Shown piece after piece: positions 1 through 64,000 of a stretch of 64,000 nucleotides of DNA. Under the pieces are notes generated by a model, which did not search any database, had not been told where the DNA came from, and saw nothing but the letters and a program-made list of their open reading frames with translations. The position numbers and the translations under genes were made by a program. The stretch is taken from contig OZ038390.1 of NCBI GenBank assembly GCA_964036045.1, positions 1,362,045 to 1,426,044 on the forward strand. The letters are read 5' to 3'. The number at the start of each line of letters is the position of its first letter. Position 1 is the stretch's first letter. The stretch is from Eutreptiella sp. 'Long Island Sound 2002'. Its lineage: Eukaryota; Euglenozoa; Euglenophyceae; Eutreptiales; Eutreptiaceae.

Positions 1-749
1 CCAACAAAGCCGCCCCCAGTACTGGGATCGCTGGGTCGCCCCCCTTTGGGGGTTGCGGCCCATCACCCGGTATCCGGGGGGTGGGGAGTGGCAGCCGGTG
101 CCGCTGGTTTGGGCTGCCCTCCCCCACCGGCGAATTGTTTTGTTCGAGGGTCTCAACGGCCAGGGCAGGGACCATGCGGTGGGACTGTCCTACACCGGAC
201 AGTTGTGGGACACTGCGGGCGCCGGGGGGGGGGGGGGATCATGCACCGCACGGTGGAGGAGGCGGTTGCGGCATTGGCGGCGGCCTTGCCGGTTTTGACG
301 GATGTGTGATGGGTGGTGGTGCCGTCGCAACGCGACATTCAGGAGACGGCGCACGAGCCCGATATTATCCGGCGCATCCATCCGGCGGTTTGGGGCTTGT
401 GGACGGTGGTGTATAGACCTTGGTTGGTCTCGCGCGCGCTCGCAGAGGGATGGGAGGCAGGAAGGGCGGCTGCGGCTGTACCGCACGCTTGACCCGCTCT
501 CGCCTGCAGTGAGCAGCGATGGGGGTTTGGAGGCGACGCCCTGGCCCGGACCCGACCGTCTTCACGGTCATTGCCGGCTGGCTGGCCAATCCAGGCTGGG
601 GCGGCGGTGTGGGTGCCCTGCTGTGGGAGGCCAGAGTCAAGGCTGGCATTTATATTCATTGTCGTGGCATGTTTTGTCTTTTCTTTTGTGTTTTTGCCTT
701 TTAGGCGCACGGCGATTGGCGGGGTCGAAGGGAAGGTTGAAGGTTAACC
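1..749. other. GC-rich stretch, no gene supported
   Basis: Short overlapping frames exist on both strands, but none shows a recognisable domain or a consistent protein-like composition. A long G run lies near 226-237. I see nothing that can be named here. Confidence 0.5.
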
Positions 750-800
750 GAAGAGTTCAGTCACACCAGTGTCTTGGTGCTTTGTTTGCTTGTGGTAAAC
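750..800 (+). repeat. 51-bp direct repeat, copy 1
   Basis: This stretch matches 1241-1291 in the same orientation with a single mismatch (tcaCacc against tcaGacc). It ends in GCTTGTGGTAAAC. The two copies are 491 bp apart and bracket a less GC-rich segment without a supported gene. They could be short terminal repeats of a small non-autonomous element or a local duplication. Confidence 0.85.
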
Positions 801-1240
801 CTTTTTTTGTCCCGACGAACACTGTTTACCACTTTCATTGAGGATCTTTCTGAATTTAATTTCTGCCCTACCAACCCACCCTTGCGTCCTGCCCTTCGAT
901 GCTGTGCAGTGTGGGAAGGTGGGAGTTTTCTATCGCCCTTTTGCTGTTCAGAATGATATTGATTTTTAGGCGGTATCCGATTTTATTGCTTTCGGTTGAG
1001 GTTCGGGTGAAGCTGGAGAGTTGAGTAGCCCTACGGGATGCCAACGGTTCTTTTCCTTTTGGCTGTGAGAAGAGACATTGGTGAAGAATATGCCTCCGTT
1101 TTGGTTCAGTGTACGAGGCGATCTTGGAGTGTGCCCGATGCATCTCTTGTGTCGAGCGGTGTCCGGCCCCGGTGGCCTGGGTCCAGCATCCAGTGAACTA
1201 TTGTGCCTTGCGCACTGTATTTGACCAGGAGAACCTGCCT
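801..1240. other. Segment between 51-bp repeats, no gene supported
   Basis: It is lower in GC than its surroundings, with T-rich patches near 801-830 and 955-990. Both strands have only short frames. It may be the body of a small element delimited by the flanking 51-bp repeats. Confidence 0.4.
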
Positions 1241-1291
1241 GAAGAGTTCAGTCAGACCAGTGTCTTGGTGCTTTGTTTGCTTGTGGTAAAC
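1241..1291 (+). repeat. 51-bp direct repeat, copy 2
   Basis: Second copy of the repeat at 750-800, 50 of 51 bases identical. Its right end touches the decayed retroelement fragment that starts near 1296. Confidence 0.85.
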
Positions 1292-1295
1292 ACCT

Positions 1296-1691
1296 TCATC
1301 TAGTGCTCAACGGTGCTGTGGAGCCCCAAAACGGACTACCAGTACTGCAAACCACAGCCAAAAGATCACGTGATCTGCCGTAGCGGGGTGTGCCAGCGGA
1401 TCCGAGAGGACAGGCAACTGAACGGCGTGCATTCGGGGCATACATGGGGGGCCAGGTCAACCATTCCGCCCGGGGGGCATCTGCCCATAGAGTGGTACCT
1501 TTGCGCATCAAGGAAGGTCCTGTGTGGGCAACGGACAAATCAAACCCTGCTGGCTTCCCCTTGAGTTCGTTCATACCCACACAGGACAGGATCAGACTGA
1601 CCTTGGCACTGCTTTTAGGAATGATGAAAGGAAGAACTGAGGAAGGGGTCGCGTCCGGCTTCAAGACCTGCGCCTCGTCAAGTGTCGCCAC
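1296..1691 (-). pseudogene. Reverse transcriptase N-terminal fragment (DIRS-like)
   Basis: The minus-strand frame contains PFIIPKSSAKVSLILSC. This matches PFVIPKSSEKVSLILSC at the RT start of the larger element at 5.3-11.5 kb. The resemblance continues weakly for about 15 residues and is then lost, so none of the catalytic RT boxes (no YxDD) is present. The frame differs from that of the Gag-like fragment just upstream on the minus strand, and the break lies near a C7 run around 1724-1730. This is the truncated 3' side of an old copy, not a working gene. Confidence 0.7.
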
Positions 1692-1711
1692 GATGGGTTC
1701 TACACCCGGGC

Positions 1712-2440
1712 CTATCTTCCCAACCCCCCCTCCGGGTCCGCCTCCACATTATACGGCATTGCTCGCTCAACGAAGTCGGGCGGTACTACCCGGTGCCAGA
1801 GGTCAGCCGTTATCTCATATGCCCCTAGGCGTCCCAACCCCTTCGCGGCCAAAGACGGGTCAGTGCGCATAAGGACAAGGATGGGCGATGTGGTCAGACG
1901 CAAGAGAGAATCCCAAGCCTCCTCCCTCAACTCCCCTAGCGCACCAACCCGGGTCTCCATGGTCCCCTCCAAACGCCAGTCCTCCGCGGTTGAAAAAAGC
2001 CTTGTGACCAGGAGGTGCATACGCTTCAGCATTAGCTGCTGAGAGCAGCGCAACCGCCTAGCCAACCATTCCACATGGGGTGCAAGTGCTGCCATAAAAC
2101 GGACAAAGAGAGGCGGCGGCTCAGGTGGCACCGGGGGTGTATTGTCGGCTCCCGCGTCTCGCAGCAAGGCCAACGCCGGAGAGGGTTGTCTTTGGGGGCA
2201 GTGACCGTGTAGACAGTCCCCCCCCCCCCCCCGAGGATGCCGCTCGCACTGAGCTAGCGGTTGCTCGTGTGTGGTTGGGTATGCGTGCGGCGCCCGGCCG
2301 CAGGTCAGAGTCACGGCTGACTGGCAAAAAAGGAACATACAACTGGGGCTCAGTGGCGGCCCCTCTGGCGGCCCTCGAAACGCCCTCGTGGCGCCTCCGT
2401 CGCGGCCGCATTGACCACCGTTGCACGCGGCCCCAGACAC
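1712..2440 (-). pseudogene. Gag-like domain of a second, diverged DIRS-like element
   Basis: The 242-codon minus-strand frame contains PPLFVRFMAALAPHVEWLA, then a segment with FSTAEDWRLEG and ADLWHRVVPPDF. These align in the same order with PPLFLEFMQAITPHFHWIA, FDTAEDFRLQG and DDLWDAVVPPFY in the element at 8.4-8.95 kb. In both places the block sits directly N-terminal to the RT start. The N-terminal third is low-complexity and probably not real. Finding the same domain twice supports it as a real retroelement module. Its function (capsid-like or RT-associated) is inferred from position only. Confidence 0.7.
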
Positions 2441-2817
2441 CTACGTTTAGACGGTGGTGCCTCCCCGGTCTCAGTTTGCTCGGGGCGGGGGCGCACAAAA
2501 CAGCGTTGGGGTGTGGCGGGCTGCCCCGCCGACTGATTCGCCACTCCCACCGACGCGCCAGGCGCCCTCATCCTTTGCTCAGGACCGGGGACGCCCACAG
2601 GCACAACTCGCTTGGTGGTGCGGATTGTGGGGACCGTCAAACACCGTGCGCAAACGGGGGGCGGATTTGGGAAGGCACACCATGAGGGATACGCATACAC
2701 CCCTCCCTCCCCATTGTCGGCGACCAGGTTTTGTGCCATTTTGAGCATGGTCCCCTTCTCACATGGCTGTACATGGTGGCTCGAACGCGATGGCACAACT
2801 TCGTGCCGCGATGGCAC
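2350..2817 (-). pseudogene. Linker remnant upstream of the Gag-like fragment
   Basis: The frame carries a basic patch, PPSKRRCLGPRATVVNAAA. Its position corresponds to the basic linker QPKRIKLGQGGRV between recombinase and Gag-like domain in the larger element. No recombinase motif is visible further upstream, so the fragment appears to stop before the YR domain. Alignment of this low-complexity part is weak. Confidence 0.35.
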
Positions 2818-2890
2818 GATTTCCCACCGTGATGGCCCAAATTCCTACGGAGATGACCCCAATTTCTTGCCGAGATGGCCCAGCATAGAA
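2786..2890 (+). repeat. Degenerate ~22-bp tandem repeat, about 5 units
   Basis: Five successive units share a core like CGATGGCACAATTTC: gcgatggcacaacttc, gcgatggcacgatttc, gtgatggcccaaattc, gagatgaccccaattt and gagatggcccagc. Divergence between units is high, so the array is old. Confidence 0.6.
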
Positions 2891-3869
2891 GGGCAAGGAT
2901 TGGTGTTGGCATGACCGCAGAAGGAGGAACGGCTCACGTGTGCTCACGGGGGCCGATCCTGGTCAGGACCCGACCCCACGGGGGGGGGGTTCACCCCCCC
3001 CTCTACAAACCCCAAAATGGTTGTACCGAACAATGGGTTTTGTGGGCGCCCGGGCATACGGCCGGGGCATACGGCAGGGGGAAAGTTTTTTGTTCGACCC
3101 TATGTGTCTGTGCTCAAAATACTCGGAATTTTGTGGAGCATTCAAAAATGGCTGAAAAGCACAAAAAAGGATCTTGACCCCGACCCGACCTCCTGGTCGG
3201 ACCTTGGCTGATGGGAGCCTGAGTTGATGGGCAACTTTTTTTGAAAAAAAAATACCCCACTTCTAGATATACAAAATGATCAGTGTGTCATGGGGATCAT
3301 TTGAGGTATGTATGTTGGGGTACCCACCGACCCCCCCCCCCCCGGGGAGCCCGGGCTGACCGCCCAACCCGTCCCCCAAGGTTTGGGTCAACCAAGGGGG
3401 GGGGGGGGGGCTTAGAGCCCCCAAAAATGTCGCACACCCCTCAGGGTCACACATTGGCTTGCGGCGGCCCCCGTGCATGTGCTCCTCCGGAGTGATCATT
3501 GGTGACCTACAAAATCGTCAACATTCACACCGCATAAGGTAACCTCCCGTTTTTTTGTTTTCAGAATTGTACGCCATTTCTCATGGAGGTACGCCCCACC
3601 CGCCCCCCCCGCCCCACCCCGAGTCAGCCCAGGGCCCATCCCTGCCACCCCCCGAGGGCGCCCCCCGAGGGTGATCACTGCAGTGCTGTGAGGGACAGGC
3701 ACCCTCCCCTGTCGAGCGCCCCGTCGCCCCGGCTCCACCATGCACCCATCCCACATGGCTGCTCCCCCCGCCGCACTGCAATGCCCCGACGCGTACCCGC
3801 GCTTGATCGCGCGCCGTCAACCTAGCCACCAGCGCCCCCAGTGCACCCGCACTATAGTGCATGAGTGCT
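2891..3869. other. Intergenic, homopolymer-rich, no gene supported
   Basis: Contains long G and C runs (near 2981, 3331 and 3401) and an A-rich patch at 3235-3255. Frames on both strands are dictated by the homopolymers. No recognisable coding signal. Confidence 0.5.
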
Positions 3870-4233
3870 GACCGAGGATCCCGAGGAGGTGTAGACGTGG
3901 TGTTGGAGCGGCTGCTGCAGCGAGCCCCTTGTGCGTCAGCCCGCGTGTCTGCTCCCCGAGGACATCAGCGAGAACATGCGCCTGGTGCGGGGAACTGTGC
4001 TGGAGCGCGACGTGGAGGTGCTTGGTAGCGCGCAGTTCAGTGCCTGCGTGCTCACCGGGGATCCCGCGGAGGCGAAGATGTACTGTTGGAGCGACTGCTG
4101 CAGTGGGCCACTTGTGCGCCAGCCAACGTGTCTACTCCCCGAGGTCATCAGCCAGAGCATGTGCCGGGTGCGTGGAGCAGTGCTGGAGCCTGAAGATGCG
4201 GTGCCTGATTGCCCTGTGCGGTCAATCGTGATC
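3870..4233 (+). repeat. ~182-bp tandem duplication with conserved reading frame
   Basis: 3870-4051 and 4052-4233 are diverged tandem copies. In the same frame they read CWSGCCSEPLVRQPACLLPE and CWSDCCSGPLVRQPTCLLPE, followed by related segments with VRGTVLE and VRGAVLE. Third-position changes that keep the residues suggest the duplication arose in a coding sequence. Confidence 0.75.
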
Positions 4234-4596
4234 GAGCAGGAGGCTGTGTGTGCTGTTGACGGCCAAACTGGCTGTTTGTGCCCAGAGATGCTGCGTGCAG
4301 ACGCCGGACCGCCGCATTACCTACCAGTCGTGATGGACTTGTTGGCGTGTACAAAGTGCTGTGCTGAGCTGACCCAAGTCAGCTGGACAATTCACACTGA
4401 TGTTGGCCACATGGCCCGTGCGCTGGCAGAGCTCAGCCTTCCCCATCTCACCTGTGTGCAGCTCTACTATGCCCCCCAAGTCGTTTGCCAAGCTCAGCCT
4501 GGCGAAGCAACAGGGGCAGCTGAAGTCTGCAGATCTGTGGAATGTCACGAGAGCTATGGGAGACCAAGAGTCAGATGGCGTGCTGCTTGTGGCTGA
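3931..4596 (+). CDS. Cysteine-rich repeat protein fragment, unknown function
   Basis: Open frame of 221 codons holding one and a half copies of a ~60-residue repeat with the core PLVRQPxCLLPExIS and a preceding CWSxCCS cluster. More cysteines follow (CLCPEM, ACTKCC). The frame is closed just upstream by a TAG where the second repeat copy has AAG, so the true 5' end is uncertain or already mutated. From about 4400 a different frame looks more protein-like, so either a frameshift or an intron is likely. I do not recognise the family. Given its place beside transposons it may be an exon of a decayed gene or element. Confidence 0.35.
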   Translation: MRQPACLLPEDISENMRLVRGTVLERDVEVLGSAQFSACVLTGDPAEAKMYCWSDCCSGPLVRQPTCLLPEVISQSMCRVRGAVLEPEDAVPDCPVRSIVIEQEAVCAVDGQTGCLCPEMLRADAGPPHYLPVVMDLLACTKCCAELTQVSWTIHTDVGHMARALAELSLPHLTCVQLYYAPQVVCQAQPGEATGAAEVCRSVECHESYGRPRVRWRAACG

Positions 4597-4849
4597 GCAC
4601 GGGCCGTAGGGCACCGAAGTATCTCGCTGGCCCGTGCCCCCCAACGCGGAGTCGTCCATGCCGCTGTACCTGGCACGGGTGACGGGTACCTTGGGCGAGG
4701 TCGACCCCAGCATTCTGGCCTCCAAATGTCCATCCGTCTCGTGAGATACTTTTGCGGAAGTGCTAGCTGAAGTGTTGGACTTCCTCGACAAGTGCACGTG
4801 CAAAGACGAGATTGCGCTGATGGCGGACGTGGTCACGCGCAAGCTTTAG
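4400..4849 (+). pseudogene. Degenerate ORF, left copy of duplicated segment
   Basis: One frame reads a convincing globular protein (FAKLSLAKQQGQLKSADLW, then MPLYLARVTGTLGEVDPSI, then DTFAEVLAEVLDFLDKC) and ends at TAG 4847-4849. It is interrupted by TAG at 4607-4609 and by TGA at 4742-4744. The right copy at 11.5-11.9 kb shares the TAG but has TGG instead of the TGA. The first stop therefore predates the duplication and the second came after. Family unknown. Confidence 0.6.
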
Positions 4850-5099
4850 GCGCCTGCTGAATCAAGTTTAGAATCATGTGGCGGCCGGACGAGTGATGAT
4901 GAGTTGGCTTTGGTTCTGGCAAGCGGTGGACGCCGCCTGGGCGAGGCGCAATGGACTCGAGGTATCTAGGCTCAGCTCCCCCGCGGACGCTAGTGGCCTA
5001 CCTCTGGACAACCCCGTGTCGGACACCAAGCTGTAGCACGCCATAAAATCTGCCATGCCATCGATGCTGCCCCACCCTCGCGTACCAGAGCGCAGAGCC
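4483..5099 (+). repeat. 617-bp near-identical duplicated segment, left copy
   Basis: Matches 11513-12129 in the same orientation at a constant offset of 7030 bp, with only a handful of substitutions (for example 4744, 4876-4878 and 4970), so over 99% identity. Both copies start at GTTTGCCA and end at GCGCAGAGCC. The pair flanks the 5.35-11.52-kb retroelement, but the left copy is separated from it by about 250 unique bases while the right copy abuts it directly. Confidence 0.95.
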
Positions 5100-5347
5100 A
5101 GGACTTGGGATGGCAGTACTGAAGTATCACCAAGGCCGGAATACCGGCGGTTGTATGGACGGGTGCGCTGCGGACCACTCCGCTGGATGCGGGACCCCAC
5201 TCTGATACGGACCCTGACCCTATACCCTGGTCCACACGCTGCAGCACGGTTAGATCCCCCACTCTACCCGAGGGAATCGGTTTCAAAAGGGACAGGAAAG
5301 GGCAGGTGCTCTCAGGGGGTCAGCCGGTCAGTGGGTGGGTGGGCGGG

Positions 5348-5418
5348 CAAAGACAGGAAAACTGCCTAAACATTGGAGACGCAAACAAAAGTTGAGACGA
5401 GGCACAACTAGTGTTTGC
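5348..5418 (-). repeat. 71-bp terminal direct repeat, 3' copy
   Basis: Identical over its length to 11448-11518 (plus strand: caaagacaggaaaactgcct through to actagtgtttgc). The copies lie at the two ends of the retroelement. The inner or outer ends share GTTTGC with the flanking 617-bp segment. Confidence 0.9.
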
Positions 5419-5567
5419 ACAAGCAGAGCACAAGAAAACTGCACAGGACTTGGGTATTCATTCTCCGCTGTACCCAGTTCCCACACCACAGGTCCCACAT
5501 CCGGTCCAAGCCCCAGAGGAATGTGAACTGACGTAGTATTCAAGCAAAAGGCAAAGCAACAGAAGCA

Positions 5568-5745
5568 ACCCCCCCCCCCCCCCACGACAACCAGGGGACT
5601 CGCCACCGTGCACTGCTGACCCGCATCTTCCCGAGACACGGCGCCGCGCTCAATGGCAGAGGCCAGAGGCTGAAGTGGAGGGAGGTCAGGAATCGTGTCT
5701 TGCACCGGGCCCAAATCAGCAACGCCACCCCCGGCGGACCCCTCC
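5568..5745 (-). repeat. Diverged copy of the recombinase C-terminal region
   Basis: Corresponds to 9482-9680. Both read PLASAIERGAVSREDAG on the minus strand followed by CTVA and a poly-glycine run. Overall similarity is roughly 80%. It lies between the tandem repeats and the 3' terminal repeat, so it resembles the second half of the split or internal repeats seen in PAT-type elements, though the exact arrangement here is not the textbook one. Confidence 0.75.
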
Positions 5746-5749
5746 AGCG

Positions 5750-6440
5750 GCCGCGCCGCCCGGACAGTCACCACAGTGGACAGACACAGGTGGTCACGAC
5801 GGTCTTCGTGCCCCACGAACAGATAAGGCGGGTAAATCGCACCAACCGGCCGTCAGCCCCAGCCGGACTCGGAGTGAGGTCGGCCCAAAAAGGTATCCGC
5901 CATATCCAGGTATCCACCACAGGGTCCACAACCTAAGCCCGGCGGTCTCCTCCAGCGGGCACGCCGCCCCGGACAGCCACCACAGCGGGCAGATACAGGC
6001 GATCACGACGGTCGCCTTGCCCTGCGGATAAAGAGGCGGGCTAATCGCACCAACCGGCCGTCAGCCCCAGCCGGATGCGGAGTGATGCTGGCCCAAAAAG
6101 GTGAGTAAATAAAGCACCCAGCGGCCGTGCCGCCAACCATGTAAAAAGACAACACAACAGGCGCACCCAGCGGCCACGCCGCCGGAGTCAACCTCTGCAG
6201 AGGGCAGATACAGGCGAGCACGACTGTCGCTGACTCTCACTAACGGTAAAAGGCGGCTAGTCCCAGCACCCGGCCTTCAGCTCCAGCGGAATGCGGACCG
6301 ACGCGGCCCAAAAACACAAACCCAAATCAGCACCCAGCGGCCAAGCCGTCAGGGACACCCACTGCACCGGGCAGGCACAGACGACGACGACAGTCGTCGG
6401 ACCTCACGGGTTGAAGAGGCGGGCAATTTGCAACACCAGC
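5750..6440 (+). repeat. Four imperfect tandem repeats in the element's 3' region
   Basis: Units begin near 5750, 5955, 6170 and 6340 with gcggccacgccgcc-like sequence. They run through cagatacaggcgatcacgac and aggcgggctaatcgcacc to ccggccgtcagccccagccg. Spacing is about 205, 215 and 170 bp. The last unit is truncated. The region is non-coding in appearance and sits between the basic ORF and the terminal repeat, where cis-acting signals for reverse transcription would be expected. Confidence 0.75.
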
Positions 6441-6958
6441 CCATACCGGGCCTGGATCCATATATAGGGTACAGCAACCCTGCGTCCCTGGTTCCAGTCC
6501 GTTAGGGAGGCCACAGCGACTCCCCCCGGCAGCCTTACCTCCCAGACCTGGCAGCAGGCATGCCGCCCTGGGGGTTTGACGCTGCGGCCGCCGGGGGTCG
6601 TGCGGCGGTGCGGCGTGCCTCCCGCGCGCGCGGCCACGTCCCGGACCGCCCGTTCCAAAAACCCCTCCCTGTCGTCAGGGAGGGGGCACTGGGGGCACAG
6701 GCGCACCCCGTTGCCGAGCAGCACCCGGCGGACGGGCAGGCGCGCCAACCTGCCGCGAAGGCGGGTGCGGAGCACGCTGCTCCACTTCGCCGCCCGGCGC
6801 TGCTGGGCGTCCACGGAACGCTGGTGCCGCTGTCCGCCATGGCGACCCTTTCGGTGGGCTCCACGGGAACCCCGTCGCTTGTGGGCGCCACGCGAGCCCC
6901 GACGCTTGGTCATAGGTGCGGATAGCAAAAGAAAAAGGTTGCTACATGGAGGGCGCAT
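6404..6958 (-). CDS. Basic protein ORF downstream of RNase H, unknown
   Basis: 184 codons. The N-terminal third is strongly basic with a repeated RRGSRGAHK motif, and a Cys pair (LCPQCPL) and CC follow. It uses the same frame as the RT and RNase H segments and is separated from RNase H by TAG at 6998-7000 and about 40 bases. It could be the C-terminal continuation of the polyprotein (nucleic-acid binding) or a chance frame over a GC-rich 3' region. Its last codons overlap the start of the tandem repeats. Confidence 0.35.
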   Translation of the reverse strand: MRPPCSNLFLLLSAPMTKRRGSRGAHKRRGSRGAHRKGRHGGQRHQRSVDAQQRRAAKWSSVLRTRLRGRLARLPVRRVLLGNGVRLCPQCPLPDDREGFLERAVRDVAARAGGTPHRRTTPGGRSVKPPGRHACCQVWEVRLPGGVAVASLTDWNQGRRVAVPYIWIQARYGLVLQIARLFNP

Positions 6959-6997
6959 ACTCTGCCGCCGCTGCTCTGCTGGGGGGGGGGGGGGGGG

Positions 6998-7507
6998 CTA
7001 GCATCCCCGGAGACACACCACCCCCCTCACCCGAGCCTCGCCGAGATTCTCCAGCAATGCATCCCACGTGCAACAAGCCTCGACTTCCGCTCTGGCCTGC
7101 GAGCCGCCGAACACTGACGTCACCCTGGACATAGGGTCTCCCGGCTGAAGCGCCGAGGGCACCCACACGAGGCGGAGCACGATCCCCGATACCCACAGGA
7201 TTCTAGCCAACGACCGAAGGACCGTTTGGTGGTGGGTCAGGTGGCTAGTCGCGCGCAGCCTGAGGACCTGAGCAATGGCTGCCTCACTGTCGCTACAGAC
7301 CGTAACAGATCGGTGTCCCGTCCTGGCCGCAAACCTGACAGCCCACGCCACTCCCCTCAGTTCCGTGGTTTGCTGGCTGGCGAAGCGGGCAGGAGGTTTC
7401 ACATGCGTACGCACACCCACTCCCGGCACGAGCGCCCCAACCCTCCAGCACCCCGCATCGCGCGCTCCATCGACACAGATGACGACGCCCCCGCACCACA
7501 GAGATGA
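6998..7507 (-). CDS. RNase H domain of the tyrosine-recombinase retroelement
   Basis: 170 open codons in the same frame as RT, separated from it only by TGA 7510-7508. The expected RNase H order is visible: VICVDGARDAGCW (first Asp), TTELRGVAWAVR (Glu), VCSDSEAAIAQV (second Asp), and near the end WVPSALQPGDPMSR, the usual terminal Asp motif of retroelement RNase H domains. It would degrade the RNA strand of the RNA-DNA hybrid during reverse transcription. It ends at TAG 6998-7000, beside a long G run. Confidence 0.8.
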   Translation of the reverse strand, partial: SSLWCGGVVICVDGARDAGCWRVGALVPGVGVRTHVKPPARFASQQTTELRGVAWAVRFAARTGHRSVTVCSDSEAAIAQVLRLRATSHLTHHQTVLRSLARILWVSGIVLRLVWVPSALQPGDPMSRVTSVFGGSQARAEVEACCTWDALLENLGEARVRGVVCLRGC

Positions 7508-8404
7508 TCACGAAAGCCTATCCTCAGTCCCAAACTTGAGGGTCCTCAATTGCCGCCAGGCCTCCCCGCCCGGAGCCTGCCAGGGCTCGGCCGCCAACGC
7601 CACCAAAGTTGCGAGGCTGCCCAGCATTTTCAGGGGGAAGCCCTGGGCCGGCTGTTTGACCCCCCCCACCGTCCTACCCCAGCGCAACCAGCAGTAGGCG
7701 CCCGCCGCGAAAGGGCAACCCAATCCCCTCGGACGCACATGCCAATTCAGCAAACCCAGGAAGCTTTGGAGGTGCCGGTCGTTGCCTGCGCCAACCGCCA
7801 GCCTCAGCCATCCCGCCCACAACTGGAGTAGTGCTTGTTCATGGCTCCTGATCCGCCTGGCCTGCAAGTCGAGCTCCTTCCCCAGGAATGACGCCACAGG
7901 CACCGGGTCAAGGACACTCTTAGGACTTATGAGGAAACCAGCCTCGATCAGGGCACGCACTGCCACTCGCCCCGCCTCCCTGAGCACCTCCCTATCAGTG
8001 AAGACGAGCAAAAAGTCATCGAGGTAGTGCACAAAGAGTATCTCGGGGGGCAGTACCCCCTGGAGAATGCGTGCCAAACTCGTTTGGCACAGATAGGGGC
8101 TGTATTTCCAGCCAAACGGTAGGCGCGACAGCGCCACAGGCGGAGCCCCGGGGGCGGGCCGGAAGCGAAAAACCTGGCGCGCACCCTGGGGCAAGCAAAA
8201 GCTCCAGAACGCATTTTTGAGGTCAATGTGGAGGCCGTAGAGGTCCACATCAGGCGGGAATGCCGACAAGGACCTAGCCAAATCCTCCCAGGAATCCAAT
8301 CTAAAAGTGGGGGGCTTGCCCCCGTCACTCTTGTTGATCTTGACGCAACTCAAGATCAAGGAGACCTTCTCGGATGATTTGGGGATGACGAAGGGGTAAC
8401 ACGT
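7508..8404 (-). CDS. Reverse transcriptase domain of the retroelement
   Basis: The open frame contains the RT boxes in order: YPFVIPKSSEKVSLILSC, LYGLHIDLKNAFWSF (first catalytic Asp, residue 46 counting from the Met at 8359), LPFGWKYSPYLCQ, FVHYLDDFLLVF (YLDD, residues 112-115) and GFLISPKS. The Met at 8359 lies inside the domain. Homology continues upstream to the G11 run at 8409-8419, where the frame changes to that of the Gag-like block. All catalytic residues visible are intact. The frame ends at TGA 7508-7510, directly before RNase H. Confidence 0.9.
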   Translation of the reverse strand, partial: TCYPFVIPKSSEKVSLILSCVKINKSDGGKPPTFRLDSWEDLARSLSAFPPDVDLYGLHIDLKNAFWSFCLPQGARQVFRFRPAPGAPPVALSRLPFGWKYSPYLCQTSLARILQGVLPPEILFVHYLDDFLLVFTDREVLREAGRVAVRALIEAGFLISPKSVLDPVPVASFLGKELDLQARRIRSHEQALLQLWAGWLRLAVGAGNDRHLQSFLGLLNWHVRPRGLGCPFAAGAYCWLRWGRTVGGVKQPAQGFPLKMLGSLATLVALAAEPWQAPGGEAWRQLRTLKFGTEDRLS

Positions 8405-8406
8405 GG

Positions 8407-8955
8407 GCGGGGGGGGGGGTCAGCCGGCTCCTCGTAGACCCCGCCCCCCTCAACGCCTGCACTATCCTCTGGACCTGCTGCGACACCCATCTGGTTGCCC
8501 CTCGGACCACCCTATCCCCGTCCTGCCACTCTTGCTCGACGTCAAAATCCTGGAGCCCTCCGTGGTAGAAGGGCGGTACGACAGCGTCCCACAGATCGTC
8601 CGGTAGCTGGTGGGAGCCTACCGGTCCCAATCCCCGGTCCAAAATGGCATCCTCGACCCCCCCCATGAACCGCGGAATGGGGGAGGTGTTGATATGGAGG
8701 CATGCCTCCCAGGCGTCCGGGTGGAGCTTGCGCAAGGCGCCCAGGAGAGCGGGTAAAGCCCCTTGCAAGCGGAAATCCTCGGCTGTATCGAATACTCTAT
8801 TCAACCACAAATCCACCCTCTTCGCAACCATCCACAAGCCACAACGTTCCCGCTCGGCTATCCAGTGAAAATGGGGGGTGATCGCCTGCATGAACTCCAG
8901 GAAGAGGGGGGGCTGTTCCTGCACCCTCCCACCCCTGTCGGGACCCTTACAGAGG
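8407..8955 (-). CDS. Gag-like/RT-proximal domain of the retroelement
   Basis: Part of a 302-codon minus-strand frame. The conserved block runs from PPLFLEFMQAITPHFHWIA through FDTAEDFRLQG and HINTSPIPRFM to DDLWDAVVPPFYHG. The same block is found at 1.7-2.2 kb next to another RT start, so it is a regular module of this element family. It is alpha-helical in character with no catalytic motif that I recognise, so a structural or Gag-like role is inference. The frame changes at both ends (G7 at 8954-8960 and G11 at 8409-8419). Confidence 0.6.
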
Positions 8956-8960
8956 GGGGG

Positions 8961-9485
8961 TGGGCGACGCCACTGGGCCCGCCCTCCCCCAAGCCTTGGC
9001 CTTGAGACGCTCAGCTGCAGCCACGAAGGCACCCTCCACCGGGCCTTGCGCCTCCGGCGTCCGGACACGCCCGCCCTGCCCGAGCTTGATGCGCTTGGGC
9101 TGCGGCGTTCCGATCTGCTGGGCCAAACGAGGTCTCCCAGCTTGACGGCGTGCGGGGGCTCGAGATCGCACGGCCTGCGTACCATCCGGGACCACCTTAG
9201 CGCGACGCGGCCCCGCGTATGTGCGGTAGACACGGCCCACCACTCCAGCTTTCGAGCCCGCTGCGGGTCCTCCTCTGACTAGGCCAACGGCTGCCCTGGA
9301 GGACCACGGCTTACGCTCCCGTCCAACGAACCTGGCAATTCCGGCCTGTCGACGCCCGGGGGAGCCCCTGGCGCCGCCGACTACGAATTTGCCAAAGGGC
9401 TCGCTTCCAGAATCCTCGCTGTTGTCGTCGGTGTCCACGTCGGAATCGACATTGATGGGCCCGGCTGCCGTCCCCGGCCCGCACG
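8961..9485 (-). CDS. Acidic-then-basic linker of the retroelement polyprotein
   Basis: In this frame the minus strand reads an acidic stretch (NVDSDVDTDDNSEDSGSEPF), then a long basic Gly/Arg/Ala-rich part with RVYRTYAGPRRAKVVPDG and QPKRIKLGQGGRV. It connects the recombinase (frame change at C15, 9486-9500) to the Gag-like block (frame change at G7, 8954-8960). The basic part could bind nucleic acid or act as a nuclear localisation signal. Confidence 0.5.
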
Positions 9486-10738
9486 CCCCCCCCCCCCCCC
9501 ACGGCCACCAAAGGCCCCGCCACCGTGCACAGCTGACCCGCATCTTCCCGAGACACGGCGCCGCGCTCAATGGCAGAGGCCAAAGGAGGAAGTGGAGGGG
9601 GGGTAGGAGCTGTGTCAGGCCCCAGGCCCACCTCAGCAGAGCCGTCCCCTGGGGAGTCCTCCAGCTCGGCCGCGGTTTGGTCTCCGTCGCCTCCTCCCCC
9701 AAGCGTGCCGCTCGCAGTGGATTCCAGCTTCTGACCTCGCGGAAGTCTCGGCTTGCGCTTGGTCGGGGTGTTGAGGGCGCTCGCGATACTGGGGAACATC
9801 GGGGATCCCCACAGGGCCAGGACGCCCACGCGTTCCGGAGTCGGCAAAGGCCCCTGGTCACGGGACCATGCGGGCAGCACCGTAGGGGCAACGACTCCCG
9901 GGTCTGACCATTTGGTGCCGTATTGCATCGCCACGGCCGTGCTTTGCCATCTGCCCCACCATTTGTAGTAGGCGAGGTCTGGTTTACGGGCCCAAGTCGC
10001 TGCGGCGCCTCCCCTGCGCAGGGCGTGCCACCTGGCCCGGAAGTGGGCGGTGCTCGCCAGGGCGTCGGCCATGCCTGCCTCCAACCCCGCTTCCCCTGAC
10101 TGCCAGACGAGCATGTCTGAGGACCGGCCCAGCGAAACCATGTGGCCATGAAGCCACGCCCGGACGCTGTCCGCATACCTGTACAGGGGGCGGGTGGTGT
10201 ACCCCTCCTCCCCTGTCTTGGAGTTCCAAAACTGGACAAAGCCTGGCATAGCCAGGTCAGTAACCTTGATGCCAGCTGCTTCGCCCACCCGCAGGTAGCA
10301 TACCCAGCTGATGATGGCCAATGCGCTGAACACGGCTCCGTGTCTGGAGTCTCTGGCCTTTTCGACCAGCCGGACCAAACCTGCTGGGGACAGATAGGGC
10401 TGAGAGCCCGAGGATGCGGCTCCCGCCGCGATCCGTTTGTGCAAGGTGGTGACTGTTGGGGGCAGCCACTGGAGGTCCTCCACGGCTCTGACCGCGGAGG
10501 TAATACCCCGCAGGGCTGACACTGTAGCCCCGGCTTGCGCCCGCTCCGCCACGAGGCCTGCCAGTGCTGCGGCTGTATCAGGCGGGCCCGTGCGGTCCGC
10601 GTAAGCCGCCAAGGCCCGGAGTCGGGACGCGTACTGCGAGCGGGTTCTCGGTCTCCAGGACTGCATGGCACTTTCCTCCGGTGAGCAGGGGTCGTCTGAC
10701 CGGGCTGCTGTCTCCCACCGGCGGGCGAGCGCCCGCAT
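9311..10738 (-). CDS. Tyrosine recombinase of the retroelement
   Basis: 475-codon frame starting at ATG 10738. An N-terminal core-binding-like region (RTRSQYASRLRALAAYADRT, residues 32-50) is followed by the catalytic domain. The Arg of YLRVGEAAGIKVTDL is R150, HALRR gives H238 and R241, GRW gives a Trp in the H/W position (264), and AMQYGTKW gives the nucleophile Y273. All five tyrosine-recombinase positions are filled. Such enzymes insert circular cDNA by site-specific strand exchange without target duplication. After about residue 410 the frame enters a G run (C15 on plus, 9486-9500), and the sensible continuation is in another frame. Upstream it stays open to TGA 10804-10802. Confidence 0.9.
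   Translation of the reverse strand: MRALARRWETAARSDDPCSPEESAMQSWRPRTRSQYASRLRALAAYADRTGPPDTAAALAGLVAERAQAGATVSALRGITSAVRAVEDLQWLPPTVTTLHKRIAAGAASSGSQPYLSPAGLVRLVEKARDSRHGAVFSALAIISWVCYLRVGEAAGIKVTDLAMPGFVQFWNSKTGEEGYTTRPLYRYADSVRAWLHGHMVSLGRSSDMLVWQSGEAGLEAGMADALASTAHFRARWHALRRGGAAATWARKPDLAYYKWWGRWQSTAVAMQYGTKWSDPGVVAPTVLPAWSRDQGPLPTPERVGVLALWGSPMFPSIASALNTPTKRKPRLPRGQKLESTASGTLGGGGDGDQTAAELEDSPGDGSAEVGLGPDTAPTPPPLPPLASAIERGAVSREDAGQLCTVAGPLVAVGGGGGVRAGDGSRAHQCRFRRGHRRQQRGFWKRALWQIRSRRRQGLPRASTGRNCQVRWTGA
9482..9680 (-). repeat. Internal copy of the recombinase C-terminal repeat
   Basis: Partner of 5568-5745, with the shared peptide PLASAIERGAVSREDAG. This copy is inside the recombinase ORF and is taken as the source. 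It includes the C15 homopolymer. Confidence 0.75.
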
Positions 10739-10801
10739 CTCTGCCGCCGTGTCCGCAACGCCGGAGCCCGGGGCGGCCGGTCCGGGCTCCAGTCGGTCCT
10801 G

Positions 10802-11434
10802 TCAGGACCAGTGTGGGCATCTAAAGTGCCAGTGGCGTTCGTCGGGGGAGCCCCGCTGCGCGCACCTCTGGCACCCCCCGCTCAGCGGCGAGTCCACAGG
10901 GATCCACTCGCCCTGCCTCGACTGCCATTGCAGTACTCCTCCCACCTCCCTGAATTTCACGCTCCGCCACGTGAAGGCCGATCCTTGTTCCTTCCATGCC
11001 TCCTCCAGCGTGGTGTACTGGTTGGACTCGGAGCTGGTTTTTCCGTGCGTCCCTGCATACCTTCGGGCATACGCCGCCTGGGACTGGGACACGCAGTCCC
11101 AGACCCTCCACGCCAGCTGCTCTCCTGGGTCGACTGCGGCCTCCGTCGCCTGGCCGCCAAACTCACTTGGTCGGGGGATCTCCCCCACCTCACCAGCTCT
11201 AAGGCGCACGTACGCCTTGATGTTGGACAGCATGAGTCTCATCCACTGTGCCAACTGGGGCTTCTCGAGGGCTCGGTTTACTTCTGGTACGCTCAGTGGG
11301 GGCAGGCGGGGCCCCTCCTTCACTGCCACTCGGGCGAGTTGCTCTCTGAGTTCTTGAATTTCTTTGGCTTGCGCCGCCAGCCGCTCCTCGGCTGACTCGT
11401 GCTGGTTCTGATTAGGCTGCTCAACCCCGTCCAT
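10802..11434 (-). CDS. ORF1 of the retroelement with C-terminal zinc-knuckle-like motif
   Basis: 210 codons from ATG 11434, only about 15 bases inside the 5' terminal repeat. An N-terminal coiled-coil-like stretch (EERLAAQAKEIQELREQLAR) is followed by a globular region and a C-terminal Cys/His cluster, GGCQRCAQ...HWHFRC. This is the architecture of a Gag-type nucleocapsid protein. It ends at TGA 10804-10802. The same frame then runs open into the recombinase, so ORF1 and recombinase are separated by one stop codon only. Confidence 0.6.
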   Translation of the reverse strand: MDGVEQPNQNQHESAEERLAAQAKEIQELREQLARVAVKEGPRLPPLSVPEVNRALEKPQLAQWMRLMLSNIKAYVRLRAGEVGEIPRPSEFGGQATEAAVDPGEQLAWRVWDCVSQSQAAYARRYAGTHGKTSSESNQYTTLEEAWKEQGSAFTWRSVKFREVGGVLQWQSRQGEWIPVDSPLSGGCQRCAQRGSPDERHWHFRCPHWS

Positions 11435-11447
11435 GGGTTAACAAAAA

Positions 11448-11518
11448 CAAAGACAGGAAAACTGCCTAAACATTGGAGACGCAAACAAAAGTTGAGACGA
11501 GGCACAACTAGTGTTTGC
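11448..11518 (-). repeat. 71-bp terminal direct repeat, 5' copy
   Basis: Identical to 5348-5418. Its outer end GTTTGC is shared with the first bases of the right copy of the 617-bp segment (from 11513), so the junction has six bases of microhomology. Recombinase-mediated insertion at a short homology would leave this. Confidence 0.9.
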
Positions 11519-12129
11519 CAAGCTCAGCCTGGCGAAGCAACAGGGGCAGCTGAAGTCTGCAGATCTGTGGAATGTCACGAGAGCTATGGGAGACCAAGAG
11601 TCAGATGGCGTGCTGCTTGTGGCTGAGCACGGGCCGTAGGGCACCGAAGTATCTCGCTGGCCCGTGCCCCCCAACGCGGAGTCGTCCATGCCGCTGTACC
11701 TGGCACGGGTGACGGGTACCTTGGGCGAGGTCGACCCCAGCATTCTGGCCTCCAAATGTCCATCCGTCTCGTGGGATACTTTTGCGGAAGTGCTAGCTGA
11801 AGTGTTGGACTTCCTCGACAAGTGCACGTGCAAAGACGAGATTGCGCTGATGGCGGACGTGGTCACGCGCAAGCTTTAGGCGCCTGCTGAATCAAAGCTA
11901 GAATCATGTGGCGGCCGGACGAGTGATGATGAGTTGGCTTTGGTTCTGGCAAGCGGTGGACGCCGCCTGGGCGAGGCGCAATGGACTCAAGGTATCTAGG
12001 CTCAGCTCCCCCGCGGACGCTAGTGGCCTACCTCTGGACAACCCCGTGTCGGACACCAAGCTGTAGCACGCCATAAAATCTGCCATGCCATCGATGCTGC
12101 CCCACCCTCGCGTACCAGAGCGCAGAGCC
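11513..12129 (+). repeat. 617-bp near-identical duplicated segment, right copy
   Basis: Copy of 4483-5099. The degenerate ORF inside reads through position 11772-11774 (TGG) where the left copy has TGA, and shares the earlier TAG at 11637-11639. Sequence beyond 12129 is unrelated to that after 5099. Confidence 0.95.
11664..11879 (+). pseudogene. Degenerate ORF, right copy
   Basis: Open part downstream of the shared TAG: MPLYLARVTGTLGEVDPSI, then WDTFAEVLAEVLDFLDKC and ALMADVVTRKL, ending at TAG 11877-11879. Same protein as in the left copy, without its second stop. Unknown family. Confidence 0.5.
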
Positions 12130-12167
12130 GATGACCCGCCGCCCTCGGCCCCCGACCGTCGGAGCAG

Positions 12168-13772
12168 ATGGCAGGGCCGGGATCGGCCGCTCAGCCAACA
12201 AGGCCCCCAAAGGCGCTGCCCCACTTCGACGACAACCGGAGACTCGAGTCGGAGCTACAGTCCGCCCGGGACACGTATCAGGGCATACTCCCGGAGCACA
12301 TCCGGGCACCCGCGACGAATGTGCAGCTGCGGATGGCCCCCCTCCCCTCCATGGCGGCAGCACCCCGCACACTGGCCCAGGCCTCCACCGGCAAGCAGCT
12401 GAGGACCATCCTCACGTCGCAAGCCGGGCACTTTGGTGCTGACTCGGGGGCGGCAGCCACGGCAATAACGGAGGGGCGCACATATCTAGAGGACAAGCGC
12501 CTGCTGCAGGCAACGCCCACCACCAAGGAGGAGCTACTGGAAGAGGCGGAGGAGATCTTGGCGGCGCGGTCAGCCGACTGGGAGTGGAAGACCCTGGGTG
12601 CGCACGTGGCAGTGGCTGGAGCGAGACAAGGCCTGCCGGAACCATTTGTCGACGCCCTCATGCAAGCCGATACTTTAGACACCTTCTGAGAGGCGTACGT
12701 TCCGTTTGTAGTTCATGTGCCCGAAGTCTCCACCATCCGCGACACCAACGATCACCTGTGCACGAACGCTCGGGCCCGTCTCGTACCACGCTGGGCAGCG
12801 CGATACTACGATCGGGTACCAGGCGCACCACGAGGTCATCGCGACAGCAGCCCATCGCCAGAGCGTACAGCCGGGGACAGTCGAGAACGAGACCGACCCT
12901 CGTCGCAATCAAACCGGAAGCAGACCAGCCCAAGCCCGGAGGAGCGATATGTCAGCCTGCGGCCGGAGGGCCTGCTGGGCCTGCCCCCGGCGGAAGTGGC
13001 AGGGGCGGTATCCGCAGCTCTAGCGCACCCCACGACGGTCCCGGATTGGGCACTGCACGAGGGGTCATGTAGCGTGGTCGTACCGCACGAGGCGTGGCGG
13101 CGCGCATCCCGCGGCTCTGACTCTCACCCGGCCGAGACGGCCTCCGGGGCGTACGTGCTCATTGGCCGTAAGGCCCAAGACCACTCACAACACGTACGGT
13201 GGCAGCTGTCATCGCGGTCGCCGGCGCGGCGGATCCGCCGAGGACGGCGACGACGAGCGCCCGTCGCTCAGCGAGGACCACAAGTCGAGCTACCACCGCC
13301 AACACAGCCGAAGGCGCTCATACGACAGCCCCGAGCATACCGCCTACGGCCGCAAACCGTATGCCACGTACAGGGACCGGGCATACCGGTCCCAGCCAAG
13401 CAGAGAGCGCTCACCTCGTGGCGGCTTCCCGCCGCCGCCCCCTGGGCCACCTCCAACCGGAAGACGGCAGCACAGGGAGGGAACGCCGCCCCTCACCACG
13501 GCGGCCATCACTCCGGGGAGTCGTGGCAAAAAAACCCCGCGGAGCAGACAGTTAGACCGCAGTAGGCGTGAGACCGCGACGCCAAGCCCGCGGCGTGAGT
13601 CGTTGGGGCAAGCTTGGGGGGCTCGCCCCGATAAGGCCACAGCGCGTGCCAACGGAAAGGCAAGAGCCAATGACTACCCCAGCACCTCCCCGTGCCAACC
13701 TTGGTTCCCGAAGTGCCGGCGGCGATACTGCACTTGGTGCTGGGGGGCAGCAGACGTGGCTCTGACCTGAAG
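12168..13772 (+). pseudogene. ORF1-like protein of the LINE, broken
   Basis: From ATG 12168 the frame reads a mostly helical acidic protein (HFDDNRRLESELQSARDTY, later TKEELLEEAEEILAARSAD) to TGA 12687-12689. It continues in the same frame with EAYVPFVVHVPEVSTIRD to about 13150. The most protein-like continuation then shifts frame to an Arg/Ser-rich tail (HSRRRSYDSPEHTAYGR, SRERSPRGGF followed by a proline run), ending at about 13772. Basic RS tails suit an RNA-binding ORF1, but the assignment rests on position upstream of the endonuclease. Family not recognised. Confidence 0.4.
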
Positions 13773-14491
13773 GCAGCTGTAGGAAACCTGCACTGGAACC
13801 TGCAGCACGTTCGCGGGCAGCTACGCGATCCGGCAGCGGACAGAGACCCCATCGCCTCAGCCATTGAGGCCGTCCTGGATCAGGCAGAGCCCCCGGGAGA
13901 CGGGGAGGCGGTAACCGCGCTCTCCTGTGCCGCACCATTGGCCCGTGCCTCTCTGCCGAGTGCCCCAGCACCCACAGCTTTCGAGTCCCAAACAGAGGCC
14001 CGGTGCCTGTAATTGTGACCGCCCTCAAGAAGGCGCTCTGCGCAGTTCTTTTTTTTTCTTGACTGACTCCAGAAGTTCAAAGAGTACTCAAGATTGTGCT
14101 GGGAAAAGTGGGCGTCTCCGGTATATGATACAGTGGATCCCCACAAAGCGGGGCACATGGCAAAGACCCAGAGTTCATATGCGTATACCAGAGGGCTCTC
14201 TGATGCGGTGGGCAAAACCGCCACGCCATATGGCAAGCCTATAATGCGCAAAATTTAAGGGGGTTAAGGCATTTTGGATCACGTGTGAGCCATTCCCCAC
14301 GGGTCCTCAAGAGTGACAAGCTACCGTCGCTTTGTAGGGGCCATGACTCAAGGATGAATGGTGCATGGACCCCTGGCTCATCTTTGACCTCTGCCCCCGC
14401 TGCGATCGGCCCCGGTTGCAGCGCCTGGTCCTGACCCAACCGTGTGACCCAGCTCGTCCGCCAGTGATGCCGGTGTGCGGCGCCTTGCCCA
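13773..14491 (+). other. LINE spacer between ORF1 and ORF2
   Basis: Contains a T-rich tract at 14048-14061 and a short frame with FDLCPRCDRP near 14385-14415 that might be part of ORF2's N-terminus in another frame. No other feature is supported. Confidence 0.35.
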
Positions 14492-15985
14492 ATGGGTCCA
14501 CCGTTACCCGGGGTATGGCACGAAGTCCACGTATCCGACCTCAGTGGTGCATCTGCCTTCTCTCTGTCCACAGCAGCCCGCAACTTGTGCTCCCCTGGCG
14601 TCTGCGACCACCAGCCACCAGGAGACGTCAGTCTGTATCAACAGTTGCGTGCTCGGCACGATGGCAGCTACATCCCCAAGTTCGACACCCTGCCTACCGG
14701 CATCACACAGCTTCTGATCTTCACCATTAATGCAGGAGCTCTGGCTTCCAAGATGCGGATGCTGCTGGCGCTCTTGGTTGATTTTGAGCTGCAAGTGGTA
14801 TGTCTACAAGAGGCGGGCCCCCTGTTTGTCGATGACAGTCTCAGAGGGGTCCCCTATCGCGACGTCCTGGGCCCCGTGGTGCCTGGCGGGGGCCTGGCAA
14901 TTCTCATCCATCACCAGCTGCAGTCACAGGCTCCGCTGCAGTCCGACAAGGAAGAGCATGCCCTCAGTGTGGGCATCCCCGTCTCGGAGAATGTCCCCGT
15001 CGTGGTCACAAATGTGCACTTCCCGCCGGGGATGAGGGCCGCAAACACGCGGCTCAATATTCTCCGAAGCGCCGCGTTCCACGCCAGGCATCCCGGCGGG
15101 GTGAAGATAGTCGCAGGCGACATGAACGCTGACCTGGCGGATGATTCTGGGGCCTGGCTGCGCAAGGCGTGCACATACAGCAGGTACTAGGTTGGCTTTA
15201 CCCACCTCTACCGCCCCGGAGAGGCCACCAACATCGTCGCCAACAGAGCAGGATTGTCCCGGAGGGAGCTGGACTGGGTCCTGGTGAGTGCTCAGTCACC
15301 AGTGCACGCTTGCGAAAAGTTCCTGCTGCCAGCCTTGAGTACCCATCTGGCAGTGGCTTGCGACTTTAGCGTGCGCTGCGAGTACCTATCACAGGCCAAT
15401 CCGGCGGGCCGTCTGTTCCGCTTTCGGAGAGCAAATCCGTCGCACTTGGCCTCCGCGGCCGCCATGGCCAGCCTGGCATTCTGGTGGGCCCGGTGTGCCC
15501 GCCTGTCGCGCGATGGCGCATTCACATTGTACTGGGAGTGCATCAACGGCGGTATCCCATCATCCTCCAATGGGTTTCGATTGGCCGCGGAAGCGGCCGT
15601 CAAGTTGTTTGAGGGCACCCAACTGGCTGCCCGGGATCGCCTAACAGCATGGTGGGCAGACCGGCAGGACGCGGCGTTCCTCAGAGCACTCCAGCTGACG
15701 GAGGGCAAGTTGCGGGGGACAGGGATTACTTCAGTAACCGCCGCGGCCCTAAAAATCCCCAAAGCCGGATTTCAACAATTGTCATCCATCAGCCCCGACG
15801 GTGAGTACTTCCCGACAGAGCCGGACGTCTTCAAAGAGGAGCGGTTGTGTGAGGCGATGGAACTGCACTGTGGCCGCTACATTGGCTCAAGTGCAGCGTG
15901 GCTCCGGCGGCTTGCAGATCAGTACCGCCCACGCATGTCTGATCGGCCAGACATCACCACAGCCACCCGACTAGCCCACGCACAG
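14492..15985 (+). pseudogene. LINE ORF2 N-terminus: APE-type endonuclease
   Basis: One frame carries the EEP-fold motifs in order: ITQLLIFTINAGALASKMR, VVCLQEAGPL (catalytic Glu), GGGLAILIHH, VTNVHFPPGM, KIVAGDMNADL (Asp-x-Asn), and after an in-frame TAG at 15188-15190, RRELDWVLVS and STHLAVACDF (the C-terminal His motif, normally SDH). Such enzymes nick target DNA to prime reverse transcription. The TAG cuts between the GDMNAD and LDWVL boxes, so the protein cannot be complete without readthrough. From about 15430 the frame continues into an RT-connecting region until it is replaced by another frame near 15985. Confidence 0.75.
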
Positions 15986-15986
15986 C

Positions 15987-16736
15987 GTGGTGAGCATGCA
16001 GTGGACCCCAAAGCGCCAGCCACCCCTGGTTCCCCGCCCAGATTTTCTGGAGGTGCACTACGAAATCCGACGATCGGGGTCAGAGGCGGCGGCGCTTGGG
16101 GAGCTGGTTCAGTCGCTGCAAAGTCGGCTGTCACGCACCGCCATCGGGGTCCTGGTGGAGCTATTGCATGCCACCCACAGCGGGGTTCCAGCCCGCATCC
16201 TCCATGCGGTTCTGCACCTTTGCCTCCTGAAAAAAGAGCCGCAATGGCTGGTGCGCATGAGCCGGCCGGTCATGCTGGAAGAGCCGGTGCGGCAGAAGGA
16301 GTCCACGGCAATATTCCACCGCCTCCAGATGGTATCCACAGTGCTGGGACTTGACCCGCCCTCAGCCTTCGCCTACCGCAAGGAGTTTAGCAGCCAGCTG
16401 GTGGCCATCTTTTGTCGCTGGGCCATTCCGGTATGCAGACGCGAGCGCGGCCGTCTGTGGGTGTTCGACTGGGAGCCTAGCGCGGCTGGACGCCCACCCA
16501 GAACATGTGCATATTCGTGTTGGAGATCGATTGTGGATGTCTGTGCCGGAAGGCACAGTGCCGCAGGGGTTGGCGGCGGCGCTAACTGCCTTGTCTACAG
16601 TGGTGCCCGGCAGCTCCACAGTGGTCCGCGCCAGGGGCGCCCCCGATGCCCCTCATGGGGGTTCGGGCCCGGCAGCATTGGAGTGATCCCGCGAGCGTCG
16701 GGAGCGGAGGCCCAGCCGTGTGGACGCCGAACTTAG
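15987..16736 (+). pseudogene. LINE ORF2 reverse-transcriptase N-terminal part, truncated
   Basis: After a frame change near 15985 the frame reads a helical segment, then ILHAVLHLCLLKKEPQWLVR and MSRPVMLEEPVRQKESTAIF, resembling the fingers of non-LTR RTs (K...RPI.L...K). It then reads FAYRKEFSSQLVA. No palm boxes with the catalytic Asp pair follow. From about 16430 a different frame looks more natural (RVGDRLWMSVPEGTVPQGL). The centre of RT is thus probably deleted. Confidence 0.5.
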
Positions 16737-16896
16737 GGCGCGATGTGGCTGCCCCGGGCCAGTCGCGGCTGACCAAGGTGCGATGCAGGCGGTATGCGCC
16801 AAGTGCAGGGGGCAGATGTGTCGTGCGGTCGTCCTCTTTCAGGTGGCGGAGTGTGCTCAGACTACTCCAATGATTGCGCCGCTCCCGGGGGACCCA

Positions 16897-16902
16897 AATA
16901 AA
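16897..16902 (+). promoter_or_regulatory. AATAAA polyadenylation-like signal at LINE 3' end
   Basis: AATAAA followed by AGTTTTCAG, in the orientation of the LINE and just after its last open frame. Position fits a 3' end signal. Function is inference. Confidence 0.3.
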
Positions 16903-16949
16903 AGTTTTCAGCCTAGACAGGTCCGTCGCATTTTTTCAAGTCGGGAGGG

Positions 16950-16990
16950 TCCAACCCAACCCAACCCAACCCCCGCACCCCACCCCACCC
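16950..16990 (+). repeat. Short (CCAAC)n and C/A-rich tract
   Basis: Four to five consecutive ccaac units pass into caccccaccccaccc. It is too short and irregular to be a telomere tract and is listed as a simple repeat. Confidence 0.7.
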
Positions 16991-18895
16991 GCCGTCGCCC
17001 CGGCACAAACCGGGCAACAATTGAGGTCAGTGGCGAGGATGTATGTGCCCGGGACTGTGCTTTTTTCATTTCAGGTGGGTTTTTGTCATCAATCTCTCCT
17101 CCCCCACCCCGACCCCGCAGTAGGGCATTCGGGAGCAGCAGCTGAGAGGCTGTGAGGGGACAACTTGTGGTACCAGCATCGGGTGTGTGTGGTGCTTTGC
17201 AGGGCGATTTGCCACGGGCAACTGCAGCTTGCTTGAGGGAGGGGCAGCCAATCTCAGATTACATACATTTCTAGACCCCCGGCTGCCTTCACCCACGCCC
17301 CCTTCTGTCCCTACCTTGACCATGGGCCACTCCCATTTGGATGGCCGTCCACCCTCATTGTCACTCTGACGCTTGCCCGTGTGGACAATGATCCGCAATC
17401 ACTCACCCCGATCTACGCACACCGCACATGGACCTCTTTCACCGTCGGGTGTATGTTCTTGACCCGTTCCGGTTTACCCACTAACCCGTTCCCCCGATCC
17501 CCTTTCGTCCTACTGCGCCCGAGACCCGGGGGGGCGGGCGGGCCCGGTCCTTGTATACAACAACCCTCAGCCCCCCCCCCGGAGTTTTGAAAGATAGCGG
17601 TGTGGGGGCCATGGCGCCAACGGCGCTAAAATCACCTCGAAGAGGGTTGTTAGATCAAGCGCAAGTGCGCATGCCATATACCCCCCTTTTTAGGGGTCAC
17701 GATACTTTAAGGTATGGTTCCAGATGTCCAACCCCTTGTACAATCATCATTTTAGGAGAGAAAATGAACCCCCAATGAATTTTTCGTTTTTGAACCCTTT
17801 TAGCCCCCCGTACCCGGGTACCCCTTTTTGGGGGGGTGGGGCTGGGGGTGGGGGGGGGTGTCGGGGCGGGGTCAAAACTTCTTTGCGTATTCTGGGTGTT
17901 GTGTGTGGATTTGGACCCAGGTCCGGGGCAACTTTTTTCTTGTACATGGACCCCGTAACCCATGGCGGGGGCCCCGGGTCCGAACTCCGGGTGCCCCCGG
18001 TCGCCACCCCCCATGGGCCCTTGCTAGTGAGGACATGGCCGTATTCACGCTGGATAAGGCTGTTTAGTGACACCTGCCAGCCCACTACACCCCATTACAC
18101 CCCGCCGGCGCACGCGTCGTCCGCGGCCGCCGCGTCCTCGGCCTCCGACGGGGAACCAAGGGGCGGGGGGGGGGGGCGCAGGGGATCGGGGGGGGGGGGC
18201 TTTGTTATTGGGGCAAGGCCCCGACGGGGCCTTGGGGGGTCCAAACCCCCCAGGTGCAGGGTACCCCAGGGAAGGGGACAAGGCCGCCTGTGGCTCTTGC
18301 CGGGAGTACCCCATGCTATTTATTCTTGGATGTTGCCAATCATTGTTTAGTTTCGGGACCTTCATTCAACTGAAAATGAGTTTTCCTCTATGCGTTGTTT
18401 TTTTTTCCCAGTATGATTCTTGCTTTACGGAACCCCATGTAAATGACACATACCCGAAATGACGACTATCAAGCGAATGGCACAACGAGGCAACCCAAAA
18501 GCTTCCCCAATCCATGCAACAATATGTGAAAACACACATAAACATCAATCAACATCAATAAACACCGATTCTCTGCGAAAAACGAACATTTTTTTTCGAA
18601 AATAAACATATCAACCTGTTTATTTCCCATTTGACTAGTGACTAGAATAGTGGTTAATTGGAGACTGACCCAAATCAACTCCGTCCCATCAGATAGGCGA
18701 CCCTGTAAGCTAGATGGCACGTGTGTGGGGGAGGGCCGCACTCCAGAACCTATGAGCTGCACCGCCCACGAGTCCCCCCTTTCGTAAGAGCGCGCCCGCT
18801 TGCCACGCATGCCCTCCGGGGAGTGGGTGTGTTTCCGCTTTAGCGAAAGACGGCTGACAACATCGGCCTCTGCCACCAGGTGGCGCTCCTTCTAG
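16991..18895. other. Non-coding stretch, no gene supported
   Basis: Mixed composition with G-runs near 17827-17870 and 18165-18200, and an AT-rich section at 18400-18640. Frames on both strands are short or proline/glycine-rich. Nothing recognisable. Confidence 0.45.
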
Positions 18896-19570
18896 GGGGG
18901 GGTCTTTGCACTGCGCGTGCACTGCGCGCTACTTTTAGACTATGTCCCCCCCGAAGAGCCCCCAAGCACACCCCTTGGAAACGCCCTTAGAATTAGGTGA
19001 CCCAAACTGCCCCAGCTCAAGAAAGTTGCTAACTACCTTCCCTTCACATAACACACATCATGCACAACTGGAAAAGCCATGAACAGGCGTGGATTGCACC
19101 ATTTTTAGCGATGGAGGTTGGGTTGGGGCAAACTTGCATGTAACTTGATCCATGAATGCCCTTTCCCTTACGTACATGGTACTCACACGAGCCTTAATCG
19201 CGTCCTTGTATCGGATAATCGGACTTGCTTCAACACTTCCACTTCCCAATGGAATCTTTGGCCGTCCCATGTGTGCTTGTCCCCCTGAGTGGAAATGGCT
19301 CTTCGCCACTCTGCACAAATATAATGTAAAGCGTAAACACAATCAAGGCAAGAGAGTCGCAAACGGCATTGCGTGTAGTAAAAAGGGCGGAAATGCTACA
19401 TCACCCCTGCATTCTCGGGGTTCCCCAACAAAGGGGGACAAAATCAGAACTCAAAACCTCCGCTACGGGTCACCATGATGCCCCTAGGGAACCCTAGTAT
19501 CTCAAAGTATGGGTCTCTAGTACAGCCAGACGCCCAAATAGGTGCACTGCGCGCGCACTGCGCTTGAAGC
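18896..19570 (+). repeat. Dispersed ~675-bp repeat family, copy 1
   Basis: Closely matches the reverse complement of 62545-63215, by eye with about 95% identity in the middle part. Near each end lies GCACTGCGC repeated twice (gcactgcgcgtgcactgcgc at 18907-18926 and gcactgcgcgcgcactgcgc near 19544). These may mark the family's ends. Both copies keep open frames on both strands. Confidence 0.85.
19152..19478 (+). CDS. Conserved ORF in dispersed repeat, copy 1, unknown
   Basis: 108 codons beginning MNALSLTYMVLTRALIASLY and including PPEWKWLFATLHKYNVK. It is the same peptide as the N-terminus of the 395-codon ORF at 62969-61782, with about seven differences in the first 90 residues. The C-terminal extension of the other copy is absent here. 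The opposite strand is equally open, so the coding direction is not settled. Confidence 0.35.
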   Translation: MNALSLTYMVLTRALIASLYRIIGLASTLPLPNGIFGRPMCACPPEWKWLFATLHKYNVKRKHNQGKRVANGIACSKKGGNATSPLHSRGSPTKGDKIRTQNLRYGSP

Positions 19571-19886
19571 CCCCCATAGGACCATGTGTCGGTCAGGCAG
19601 TGGCCGGAGGTCGTGGTCCAGCGCGCGGTCTGGGACGCTAGGTGCTTTGGGTGCTCAAAGAGGCAGTTTTGGGAGAAAAGAGCCCACTTGTCCCTGCCCG
19701 CCCTTGCGCAGCTATGACAGCACCAATCCTGCATCTCAGCGTCATACGCCCCCCAAAACTGCCGAGAGACCTTGCGAAAGGACGCGGGGTACACCTCTTC
19801 TACCCCTTGGCAGGCCATGCGCAGCCACTGATTATTTGCGCGCATGCAGTGTGCCACCATCGCCGCCCAATTCAATATGAGCGGTT
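19571..19886. other. Unassigned, possible minus-strand ORF fragment
   Basis: A 143-codon minus frame (19875-19444) reads NNQWLRMACQGVEEVYPASF and later EMQDWCCHSCARAGRDKWAL. It is moderately protein-like with a Cys cluster, but it has no recognised family and overlaps the dispersed repeat. It could be a transposase remnant. Confidence 0.25.
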
Positions 19887-20075
19887 AATACATCCTCCAT
19901 CACCTTCCTAGACGGAATTCAGCAAGAGGTGGTGTAGAGTCCACTGCCCTGAGGACCGAGATGAAGTAGCCCGAAGTTGTCAAGACCACTTTCCTATAAG
20001 GCCTAGACAAGATCCCTCGAAAGAAATTGCCAAGGCCCCTGTCTTGTATGGTGGGGGGGGCTTGCCCGGTGCACC
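19887..20075 (+). repeat. Dispersed repeat, copy 1 (pair with 24.18 kb)
   Basis: Matches 24180-24375 in direct orientation with moderate divergence. Shared parts include acatcctccatca, gacggaattcagcaa, gatgaagtagccc, ggcctagacaagatccctc and gccaaggcccctgtcttgta, followed by a G run and cttgcccgg. Confidence 0.85.
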
Positions 20076-21979
20076 CATATTCCAAACCAATGTCTGGCCA
20101 TTACTACCCAAGCTTGAAACCCTAAAATCACCCCAAGTAAGCTAGAACTCACACACCCTACGAGCCCAAAAATCCTTAAACATGAAAACCATACCTACAC
20201 AAACTCCGAGTCATGAAATACAATTGAGTTGATGCATCTGGGCTGCAACGTGTGGGTGGGCCAATGCACAGTATCATGATTCTCATTGCCCTTCACACTG
20301 AGGTTTCGCAGCACAAAGTGCACAGATCTTCTGCATCATTACAATCTTCTAGCATGCCTGTGCTCAGGGAATCAATAGGTGCCCAAACGTGTGGACGCAA
20401 TTGGTCCCATAGACTGTACTGTGGGTACCCCCGTCTGAAACGCGCATGCCCCCCATACCAGTGACGTGGCCAGGAACCCGTTCACAGCATCCAAGGGATG
20501 GCACAGTGCGACGGCAAGGACCGGGGGCATTTTCAGTTGGGGGTTATCCTGCCACGGTTGGTACGGGGTGGGACGGACAGTGCAGCGGATAAACCTGTAG
20601 TGCAGCCGACCTGCCCTCAAATGTAAACTCTGTGCCAGCCCACTAGGCATGCACCTGGCAGGTTAGTGCACCCCCATGCCTCAAATTGTGTCCTGAGGGG
20701 GGGCACTTGCACTGCATGCACATCACCTGAAAACTGTTGGACTGGTTCACCGAGAAACAGCCCAACATTCCCAATGAAAAGGGCCCCACAAGCATGCAGC
20801 AAACAACAAGACACAAGATATGATGCTCCACCTCTGGCAATGGACATCTCCAAATGTGCTCACTGGAACTCCCCCCAGCGTTGCAGGGTTCCAACAGGCC
20901 CCACACCCGTCAACTTCGGTAAAAGTATCGCCGGAGGAAGCGCTGTCTCCCACTGGGGATTGGTGTTGCACAAGCCACTCGTGGCACAAGAGGAGACGGG
21001 CCATGACCTCAGTACAACTCCTGCTCCACCGGCGAGGTTCAGGGGTGCAGCAAACAACAGTTCACAGTGCGGGCGCCCCTGCTGCTGGACCAAGTCAGGC
21101 TCAAGCTCGACCTACTCCCCACCCCCCCCCCGGTCAAATGTGCTGGGCACACCCAAGATCAGATTGGGAGGTCAGGAGGACACCTGTTGAAGGCGGGAAG
21201 GGGGGGTACAGTCCACTGATGACAGCCACTGCACTAGTGTGTGCTCCTCTTCAAATCGAGTCTTTTTGGTTAGGGTTCCCTGTCGATATGCAACGGTGGC
21301 AACAACGCAGAGCGTGCACTCCACACTCATGGAGGCCAGCACTGCCTCTGCCAGCTTTCTCCTTGACTCTCCTCGCATGGAGATGACATGTCCTCACCCA
21401 CGCTCGAGTTCGGATGTTTGATGCCCGCGCCTCCACCCGCAGCAGGACCGCCCCTTTGCCTCCTGCCCCGGCTTTCCCGATCCTTCCCCTCATAGGCAAC
21501 CACCGTCTGTGTTGCTTGGGCCAACCGGCGCAAAATGCCCATGCAGGTCAGGCCACACAAGAGGCCTTTCAGTACTTTACTGCGCAGACATTTTGCTTTG
21601 CCGGACACCCCCGCGGGACGCAGGGCACCGGTGGCCCTTCCAGTGGTGAACAATTCAAGTTGTGGGCTGGGATCTCGACAACGGCCGAAAAATCACTGTA
21701 TGTGCAACAGAATCCGCACGTATGGGGCGCGGTTTGTGACCTGCCTGCATCCCCGGTGCGTGGCTGGGACACACGGTGCACAGCATTCCACCTGCTGTGC
21801 CATCCAAAGCCTCGGATGCATTCATGGCTGCAATTGTCAAAGGCAAGAGCATACAATCCATCATTGCCTCCTCGTGGCGCATTTCAATGCACCGTGCTAC
21901 TGTTTCGTGCGACCATACACAGGCCCATGAAGTTCCCCATCGATCTGCCCGGAAGGTTCCCCGGGCTGGTCCCCAAGAA
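20076..21979. other. Unassigned stretch, no gene supported
   Basis: Several frames of 60-190 codons on both strands lack recognisable motifs. A few Cys-rich peptides on the minus strand near 20260-20900 could be remnants of a transposon protein, but they are broken by stops. C-rich run at 21117-21132. Confidence 0.35.
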
Positions 21980-22450
21980 GTGCGGGGGGGGGGGGGGGGG
22001 TTGGGGAGGATTAGGGGAAATGGGTGGAAACGGGGGAAAATGGGGGTGGGTGGGGGTAATGGGGGGGGGACACAAGGGAAATTGGGGGGGAGAATGGGGG
22101 AACAATGGAGGAACAATAGGGGAAGATGCCTTTGCCTGTTGGCCTCCGAGGGGAGGGAGAATGGGGGGGGATGGCGAAACGTGGGGGGAAATGTGGGCTG
22201 CGTTGAGGTTTATTTTGGTTTTTGTGGAAAAATGGGGAGAGCTCAGTGTGAAAAGCCCAACAATGCCATTTTTTTTTCAAGGGATGGGGTTGACCAATGG
22301 GCCTCCGAGGGGGGGAAAAACGGGGGGGGATGGGGGAAAGTGGGGGGCAATGGTGACCCCCCCTCCCCCAATCTAATAGGCAAAAGTGGCATCTCGGGGG
22401 CTCTTCACACTGTGCTCTCCCCATTTTTCCACAAAAACCAAAAACAATCT
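21980..22450 (+). repeat. G-rich minisatellite with an embedded inverted repeat
   Basis: 21980-22200 consists of short units such as gggggaaatggggg and aatgggggga. GCCTCCGAGGGG occurs twice (about 22142 and 22301), 159 bp apart. 22209-22258 and 22396-22445 are inverted copies: ttttgtggaaaaatggggag with gctcagtgtgaaaagccc against its complement. They can form a stem of about 50 bp. The strand asymmetry (G-rich on plus) could favour G-quadruplexes. Confidence 0.75.
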
Positions 22451-24179
22451 CAACACCCACCACCCCCCCTTTTACCCCATTTTCCCTAAACTGGCACATT
22501 TCGGAGATAATGTCCCGGTAACATCCCGAGATGGGGATACTCATGGCCCTGCGGCACCAAACCAGCACCCCCAGTCTGGCCTTGGGAGTGCACTGCACCC
22601 ATCAACATCCTTTCACTGTTCACCCTCCCCTCCCTTCAGAAAGGGGAAGGTAATCTCATGTGAAGAACAGTGAAATAAGACTCCTCCTGCCTTCATCGCA
22701 TTGACACAAATCCAAAAATGGAGTTACACAGGCTGCGAATGGCGTGCTCTCCTTCTGCAGGTGCACTTCGCAGAAGCTCAAGGCGAAGGACGGAACGCAG
22801 ATGCACATGCAAACTGGTCGGGGACGACACCGGCATACCAAGGGGCGAGGTAGATTGGTTCTGCTGCGAGAGGATGATTCTATTGGTACAGGGCTGGCAA
22901 AGCAACACATAGCCAAAAGCCCAACCCCCCACCCCGCCACAAACACACATACGCGTGCATACACACACTCGATGGGAACCACAACAGAAACACAACACAG
23001 TAAAGCGCGGATACCAGAAAACTCCTCGGGAGCTGCAGAGCAGCCGTAGACAGTGTTCGCTCGGACAAAAATAGACACTCAGAAGGACACACACACCCAC
23101 ACACACAGAGGTAGAGAGAGAGAGAGAGAGACAGAAAGGCATTTGAGAACACCTTGGCATCAAGTACGCCCAACCCCCATGCACAACGGGCAGCGATGTT
23201 TCGCCGTGTCACCAGGAGCGGTCATTCGACAAGGGTCAGGGGTGAGTGGTCGTTGGACGGGCGGACATACGGTCAAGGGGACGGGAAAGGGGGGGAAGAG
23301 GGGCTGAGACCCAATTCAGGAGCTAGGTGGAGGTGCAGGCGGCAGATGTCCCCTGTTTAACGCCGCCGCCTCCCAAGAGCCCCTGGATGGCATTCCATTG
23401 GCGGGGGAAGGGGGGTTGGGGGGCAATGGGGCGCATGGCCAGAGTTTTCCTTCACCGGGGCCGCCAATGCCGCCACCGAAGGGCGGGGGAAGCGGTGTCC
23501 AGCAACCGCGCCCCCGCCCTGCCCCCCCCTTCCCCGGCCTCAGGCGGCGCGGCACAGGCACAGGGCAACAGGCTGCGGGCCTCTTTCACGCGCATTGTGA
23601 ACTGATCCGCAGGAGGAACGAGGGCGCCGGCTCCGGCGCACCAGGGGGCAGCAAGGCGCCGGTCTTGGTGCGTGGGAGGGCTAGCAGCGAGGTCGCCCGA
23701 CCCCGGGCGCCCAGTCCTTCCGTCTCGCCGCGACGCCAGGGGGTGGGCGGGGGACGGGAGGGGGGGTTGGCGTCGCCAGCCTAACCCATAACCCCCTCGC
23801 TTACGCCGTCGCACAGCAGGTGCCGTAGGGTCGGTGCAGGGGGTGTGGTCAGAGTTCTGCTTCAGGGGTGGGGGTTTGGGGGTTGGGGGTCCTGGAACCC
23901 AAAAGTTTGTGTACCAAAAATAGTCCAAATCAATATTTGCTTTTGTACAATTTCATGCTTTCCCACAATGAAATCCGGGTGGGCAGGGCGCACCCCCGGG
24001 GCTGCCGGTGTGGGGCTGGTCCAGGGGGTGTGTGGCGGAAAAGCTCAGTGAGTATGCCGGTTGGTACTTCCGAGTGTGCATACTTGTTCGCCTTTTGAAC
24101 ACTTGGCGGGGGGGGGGGGGGCATAGAGGCTGAGTGTTTCTTGTGTGGGCGAGTCGGTTGGGTGTGGACGGGAGCGGTT
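22451..24179. other. No gene supported; CA/GA microsatellite inside
   Basis: Contains (CA)n and (GA)n tracts at about 23086-23132. Several long frames in 23.3-23.8 kb are GC-driven and contradict one another between strands. Nothing recognisable. Confidence 0.45.
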
Positions 24180-24375
24180 CATACATCCTCCATCATCAAG
24201 GTCACTTTCCTGGACGGAATTCAGCAAAAGGTGCTGCAGAGTCCACTGACCTGAGGGCCCAGATGAAGTAGCCCAAAGTTGTTAAGGCCGCTTTCCTAAA
24301 GGCCTAGACAAGATCCCTCATAAAAAACTGCCAAGGCCCCTGTCTTGTATGGCGGGGGGGGGGGGGGGCTTGCCC
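24180..24375 (+). repeat. Dispersed repeat, copy 2 (pair with 19.89 kb)
   Basis: Second copy of the 19887-20075 repeat, same orientation, 4.3 kb downstream. Its internal G run is longer (about 17 G) and is followed by cttgcccggcgcccc. On the minus strand both copies preserve pieces of a peptide around TTSGYFI/TTLGYFI and AEFR, so the family may derive from a coding element. Confidence 0.8.
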
Positions 24376-24395
24376 GGCGCCCCAGGGGGGATGAT

Positions 24396-24632
24396 GGGAT
24401 GGGATGGGAGTGTGTCCAACACCTGCCAGACACGTCGCCAGGCCGACCCTATGTGTCAGCGGCTTGTGCCACAGGTTGCCCCGCGCTGGACTCGGAGCCA
24501 CGCAAACCACCACTGACCCAGTCCGAGACCGGCGGGTGAAGTTTCCATACCCACACTCCCTGGGGACCCTGGTCGGCGTCACGTCCGGGGCTTCCGGCCC
24601 ACACTCACGCACACACACACACACCATGTCAT
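24396..24632 (+). repeat. Inverted dispersed repeat, copy 1 (pair with 58.8 kb)
   Basis: Nearly identical to the reverse complement of 58786-59013: gggatgggagtgtgtccaac through cgtcgccaggccgaccctat to ggcttccggcccacactcac. The length difference is mainly in the terminal CA tract. Confidence 0.92.
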
Positions 24633-25105
24633 TCCATGGTCCTGACCGGGGGGCATGGCGTGCCCCACGCAAAGCAGTCAGTGGAGTATCCGCGCTCACC
24701 CGCAAGCAGTGGCAGTCACTGCAGGTCCCACACTGTGCCGCAGGGGGGGGGGGGATGTTAGACCCAGCCCCCAGGAGACGCTGAGTTGTTGAGCAAAACT
24801 CCGGGGGTGGTAATCAGGCGAGGCAGGAGGGCCCGTGGACCCTTGTCCGGCCTGATCTGCAGCAGGTCTACTGGGCGGCCCTGTGGGGAGTGGGTTCCCT
24901 GTCCCCACAGGCTGATGCACCCTGGGACAGACAGACCGGCGACCGCGTGAAGCGCACCCGCGCACGGGGCGCGTCTGTCTGGGAGATACGTCCATCACTG
25001 TTCGCCCCCGCACGCCGCCCTCCCCGTCCCCGACTCTTTGACCCCTGTCCCTCGGGCAGACTCCCGTCCGCGCATGGGGCGCGCAGGTGTGGCATGGGGT
25101 GCGTA

Positions 25106-25305
25106 TGCCACCAACTTTCAACGCCGCGGCATTCGGTCACCCGCGTGCCACTCCGCAGTGCCGGCGTCGCACCGCGTGCGAGTGCGCGCGTTTGCAGGAG
25201 CGCATGCGCGTTGTGCCGGGGGTCCGTCGCGCGCGCGTTCGTGTGGCGCGCATGGGGTGCGTGCTGGAGGCACGGCGTCCAGTGGACGCATGCGCCACAA
25301 AGGTT
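25106..25305 (+). repeat. Diverged direct repeat with conserved frame, copy 1
   Basis: About 80% similar to 26945-27141. The plus frame from 25087 reads TFNAAAFG, then TACECARLQERMRVV, VRRARVRVARMGCVLEAR and ATK. Conservation of frame without stops in two diverged copies suggests a former or present coding segment. Family unknown. Confidence 0.7.
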
Positions 25306-25406
25306 TGACCACTCACGCGCGCGCGTGCAACCCCCCCCCCCCCCGCCCCGATACGAGATCACCGGTACCAGCGCTTGACCTTCCGCACATCAGCAGTGCC
25401 CGAAGG

Positions 25407-25409
25407 GGG

Positions 25410-25463
<54 letters not shown>

Positions 25464-25532
25464 GCGAGAGAGAGAGAGCGAGAGCGAGACAGAGACAGAA
25501 ACAGAGACAGAGACAGAGACAGAGACAGAGAC

Positions 25533-25581
<49 letters not shown>

Positions 25582-25670
25582 GCGAGAGCGAGACAGAGAC
25601 AGAGACAGAGACAGAGACAGAGACAGAGACAGAGACAGAGACAGAGACAGAGAGAGAGAGAGAGAGAGGG
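25407..25670 (+). repeat. (GA)n / (CAGAGA)n microsatellite
   Basis: Alternating blocks of gagaga and cagagacagaga over about 260 bp, purine-only on plus except for the C of each unit. It produces long spurious RE/SL-type frames on both strands. Confidence 0.97.
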
Positions 25671-26944
25671 GGGGCTACACATGCGTCGCACCCGGGCGCC
25701 GGAGTAGCTTTACGGAGATGAAAGGGCGGGCCCCCGCGCCCCCCCCCCTCCCCAGAGCCCTATGGCGCACGGGGGTAACGGAGGCCCAAATGCCAGCGGC
25801 ACCAACAGCAGCACCCCCCCATTTGACGCGGCCGCACACCGTCAGAAGGGGGGGGGCACCGCCCCTCAAATGGTCATGCACCCGCTGTGCCCGGGTCCAC
25901 AGCCCCCGGGGCCTGCCTTCGCTAAGCGACGCCCCCCCCCCCGTCCCCCGTCCTTCACCCGAACACAGTCCACTCGCACACGGGGGCCTCTGTTCAGGAG
26001 CCCAAGCGACACACGCCCACTGCCGGTCCGCCCGGAACGGATATGTCCGGTCGTCCCCCCCCCCCCCCCCGCGTGTCCCGTTCCGGTGCTACAGTGCAGT
26101 TCGGGGGGCGGGGGGATGACGGGGACTGCGCGGCCACACGACTGTGGGCCACACAGGGCCCGGGCCGGCGGGTCAGCGGCGCGCCTCTGGCCACGTCCGT
26201 TTGGCTGGACCAACGCCCCGCGCACGGTCACTGCCCCGTCCTCCGCAGTCATTGACCAGGAGGGCTGGGCTCTTCGCACCGCCATCCACAACAACTGGAC
26301 CCCCCCCCTGTGTGACATTCCGTCGCGTTGTTGTTTCTTTACAGGGCCCTGGACAGTCACCCGCTCTTCCCTTCGCATGTTGCGTCGGGTCGCTGCGTTC
26401 TGTCGGCCGCTGCGGCCGGTGCTCCCGCTGGTGTCATTCCCGCGTTCGCGGAGCCCAGTAGTTGGTGTGCCGGGGCTGTGCTGGATGTGGCGGGATGTGC
26501 CGTTTGCGCGTCAGCGGCGCCCAGTAGTAGCGGCCCCCTCTCCCCTTGTCAACGGGTGGTCAACGGCCTCAGAAGACGACAAACGCCAACACATCCGCAT
26601 TCTCATCCCCAGCGCATCGAGCAGAGCCTTCCCCAGACACATCACACCCCCCCTCAACAAAACAAAGCCCCTCGCAGCACTCAAACAACGACGGCCCCAC
26701 CTACAAAATGACCCCGGAGAAGATGAGAGAACGGCCATGCCCACCCCCCCCTCCCTCCCACAATCACCCTGCGACCCATCTCCTCCCTCGACCAATCAAA
26801 CAACCCTCCCTCCGAAGACAGCACCCCAGACCTCATCCCCACGCCGCCATCTTCCCCCAGACATCCCCGGAAAGCCGCAACCAACCAAAACCCTTTTCCT
26901 TTTGACTGATTCGCTGTGTTCAACTCGATTGCTGAACAAGTAGT
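25671..26944. other. GC-rich stretch with a 393-codon plus frame of doubtful status
   Basis: A frame 25762-26943 is open but Pro/Arg-rich, shifts in composition and contains no recognised domain. The minus strand also has a 170-codon frame in the same place. The long frame is best explained by GC content. C runs lie at 25739, 25928 and 26055. Confidence 0.4.
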
Positions 26945-27141
26945 TCTTGAAGACTTTCAACACCGCAGCATTCGGTGACCTACTTGCCACGGTGCTGCGC
27001 ACCACGTGTGAGTGCGCGCGTTTGCGGGAGCGCATGCGCCTTGTGCTGGTGGTTCGTCGCGCGCGCGTTTGTGTGGTGCGCATGGGGTGCGTGCCGGAGG
27101 CACGGTGTTCAGGAGAGGCATGCATCACAAAGGCAGCCTCG
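26945..27141 (+). repeat. Diverged direct repeat with conserved frame, copy 2
   Basis: Partner of 25106-25305. The frame from 26947 reads TFNTAAFG, then TTCECARLRERMRLV, VRRARVCVVRMGCVPEAR and ITK. It continues to about 27198, while copy 1 stops after ATKV. Confidence 0.7.
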
Positions 27142-27902
27142 GGCCCGGAGGCCACAACCCCCGGGGGAAACAAACAGCCAAAAGACTCACCAAAATGACT
27201 GGCGAGAGGATCAAGACTCGACTCCGGACGCAGCGGGGGCGCTGTCCGGGAGCAGAGGATGGCGCTGCCAGTCAGCGGGCAGCGACCCCCGATGTGGAGC
27301 AGCGGTCCAGGGATGGCCACTAGCGTCTGCCAGGTCACGCGTGATCAGAAGGAGCTGGATGCTGCTGAGTCGATCACGGGGCACAGCTGGTTCCTACTGA
27401 TTTCCGGGTGTGACAGGAGCCGATATTACTGAGTGGCACATGGTATGGGGCTGATTCCCAACGAAATTCACTTCACCCGCCGGATACTTGTGGCAGGTCC
27501 GCAGCGGTCCGCCTCAGGGGCCCGATCCGGGGGCACACTCCACGCTCCATCGCCTCCCACCCGAGACCCCTCGTCTTTGCCCCTGCTCAGACCCCGAGAT
27601 CACAGGGGCACTGTGGCCGTCGGTGCGGCCCAACGTCGACCGCGGGACGACCAGCGGCTCCCGCCCCTGCCCTCCCACGCTGGCCCAGAGCGGTCCGGAA
27701 GGAGGACCGCCCGATGGCTGCCCAGCGTCACCGTCGATGGACCAGCGGCAGCCGTCGCGCACCCGCCAACCGCCGGCACCGGCTCCGGCACCGGCACCGG
27801 CGTCGGTTAATCGCCAACCGCCATTACTTGGCCACCGAACCACCGCCGCAAAACCAACTTGCGACGGAAGGCCCGCACGAGGACAGCGCGGGCGACCCCC
27901 GG
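27142..27902. other. Downstream region of the TMEM184-like gene, no other gene supported
   Basis: GC-rich. Contains a short (GGCACC)n-like stretch near 27770-27805. If the minus-strand gene ends at 27903, this is its 3' flank or UTR. I saw no clear AATAAA-type signal on the minus strand. Confidence 0.35.
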
Positions 27903-28175
27903 TCACTTGAACATGCGGCCCGGGTCCGTCAGCGGCGAGGAGAGGCCGGGGGCGTCGCGGACCGGGGTATCGCAGAGCTGCAGCTGCAGCGACGTGGGGA
28001 AGAGGCGCGAGGGGGTGCCGGACCGGCCGCCGAAGGAGGAGGCGACGGACGGGGGCGACGCCGGCAAGCCCCCTTGACTGCCCACGGACATGGAGATGGA
28101 CCGGGAGCTGGAGGCCTGGCTCTCCGGGTGGCCCTCGCCGTACTGCTCGGTGCAGATGCTGCAGTCCTCGTCGAG
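27903..28175 (-). CDS. Proposed terminal exon: Ser-rich C-terminal tail
   Basis: A strong acceptor (gctttggttctgcag) precedes LDEDCSICTEQYGEGHPES, then a Ser/Gly-rich tail (SSSRSISMSVGSQGG) and stop TGA at 27905-27903. The acceptor is phase 0, as required by the donor at 51040. Joined sequence would read FLERFVLE-LDEDCSICTEQ. The alternative is that this exon ends an unrelated minus-strand gene whose other exons are not visible. No competing upstream exon is seen between it and the satellite. Confidence 0.5.
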   Translation of the reverse strand, partial: LDEDCSICTEQYGEGHPESQASSSRSISMSVGSQGGLPASPPSVASSFGGRSGTPSRLFPTSLQLQLCDTPVRDAPGLSSPLTDPGRMFK

Positions 28176-31100
28176 CTGCAGAACCAAAGCGACGATGGCC
28201 CACCGCAGCAACGGGACCATTTGAGATACACACGGACAATCAAGGCATACGTGGTGCTCGCTTGCCCCGCATTGTGTTGTACTAGTGATCAGCCCCGCTC
28301 TGTGCTTGCGCCCCTCTCCGCCAGACTAACAACATGGCTATGGAAATTGAACAAAGCATCCACAGCCACAGCCACACACGGGACATGGGTACACCGTAGG
28401 TACACTGTAGATAAACTGGTCAACTGTAGATAAACTGGTCCACTGTAGATAAACTGGTCCACTGTAGATACACTGGTCCACTGTAGGTAAACTGGTCCAC
28501 TGTAGGTAAACCGGTCCACTGTAGGTAAACTGGTCCACTGTAGGTAAACTGGTCTACTGTAGATAAACTGGTCCACTGTAGATACACTGGTCCACTGTAG
28601 GTAAACTGGTCCACTGTAGGTAAACTGGTCCACTGTAGGTAAACTGGTCCACTGTAGGTAAACTGGTCCACTGTAGGTAAACTGGTCCACTGTAGGTAAA
28701 CTGGTCCACTGTAGATAAACTGGTCCACTGTAGATAAACTGGTCCACTGTAGATAAACTGGTCCACTGTAGATAAACTGGTCCACTGTAGATAAACTGGT
28801 CCACTGTAGATACACTGGTCCACTGTAGGTAAACTGGTCCACTGTAGGTAAACTGGTCCACTGTAGATAAACTGGTCCACTGTAGGTAAACTGGTCCACT
28901 GTAGGTACACTGGTACACTGTAGGTAAACTGGTCCACTGTAGATAAACTGGTCCACTGTAGATAAACTGGTCCACTGTAGGTAAACTGGTCCACTGTAGA
29001 TAAACTGGTCCACTGTAGATAAACTGGTCCACTGTAGATAAACTGGTCCACTGTAGGTAAACTGGTCCACTGTAGGTAAACTGGTCCACTGTAGATAAAC
29101 CGGTCCACTGTAGATACACTGGTCCACTGTAGATACACTGGTCCACTGTAGGTAAACTGGTCCACTGTAGGTAAACTGGTCCACTGTAGATAAACTGGTC
29201 CACTGTAGGTAAACTGGTCCACTGTAGATAAACTGGTCCACTGTAGGTACACTGGTCTACTGTAGGTAAACTGGTCCACTGTAGATAAACTGGTCCACTG
29301 TAGATAAACTGGTCCACTGTAGGTAAACTGGTCCATTGTAGGTAAACTGGTCCACTGTAGATAAACTGGTCCACTGTAGGTAAACTGGTCCACTGTAGGT
29401 AAACTGGTCCACTGTGGATAAACTGGTCCACTGTAGATAAACTGGTCCACTGTAGATACACTGGTCCACTGTAGGTAAACTGGTCCACTGTAGGTAAACT
29501 GGTCCACTGTAGATAAACTGGTCCACTGTAGATAAACTGGTCCACTGTAGATACACTGGTCCACTGTAGATAAACTGGTCCACTGTAGATACACTGGTCC
29601 ACTGTAGGTAAACTGGTCCACTGTAGGTAAACTGGTCCACTGTAGGTAAACTGGTCCACTGCAGGTAAACTGGTCCACTGCAGGTAAACTGGTCCACTGT
29701 AGGTAAACTGGTCCACTGTAGGTAAACTGGTCCACTGTAGGTAAACTGGTCCACTGTAGGTAAACTGGTCCACTGTAGATAAACTGGTCCACTGTAGGTA
29801 AACTGGTCTACTGTAGGTAAACTGGTCCACTGTAGGTAAACTGGTCCACTGTAGGTAAACTGGTCCACTGTAGATAAACTGGCCCACTGTAGGTAAACTG
29901 GTCCACTGTAGGTCAACTGGTCCACTGTAGGTAAACTGGTCCACTGCAGGTAAACTGGTCCACTGTAGATACACTGGTCCACTGTAGGTAAACTGGTCCA
30001 CTGTAGGTAAACTGGTCCACTGTAGATAAACTGGTCCACTGTAGGTAAACTGATCCACTGTAGGTAAACTGGTCCACTGTAGGTAAACTGGTCCACTGTA
30101 GGTAAACTGGTCCACTGTAGGTAAACTGGTCTACTGTAGGTAAACTGGTCCACTGTAGGTAAACTGGTCCACTGTAGGTAAACTGGTCCACTGTAGATAA
30201 ACTGGTCCACTGTAGGTAAACTGGTCCACTGTAGGTCAACTGGTCCACTGTAGGTAAACTGGTCCACTGCAGGTAAACTGGTCCACTGTAGATACACTGG
30301 TCCACTGTAGGTAAACTGGTCCACTGTAGGTAAACTGGTCCACTGTAGGTAAACTGGTCCACTGTAGGTAAACTGGTCCACTGCAGGTAAACTGGTCCAC
30401 TGTAGGTAAACTGGTCCACTGCAGGTAAACTGGTCCACTGTAGGTAAACTGGTCCACTGTAGGTAAACTGGTCCACTGTAGGTAAACTGGTCCACTGTAG
30501 ATAAACTGGTCCACTGTAGGTACACTGGTCCACTGCAGGTAAACTGGTCCACTGTAGATAAACTGGTCCACTGTAGGTAAACTGGTCCACTGCAGGTAAA
30601 CTGGTCCACTGTAGGTAAACTGGTCCACTGTAGGTAAACTGGTCCACTGTAGGTAAACTGGTCCACTGTAGGTAAACTGGTCCACTGTAGATAAACTGGT
30701 CCACTGTAGGTAAACTGGTCCACTGTAGGTAAACTGGTCCACTGTAGGTAAACTGGTCCACTGTAGATACACTGGTCCACTGTAGGTAAACTGGTCCACT
30801 GTAGATAAACTGGTCCACTGTAGATAAACTGGTCCACTGTAGGTAAACTGGTCCACTGTAGATAAACTGGTCCACTGTAGGTAAACTGGTCCACTGTAGG
30901 TAAACTGGTCCACTGTAGGTAAACTGGTCCACTGCAGGTAAACTGGTCCACTGTAGGTAAACTGGTCCACTGTAGGTAAACTGGTCCACTGTAGATAAAC
31001 TGGTCCACTGTAGGTACACTGGTCTACTGTAGGTAAACTGGTCCACTGTAGATAAACTGGTCCACTGTAGGTAAACTGGTCCACTGTAGGTAAACTGGTC

Positions 31101-34100
31101 CACTGTAGGTAAACTGGTCCACTGTAGATAAACTGGTCCACTGTAGGTAAACTGGTCCACTGTAGGTAAACTGGTCCACTGTAGGTAAACTGGTCCACTG
31201 TAGGTAAACTGGTCCACTGTAGGTAAACTGGTCCACTGTAGGTAAACTGGTCCACTGTAGGTAAACTGGTCCACTGTAGGTAAACTGGTCCACTGCAGGT
31301 AAACTGGTCCACTGTAGGTAAACTGGTCCACTGTAGGTAAACTGGTCAACTGTAGATAAACTGGTCCACTGTAGGTACACTGGTCTACTGTAGGTAAACT
31401 GGTCCACTGTAGATAAACTGGTCCACTGTAGATAAACTGGTCCACTGTAGGTAAACTGGTCCACTGTAGGTAAACTGGTCCACTGTAGGTAAACTGGTCC
31501 ACTGTAGGTAAACTGGTCGTAGGTAAACTGGTCCACTGTAGGTAAACTGGTCCACTGTAGGTAAACTGGTCCACTGTAGGTAAACTGGTCCACTGTAGGT
31601 AAACTGGTCCACTGTAGGTAAACTGGTCCACTGTAGGTAAACTGGTCCACTGCAGGTAAACTGGTCCACTGTAGGTAAACTGGTCCACTGTAGGTAAACT
31701 GGTCCACTGTAGATAAACTGGTCCACTGTAGGTACACTGGTCTACTGTAGGTAAACTGGTCCACTGTAGATAAACTGGTCCACTGTAGATAAACTGGTCC
31801 ACTGTAGGTAAACTGGTCCACTGTAGGTAAACTGGTCCACTGTAGATAAACGGGTCCACTGTAGGTAAACTGGTCCACTGTAGATAAACTGGTCCACTGT
31901 AGATAAACTGGTCCACTGTAGATAAACTGGTCCACTGCAGGTAAACTGGTCCACTGTAGGTAAACTGGTCCACTGTAGGTAAACTGGTCCACTGTAGGTA
32001 AACTGGTCCACTGCAGGTAAACTGGTCCACTGTAGGTAAACTGGTCCACTGTAGGTAAACTGGTCCACTGTAGGTAAACTGGTCCACTGTAGGTAAACTG
32101 GTCCACTGTAGGTAAACTGGTCCACTGTAGATAAACTGGTCCACTGTAGGTACACTGGTCTACTGTAGGTAAACTGGTCCACTGTAGGTAAACTGGTCCA
32201 CTGTAGATAAACTGGTCCACTGTAGGTAAACTGGTCCACTGTAGATAAACTGGTCCACTGTAGGTAAACTGGTCCACTGTAGGTAAACTGGTCCACTGTA
32301 GGTAAACTGGTCCACTGCAGGTAAACTGGTCCACTGTAGGTAAACCGGTCCACTGTAGGTAAACTGGTTCACTGTAGGTAAACTGGTCCACTGTAGGTAA
32401 ACTGGTCCACTGTAGATAAACTGGTCCACTGTAGGTAAACTGGTCCACTGTAGGTAAACTGGTCCACTGTAGGTAAACTGGTCCACTGTAGATACACTGG
32501 TCCACTGTAGGTAAACTGGTCAACTGTAGGTAAACCGGTCCACTGTAGGTAAACTGGTCCACTGCAGGTAAACTGGTCCACTGTAGGTAAACTGGTCCAC
32601 TGCAGGTAAACTGGTCCACTGTAGGTAAACTGGTCCACTGTAGGTAAACTGGTCCACTGTAGGTAAACTGGTCTACTGTAGGTAAACTGGTCCACTGTAG
32701 GTAAACTGGTCCACTGTAGGTAAACTGGTCCACTGTAGATAAACTGGTCCACTGTAGGTAAACTGGTCCACTGTAGGTCAACTGGTCCACTGTAGGTAAA
32801 CTGGTCCACTGCAGGTAAACTGGTCCACTGTAGATACACTGGTCCACTGTAGGTAAACTGGTCCACTGTAGGTAAACTGGTCCACTGTAGGTAAACTGGT
32901 CCACTGTAGGTAAACTGGTCCACTGCAGGTAAACTGGTCCACTGTAGGTAAACTGGTCCACTGCAGGTAAACTGGTCCACTGTAGGTAAACTGGTCCACT
33001 GTAGGTAAACTGGTCCACTGTAGGTAAACTGGTCCACTGTAGATAAACTGGTCCACTGTAGGTACACTGGTCCACTGCAGGTAAACTGGTCCACTGTAGA
33101 TAAACTGGTCCACTGTAGGTAAACTGGTCCACTGTAGGTAAACTGGTCCACTGTAGGTAAACTGGTCCACTGTAGATACACTGGTCCACTGTAGGTAAAC
33201 TGGTCAACTGTACGTAAACCGGTCCACTGTAGGTAAACTGGTCCGTTGTAGGTAAACTGGTCCACTGTAGGTAAACTGGTCCACTGTAGGTAAACTGGTC
33301 CACTGTAGGTAAACTGGTCCACTGTAGGTAAACTGGTCCACTGTAGATAAACTGGTCCACTGTAGGTAAACTGGTCCACTGTAGGTCAACTGGTCCACTG
33401 TAGGTAAACTGGTCCACTGCAGGTAAACTGGTCCACTGTAGATACACTGGTCCACTGTAGGTAAACTGGTCCACTGTAGGTAAACTGGTCCACTGTAGGT
33501 AAACTGGTCCACTGTAGGTAAACTGGTCCACTGCAGGTAAACTGGTCCACTGTAGGTAAACTGGTCCACTGCAGGTAAACTGGTCTACTGTAGGTAAACT
33601 GGTCCACTGTAGGTAAACTGGTCCACTGTAGGTAAACTGGTCCACTGTAGATAAACTGGTCCACTGTAGGTACACTGGTCCACTGCAGGTAAACTGGTCC
33701 ACTGTAGATAAACTGGTCCACTGTAGGTAAACTGGTCCACTGTAGGTAAACTGGTCCACTGTAGGTAAACTGGTCCACTGTAGATACACTGGTCCACTGT
33801 AGGTAAACTGGTCAACTGTACGTAAACCGGTCCACTGTAGATAAACTGGTCCACTGTAGGTAAACTGGTCCACTGCAGGTAAACTGGTCCACTGTAGATA
33901 AACTGGTCCACTGTAGGTAAACTGGTCCACTGTAGGTAAACTGGTCCACTGTAGGTAAACTGGTCCACTGTAGGTAAACTGGTCCACTGCAGGTAAACTG
34001 GTCCACTGTAGGTAAACTGGTCCACTGCAGGTAAACTGGTCCACTGTAGGTAAACTGGTCCACTGTAGGTAAACTGGTCCACTGTAGGTAAACTGGTCCA

Positions 34101-37100
34101 CTGTAGATAAACTGGTCCACTGTAGGTACACTGGTCCACTGCAGGTAAACTGGTCCACTGTAGATAAACTGGTCCACTGTAGGTAAACTGGTCCACTGTA
34201 GGTAAACTGGTCCACTGTAGGTAAACTGGTCCACTGTAGATACACTGGTCCACTGTAGGTAAACTGGTCAACTGTACGTAAACCGGTCCACTGTAGGTAA
34301 ACTGGTCCACTGTAGGTAAACTGGTCCACTGTAGGTAAACTGGTCCACTGTAGGTAAACTGGTCCACTGTAGGTAAACTGGTCCACTGTAGGTAAACTGG
34401 TCCACTGTAGATAAACTGGTCCACTGTAGATAAACTGGTCCACTGTAGGTAAACTGGTCCACTGTAGATAAACTGGTCCACTGTAGGTAAACTGGTCCAC
34501 TGTAGGTAAACTGGTCCACTGTAGGTAAACTGGTCCACTGCAGGTAAACTGGTCCACTGTAGGTAAACTGGTCCACTGTAGGTAAACTGGTCCACTGTAG
34601 ATAAACTGGTCCACTGTAGGTACACTGGTCTACTGTAGGTAAACTGGTCCACTGTAGATAAACTGGTCCACTGTAGGTAAACTGGTCCACTGTAGGTAAA
34701 CTGGTCCACTGTAGGTAAACTGGTCCACTGTAGATAAACTGGTCCACTGTAGGTAAACTGGTCCACTGTAGGTAAACTGGTCCACTGTAGGTAAACTGGT
34801 CCACTGTAGGTAAACTGGTCCACTGTAGGTAAACTGGTCCACTGTAGATAAACTGGTCCACTGTAGGTAAACTGGTCCACTGTAGGTAAACTGGTCCACT
34901 GTAGGTAAACTGGTCCACTGTAGGTAAACTGGTCCACTGTAGGTAAACTGGTCCACTGTAGGTAAACTGGTCCACTGTAGGTAAACTGGTCCACTGTAGG
35001 TAAACTGGTCCACTGCAGGTAAACTGGTCCACTGTAGGTAAACTGGTCCACTGTAGGTAAACTGGTCCACTGTAGATAAACTGGTCCACTGTAGGTACAC
35101 TGGTCTACTGTAGGTAAACTGGTCCACTGTAGATAAACTGGTCCACTGTAGATAAACTGGTCCACTGTAGGTAAACTGGTCCACTGTAGGTAAACTGGTC
35201 CACTGTAGATAAACGGGTCCACTGTAGGTAAACTGGTCCACTGTAGATAAACTGGTCCACTGTAGATAAACTGGTCCACTGTAGATAAACTGGTCCACTG
35301 CAGGTAAACTGGTCCACTGTAGGTAAACTGGTCCACTGTAGGTAAACTGGTCCACTGTAGATAAACTGGTCCACTGTAGGTACACTGGTCCACTGTAGGT
35401 AAACTGGTCCACTGTAGATAAACTGGTCCACTGTAGATAAACTGGTCCACTGTAGGTAAACTGGTCCACTGTAGGTAAACTGGTCCACTGTAGATAAACT
35501 GGTCCACTGTAGGTAAACTGGTCCACTGTAGGTAAACTGGTCCACTGTAGGTAAACCGGTCCACTGTAGGTAAACTGGTCCACTGCAGGTAAACGGGTCC
35601 ACTGCAGGTAAACTGGTCCACTGTAGATAAACTGGTCCAATGTAGGTAAACTGGTCTACTGTAGGTAAACTGGTCCACTGTAGGTAAACTGGTCCACTGT
35701 AGATAAACTGGTCCACTGTAGATAAACTGGTCCACTGTAGGTAAACTGGTCCACTGTAGGTCAACTGGTCCACTGTAGGTAAACTGGTCCACTGCAGGTA
35801 AACTGGTCCACTGTAGATACACTGGTCCACTGTAGGTAAACTGGTCCACTGTAGGTAAACTGGTCCACTGTAGGTAAACTGGTCCACTGCAGGTAAACTG
35901 GTCCACTGTAGGTAAACTGGTCTACTGTAGGTAAACTGGTCTACTGTAGGTAAACTGGTCCACTGTAGGTAAACTGGTCCACTGTAGGTAAACTGGTCCA
36001 CTGTAGATAAACTGGTCCACTGTAACTACACTGGTCTACTGTAGGTAAACTGGTCCACTGTAGATAAACTGGTCCACTGTAGATAAACTGGTCCACTGTA
36101 GATAAACTGGTCCACTGTAGGTAAACTGGTCCACTGTAGGTAAACTGGTCCACTGTAGGTAAACTGGTCCACTGCAGGTAAACTGGTCCACTGTAGGTAA
36201 ACTGGTCCACTGTAGATAAACTGGTCCACTGTAGGTAAACTGGTCCACTGTAGGTAAACTGGTCCACTGTAGATAAACTGGTCCACTGTAACTACACTGG
36301 TCTACTGTAGGTAAACTGGTCCACTGTAGATAAACTGGTCCACTGTAGATAAACTGGTCCACTGTAGATAAACTGGTCCACTGTAGGTAAACTGGTCCAC
36401 TGTAGGTAAACTGGTCCACTGTAGGTAAACTGGTCCACTGTAGGTAAACTGGTCCACTGTAGGTAAACTGGTCCACTGTAGATAAACTGGTCCACTGTAG
36501 GTAAACTGGTCCACTGTAGGTAAACTGGTCCACTGTAGGTAAACTGGTCCACTGTAGATAAACTGGTCCACTGTAGGTAAACTGGTCCACTGTAGATAAA
36601 CTGGTCCACTGTAGATAAACTGGTCCACTGTAGGTAAACTGGTCCACTGTAGATAAACTGGTCCACTGTAGATACACTGGTCCACTGTAGATACACTGGT
36701 CAACTGTAGGTAAACCGGTCCACTGTAGGTAAACTGCTCCACTGTAGGTAAACTGGTCCACTGCAGGTAAACTGGTCCACTGTAGGTAAACTGGTCCACT
36801 GTAGGTAAACTGGTCTACTGTAGGTAAACTGGTCCACTGTAGATAAACTGGTCCACTGTAGATAAACTGGTCCACTGTAGATAAACTGGTCCACTGTAGA
36901 TAAACTGGTCCACTGTAGGTAAACTGGTCCACTGTAGGTAAACTGGTCCACTGTAGATACACTGGTCCACTGTAGGTAAACTGGTCAACTGTAGGTAAAC
37001 CGGTCCACTGTAGGTAAACTGGTCCACTGTAGGTAAACTGGTCCACTGTAGGTAAACTGGTCCACTGTAGGTAAACTGGTCTACTGTAGGTAAACTGGTC

Positions 37101-40100
37101 CACTGTAGGTAAACTGGTCTACTGTAGGTAAACTGGTCCACTGTAGGTAAACTGGTCCACTGCAGGTAAACTGGTCCACTGTAGGTAAACTGGTCCACTG
37201 TAGGTAAACTGGTCCACTGTAGGTAAACTGGTCCACTGTAGGTAAACTGGTCCACTGTAGGTAAACTGGTCCACTGTAGATAAACTGGTCCACTGTAGAT
37301 AAACTGGTCCACTGTAGGTAAACTGGTCCACTGTAGGTAAACTGGTCCATTGTAGGTAAACTGGTCCACTGTAGGTAAACTGGTCCACTGTAGGTAAACT
37401 GGTCCACTGTAGATAAACTGGTCCACTGTAGGTAAACTGGTCCACTGTAGGTAAACTGGTCCATTGTAGGTAAACTGGTCCACTGTAGATAAACTGGTCC
37501 ACTATAGGTAAACTGGTCCACTGTAGGTAAACTGGTCCACTGCAGGTAAACTGGTCCACTGTAGGTAAACCGGTCCACTGTAGGTAAACTGGTCCACTGT
37601 AGATAAACTGGTCCACTGTAGGTAAACTGGTCCACTGTAGGCAAACTGGTCCACTGTAGGTAAACTGGTCCACTGTAGGTAAACTGGTCCACTGTAGGTA
37701 AACTGGTTCACTGTAGGTAAACTGGTCCACTGCAGGTAAACTGGTCCACTGTAGGTAAACTGGTCCACTGTAGGTAGACTGGTCCACTGTAGATAAACTG
37801 GTCCACTGTAGGTAAACTGGTCCACTGTAGGTAAACTGGTCCACTGTAGGTAAACTGGTCCACTGTAGATAAACTGGTCCACTGTAGATAAACTGGTCCA
37901 CTGTAGATAAACTGGTCCACTGTAGATACACTGGTCCACTGTAGGTAAACTGGTCCACTGTAGGTAAACTGGTCCACTGTAGGTAAACTGGTCCACTGCA
38001 GGTAAACTGGTCCACTGTAGGTAAACTGGTCCACTGTAGGTAAACTGGTCCACTGTAGATAAACTGGTCCACTGTAGGTAAACTGGTCCACTGTAGGTAA
38101 ACTGGTCCACTGTAGGTAAACTGGTCCACTGTAGGTAAACTGGTCCACTGTAGGTAAACTGGTCCACTGTAGGTAAACTGGTCCACTGTAGATAAACTGG
38201 TCCACTGTAGATAAACTGGTCCACTGTAGGTAAACTGGTCCACTGTAGGTAAACTGGTCCACTGTAGGTAAACTGGTCCACTGCAGGTAAACTGGTCCAC
38301 TGTAGGTAAACTGGTCCACTGTAGATAAACTGGTCCACTGTAGATACACTGGTCCACTGTAGGTAAACTGGTCTACTGTAGGTAAACTGGTCCACTGTAG
38401 GTAAACTGGTCCACTGTAGGTAAACTGGTCCACTGTAGATAAACTGGTCCACTGTAGGTAAACTGGTCCACTGTAGGTAAACTGGTCCACTGTTGGTAAA
38501 CTGGTCCACTGTAGATACACTGGTCCACTGTAGGTAAACTGGTCAACTGTAGGTAAACCGGTCCACTGTAGGTAAACTGGTCCACTGTAGGTAAACTGGT
38601 CCACTGCAGGTAAACTGGTCCACTGTAGGTAAACTGGTCCACTGTAGGTAAACTGGTCCACTGTAGGTAAACTGGTCCACTGTAGGTAAACTGGTCCACT
38701 GTAGGTAAACTGGTCCACTGTAGGTAAACTGGTCCACTGTAGATACACTGGTCCACTGTAGGTAAACTGGTCCACTGTAGGTAAACCGGTCCACTGTAGG
38801 TAAACTGGTCCACTGTAGGTAAACTGGTCCACTGTAGGTAAACTGGTCCACTGTAGATAAACTGGTCCACTGTAGGTAAACTGGTGCACTGTAGGTAAAC
38901 TGGTCCACTGTAGGTAAACTGGTCCACTGTAGGTAAACTGGTCCACTGTAGGTAAACTGGTCCACTGTAGATAAACTGGTCCACTGTAGATAAACTGGTC
39001 CACTGTAGATAAACTGGTCCACTGTAGGTAAACTGGTCCACTGCAGGTAAACTGGTCCACTGTAGGTAAACTGGTCCACTGTAGATAAACTGGTCCACTG
39101 TAGATACACTGGTCCACTGTAGGTAAACTGGTCTACTGTAGGTAAACTGGTCCACTGTAGGTAAACTGGTCCACTGTAGGTAAACTGGTCCACTGTAGAT
39201 GAACTGGTCCACTGTAGGTAAACTGGTCCACTGTAGGTAAACTGGTCCACTGTAGGTAAACTGGTCCACTGTAGATACACTGGTCCACTGTAGGTAAACT
39301 GGTCAACTGTAGGTAAACCGGTCCACTGTAGGTAAACTGGTCCACTGTAGGTAAACTGGTCCACTGCAGGTAAACTGGTCCACTGTAGGTAAACTGGTCC
39401 ACTGTAGGTAAACTGGTCCACTGTAGGTAAACTGGTCCACTGTAGGTAAACTGGTCCACTGTAGGTAAACTGGTCCACTGTAGGTAAACTGGTCCACTGT
39501 AGATACACTGGTCCACTGTAGGTAAACTGGTCCACTGTAGGTAAACCGGTCCACTGTAGGTAAACTGGTCCACTGTAGGTAAACTGGTCCACTGTAGGTA
39601 AACTGGTCCACTGTAGATAAACTGGTCCACTGTAGGTAAACTGGTCCACTGTAGGTAAACTGGTCCACTGTAGGTAAACTGGTCCACTGTAGGTAAACTG
39701 GTCCACTGCAGGTAAACTGGTCGACTGTAGGTAAACTGGTCCACTGTAGGTAAACTGGTCCACTGTAGGTAAACTGGTCCACTGTAGGTAAACTGGTCCA
39801 CTGTAGGTAAACTGGTCCACTGTAGGTAAACTGGTCCACTGTAGATACACTGGTCCACTGTAGGTAAACTGGTCAACTGTAGGTAAACCGGTCCACTGTA
39901 GGTAAACTGGTCCACTGTAGGTAAACTGGTCCACTGCAGGTAAACTGGTCCACTGTAGGTAAACTGGTCCACTGTAGGTAAACTGGTCCACTGTAGGTAA
40001 ACTGGTCCACTGTAGGTAAACTGGTCCACTGTAGATAAACTGGTCCACTGTAGATAAACTGGTCCACTGTAGATAAACTGGTCCACTGTAGGTAAACTGG

Positions 40101-43100
40101 TCCACTGTAGGTAAACTGGTCCACTGTAGGTAAACTGGTCCACTGCAGGTAAACTGGTCCACTGTAGGTAAACTGGTCCACTGTAGATAAACTGGTCCAC
40201 TGTAGATACACTGGTCCACTGTAGGTAAACTGGTCTACTGTAGGTAAACTGGTCCACTGTAGGTAAACTGGTCCACTGTAGGTAAACTGGTCTACTGTAG
40301 ATAAACTGGTCCACTGTAGGTAAACTGGTCCACTGTAGGTAAACTGGTCCACTGTAGGTAAACTGGTCCACTGTAGATACACTGGTCCACTGTAGGTAAA
40401 CTGGTCAACTGTAGGTAAACCGGTCCACTGTAGGTAAACTGGTCCACTGTAGGTAAACTGGTCCACTGCAGGTAAACTGGTCCACTGTAGGTAAACTGGT
40501 CCACTGTAGGTAAACTGGTCCACTGTAGGTAAACTGGTCCACTGTAGGTAAACTGGTCCACTGTAGGTAAACTGGTCCACTGTAGGTAAACTGGTCCACT
40601 GTAGATACACTGGTCCACTGTAGGTAAACTGGTCCACTGTAGGTAAACCGGTCCACTGTAGGTAAACTGGTCCACTGTAGGTAAACTGGTCCACTGTAGG
40701 TAAACTGGTCCACTGTAGGTAAACTGGTCCACTGTAGGTAAACTGGTCCACTGTAGGTAAACTGGTCTACTGTAGGTAAACTGGTCCACTGTAGATACAC
40801 TGGTCCACTGTAGGTAAACTGGTCCACTGTAGGTAAACTGGTCCACTGTAGATAAACTGGTCCACTGTAGGTAAACTGGTCCACTGCAGGTAAACTGGTC
40901 CACTGTAGGTAAACTGGTCCACTGTAGGTAAACTGGTCCACTGTAGGTAAACTGGTCCACTGTAGGTAAACTGGTCCACTGTAGGTAAACTGGTCCACTG
41001 TAGGTAAACTGGTCGACTGTAGGTAAACTGGTCCACTGCAGGTAAACTGGTCCACTGCAGGTAAACTGGTCCACTGTAGGTAAACTGGTCCACTGTAGAT
41101 AAACTGGTCCACTGTAGGTAAACTGGTCCACTGTAGGTAAACTGGTCCGCTGTAGGTAAACTGGTCCACTGTAGATAAACTGGTCCACTGTAGATAAACT
41201 GGTCCACTGTAGATAAACTAGTCCACTGTAGGTAAACTGGTCCACTGTAGGTAAACTGGTCCACTGTAGGTAAACTGGTCCACTGTAGGTAAACTGGTCC
41301 ACTGCAGGTAAACTGGTCCACTGTAGGTAAACTGGTCCACTGTAGGTAAACTGGTCCACTGTAGATAAACTGGTCCACTGTAGGTAAACTGGTCCACTGT
41401 AGGTAAACTGGTCCACTGTAGGTAAACTGGTCCACTGTAGGTAAACTGGTCCACTGTAGGTAAACTGGTCCACTGTAGATAAACTGGTCCACTGTAGATA
41501 AACGGGTCCACTGTAGATAAACTGGTCCACTGTAGGTAAACTGGTCCACTGTAGGTAAACTGGTCCACTGCAGGTAAACTGGTCCACTGTAGGTAAACTG
41601 GTCCACTGTAGGTAAACTGGTCCACTGTAGATAAACTGGTCCACTGTAGGTAAACTGATCCACTGTAGGTAAACTGGTCCACTGTAGGTAAACTGGTCCA
41701 CTGTAGGTAAACTGGTCCACTGTAGATAAACTGGTCCACTGTAGATAAACTGGTCCACTGTAGATAAACTAGTCCACTGTACGTAAACTGGTCCACTGTA
41801 GGTAAACTGGTCCACTGTAGGTAAACTGGTCCACTGTAGGTAAACTGGTCCACTGCAGGTAAACTGGTCCACTGTAGGTAAACTGGTCCACTGTAGGTAA
41901 ACTGGTCCACTGTAGATAAACTGGTCCACTGTAGGTAAACTGGTCCACTGTAGGTAAACTGGTCCACTGTAGGTAAACTGGTCCACTGTAGGTAAACTGG
42001 TCCACTGTAGGTACACTGGTCCACTGTAGGTAAACTGGTCCACTGTAGATAAACTGGTCCACTGTAGATAAACTGGTCCACTGTAAGTAAACTGGTCCAC
42101 TGTAGATAAACTGGTCCACTGTAGATAAACTGGTCCACTGTAGATAAACTGGTCCACTGTAGGTAAACTGGTCCACTGTAGATAACCTGGTCCACTGTAG
42201 ATAAACTGGTCCACTGTAGATACACTGGTCCACTGTAGGTAAACTGGTCCACTGTAGGTAAACTGGTCCACTGTAGGTAAACTGGTCCACTGTAGGTAAA
42301 CTGGTCCACTGTAGATAAACTGGTCCACTGTAGGTAAACTGGTCCACTGTAGATAAACTGGTCCACTGTAGGTACACTGGTCTACTGTAGGTAAACTGGT
42401 CCACTGTAGATAAACTGGTCCACTGTAGATAAACTGGTCCACTGTAGGTAAACTGGTCCACTGTAGGTAAACTGGTCCACTGTAGATAAACTGGTCCACT
42501 GTAGGTAAACTGGTCCACTGTAGGTAAACTGGTCCACTGTAGATAAACTGGTCCACTGTAGATAAACTGGTCCACTGTAGATACACTGGTCCACTGTAGG
42601 TAAACTGGTCCACTGTAGGTAAACCGGTCCACTGTAGGTAAACTGGTCCACTGCAGGTAACCTGGTCCACTGTAGGTAAACTGGTCCACTGTAGGTAAAC
42701 TGGTCCACTGTAGGTAAACTGGTCCACTGTAGGTAAACTGGTCCACTGTAGGTACACTGGTCTACTGTAGGTAAACTGGTCCACTGTAGGTAAACTGGTC
42801 CACTGTAGATAAACTGGTCCACTGTAGGTAAACTGGTCCACTGTAGGTAAACTGGTCCACTGTAGATAAACTGGTCCACTGTAGGTAAACTGGTCCACTG
42901 TAGATAAACTGGTCCACTGTAGGTACACTGGTCTACTGTAGGTAAACTGGTCCACTGTAGATAAACTGGTCCACTGTAGATAAACTGGTCCACTGTAGGT
43001 AAACTGGTCCACTGTAGGTAAACTGGTCCACTGTAGATAAACTGGTCCACTGTAGGTAAACTGGTACACTGTAGGTAAACTGGTCCACTGTAGATAAACT

Positions 43101-46100
43101 GGTCCACTGTAGATAAACTGGTCCACTGTAAGTAAACTGGTCCACTGTAGATAAACTGGTCCACTGTAGATAAACTGGTCCACTGTAGATAAACTGGTCC
43201 ACTGTAGGTAAACTGGTCCACTGTAGATAACCTGGTCCACTGTAGATAAACTGGTCCACTGTAGATACACTGGTCCACTGTAGGTAAACTGGTCCACTGT
43301 AGGTAAACTGGTCCACTGTAGGTAAACTGGTCCACTGTAGGTAAACTGGTCCACTGTAGATAAACTGGTCCACTGTAGGTAAACTGGTCCACTGTAGATA
43401 AACTGGTCCACTGTAGATAAACTGGTCCACTGTAGATACACTGGTCCACTGTAGGTAAACTGGTCCACTGTAGGTAAACCGGTCCACTGTAGGTAAACTG
43501 GTCCACTGCAGGTAACCTGGTCCACTGTAGGTAAACTGGTCCACTGTAGGTAAACTGGTCCACTGTAGGTAAACTGGTCCACTGTAGGTAAACTGGTCCA
43601 CTGTAGGTAAACTGGTCCACTGTAGGTAAACTGGTCCACTGTAGGTAAACTGGTCCACTGTAGGTAAACTGGTCCACTGCAGGTAAACTGGTCCACTGTA
43701 GGTAAACTGGTCCACTGTAGGTAAACTGGTCCACTGTAGGTAAACTGGTCCACTGTAGGTAAACTGGTCCACTGCAGGTAAACTGGTCCACTGTAGGTAA
43801 ACTGGTCCACTGTAGGTAAACTGGTCCACTGTAGGTAAACTGGTCCACTGTAGGTAAACTGGTCCACTGTAGGTAAGCTGGTCCACTGTAGATACACTGG
43901 TCCACTGTAGGTAAACTGGTCCACTGTAGGTAAACTGGTCCACTGTAGGTAAACTGGTCCACTGTAGGTAAACTGGTCCACTGTAGATAAACTGGTCCAC
44001 TGTAGATAAACTGGTCCACTGTAGGTAAACTGGTCCACTGTAGATAAACTGGTCCACTGTAGATACACTGGTCCACTGTAGGTAAACTGGTCCACTGTAG
44101 GTAAACTGGTCCACTGTGGGTAAACTGGTCCACTGTAGATAAACTGGTCCACTGTAGGTAAACTGGTCCACTGTAGGTAAACTGGTCCACTGTAGGTAAA
44201 CTGGTCCACTGTAGGTAAACTGGTCCACTGTAGATAAACTGGTCCACTGTAGATAAACTGGTCCACTGTAGGTAAACTGGTCCACTGTAGATAAACTGGT
44301 CCACTGTAGATACACTGGTCCACTGTAGGTAAACTGGTCCACTGTAGGTAAACTGGTCCACTGTAGGTAAACTGGTCCACTGTAGGTAAACCGGTCCACT
44401 GTAGGTAAACTGGTCCACTGCAGGTAACCTGGTCCACTGTAGGTAAACTGGTCCACTGTAGGTAAACTGGTCCACTGTAGATAAACTGGTCCACTGTAGA
44501 TAAACTGGTCCACTGTAGGTAAACTGGTCCACTGTAGGTAAACTGGTCCACTGTAGATAAACTGGTCCACTGTAGGTACACTGGTCTACTGTAGGTAAAC
44601 TGGTCCACTGTAGATAAACTGGTCCACTGTAGATAAACTGGTCCACTGTAGGTAAACTGGTCCACTGTAGGTAAACTGGTCCACTGTAGATAAACTGGTC
44701 CACTGTAGGTAAACTGGTCCACTGTAGGTAAACTGGTCCACTGTAGATAAACTGGTCCACTGTAGATAAACTGGTCCACTGTAGATACACTGGTCCACTG
44801 TAGGTAAACTGGTCCACTGTAGGTAAACTGGTCCACTGTAGATAAACTGGTCCACTGTAGATAAACTGGTCCACTGTAGATACACTGGTCCACTGTAGGT
44901 AAACTGGTCCACTGTAGGTAAACCGGTCCACTGTAGGTAAACTGGTCCACTGCAGGTAACCTGGTCCACTGTAGGTAAACTGGTCCACTGTAGGTAAACT
45001 GGTCCACTGTAGGTAAACTGGTCCACTGTAGGTAAACTGGTCCACTGTAGGTAAACTGGTCCACTGTAGGTAAACTGGTCCACTGTAGGTAAACTGGTCC
45101 ACTGTAGGTAAACTGGTCCACTGCAGGTAAACTGGTCCACTGTAGGTAAACTGGTCCACTGTAGGTAAACTGGTCCACTGTAGGTAAACTGGTCCACTGT
45201 AGGTAAACTGGTCCACTGCAGGTAAACTGGTCCACTGTAGGTAAACTGGTCCACTGTAGGTAAACTGGTCCACTGTAGGTAAACTGGTCCACTGTAGGTA
45301 AACTGGTCCACTGTAGGTAAGCTGGTCCACTGTAGATACACTGGTCCACTGTAGGTAAACTGGTCCACTGTAGGTAAACTGGTCCACTGTAGGTAAACTG
45401 GTCCACTGTAGGTAAACTGGTCCACTGTAGATAAACTGGTCCACTGTAGATAAACTGGTCCACTGTAGGTAAACTGGTCCACTGTAGATAAACTGGTCCA
45501 CTGTAGATACACTGGCCCACTGTAGGTAAACTGGTCCACTGTAGGTAAACTGGTCCACTGTAGGTAAACTGGTCCACTGTAGATAAACTGGTCCACTGTA
45601 GGTAAACTGGTCCACTGTAGGTAAACTGGTCCACTGTAGGTAAACTGGTCCACTGTAGGTAAACTGGTCCACTGTAGATAAACTGGTCCACTGTAGATAA
45701 ACTGGTCCACTGTAGGTAAACTGGTCCACTGTAGATAAACTGGTCCACTGTAGATACACTGGTCCACTGTAGGTAAACTGGTCCACTGTAGGTAAACTGG
45801 TCCACTGTAGGTAAACTGGTCCACTGTAGGTAAACCGGTCCACTGTAGGTAAACTGGTCCACTGCAGGTAACCTGGTCCACTGTAGGTAAACTGGTCCAC
45901 TGTAGGTAAACTGGTCCACTGTAGATAAACTGGTCCACTGTAGATAAACTGGTCCACTGTAGGTAAACTGGTCCACTGTAGGTAAACTGGTCCACTGTAG
46001 ATAAACTGGTCCACTGTAGATAAACTGGTCCACTGTAGATAAACTGGTCCACTGTAGGTAAACTGGTCCACTGTAGGTAAACTGGTCCACTGTAGGTAAA

Positions 46101-49100
46101 CTGGTCCACTGTAGGTAAACTGGTCCACTGTAGATAAACTGGTCCACTGCAGGTAAACTGGTCCACTGTAGGTAAACTGGTCCACTGCAGGAAAACTGGT
46201 CCACTGTAGGTAAACTGGTCCACTGTAGATAAACTGGTCCACTGTAGGTAAACTGGTCCACTGTAGGTAAACTGGTCCACTGTAGGTAAACTGGTCCACT
46301 GTAGGTAAACTGGTCCACTGTAGGTAAACTGGTCCACTGTAGGTAAACTGGTCCACTGTAGGTAAACTGGTCCACTGTAGGTAAACTGGTCCACTGCAGG
46401 TAAACTGGTCCACTGTAGGTAAACTGGTCCACTGTAGGTAAACTGGTCCACTGTAGATAAACTGGTCCACTGTAGGTAAACTGGTCCACTGTAGGTAAAC
46501 TGGTCCACTGTAGGTAAACTGGTCCACTGTAGGTAAACTGGTCCACTGTAGGTAAACTGGTCCACTGTAGATAAACTGGTCCACTGTAGATAAACTGGTC
46601 CACTGTAGATAAACTGGTCCACTGTAGGTAAACTGGTCCACTGTAGGTAAACTGGTCCACTGTAGGTAAACTGGTCCACTGTAGGTAAACTGGTCCACTG
46701 TAGGTAAACTGGTCCACTGTAGATAAACTGGTCCACTGTAGGTAAACTGGTCCACTGTAGGTAAACTGGTCCACTGTAGGAAAACTGGTCCACTGTAGGT
46801 AAACTGGTCCACTGTAGGTAAACTGGTCCACTGTAGGTAGACTGGTCCACTGTAGATAAACTGGTCCACTGTAGATAAACTGGTCCACTGTAGGTAAACT
46901 GGTCCACTGTAGGAAAACTGGTCCACTGTAGATAAACTGGTCCACTGTAGGTAAACTGGTCCACTGTAGGAAAACTGGTCCACTGTAGGTAAACTGGTCC
47001 ACTGTAGGTAAACTGGTCCACTGTAGATAAACTGGTCCACTGTAGGTAAACTGGTCCACTGTAGGTAAACTGGTCTACTGTAGGTAAACTGGTCCACTGT
47101 AGATAAACTGGTCCACTGTAGGTAAACTGGTCCACTGTAGGTAAACTGGTCCACTGTAGATAAACTGGTCCACTGTAGGTAAACTGGTCCACTGTAGGAA
47201 AACTGGTCCACTGTAGGTAAACTGGTCCACTGTAGGTAAACTGGTCCACTGCAGGTAAACTGGTCCACTGTAGGTAAACTGGTCCACTGTAGATAAACTG
47301 GTCCACTGTAGATACACTGGTCCACTGTAGGTAAACTGGTCTACTGTAGGTAAACTGGTCCAGTGTAGGTAAACTGGTCCACTGTAGGTAAACTGGTCCA
47401 CTGTAGATAAACTGGTCCACTGTAGATAAACTGGTCCACTGTAGGTACACTGGTACACTGTAGGTAAACTGGTCCACTGTAGATAAACTGGTCCACTGTA
47501 GATAAACTCGTCCACTGTAGGTAAACTGGTCCACTGTAGATAAACTGGTCCACTGTAGATAAACTGGTCCACTGTAGATAAACTGGTCCACTGTAGGTAA
47601 ACTGGTCCACTGTAGATAACCTGGTCCACTGTAGATAAACTGGTCCACTGTAGATACACTGGTCCACTGTAGGTAAACTGGTCCACTGTAGGTAAACTGG
47701 TCCACTGTAGGTAAACTGGTCCACTGTAGATAAACTGGTCCACTGTAGGTAAACTGGTCCACTGTAGATAAACTGGTCCACTGTAGATAAACTGGTCCAC
47801 TGTAGATAAACTGGTCCACTGTAGATACACTGGTCCACTGTAGGTAAACTGGTCCACTGTAGGTAAACTGGTCCACTGTAGGTAAACTGGTCCACTGTAG
47901 ATAAACTGGTCCACTGTAGGTAAACTGGTCTACTGTAGGTAAACTGGTCCACTGTAGATAAACTGGTCCACTGTAGATAAACTGGTCCACTGTAGGTAAA
48001 CTGGTCCACTGTAGGTAAACTGGTCCACTGTAGATAAACTGGTCCACTGTAGGTAAACTGGTCCACTGTAGATAAACTGGTCCACTGTAGATAAACTGGT
48101 CCACTGTAGATAAACTGGTCCACTGTAGATACACTGGTCCACTGTAGGTGAACTGGTCCACTGCAGGTAAACTGGTCCACTGTAGGTAAACTGGTCCACT
48201 GTAGGTAAACTGGTCCACTGTAGATAAACTGGTCCACTGTAGATACACTGGTCCACTGTAGGTAAACTGGTCCACTGTAGGTAAACTGGTCCACTGTAGG
48301 TAAACTGGTCCACTGTAGATAAACTGGTCCACTGTAGATAAACTGGTCCACTGTAGATAAACTGGTCCACTGTAGATAAACTGGTCCACTGTAGATAAAC
48401 TGGTCCACTGTAGGTAAACTGGTCCACTGTAGGTAAACTGGTCCACTGTAGGTCAACTGGTCCACTGTAGGTAAACTGGTCCACTGCAGGTAAACTGGTC
48501 CACTGTAGGTAAACTGGTCCACTGTAGGTAAACTGGTCCACTGCAGGTAAACTGGTCCACTGTAGGTAAACTGGTCCACTGTAGGTAAACCGGTCCACTG
48601 TAGGTAAACTGGTCCACTGTAGGTAAACTGGTCCACTGTAGGTAAACTGGTCCACTGTAGATAAACTGGTCCACTGTAGGTAAACTGGTCCACTGTAGGT
48701 AAACTGGTCCACTGTAGGTAAACTGGTCCACTGTAGATACACTGGTCCACTGTAGGTAAACTGGTCCACTGTAGGTAAACTGGTCCACTGTAGGTAAACT
48801 GGTCCACTGCAGGTAAACTGGTCCACTGCAGGTATACTGGTCCACTGTAGGTAAACTGGTCCACTGTAGGTAAACTGGTCCACTGTAGGTAAACTGGTCT
48901 ACTGTAGGTAAACTGGTCCACTGTAGATAAACTGGTCCACTGTAGGTAAACTGGTCCACTGTAGGTAAACTGGTCCACTGTAGGTAAACTGGTCCACTGC
49001 AGGTAAACTGGTCCACTGTAGATAAACTGGTCCACTGTAGGTAAACTGGTCCACTGTAGGTAAACTGGTCCACTGCAGGTAAACTGGTCCACTGTAGGTA

Positions 49101-52100
49101 AACTGGTCCACTGTAGATAAACTGGTCCACTGTAGATAAACTGGTCCACTGTAGGTAAACTGGTCCACTGTAGGTAAACTGGTCCACTGTAGGTAAACTG
49201 GTCCACTGTAGGTAAACTGGTCCACTGTAGGTAAACTGGTCCACTGTAGGTAAACTGGTCCACTGTAGATAAACTGGTCCACTGTAGATAAACTGGTCCA
49301 CTGTAGATAAACTGGTCCACTGTAGGTAAACTGGTCCACTGTAGGTAAACTGGTCCACTGTAGGTAAACTGGTCCACTGTAGATACACTGGTCCACTGTA
49401 GGTAAACTGGTCCACTGTAGGTAAAGCGGTCCACTGTAGGTAAACTGGTCCACTGCAGGTAAACTGGTCCACTGCAGGTAAACTGGTCCACTGTAGGTAA
49501 ACTGGTCCACTGTAGGTAAACTGGTCCACTGTAGGTAAACTGGTCTACTGTAGGTAAACTGGTCCACTGTAGATAAACTGGTCCACTGTAGGTAAACTGG
49601 TCCACTGTAGGTAAACTGGTCCACTGTAGGTAAACTGGTCCACTGCAGGTAAACTGGTCCACTGTAGGTAAACTGGTCCACTGTAGATAAACTGGTCCAC
49701 TGTAGGTAAACTGGTCCACTGTAGGTAAACTGGTCCACTGTAGGTACACTGGTCCACTGTAGGTAAACTGGTCCACTGTAGGTAAACTGGTCCACTGTAG
49801 GTAAACTGGTCCACTGTAGGTAAACTGGTCCACTGCAGGTAAACTGGTCCACTGTAGGTAAACTGGTCCACTGTAGATAAACTGGTCCACTGTAGATAAA
49901 CTGGTCCACTGTAGGTAAACTGGTCCACTGTAGGTAAACTGGTCCACTGTAGGTAAACTGGTCCACTGTAGGTAAACTGGTCCACTGTAGGTAAACTGGT
50001 CCACTGTAGGTAAACTGGTCCACTGTAGATAAACTGGTCCACTGTAGATAAACTGGTCCACTGTAGATAAACTGGTCCACTGTAGGTAAACTGGTCCACT
50101 GTAGGTAAACTGGTCCACTGTAGGTAAACTGGTCCACTGTAGGTAAACTGGTCCACTGTAGGTAAACTGGTCCACTGTAGATAAACTGGTCCACTGTCCC
50201 ATGGTTCTTCATGGGACTGTGATCAGCCTAGAATGTGTACAGTGCCTCTTCACTGCTTCCCGTACCCTACCATTGCCGATGGTTTTCAGCCCCGCGTCAG
50301 CACCACAACACTTGGCCCCCGATCCGAAGCCGAGGACGGCGCACGGGCGCATGGGAGGGCTCCTACAGCCACCACTCCCCTTCCCCCTCTTGCGAGAACA
50401 GCGATAACCACCGTGAGACTGAGAGACACACGCCCCTCTGTTGCTGCGACAGGGGCTTGGCTTACACGCACCCTGAGAACACGCCCACAGTGCCCGGGCC
50501 ACGTATAAGGGCCCGCACGCCCGGACACCCACAGACAAGTGGCAACGAGTGGCAGGGCAGTCATGAGCATCCCCAAAACACAATCCCCAGCCTCAAAGCA
50601 CAAGATAAACTTAGTCCATATGGACACACCCAGAGAAAGGAACCGCCCAATTCCATGGCTCCAGGCGGTGCCGGTGAGCCACCTCCGTATGCCTCCCCCT
50701 TAGCGTTCACGGCGCGAGAGAAGGGCCCGTGCCAAGGGCTCAGGTGTCCTCGCTGGGGAACGGGCGCCTGTTGGGGTGCCTAATGGGCGCCTTCAGGGCG
50801 TTGAATGGGCGCCTGGAGGGCAATGGGCGCCAAGAGGGCGGCTGCCGCCTGGTCATCCCGGTCGTGAACAATGATCCCAGGCCCCATCCTACCGTTGCGG
50901 ACACCAAACCTCGTGTCGCTCTGACAGAGGGGGCCGTTGCTCTCGCACCGGGGGCTGCACGTCGCCACAAACGAATGCCACATCCACAAGACAGGCACAG
51001 CCGGTGCCACGCTCCCAAGGGCAACGACACGTGCGCACACCTCCAGAACGAAGCGCTCCAGAAAGTCGTCCTTCAGGTGGCCCCCCAGCAGCCGAGACAC
51101 GTCATTGTAGGCGTCCCCCACCATGACCCTTGGGTTCAGCGAGTGCCGAGGGATCCACGCCCTCTCTCTGGACAGCGCACGTATCCCTGCAGCAACGCGA
51201 CCATCGGCAGCGGGTGGCGTGGGGTGCGGCTTGTCCAGGCCGCGTCCCAGCATCGTATGGACCGGGGCCGGGGGGGGGGAGGGTGTAGGGCGAAGGCTGG
51301 TGGTGCGTGTGGGCAAACGGGGATGCTCCGCTGCATGCGCGCCGCTGGCGTCCGGTTTGACGGACGGTTACAGACGGCCCCAGAATGAGGGAAAAAAAAG
51401 GCAAACGGGCGCCACCCGACATCAAAGCGGACGCAAACCGACACACCGGCAATGTCAACAACGCACAGCCACATTCCCTATGATCCGCTCAACCATCGGC
51501 CGGGGGTATCACGCCAGTCCGCAACACTCGTCGTCGCCGGCAGTCATTTCACAAACCCCAAACGCAAACCAAACCCCCCGAAAAAAACTAATAACATGGG
51601 GCCCAACAGACGCCACCTCGAACCAAAGCGGACCCAAACGGACGCACCCGACGATCACAAAGGACGCGCCCAGACGGGCACCCACAATGCAACGGACGCC
51701 GGCATCGCCTACGCTCCCATGGCATTGCCATATCGGGCGCCCGCGCACATGGCATCGGGGGCACAGGGGCACAGGGCTACGGGCGCAGGGGGGGGGGGGC
51801 AGGGGGGCATACGGTTGAGCACGTTCTCATCGCACCCCTCCACAAACGGCCGGTACGAGAACACCTTCCGGAAGGCCAGGGCGACCAGCAGCATCTCCAC
51901 GCAGATCAGGAAGTCCTGCAGGCTCATGTCTATCTCCGAAGCAGAGCGGGTCAACGTCTGCTCGATCAGGCGGAGGCTTGTGCAGATCGCCACCACAATG
52001 CCTGACCAGGGGGTGTGACTGCAGAGGCCGGGGCCAGGGATGTGCTTATCCACCGGGGGGAAGGGGGAAGGGGGGTGTGACCTAATTAAAAAACAGACAA

Positions 52101-55100
52101 ATGCAAACCAGAGGTAATGCACTCCACAGTCAGGCATAAGTGCATCTTTATTCTCTATGCCAAACCTGGTTGAACCTCAAGACACACACTGTGTCTGAAA
52201 CAGAAAACAGAACATCATGTCTGACTACATTAGTCAGACAATCACAGTCAGTAGCTGTCAGTCAGACATCAGCAATCAGTGTCGGATAAAGACACCATGC
52301 ATTACCGGCATGGCCGAAAAGAGCAACCCGCCGCTTGCCAGCTGAAGGGGGAGGGGGGGGGGGGGGTTGGCACGACACCTTTGGTGTGTTTGGTGTGCAG
52401 CTGCTGGCGCCTACTGGCCGATCGCCACTTCCCACTGCCCCTCCCTCGGACCCTCTACCTCCATCAGCGGTGGTGCCCATCGGCCCCACACCGCCCTGTG
52501 CCCTTCCTCTCCCTCCTTGGCCTATCCTTCCCTCTCTACACACCCTTCCTTTCCCTTGGGAGGGTGTGCCAACGGAGCCCCGGGAATGTCCCTGTTGCAC
52601 TGCTCTGTGTCGGGTCCACACGGAGGAGGGCAGCGGCCCTCGCCATTGACCAGATGCCTCCAAATGGGCACCCAATACCGGCGGTGGGGGCGGGGGGTGG
52701 GGGGTAATCTGGCGGACCCCCCCCCCACCCAAAACCAAAAAACGTTTCCTTTGGGGGAACAATGACATTTTGAACAGAGGGCCCAATATGAGAGGCCCAT
52801 TTTAGGGACACAACCTTTGGTCTGCCCTCATACCCCCCCCCCACGCATCCCCCCAGCCCCCCTCCCGTACGCCAAACACCAAAGCACAACGCTGGCCGGG
52901 GCAGAGGATGTGTAGGGGGGCCGTAAGGCGCAGGAATGGGGAGCCCGGGGGGGGGGGGGTTGGCACAAGGCCTCGGCACAAGGCCGGGGCACGGGGGGGG
53001 TATGGTCTCCGCCGAAGGCGGGCCGAAAATCTTTAAGCCTAAATCCTCTTGGCACCGAAGGCGCCGAAGCAAAATTTTGGCTGTCAGCCTCAAACATTGG
53101 AAGGGGAGGGGGGGGGTGAGGGGGTTCCAGGCGGGGGGCGGGGTGCCCCCCCTCCTCGGCCGTTCTAGCACATCCCTGGGGGTACCCCCTGGCCTCTCAC
53201 CAGCTCATGCCCCTTACTCTGAGGGCACTCCCTGTCCTGACCTCCCCGCACTCCCTTCCGTGACTGTCCCTGTTTCACGACTCTGCATCGAGTACACACG
53301 GAGGAGGGCAACGATCCCCACCATTGGCCAAGCCGGCGGTGGGTTACCATTCTTCAACGGGGGCTCCCGGGCCCTGGAAGGCCGGGGGTTGGGGTGGGGG
53401 GCTTGAATGGGGGCTCTAGTGCAATCGAAGGGGCCCTGAGCCAAACAGAACACAAACGGAACACAACCACGTCCAGAGGGCGAGGCTGGGGTCGAGGGGA
53501 GGTACATGATTGCGAGGCCAAGCCGACGCATTTGCGGAAGGAAGCCCAGAAAAGGGCCGACGGTGCTCGCCGACCCGCCGTACCGGGAACGCTAATCCTG
53601 CGGCAGCGGCGCGCAATTTGGGTAATCATCACGGAACAGGGGAAAGCGTACCCTTTGTGAACTGTACTTTGTTGAACTGTACTTTGGAATGGGGAGTGGG
53701 TGTCGCACCGGGGTTGTCCGTGTTGAGTATTGGGCCTCGCCATTGCGCCCCGGTTGGCCCACTGCCTTCGCCCAAAATCGAGGGAAATTCATGCGGTCCT
53801 AATTACCCCGCAGCCAATTCCCCTTCCCCTGCGGCGCCGGTGGCTAATGCTCCGGGTGGTGTAGGTGGCGACGAAGGGTGTGGGAAAGGGGGGGGGCGGG
53901 GCTGCGGAGAATGCGAATCGGACGAGAGGTAGTGTCGGGGGTAGCACAGGGGCATGACGCGCGGGGCCGAGCGAGTGCACCGGGGGACAGAGGTCTGCGA
54001 TCGGGTCTTTGGGGCCTCAATAGGTCAGGTGTGGACCCGCCACTTAGCTCCAGCCGCGCCTGCCTCACGACCTTCATTGCCAACTCAGTTCCTCGATTGT
54101 GCGTGTCACCCGGACAGTGCAATGCAGTTCTTGTCCCTCCCCTCCGCCCTGAATCGTCTTTGGTTGGGGGGGCGTGAAGGGGGGGAGACTTTGCCAGAAG
54201 GACGCAAACAGGATGGCCTTCACGGACAAGAACATCCAGATCGGGTTGAGGGGCTCGAGGATGTTCGCCGTCGCCACGTAGAAGTTGACCAGCGCATAGA
54301 CCGCGATGGCCACCGATGTGGTCACGATGATCGTGACCCAGATGTACCTGCAGGCGGACGTGGCAGTGCACGGGTGTAGGGCACGGGGAACAGGGACCAG
54401 ACAGCCAACGGACTCCACAGAGCCGTCCCCCCGGCCCAGCCATGATCGCTGGCCCCATTCCCTCCCTCCGTCCACCTCAAAACTCAACACGCAGCGTACG
54501 TCCCCAGGCACCAGCCCCAAGGCCCCTGGGTCGATGGGCCCCGTGCTGCCGGTGGCCCACGCTGTTTTCAGCAATCGCCGTACAGTCTCGTCTGTGTCCG
54601 GGCTGGCATAACTCTGTGTCCGGGCTGGCATATGTACAGGATTCGTACCATGACAGTCAGACCGTGCAGTCTTAAGGCTGCTTCAAATAGATGGTGGGGG
54701 GGGGGAGGCGGGGCCTGTTGGACCAGGGTGGTCCGGCAACAAATTGCAACTGAGTACAATACAATACAATACAATACAATACAATACATACTATTCGAAA
54801 ACTTTTATTTGCTCGCACCGCTCGCAAACACAAGTTTGGCAAAGGGGTGTGCGCGAGTGAGAAGGTGAAGAAGCGTGCACAATGCGGAACAGGACGGGGC
54901 CCAAGAACTCCAGAGGAAAATCGGCACCGATTGGAATTTGAAACGGATTCGCTCGAATCTGGAGGACTAATTTACAAACTTTCAGTATGACTCGATTGGA
55001 ATCGAATTCGCTCGAATTCGCATGAAATGGAATTCGGGACGAATTCGCACGAATTCAAATTGAATTCGACGCCCGCCCTCCCTCCCTCCTTCCCTCCTTC

Positions 55101-55678
55101 CCTCCCTCCCTCCCTCCCTTCTCGAAGGCACAGAGGCACACCCCCATACCGAACAGGCACAGGCCTGCAGACGCACGAGCCGAAAGGGCCACAAACACAC
55201 AAAACACACGCTCAAAGGAAATGCACCAAAAACAAACACAGCCGCAGTGGGCAACAGAAGCCGCAGACCGCAGGGGGGGCAGGGGGGCAAGGGGCAGGAA
55301 TAAGGGCGGAGTCCACGTTGGAGGCCAGGAGGCGTCCCGGCCCCAACCTTCCACACCAAAAGGGAAAGCAACCAAAGCGGCCCCCGAAGCGCCACGCTGC
55401 CCGCGGCCCGTGCGCATGCGCGTATTGCGGGGGCATGCCCGGGCCTTGCAGCCCCACGAGCCCGGCAGGGGCTATACCCGTCGGAGATGTTGGTGATGGC
55501 CCCCTCCGTATATGAGTCGCAGGCGTACAGGATCATGGCGGCCACCGCCGACAGGGGCTTGATGACGACGTACTGCAGAATGCAGATGTAGACCCGCCGC
55601 AGGAACATGGACCCCACTTTGAAAGGCTGCCGCACCACAAGCGAGATCGGGAACAGCGGACGCATCGGCGGCTGCTCC
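27903..55678 (-). CDS. TMEM184/OST-alpha-like (DUF300) membrane protein gene, 5 exons, 5' end missing
   Basis: Five minus-strand exons join in phase to 321 residues plus stop. The first three carry the family's conserved core: MFLRRVYICILQYVVIKPLS, a TM segment VTTSVAIAVYALVNFY, LNPIWMFLSVKAILFASFWQ, and SLQDFLICVEMLLVALAFRK followed by FSYRPF. These correspond to the ...LQY..I.P...A, F..VK...F.SFWQ and QDF.IC.EM...A...FSY.P signatures of TMEM184/organic solute transporter alpha proteins, which are seven-helix membrane proteins. Exons 4-5 would give a cytoplasmic Ser-rich tail. The N-terminal helices are not found; they may lie 5' (higher coordinates) or in the N gap. Biochemical role in this organism is unknown. 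Confidence 0.75.
28389..50197. repeat. 19-bp satellite array, ~1,148 copies, 21.8 kb
   Basis: Unit ACTGGTCCACTGTAGGTAA, repeated head to tail with almost no length change. The main variants are GTAGGTAA/GTAGATAA, TAAACTGG/TACACTGG, CACTGTAG/CACTGCAG, GGTCCACT/GGTCTACT and GGTCAACT. A unit of 15 bp, lacking CACT, lies near 31519. The array begins after gggtacaccg and stops cleanly at CCACTGT before CCCATGGTTC. Because the unit has no stop on the minus strand and 19 is not a multiple of 3, all three minus frames read the same 19-residue period (QFTYSGPVYLQWTSLPTVD), giving frames up to 2,255 codons. These are treated as a by-product. Confidence 0.98.
50198..50215. repeat. Short palindrome at the satellite border
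   Basis: CCCATGgttcttCATGGG, six-base arms around six bases, exactly where the array ends. Could be chance. Confidence 0.6.
51041..51186 (-). CDS. Proposed exon 4: post-membrane segment
   Basis: Acceptor gttgctgcag before GGATACG (phase 1) and donor CTGGAG|GTGTGC (phase 0). Reads RALSRERAWIPRHSLNPR, then MVGDAYNDVSRLLGGHLKDD and FLERFVLE. Start phase fits the donor of exon 3, and no stop occurs. The segment VGDAYNDVSRLLGGHL fits a position where many family members have an amphipathic post-TM segment, but sequence resemblance alone would not identify it. Confidence 0.5.
51187..51812 (-). other. Proposed intron 3 (626 bp)
   Basis: Minus-strand GTATGC... to ...GCTGCAG, phase 1. Includes an A-rich, lower-GC patch at about 51540-51660. 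No other feature seen. Confidence 0.5.
51813..52001 (-). CDS. Exon 3 of TMEM184-like gene: last core helix
   Basis: Reads IVVAICTSLRLIEQTLTRSA, then EIDMSLQDFLICVEM and LLVALAFRKVFSYRPFVEG. The QDFLICVEM box and FSYRPF are diagnostic for the family. Acceptor ccctggtcag before GC (phase 1) matches the preceding donor CAAA|GTCTCC. Donor AACC|GTATGC, phase 1, is proposed; an alternative donor after RPF (TTT|GTGGAG, phase 0) also exists. Confidence 0.85.
52002..54189 (-). other. Intron 2 (2,188 bp), repeat-filled
   Basis: Flanked by exons 2 and 3. Contains a dispersed repeat (52984-53175) and a diverged local duplication (about 52587-52685 and 53264-53345, sharing cacacggaggagggca). Also contains a cluster of GTCAGAC/GTCTGAC words at 52218-52270 and several G runs. 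No separate gene supported. Confidence 0.75.
52984..53175 (+). repeat. Dispersed repeat, copy 1 (pair with 57.47 kb)
   Basis: Direct match to 57466-57660: tcctcttggcaccgaaggcg, ccgaagcaaaatt, tggctgtcagcctcaaacat and tggaaggggaggggg, then ccccccctcctc and acatccctggggg. Moderately diverged at the ends. The copy here lies within intron 2 of the TMEM184-like gene. Confidence 0.85.
54190..54347 (-). CDS. Exon 2 of TMEM184-like gene: two core helices
   Basis: 158 bases reading YIWVTIIVTTSVAIAVYALV, then NFYVATANILEPLNPIWMF and LSVKAILFASFWQ. The spacing between the helix, the P.NP segment and SVK...FWQ matches the family. Acceptor gtccgcctgcag before GTAC (one base completes Gly from exon 1). 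Donor CAAA|GTCTCC at 54189, phase 1. Confidence 0.9.
54757..54787 (+). repeat. (AATAC)6 microsatellite
   Basis: Consecutive caata units within intron 1, immediately followed by a T-rich segment. Confidence 0.95.
54935..55070. repeat. Degenerate GAATTCG-type short repeat cluster
   Basis: Many overlapping words such as attcgctcgaat, cgaattcgctcgaattcgc and cgaattcgcacgaattc, in both orientations because GAATTC is palindromic. It is AT-rich in a GC-rich intron. Origin unknown. Confidence 0.75.
55074..55125 (+). repeat. (CCTCCCTT)n pyrimidine tract
   Basis: ccctccctccttccctcctt and similar over about 50 bases. On the minus strand it is purine-rich, so it is not a polypyrimidine tract for this gene. 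Confidence 0.9.
55478..55678 (-). CDS. Exon 1 of the recovered part: LQY/helix segment
   Basis: Acceptor ttcttctgcag before GGAGCAG. Reads EQPPMRPLFPISLVVRQPF, then KVGSMFLRRVYICILQYVV and IKPLSAVAAMILYACDSYTE, ending AITNISDG with donor GG|GTATAG (phase 2). The ...LQYVVIKPLSAVAAMI... box is the family's hallmark and matches exon 2 in phase. The exon begins with one base of a split codon, so an upstream exon must exist. Confidence 0.9.
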
Positions 55679-56085
55679 CTGCAGAAGAAGGGCAGGCGCC
55701 GGCAGCGGCGGGGGCAGGGGGACGAAGCCGCAAACCCACAGAGCCTCGGTGCCCCCCCCCCCCCCCCGCGACACCGCGCCCCCGGTCCGCTATGCCCCTG
55801 GGCCGCTATGTCCCCAGAACGCTATGCCCCCGGCACGTGTGGTCTGTTACGTGCGGGTGCCGGTGGTGACGATGGTCACGCGTGATCTGGTTTGGCGGGG
55901 GGTGCGCTCGGAGGGCGGGCGCAGCACGACCGCGACGTGATGGACCCGTTTCCCCTGGTCTCGGATGTGCATAGCCGCTGGAACCCCCGTCGCATGCGCG
56001 TGGGAGCACGCCGCAGGGCAAACCCCGCGCAAAGTCCGGAGGAGACCTTCAATCCGGCCAAAACACGACCAGCCCCACGAGAGCT
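55679..56085 (-). other. Upstream of recovered exons, N-terminal exon not found
   Basis: Should hold or lead to exons for the first helices. A frame at about 55975-55860 (MHIRDQGKRVHHVAVVL), preceded by ggggttccag, is a weak candidate exon, but it lacks the P..Q..RI..MVP.Y box expected of the family. Confidence 0.25.
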
Positions 56086-56168
56086 GTGACAGCGCCAGCG
56101 ACGCACAGATGCATAGCCACGAGAACAAGAAGCATAGCGCTGACGTACTCATAACAGCCCAAACAAAC
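56083..56168 (-). repeat. ~83-bp duplicated segment, copy 1, TM-helix-like
   Basis: Matches 56558-56640 with few changes. The minus frame reads VWAVMSTSALCFLFSWLCIC then ASLALSQ, a plausible transmembrane helix. The homology ends at CTGTCACAG on the minus strand in both copies. It could be a duplicated N-terminal exon of the TMEM184-like gene or the 3' end of an intron. Not resolved. Confidence 0.6.
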
Positions 56169-56557
56169 GTGTGTGACACGGGTGTGACACGGAAGCCCAT
56201 TTTCCCAACCCCCCGCCCCTCCCTCCTTGGCCGCCGTGACGGGAGGGGGGGTTCAGGGCAGGGGTGCCCGACCTGCCGGTCCGTGGGGGGGGGGGGTCAA
56301 CCCAACATCTATGGCTCAAAATGATACCCACGTCGCGCTGATCATTTTGACTACTCAAATGTGGGTGGGGGGGGGGGGATTATTGGTGGAAAAAACTTTT
56401 TCGGGCCAAAATTTGTGTTCCTGTGCCTTCGGCGCCAACATCCGTTCTTACACAAAACAAAGGGCCCGACACGGAACCCCATTTCTCCAACCCCCCCCCC
56501 CTCCTTCGGCGGGCGTCCATGTCACCCCCCCTCCCCCCCGCAGAGGTCGCCCTGTGA

Positions 56558-56640
56558 CAGCGCCAGCGACGCACAGATGCATAGCCACGAGAAGAAGAAG
56601 CGTGGCGCTGACGTACTCTCAACAGCCCAAACAAACGCCC
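56558..56640 (-). repeat. ~83-bp duplicated segment, copy 2
   Basis: The same helix-like frame as copy 1 with ATG changed to GAG and a few other changes (VWAVESTSAPRFFFSWLCIC). Both copies keep the frame open. Confidence 0.6.
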
Positions 56641-56818
56641 CAAAGCACCGACCGAATCTCAACGATTGCCTCATTTCCGTGTTCCCGGGGTGTTCCCTGA
56701 TTGTCCGTGAAGTGCCGTGCCATGGAAACGCGACCTGTCTTCACCCTCTGGGACGCCGCTGGACGTATCCAAACACAAGGCAACCAGAATTCAGCGAATG
56801 CCAGTCGGAACGGACTTC

Positions 56819-57018
56819 NNNNNNNNNNNNNNNNNNNNNNNNNNNNNNNNNNNNNNNNNNNNNNNNNNNNNNNNNNNNNNNNNNNNNNNNNNNNNNNNNN
56901 NNNNNNNNNNNNNNNNNNNNNNNNNNNNNNNNNNNNNNNNNNNNNNNNNNNNNNNNNNNNNNNNNNNNNNNNNNNNNNNNNNNNNNNNNNNNNNNNNNNN
57001 NNNNNNNNNNNNNNNNNN
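56819..57018. other. Scaffold gap, 200 Ns
   Basis: Exactly 200 N, so probably a placeholder of unknown true length. Missing N-terminal exons of the minus-strand gene could lie here. Confidence 0.99.
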
Positions 57019-57465
57019 CCCCGCTGTCGTGGTTTTTAACTCTTGTACAGACGCCCTGGGCATGTGGTGGCTATGATGAGGGTCGTGGGAGGGTGACTGA
57101 CTCTGCTGCTGCGCAGCCTTGGGGCCAAAGTAAAGACGCGGGGTAAAGTAAAGACGCGGGGGAGGGAGGCTCCCTGGGGACGAAGTGGGGGTGGGGGGGG
57201 GGGTCTGAGAGATGCACCACCGGCAGCGCATCACCCGTAGCACTGCCGAGCACGGGCCCACTGCCCTCCGGGCTGTTGGCATGGCCCTTGGGCAAGAGTG
57301 GTGCGCGGCAGTGGACAGAGACGGAGTATGTGTGTCCTGCGTGGTGGTGGAAGGTGCCGCAGCCCCCCCCAATGTCGTGACGGGTCCCCCCCCCCTGGGG
57401 GGGGGGGACGGCAGGGATGTATTAGAAAGGGGGGGGCGGGCTGGCTGGGGCCCCCCCTCCTCCCA
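57019..57465. other. No gene supported
   Basis: A short tandem duplication aaagtaaagacgcggggtaa near 57129-57160 and G/C runs. Nothing else seen. Confidence 0.45.
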
Positions 57466-57660
57466 GGGCCCCCCTATGGTCCCCGAAGGCGGGCCGAGAG
57501 TTTCGAAGCTTCAATCCTCTTGGCACCGAAGGCGCCGAAGCAAAATTCTGGCTGTCAGCCTCAAACATTGGAAGGGGAGGGGGGGGGGAGGGGGGGCGGG
57601 GGGGGGTACCCCCCCTCCTCCTACAGTGTACGGCTGTTCTAATACATCCCTGGGGGAGAG
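57466..57660 (+). repeat. Dispersed repeat, copy 2 (pair with 52.98 kb)
   Basis: Direct partner of 52984-53175, sharing tcctcttggcaccgaaggcg and cctcaaacattggaagggga. The G tract in the middle is longer here. Confidence 0.85.
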
Positions 57661-58785
57661 GGGGACGGTCATGAAGTGACGGTTCCCCCCCCATGAGGGG
57701 GGGGGGGGGGGACTGCACCACACAATGGCCGCACTAACACTGCAGCAGTTCCGGTGTAAACCAAAGAAAAATGTTCTTCGGGGCCTTCAGCCTCTGAGTA
57801 TTTCCGGTGCTTTTTGGACCAAGTGACGCGGCCTGAAAGCCACCGTCCCACAGCGCGCGCGCCCTGAACGTGGCCGCCCCCCGACCCCCCCCCCCCCCGG
57901 GGGGGTGTTTCAAAAGGGGCGGGACGACGATCCCACTCCTGTTGCCCACAAAGAGGCCGTCGAGATGGAGTCCGTTCGTAGCCCATTCAGCCCAAGGGCC
58001 TTCACCCGGTTCTTGTACACGCCCGACACATTGAGCGGGTGGTTCGCGGGTCTCCTCCTGCGCCCAGGCCCCCCATCCGCACGGGCCGTGCGCCCGCGGA
58101 CCCTGGGACAAGGCGCACACGGGCCATCCCACGGACGGGGACCCCCCCCTCCCGCGGTCACTGCCCTCCGGCCAGGGACGCATCAGAAGGGAAGGGGCCT
58201 TAGAGGCGGCCCCAGAGGCGGTTACGTAGGCGGTTGCCAAAGCGGTCGGGGGACGGTTACTGTCGGTTACAAATGCCATTGAGGCCGGCACTCCCCGCCA
58301 GGGGGACAGTGGCTGGGCGTAGGCTGGGCGCCCTGGAGGCGGGAGGGGGGGGGTCCCCTCTCGCCACTTCCAATGCAGCCCTGCCTCCGGCACCGCACGG
58401 CCCAGTGATGACAGGCACACGCTCCCCCCTCCCCCCCGGCACCCGCACAGACCGCCCACACAACTGGCGCCCGGGGCGCATCGGAGGCCGGGGGGGCCCG
58501 AGCCATGCCCCCCTGGCGCGTCCGGCGGCCCACGGACACGCCGCTGCACCGCGCGACACCCCCGGCCCTTCCCCCCGCACGCGAGGGCCCTCCGCCCGAC
58601 ACTCGGCGCACACCTGAGGCCAGGCTGGGGCTTGACGCGTTGGACGCGTTGGACCGTTGCGGAACATCTGCACACGAACAAGGCCACGGCCGGGGCTCTG
58701 GTGGCGGCGCCCCCTTCACGGGGGGGGGGGGGACAGGGAGGGCGGCACTCGGGGGGCGGGCAACCCCCCCCCCCCCGCACATGGT
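57661..58785. other. GC-rich stretch, no gene supported
   Basis: A 348-codon minus frame (58780-57734) is open but of low complexity, and overlapping plus frames of similar quality exist. (ggacgcgtt)2 near 58639. I do not call a gene. Confidence 0.4.
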
Positions 58786-59013
58786 GACATGGTGTGTGAG
58801 TGTGGGCCGGAAGCCCCGGACGTGACGCCGACCAGGGTCCCCAGGGAGTGTGGGTATGGAAACTTCACCCGCCGGTCTCGGACTGGGTCAGTGGTGGTTT
58901 GCGTGGCTCCGAGTCCAGCGCGGGGCAGCCTGTGGCACAAGCCGCTGACACATAGGGTCGGCCTGGCGACGTGTCTGGCAGGTGTTGGACACACTCCCAT
59001 CCCATCCCATCCC
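58786..59013 (-). repeat. Inverted dispersed repeat, copy 2 (pair with 24.4 kb)
   Basis: Reverse complement of 24396-24632: gtgagtgtgggccggaagcc, cggtctcggactgggtcagt and gttggacacactcccatccc. Near identity shows a recent copy or gene conversion. Confidence 0.92.
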
Positions 59014-59286
59014 CCCGCACGTGGGGCGAGCCCCCCAACGGCGCGAGTGTGCGGGCTCTCTGGGGCGCAAGCAGGTCTCAAAGCGCTCTACACATGCACG
59101 TCCTGGTATGCATATGCAGCAATGTGGAGGCAGTTCCCCAAGATCATTGGTATGATACAAATGTGCTACCTTACAATCAACTGCACCTGATGGCCTTTGT
59201 TTTGTCAACACCACAGTGTTTGTATGCTACAAGACTTCTTTGCTTTTCTGCATCAAGGACCGCCCCAGGGACCACTCGACTTGCCC

Positions 59287-59745
59287 TCTAACCCCCGTCG
59301 GTTGCCCTATAACCGCCGTCGGTTGCCCTATAACCGCCGTCGGTTGCCCTATAACCGCCGTCGGTTGCCCTATAACCGCCGTCGGTGGCCCTATAACCGC
59401 CGTCGGTTGCCCTATAACCGCCGTCGGTTGCCCTATAACCGCCGTCGGTTGCCCTATAACCGCCGTCGGTTGCCCTATAACCGCCGTCGGTGGCCCTATA
59501 ACCGCCGTCGGTTGCCCTATAACCGCCGTCGGTTGCCCTATAACCGCCGTCGGTTGTCCTATAACCGCCGTCGGTTGCCCTCTAACCGCCGTCGGTTGCC
59601 CTCTAACCGCCGTCGGTGGCCCTATAACCGCCGTCGGTTGCCCTATAACCGCCGTCGGTTGCCCTATAACCGCCGTCGGTTGCCCTCTAACCGCCGTCGG
59701 TTGCCCTCTAACCGCCGTCGGTTGCCTTCTAACCGCCATCCCTAG
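59287..59745 (+). repeat. 21-bp minisatellite, ~21.7 copies
   Basis: Unit GGTTGCCCTATAACCGCCGTC with variants TTG/GTG, TAT/TCT and one TGTCC. The period is seven codons, so plus frames read RRLPYNR or similar and the minus frame reads GQPTAVI, all without stops. No evidence of translation. Confidence 0.97.
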
Positions 59746-60660
59746 CCATTCAACCGTTGAGCTGGGGTTGGACGGACGCCAGCAGTGTTCCCTCTGCAAT
59801 GGCTTCCCTGACAGGGCGTAGGCGGTACCCATGGCGCTTGCCCAACACGCCCAAGCCTCACGCGCCCAGGCCTCTGATAGCCCTCCCCCCCCACCAGCAG
59901 CCCAGGCACCTGCAAAACCGGGATGCGTGACTTCGGTGGTTCTGGTGGGCGTTTGCCCCGTCTGCCACACGCAGTTCGGGTCGCCGAGCTCCTCGCCGTT
60001 ACTCCTGCGCGGAAAGAGCGGCAGCGGGGGCGGGGGGGGGGGGGGGGGCGGCGGCTGTGGTGAATGCGGCCTGACCAATGCAGAGACTGCCACGCTCGTA
60101 GTGCCCTGTGCGGTGGCACTCCCCTGAGGCCTCCCATCAGCACCCCTCTCAAGCTGGCGTACCTTCCATCCCCATCGCTATCCGCTTGGCATAAAGCAGA
60201 GCTCCATGTGCGTCCAGCAGCAGCAAATGCAGCACCGAACGGGTTCAAGGGCCCACCGCCTCCGCGCCTCATGAGCAAAAGGTTGAGGGTCGTCATTTGT
60301 TGTTGTCAGGGCCCGCGTACGCTCAGAGGCTCCACCGCAAAACGCACGCACCACAACGGCCGGACAACACGGCACAACACAATGCGATGGTGAATGCTCC
60401 ACTTTCAGGGGATCTGATGGAGAGTCGGCAGGCAGACTACCTAACGACTGCCACACCCACTGCAGGGTCACCCGGGGCGTCGGTTGTTGCGGGCCTTCTG
60501 AGGACATACTCGAAGGAAGATCACAGAGGAGCGCCCCCCTGACCCATGAAACAGCGGCTCTGCCCCCATGCCACACTTCGAGTGTCGGCCAGCAGCCCAC
60601 GTTGCACCCCATGGGCCAGCCCCCATAATGCCTGCGGTACCGCGGGGATGCAACTGTCCT
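59746..60660. other. No gene supported
   Basis: G run at 60028-60050. Several short frames on both strands, none recognisable. Confidence 0.45.
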
Positions 60661-60665
60661 TCATG

Positions 60666-60700
60666 CACAGTGGCACAGTGGCACAGTGGCACAGTGGCAC
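60666..60700 (+). repeat. 9-bp tandem repeat (GCACAGTGG)4
   Basis: cacagtggcacagtggcaca and continuation, perfect units. Confidence 0.9.
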
Positions 60701-60749
60701 GGACTACAAAAGGAATGGTGCAGAACCGTGCAGACGCACTGTGCGGTGC

Positions 60750-60882
60750 TGTGGTGTGGTGTGGTGTGCTGTGCTGTACTGTGCTGGGCTGCGATGTGCT
60801 GCGCTGGGCTGTGCGGTGCTGTGCTGTGCTGTGCTGTACTGTGCTGGGCTGCGATGTGCTGCGCTGGGCTGTGCTAGCACAA
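60750..60882 (+). repeat. ~62-bp tandem repeat x2 rich in GTGCTG
   Basis: Two copies of gtactgtgctgggctgcgat plus gtgctgcgctgggctgtgc, with TGTGC microrepeats between them. Nested minisatellite. Confidence 0.85.
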
Positions 60883-61781
60883 GAACGTGTTGGGGTAGAT
60901 GCGATGCCTACACACCAGGAGCCACCCTACCATACATGACTTGGGGCTCTCAGTCTCATCAGGCGGCATCAGCTGTGCTCCCCCCCCCCCCCTGCCAGAA
61001 CAACAGTAAAGCTCCAAAAGTTGCGGGCACAACAGCCGGCTGCTGCCTATTGGCAAGCGAGCCAAGATGCGACCACCAATCGTCATCCCTAACCAACCCT
61101 CCTTATCAAGCCAGTGCTGGTCTCCCTATTAAATATGACCCCCCAAAACACGCACAGACACACACACACACACTGCACAACTGCGGATGCCCATACACAC
61201 ACACACACACACACACAAACTGCAGCGTGGTGGCACAACGTGCATAGCCCTCCCCCCTTTGCGAGAATAACCTCTTGTCAGAACAACAGTCGGGGGCATT
61301 CAAGGGGGCCGTGCACAGTGCTCAAGGTGTAGCCCTACACATCAAAGATGCAGTTGTACACTGCCATGTGCCAAAAGGCGTGCAATTGTGCGCAGCCGTG
61401 CCTGTGACATTTGCAGTGGTACACAGCAAATGCAACAAGGTATGTAACTACAAGTAGCAGTACACATTGGCAGCCTCTCCAAGAAATTTGGCCCCATCCT
61501 GCATCTTCCACATCACCCCAACAAGGCGCAAGGCAAAGCACCCCCCCCCCCCCCAAAACACTGTTGCTTGCTGCTCTGTAGCAAGGCAAAACAATGTACT
61601 GAGATTCATAGCTATGACCATAACCCTGTGTCACGGGTATATGCGAGCTCGGTATCTGTTGCTCATGGCCCCAAACACACACAGGCGCAGGATGGGCGGC
61701 ATATACAGCCGTGGGTGGAGGCCACAGCACGGCAGTGGGTTGCGGTAAGGCGAGGCCTGCCATGATAACAAGTGACAGGCT
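60883..61781. other. No gene supported; CA microsatellites
   Basis: (CA)n tracts at about 61160-61176 and 61193-61217. A C13 run near 61541. A minus frame at 61763-61335 is unremarkable. Confidence 0.5.
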
Positions 61782-62969
61782 CTAGCACCCGCAGTGCATC
61801 TTTGGCGGCATGAAAGGCCGTACAAAAGGCCTCACGGTTTCGCAAGTACTCAGCATCATACTCATGCACGAGCCTGTTTTGTTCCCCCCTAACGTACTCC
61901 ACATTGTGGAACAGGCTCTCAGAGAAGCCCCAAACCGTTTCGCTCGCTTTGTGGGCCATGTTCCCCAAGCAACCCTACCCTGCAGCCCCTCCTCAAGCTG
62001 CTGAAAGCAATGCACCGCCAGAACAAGATCGACCAGTTGGGCCCCCACAGTATGTGGGCTTACAGAAGGGTGGCCTGCATGATCCCCAACCACTTCGGCG
62101 GCGGCCCCCAACCCAACGTCCGCCTCCCTAGCAGCCCTTACTGTTGCCTCCCCGGTGGCATCCTCCACAACTTCCACAGCAGCAGCATCCCTCACTCCTT
62201 CACCAGCCTCCCCAACCTCTTTAGCAGCCTTCCCAGCCTCCAACCCAACATCCGCCGCCTCCTCCCCATTAGCCCGTGCTATTTCCTGCCCGGCGGCATC
62301 CTCCACAGCCTTGCCAGCAGCATCCTTCCCGACTTCTTCACCAGCCGGCCCGACCTCTTCACCAGGCTCCCCGGCCACTTCCTCCACCTCATCCGTCGCC
62401 GATGAAGATGATGATGACGATGAGGAGGAGATTGTTGTCGTATCGTCCCGAGGGGGAGTGGTAGTGACAGCCTCACAGGGATCATCATTGGGTTTCTGCC
62501 TCTTAGCTCTTGGCTCACCACTGTCTCCCCCAACGAAAGAAAAATATGATCTTAGGGGGAGCCTTAAGCGCAGTGCAACTATTTGGGCATCTGGAGGTAC
62601 TAGAGAGCCATAATTTGAGATACTAGGGGCCCCTAGGGGCATCATGGTGATCCCTAGCGGAGGTTTTGACTTCTGATTTTGTCCCCCTTTGTTTGGGGAT
62701 CCCTGAGAATGCAGGGGTGACATAGCATTTCCGCCCTCTTTACTACACGCAATGCCGTTTTCGACTCTCTTGCCTTGATTGTGTTTATGCTTTACATTAT
62801 ATTTGTGCAGAGTGGCGAAGAGCCATTTCCACTCAGGGGGACAAGCACGCATCGGACGGCCAAAGATTCCATTGGGAAGTGGAAGTGTTGAAGCAAGTCC
62901 GATTATCCGATACAAGGACGCGATTAAGGCTCGTGTGAGTACCATGTACGTAAGGGAAAGGGCATTCAT
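61782..62969 (-). CDS. 395-codon acidic/Ser-rich ORF linked to a dispersed repeat, unknown
   Basis: N-terminal 90 residues are shared with the ORF at 19152 (MNALSLTYMVLTRALIASLY, PPEWKWLFATLHKYNVK). Then follow a basic patch EPRAKRQKPNDDP (nuclear-signal-like), a serine run, and about 120 residues of Gly/Ala/Glu-rich repeats (GEEVGPAGEEVGKDAAGKAV). The last 60 residues look out of frame. A neighbouring frame (61968-61782) reads VWGFSESLFHNVEYVRGEQN and EAFCTAFHAAKDALRVLEPV, which is more protein-like and ends at about 61782. A frameshift or intron near 61970 is likely. It may be a transposon-borne protein. Confidence 0.4.
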   Translation of the reverse strand: MNALSLTYMVLTRALIASLYRIIGLASTLPLPNGIFGRPMRACPPEWKWLFATLHKYNVKHKHNQGKRVENGIACSKEGGNAMSPLHSQGSPNKGGQNQKSKPPLGITMMPLGAPSISNYGSLVPPDAQIVALRLRLPLRSYFSFVGGDSGEPRAKRQKPNDDPCEAVTTTPPRDDTTTISSSSSSSSSSATDEVEEVAGEPGEEVGPAGEEVGKDAAGKAVEDAAGQEIARANGEEAADVGLEAGKAAKEVGEAGEGVRDAAAVEVVEDATGEATVRAAREADVGLGAAAEVVGDHAGHPSVSPHTVGAQLVDLVLAVHCFQQLEEGLQGRVAWGTWPTKRAKRFGASLRACSTMWSTLGGNKTGSCMSMMLSTCETVRPFVRPFMPPKMHCGC

Positions 62970-63215
62970 GGATCACGTTACATGCAAGTTTGCCCCAACC
63001 CAACCTCCATCGCTAAAAATGGTGCAACCCACGCCTATTCATGGCTTTCCCAGTTGTGCATGATGTGTGTTATGTGAAGGGAAGGTAGTTTGCAACTTTC
63101 TTGAGCTGGGGCAGTTTGGGTCACCTAATTCTAAGGGCGTTTCCAAGGGGTGTGCTTGGGGGCTCTTCGGGGGGAACATAGTCTAAAAGTAGCGCGCAGT
63201 GCAAAGATTCCCCCT
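62545..63215 (-). repeat. Dispersed ~675-bp repeat family, copy 2 (inverted)
   Basis: Reverse complement of 18896-19570. Shares tttgcactgcgcgctacttt, gcccccaagcacacccctt and the N-terminal coding part of the 395-codon ORF. Here the ORF extends beyond the repeat for another 260 codons, whereas copy 1 ends shortly after it. Confidence 0.85.
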
Positions 63216-63645
63216 TAGCATTGCACAAAGAAACCATCTTAAAAAAGATTCAAGGTTGTTCATGGAAAGTACCCCGCGCCACCAGAAAGCGGAGGGGACA
63301 ACGGGGGCATTTGTGGAAACGGGTGAAAAGGCGGTGGTAGAAACGGATGGAAAAGGTCGGCCCGAACCCACGGGGGCGGTTTAAAAAAACCGGTGCATGC
63401 CCTGTGAACACCTGCTTCCTGGACTTTCCCCTGGCCGTCCACAGCGTTGCCGCTGCCCACGTACATTCCAAGGGTTGCTTCACACCCACGCACCTCCGAC
63501 TCAGCATCAAACACCTCAAAACCAAAGCGCCCCCCTGCAATGGTGCCAAAGGCCTTATGCGGCCTAAACCGGTACCTCCATTTTTTTTGAGAGGTTGCCC
63601 TTCTGTCTAAAGCAGCAAGTCAAATAGCAACAATGAACACGGAAA
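63216..63645. other. No gene supported
   Basis: Purine-rich on plus up to about 63380, then mixed. No recognisable coding signal. Confidence 0.45.
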
Positions 63646-63925
63646 AAAGAGGGGCCGTGTTGGGGGAATTGAAGGTGCAACAAACAAGAAGAATAACATC
63701 CCAAAAACCAGCCTGCACAATGTACCAAAATGGGTCAAATGAGGCTTGAAGGTTAAGGATCTGAAAATCAGGTTCTGCAAAAAAATGGTTCGTCAGAGGG
63801 GTTTTTGATGTTTATGATGTGTATTGGTTGATAACAACGTTTGTAGGCTGCAATGTTGGAGCGTGCAGCTGGCTAATATATGGCTTTTTGTTGCACCTTC
63901 AATGTCCCCCATACAACCCCTCTTT
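63646..63925. mobile_element. MITE-like element, 280 bp with ~40-bp terminal inverted repeats
   Basis: Left end aaagaggggccgtgttgggg followed by gaattgaaggtgcaacaaa. The right end (reverse complement) is aaagaggggttgtatggggg followed by acattgaaggtgcaacaaa. About 34 of 39 positions match, with one indel. The interior is AT-rich and non-coding. No clear target-site duplication was identified. A fold-back element or other hairpin is the alternative. Confidence 0.6.
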
Positions 63926-64000
63926 CCCCCCACTTTTCTGCGTACCGATTGATGTACTTCCTTAGACTGTACTTCCTTCACAATGTACATCTGCTCCTGC

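Follow-up and report, generated by a model that had tools for sequence, protein, structure and literature searches.

A 19-bp minisatellite probably fills the last intron of a partial TMEM184 gene in Eutreptiella

We propose that one 19-bp minisatellite, present in about 1147 copies, has probably expanded locally until it filled the last intron of a TMEM184 gene in Eutreptiella sp. 'Long Island Sound 2002'. The gene lies on the minus strand of the window, by which we mean the whole stretch of 64,000 nucleotides that was analysed. The putative intron, intron 4, spans 22,865 nt (28176..51040, minus strand), and 95.3% of it is array. This is our best model; it is unproven, and the junction between exons 4 and 5 is a prediction that is probably right. 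The arrangement would be unusual but not unprecedented.

The identity of the gene comes from three exons, in a numbering where exon 1 is not the gene's first exon. Exon 1 (55478..55678, minus strand) encodes the TMEM184 core MFLRRVYICILQYVVIKPLSAV, lies between the acceptor CTGCAG and the donor GTATAG, and is 53-54% identical to a paralogue on contig C1258. Exon 2 (54190..54347, minus strand, GC3 0.92) encodes YIWVTIIVTTSVAIAVYALVNFYVATANILEPLNPIWMFLSVKAILFASFWQ, and exon 3 (51813..52001, minus strand) encodes SIVVAICTSLRLIEQ...LQDFLICVEMLLVALAFRKVFSYRPFVEGCDENVLN; its acceptor, GGTCAG, was picked by reading frame. The joined protein matches PF03619 (Solute_trans_a) with E=2.1e-44 and 152.3 bits against a cut-off of 24.9, which bears out the TMEM184/DUF300 identity that a first-pass annotation had given to the three exons at 51.8-55.7 kb. 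The match covers profile positions 101-267 of 267, running from residue 3 of the joined protein to residue 172 in exon 3, and it supports reading exons 1-3 as the second half of a TMEM184/DUF300 (PF03619) protein. The other half of the profile, positions 1-100, was not found between 55.5 and about 108 kb with a profile of five paralogues (best E 0.077, unconvincing), nor on C13 when the genome was searched with the C2 paralogue and the best candidates were scored. Because this half was not found, we file the gene as an apparently partial member of TMEM184/DUF300 and make no claim that it is intact; it may not be complete, or the 200-N assembly gap at 56819..57018 may have disturbed it. That gap is 1.1 kb upstream of exon 1 and may be the place of the N-terminal exons.

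Exon 4 (51041..51186, minus strand, GC3 0.81) carries a C-terminal box, SLNPRVMVGDAYNDVSRLLGG, and ends in phase 0 at the donor GTGTGC. We take TMEM184 proteins to have a box of the NPxxVVxDxxxD kind past their last transmembrane segment, and we count exon 4 as having it. The box aligns, also when read by eye, with VSQRDVVEDIARTMGG of the C2 paralogue and VNPQRMVK of the C1258 paralogue, in both cases after the same core, and tblastn alignments that start in the core extend into exon 4 with E=2e-7 for C2 and E=3e-5 for C1258, the box itself making up a short part of them. The coding score of exon 4 taken alone is weak, at 2.5.

Exon 5 (27903..28175, minus strand) would be the last coding exon, a Ser-rich tail of 90 codons plus TGA behind a CTGCAG acceptor. 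It is very likely coding on the minus strand, judging by its codons. Its GC3 is 0.96. None of the 7,866 windows on both strands of 1-27800 attains its GC3 score of 28.4, nor does any of the stop-free windows among the 26,434 taken from 13 other loci. A plus-strand gene at the same place was rejected: the plus ORF at 27414-28430 has no Pfam match at E<=0.1, and the coding-like segments on that strand score 14.4 and 12.5 versus 26.3 on the minus strand. The hexamer CTGCAG stands directly before four of the five exons, exon 5 included, and this strand has only 34 of them in the 42.2 kb that lie outside the array. The tail is single copy, with no other match at E<=1 in a search of the whole genome and none in Pfam or NCBIfam. 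Homology with the tail of the C2 paralogue was also rejected, the similarity being no longer than five residues (E=0.87).

Read together, exons 1-5 form one open frame with compatible phases and GT-AG borders. The donors are GTATAG, GTCTCC, GTATGC and GTGTGC, and the introns measure 1130, 2188, 626 and, as predicted, 22,865 nt. The last of these would run from the donor at 51040 to the acceptor GTTCTGCAG at 28176, in phase 0 on both sides. A scan of the sequence outside the array for coding-like segments (at least 25 codons, score above 8) found no other one on the minus strand between exons 4 and 5. The first-pass annotation's account of the array, the exon borders, the phases and the sibling introns of 626-2188 nt holds. 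It had further proposed that exons 4 and 5 continue the gene, and this is partly borne out: frame, phase, the box in exon 4 and the acceptor and coding signal of exon 5 agree with it, while the junction from 51041 to 28175 stands as a prediction.

The alternative that survives best, though we judge it unlikely, is that exon 5 belongs to a separate single-exon gene of 105 codons, MVPLLRWAIVALVLQ..., and that the array is intergenic and just downstream of TMEM184. This gene would begin at an in-frame ATG (28218..28220, minus strand) 15 codons upstream of the exon 5 acceptor. The maximal coding segment starts exactly at this ATG, and the 15 codons that follow it score +2.2 on GC3 alone versus -9.8 for the 15 codons before it. 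The genome search and the comparison with the C2 tail revealed no TMEM184 tail that resembles exon 5, and the composition of exon 5 is unlike that of the other exons, with GC2 of 0.62 versus 0.34-0.40 and a GC3 score per codon of 0.32 versus 0.05-0.24, a deviation that a Ser/Pro-rich tail may explain. However, the CTGCAG acceptor and its pyrimidine-rich tract (11 of 16) sit exactly at the phase-0 border. A pyrimidine tract can also read as hydrophobic codons, and the coding segment of exon 1 likewise enters its own acceptor tract, by about six codons. If the 15 residues are taken as a signal peptide there is by eye no plausible cleavage site, and exon 4, if the gene were separate, would run on into non-coding sequence.

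Less likely still, and improbable in our view, is a TMEM184 transcript that stops short of the array. It could end by reading exon 4 through to a stop just below 50783, or at an unrecognised last exon at 50.2-51.0 kb. The frame does stay open for 86 codons past exon 4, and the C2 paralogue by eye apparently has its box and tail in one exon. Yet the read-through, with a GC3 of 0.72, scores -8.9 for coding, and the coding scan, at the same thresholds, found no minus-strand segment in 50198-51037. Exon 4 read through to its stop was rejected, its one Pfam match being below threshold (E=0.21, with 10.7 bits where 27 are required).

The array itself (28399..50197, minus strand) spans 21,799 bp and holds 1147.5 copies of the 19-bp unit according to TRF, the sense unit being CTACAGTGGACCAGTTTAY. 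After re-registration, 1145 units show 97.2% identity to the consensus, and there is a single indel, near 31522. Repeated runs of units reach a length of 36, compared with at most 16 in 30 shuffles, and this is the expectation for growth via local duplication. The 2.28-Gb assembly has 368 exact dimers of the consensus, every one of them inside the array and on the minus strand, which rules out, for the exact dimer, membership in a genome-wide satellite family. Neither viral contigs nor contigs of prokaryote genomes contained exact patterns of the repeat. Folding of 285 nt of the array gave z = +0.66 as RNA and +0.87 as DNA relative to shuffles, nothing beyond composition. No RNA gene was found within the window, 15 other loci had no Rfam match, and solved structures gave no match at E<=1. 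That the flanks are not true neighbours, the array being a misassembly of two places or of the wrong length, is very improbable. In its favour, a 200-N gap interrupts a similar array on C21 and the orientation is flipped there, so that long arrays can evidently break the assembly, and here too a gap lies 6.6 kb from the array. Against it, the array described here contains no gap, the exons that flank it are single copy, and rare unit variants are spread through it. Since the exact dimer occurs at no second place, there is no other array of the unit to confuse it with, and a misjoin of two similar arrays is unlikely.

On C21, a minisatellite of 34.8 kb stands behind a TMEM184 paralogue; its 12-bp unit, CCCCATGGATGT, is unrelated to the 19-bp unit. 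Like the array described here it exceeds 20 kb and lies just 3' of a conserved TMEM184 core. Unlike in our model, no tail exon is recognised beyond it, and a transporter-like exon is found there instead. A second satellite-filled intron was considered for this locus and rejected, as no TMEM184 tail box was found on either side of the array (best E 2.7); the C21 array may be intergenic. Long minisatellites thus occur elsewhere in this GC-rich genome. At first reading, a single intron made up almost wholly of one satellite was said to be striking if real; the description is softened by the presence of such arrays near other genes of the genome.

Vertebrate introns contain minisatellites and VNTRs with units of 10-60 bp that expand locally at single loci and are usually well below 10 kb. 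The array here is like them in unit size, local expansion, restriction to one locus and, in our model, its place in an intron, and at 21.8 kb it is longer. Another parallel is offered by the Drosophila Y-loop genes kl-3, kl-5 and ks-1, which have gigantic introns containing satellite (PMC6508621, PMC11207136). Those introns are Y-linked, with simple satellites such as AATAT extending over megabases; their transcription has been shown, and RNA-binding proteins are required for their expression (PMC6508621, PMC11207136). Both systems would be protein-coding genes with an intron that is nearly all short tandem repeat, which for our gene is predicted. The Eutreptiella case differs in being 22 kb long, in lying on a 64-Mb scaffold in a genome that is GC-rich, in having a unit whose exact dimer is confined to one locus, and in being known from sequence alone. 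In Tribolium castaneum, satellite-like repeats are found in the introns of ordinary genes too, where 29 of 68 TCAST satellite elements lie (PMC3411249). The TCAST elements are dispersed relatives of a major pericentromeric satellite, one group being partial monomers or short arrays up to tetramers (PMC3411249), unlike the one long array here, the exact dimer of which is seen nowhere else in the assembly.

Our preferred reading, the array-filled intron, suggests the following scenario. The 19-bp unit would have expanded locally within the last intron, between the box exon and the Ser-rich tail exon. The array would be transcribed along with the gene and then removed with the intron; it would have no function of its own and would most likely be tolerated because it is intronic. 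Its sense strand has 1,128 acceptor-like CTRCAG sites and neither a GTRAG donor nor an AATAAA, for which reason those sites would presumably be passed over in exon definition. The same strand has only 59 stop codons over three frames, versus 2,125 on the antisense strand, and stop-to-stop ORFs of up to 2,260 codons. If exon 4 were sometimes spliced into a unit, a long tail of 19-residue repeats would result in whichever frame; we think this exceedingly improbable, and if it did happen the length of a membrane-protein tail could be set by the length of the array.

If the predicted junction is real, the gene would show, in a compact natural setting, how splicing gets past a thousand acceptor-like sites that are nearly identical. 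The test case would be an ordinary membrane-protein gene of a size suited to long reads and minigenes, unlike the megabase Y introns of flies. It would also mean that genes of this genome can tolerate arrays of tens of kilobases.

Five predicted exons of a TMEM184/DUF300 gene lie on the minus strand of the window, at 55678-55478, 54347-54190, 52001-51813, 51186-51041 and 28175-27903 (exons 1 to 5, counted from the first in the window). Joined, they give a single open frame of 321 residues that ends in TGA, with GT-AG introns of compatible phase. The Pfam profile PF03619 (Solute_trans_a, length 267) matches residues 3-172 of the joined protein at 152 bits over profile positions 101-267, which bears out the identity the first-pass annotation gave the core exons. 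This puts the end of the domain in exon 3, with exons 4 and 5 past it. The introns measure 1130, 2188, 626 and 22,865 nt, and a 19-bp minisatellite at 28399-50197 (TRF; 1147.5 copies, period 19) makes up 95.3% of the last. The array, exon borders, open frame and phases are as that annotation described them, and so are the sizes of the predicted introns, one more than 95% satellite beside siblings of 0.6-2.2 kb. Its central claim was that the satellite sits within an intron of the gene; the array and the frame hold, while the join of exon 4 to exon 5 is the best model and is predicted. We consider this placement of the array probable.

Profile positions 1-100 are missing from the gene model. 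A five-paralogue profile gave nothing convincing in the roughly 52 kb upstream from exon 1 (best E=0.077), and a whole-genome search with a paralogue from contig C2 as query, which scores best candidates only, did not find the N-terminal half on C13, the contig that carries the window at 1362045-1426044. The same search recovered the N-terminal exon of the paralogue on contig C1258 (E=1e-6). The missing part most likely falls in a 200-N gap that lies 1.1 kb upstream of exon 1, given that in the C1258 paralogue some 1.4 kb separates the corresponding exon from the one before it.

The gene's sense strand is the minus strand, on which the array unit is most commonly read as CTACAGTGGACCAGTTTAC (648 of 1145 registered units); a further 234 are the same with a final T. 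Units average 97.2% identity to the consensus, with one indel, near 31522. The longest exactly repeated run is 36 units, whereas 30 shuffles averaged 12.5 and never exceeded 16; the array thus fits growth by local block duplication. The exact consensus dimer occurs 368 times in the whole assembly (2.28 Gb in 2205 contigs; C13 measures 64 Mb, the largest contig observed 201 Mb), always on one strand, and the window accounts for all 368. Folding 285 nt of the array gave no structure exceeding that of shuffles. Stop codons over three frames number 59 on the sense strand and 2,125 on the antisense strand, but chance alone leaves a 19-bp unit without stops on one strand often enough that no functional conclusion follows from these counts.

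Exon 4 carries SLNPRVMVGDAYNDVSRLLGG, which resembles the short C-terminal box that follows the last transmembrane segment of the TMEM184 core. Directly after the same core the paralogues have KTVSQRDVVEDIARTMGG (C2) and HAVNPQRMVK (C1258), in alignments that begin in the core and reach E=2e-7 and E=3e-5. The similarity is short, but its position is right. The coding score of exon 4 is weakly positive (2.5), and read-through beyond its donor gives 86 codons scoring -8.9.

Scored on codon positions 2 and 3, exon 5 is the top coding-like segment of 1-28398. Its GC3 is 0.96, beside 0.89, 0.92, 0.89 and 0.81 for exons 1-4, and its GC3 score of 28.4 is reached by 0 of 3,933 windows on each strand in 1-27800 (maximum 20.3). 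Of 26,434 windows from 13 other loci, none that is stop-free reaches it either, though the windows overlap and are not independent; that control excluded L029, L030, L034-L037, the C21 array pieces, the search-hit loci and the short pieces L021-L024, L027 and L028. Known exons of the paralogues in L031 and L033 also fall below this score, which marks the test as specific but not sensitive. The acceptor of exon 5 is GTTCTGCAG, and CTGCAG, the hexamer of four of the gene's predicted acceptors, precedes four of the five exons with only 34 occurrences in 42.2 kb of minus strand outside the array. The composition of exon 5 is unlike that of its siblings (GC2 0.62 versus 0.34-0.40; GC3 score per codon 0.32 versus 0.05-0.24), and its tail has no match in Pfam or NCBIfam and no second genome copy at E<=1. 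The coding segment can be extended 15 codons upstream to an in-frame ATG at 28220, so a separate gene of 105 codons is possible. Joining exon 5 to exon 4 is nevertheless the model we prefer.

Long minisatellites are not confined to the C13 array. TRF arrays make up 6.7% of 156 kb in 19 loci, mostly chosen for TMEM184 homology or proximity to the window rather than at random, with four stretches of at least 500 bp. Most strikingly, the C21 paralogue is followed, 3.2 kb past its last recognised exon, by an array of a different, 12-bp unit, CCCCATGGATGT, covering 34.8 kb (C21:28871279-28906104; L035, L045-L048) as 30.1 kb, a 200-N gap and 4.5 kb inverted. Beyond it we read by eye a transporter-like exon and found no TMEM184 tail box. 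Seven TMEM184 loci were seen in the assembly (C13, C21, C1258, C1582, C873 and two on C2). On the 3' side of two of them lies an array exceeding 20 kb, the 3' flank covered being unequal between loci. In the 10-kb pieces around both C2 copies, C1582 and C873 no array reached 500 bp; a 505-bp array does occur at C1258, at a greater distance from its TMEM184 copy. The two C2 copies (L033 and L034, at 182.25 and 184.33 Mb) are near-identical, at 98% across 117 residues in their N-terminal halves, and lie 2 Mb apart in opposite orientation. A TMEM184-like N-terminal exon lies at C25:2864289-2864483 (L055), with no C-terminal half among the matches listed for C25 and none recognised in the 3.2-kb locus. 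About 10 kb outside the window, a 10-bp array of GCTGTCACAA has 132 copies (L040, C13:1436045-1446044, at 466-1791).

Within the window, an ORF at 59230-60177 (minus) matches Temptin_C (E=8e-8) and, at 29.9 bits, just below the 30-bit cut-off, a beta-roll ice-binding-like profile. A 21-bp array (59281-59737, 21.8 copies) overlaps this ORF and may thus be translated as 7-residue repeats. Retroelement-like ORFs at 7511-8419 (minus) and 14468-15187 (plus) match RVT_1 reverse transcriptase (E=2e-13) and an endonuclease/exonuclease/phosphatase domain (E=2e-11).

Satellite-filled introns are already known, and the predicted C13 case is an uncommon instance. In Drosophila, introns of the Y genes kl-3 and kl-5 contain megabases of simple satellite and are reported to be transcribed (PMC6508621), full transcription reportedly needing co-transcriptional splicing (PMC11207136). 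Of 68 dispersed satellite-like elements in Tribolium, 29 are intronic (PMC3411249). Unlike both, the present case is one exact-dimer locus of 22 kb in a predicted intron of an ordinary membrane-protein gene. A narrow literature search of titles and abstract openings found no comparable protist array, from which we do not claim absence from print.

The sense strand of the predicted intron contains no GTRAG donor and no AATAAA. Under exon definition, an acceptor that lacks a partner donor would be expected to be passed over. The argument from GTRAG is weaker than it looks, because none of the four donors in the gene itself (GTATAG, GTCTCC, GTATGC and GTGTGC) has that form either. If the model is true, splicing confronts 1,049 CTACAG and 79 CTGCAG acceptor-like sites in the sense strand of this one intron.
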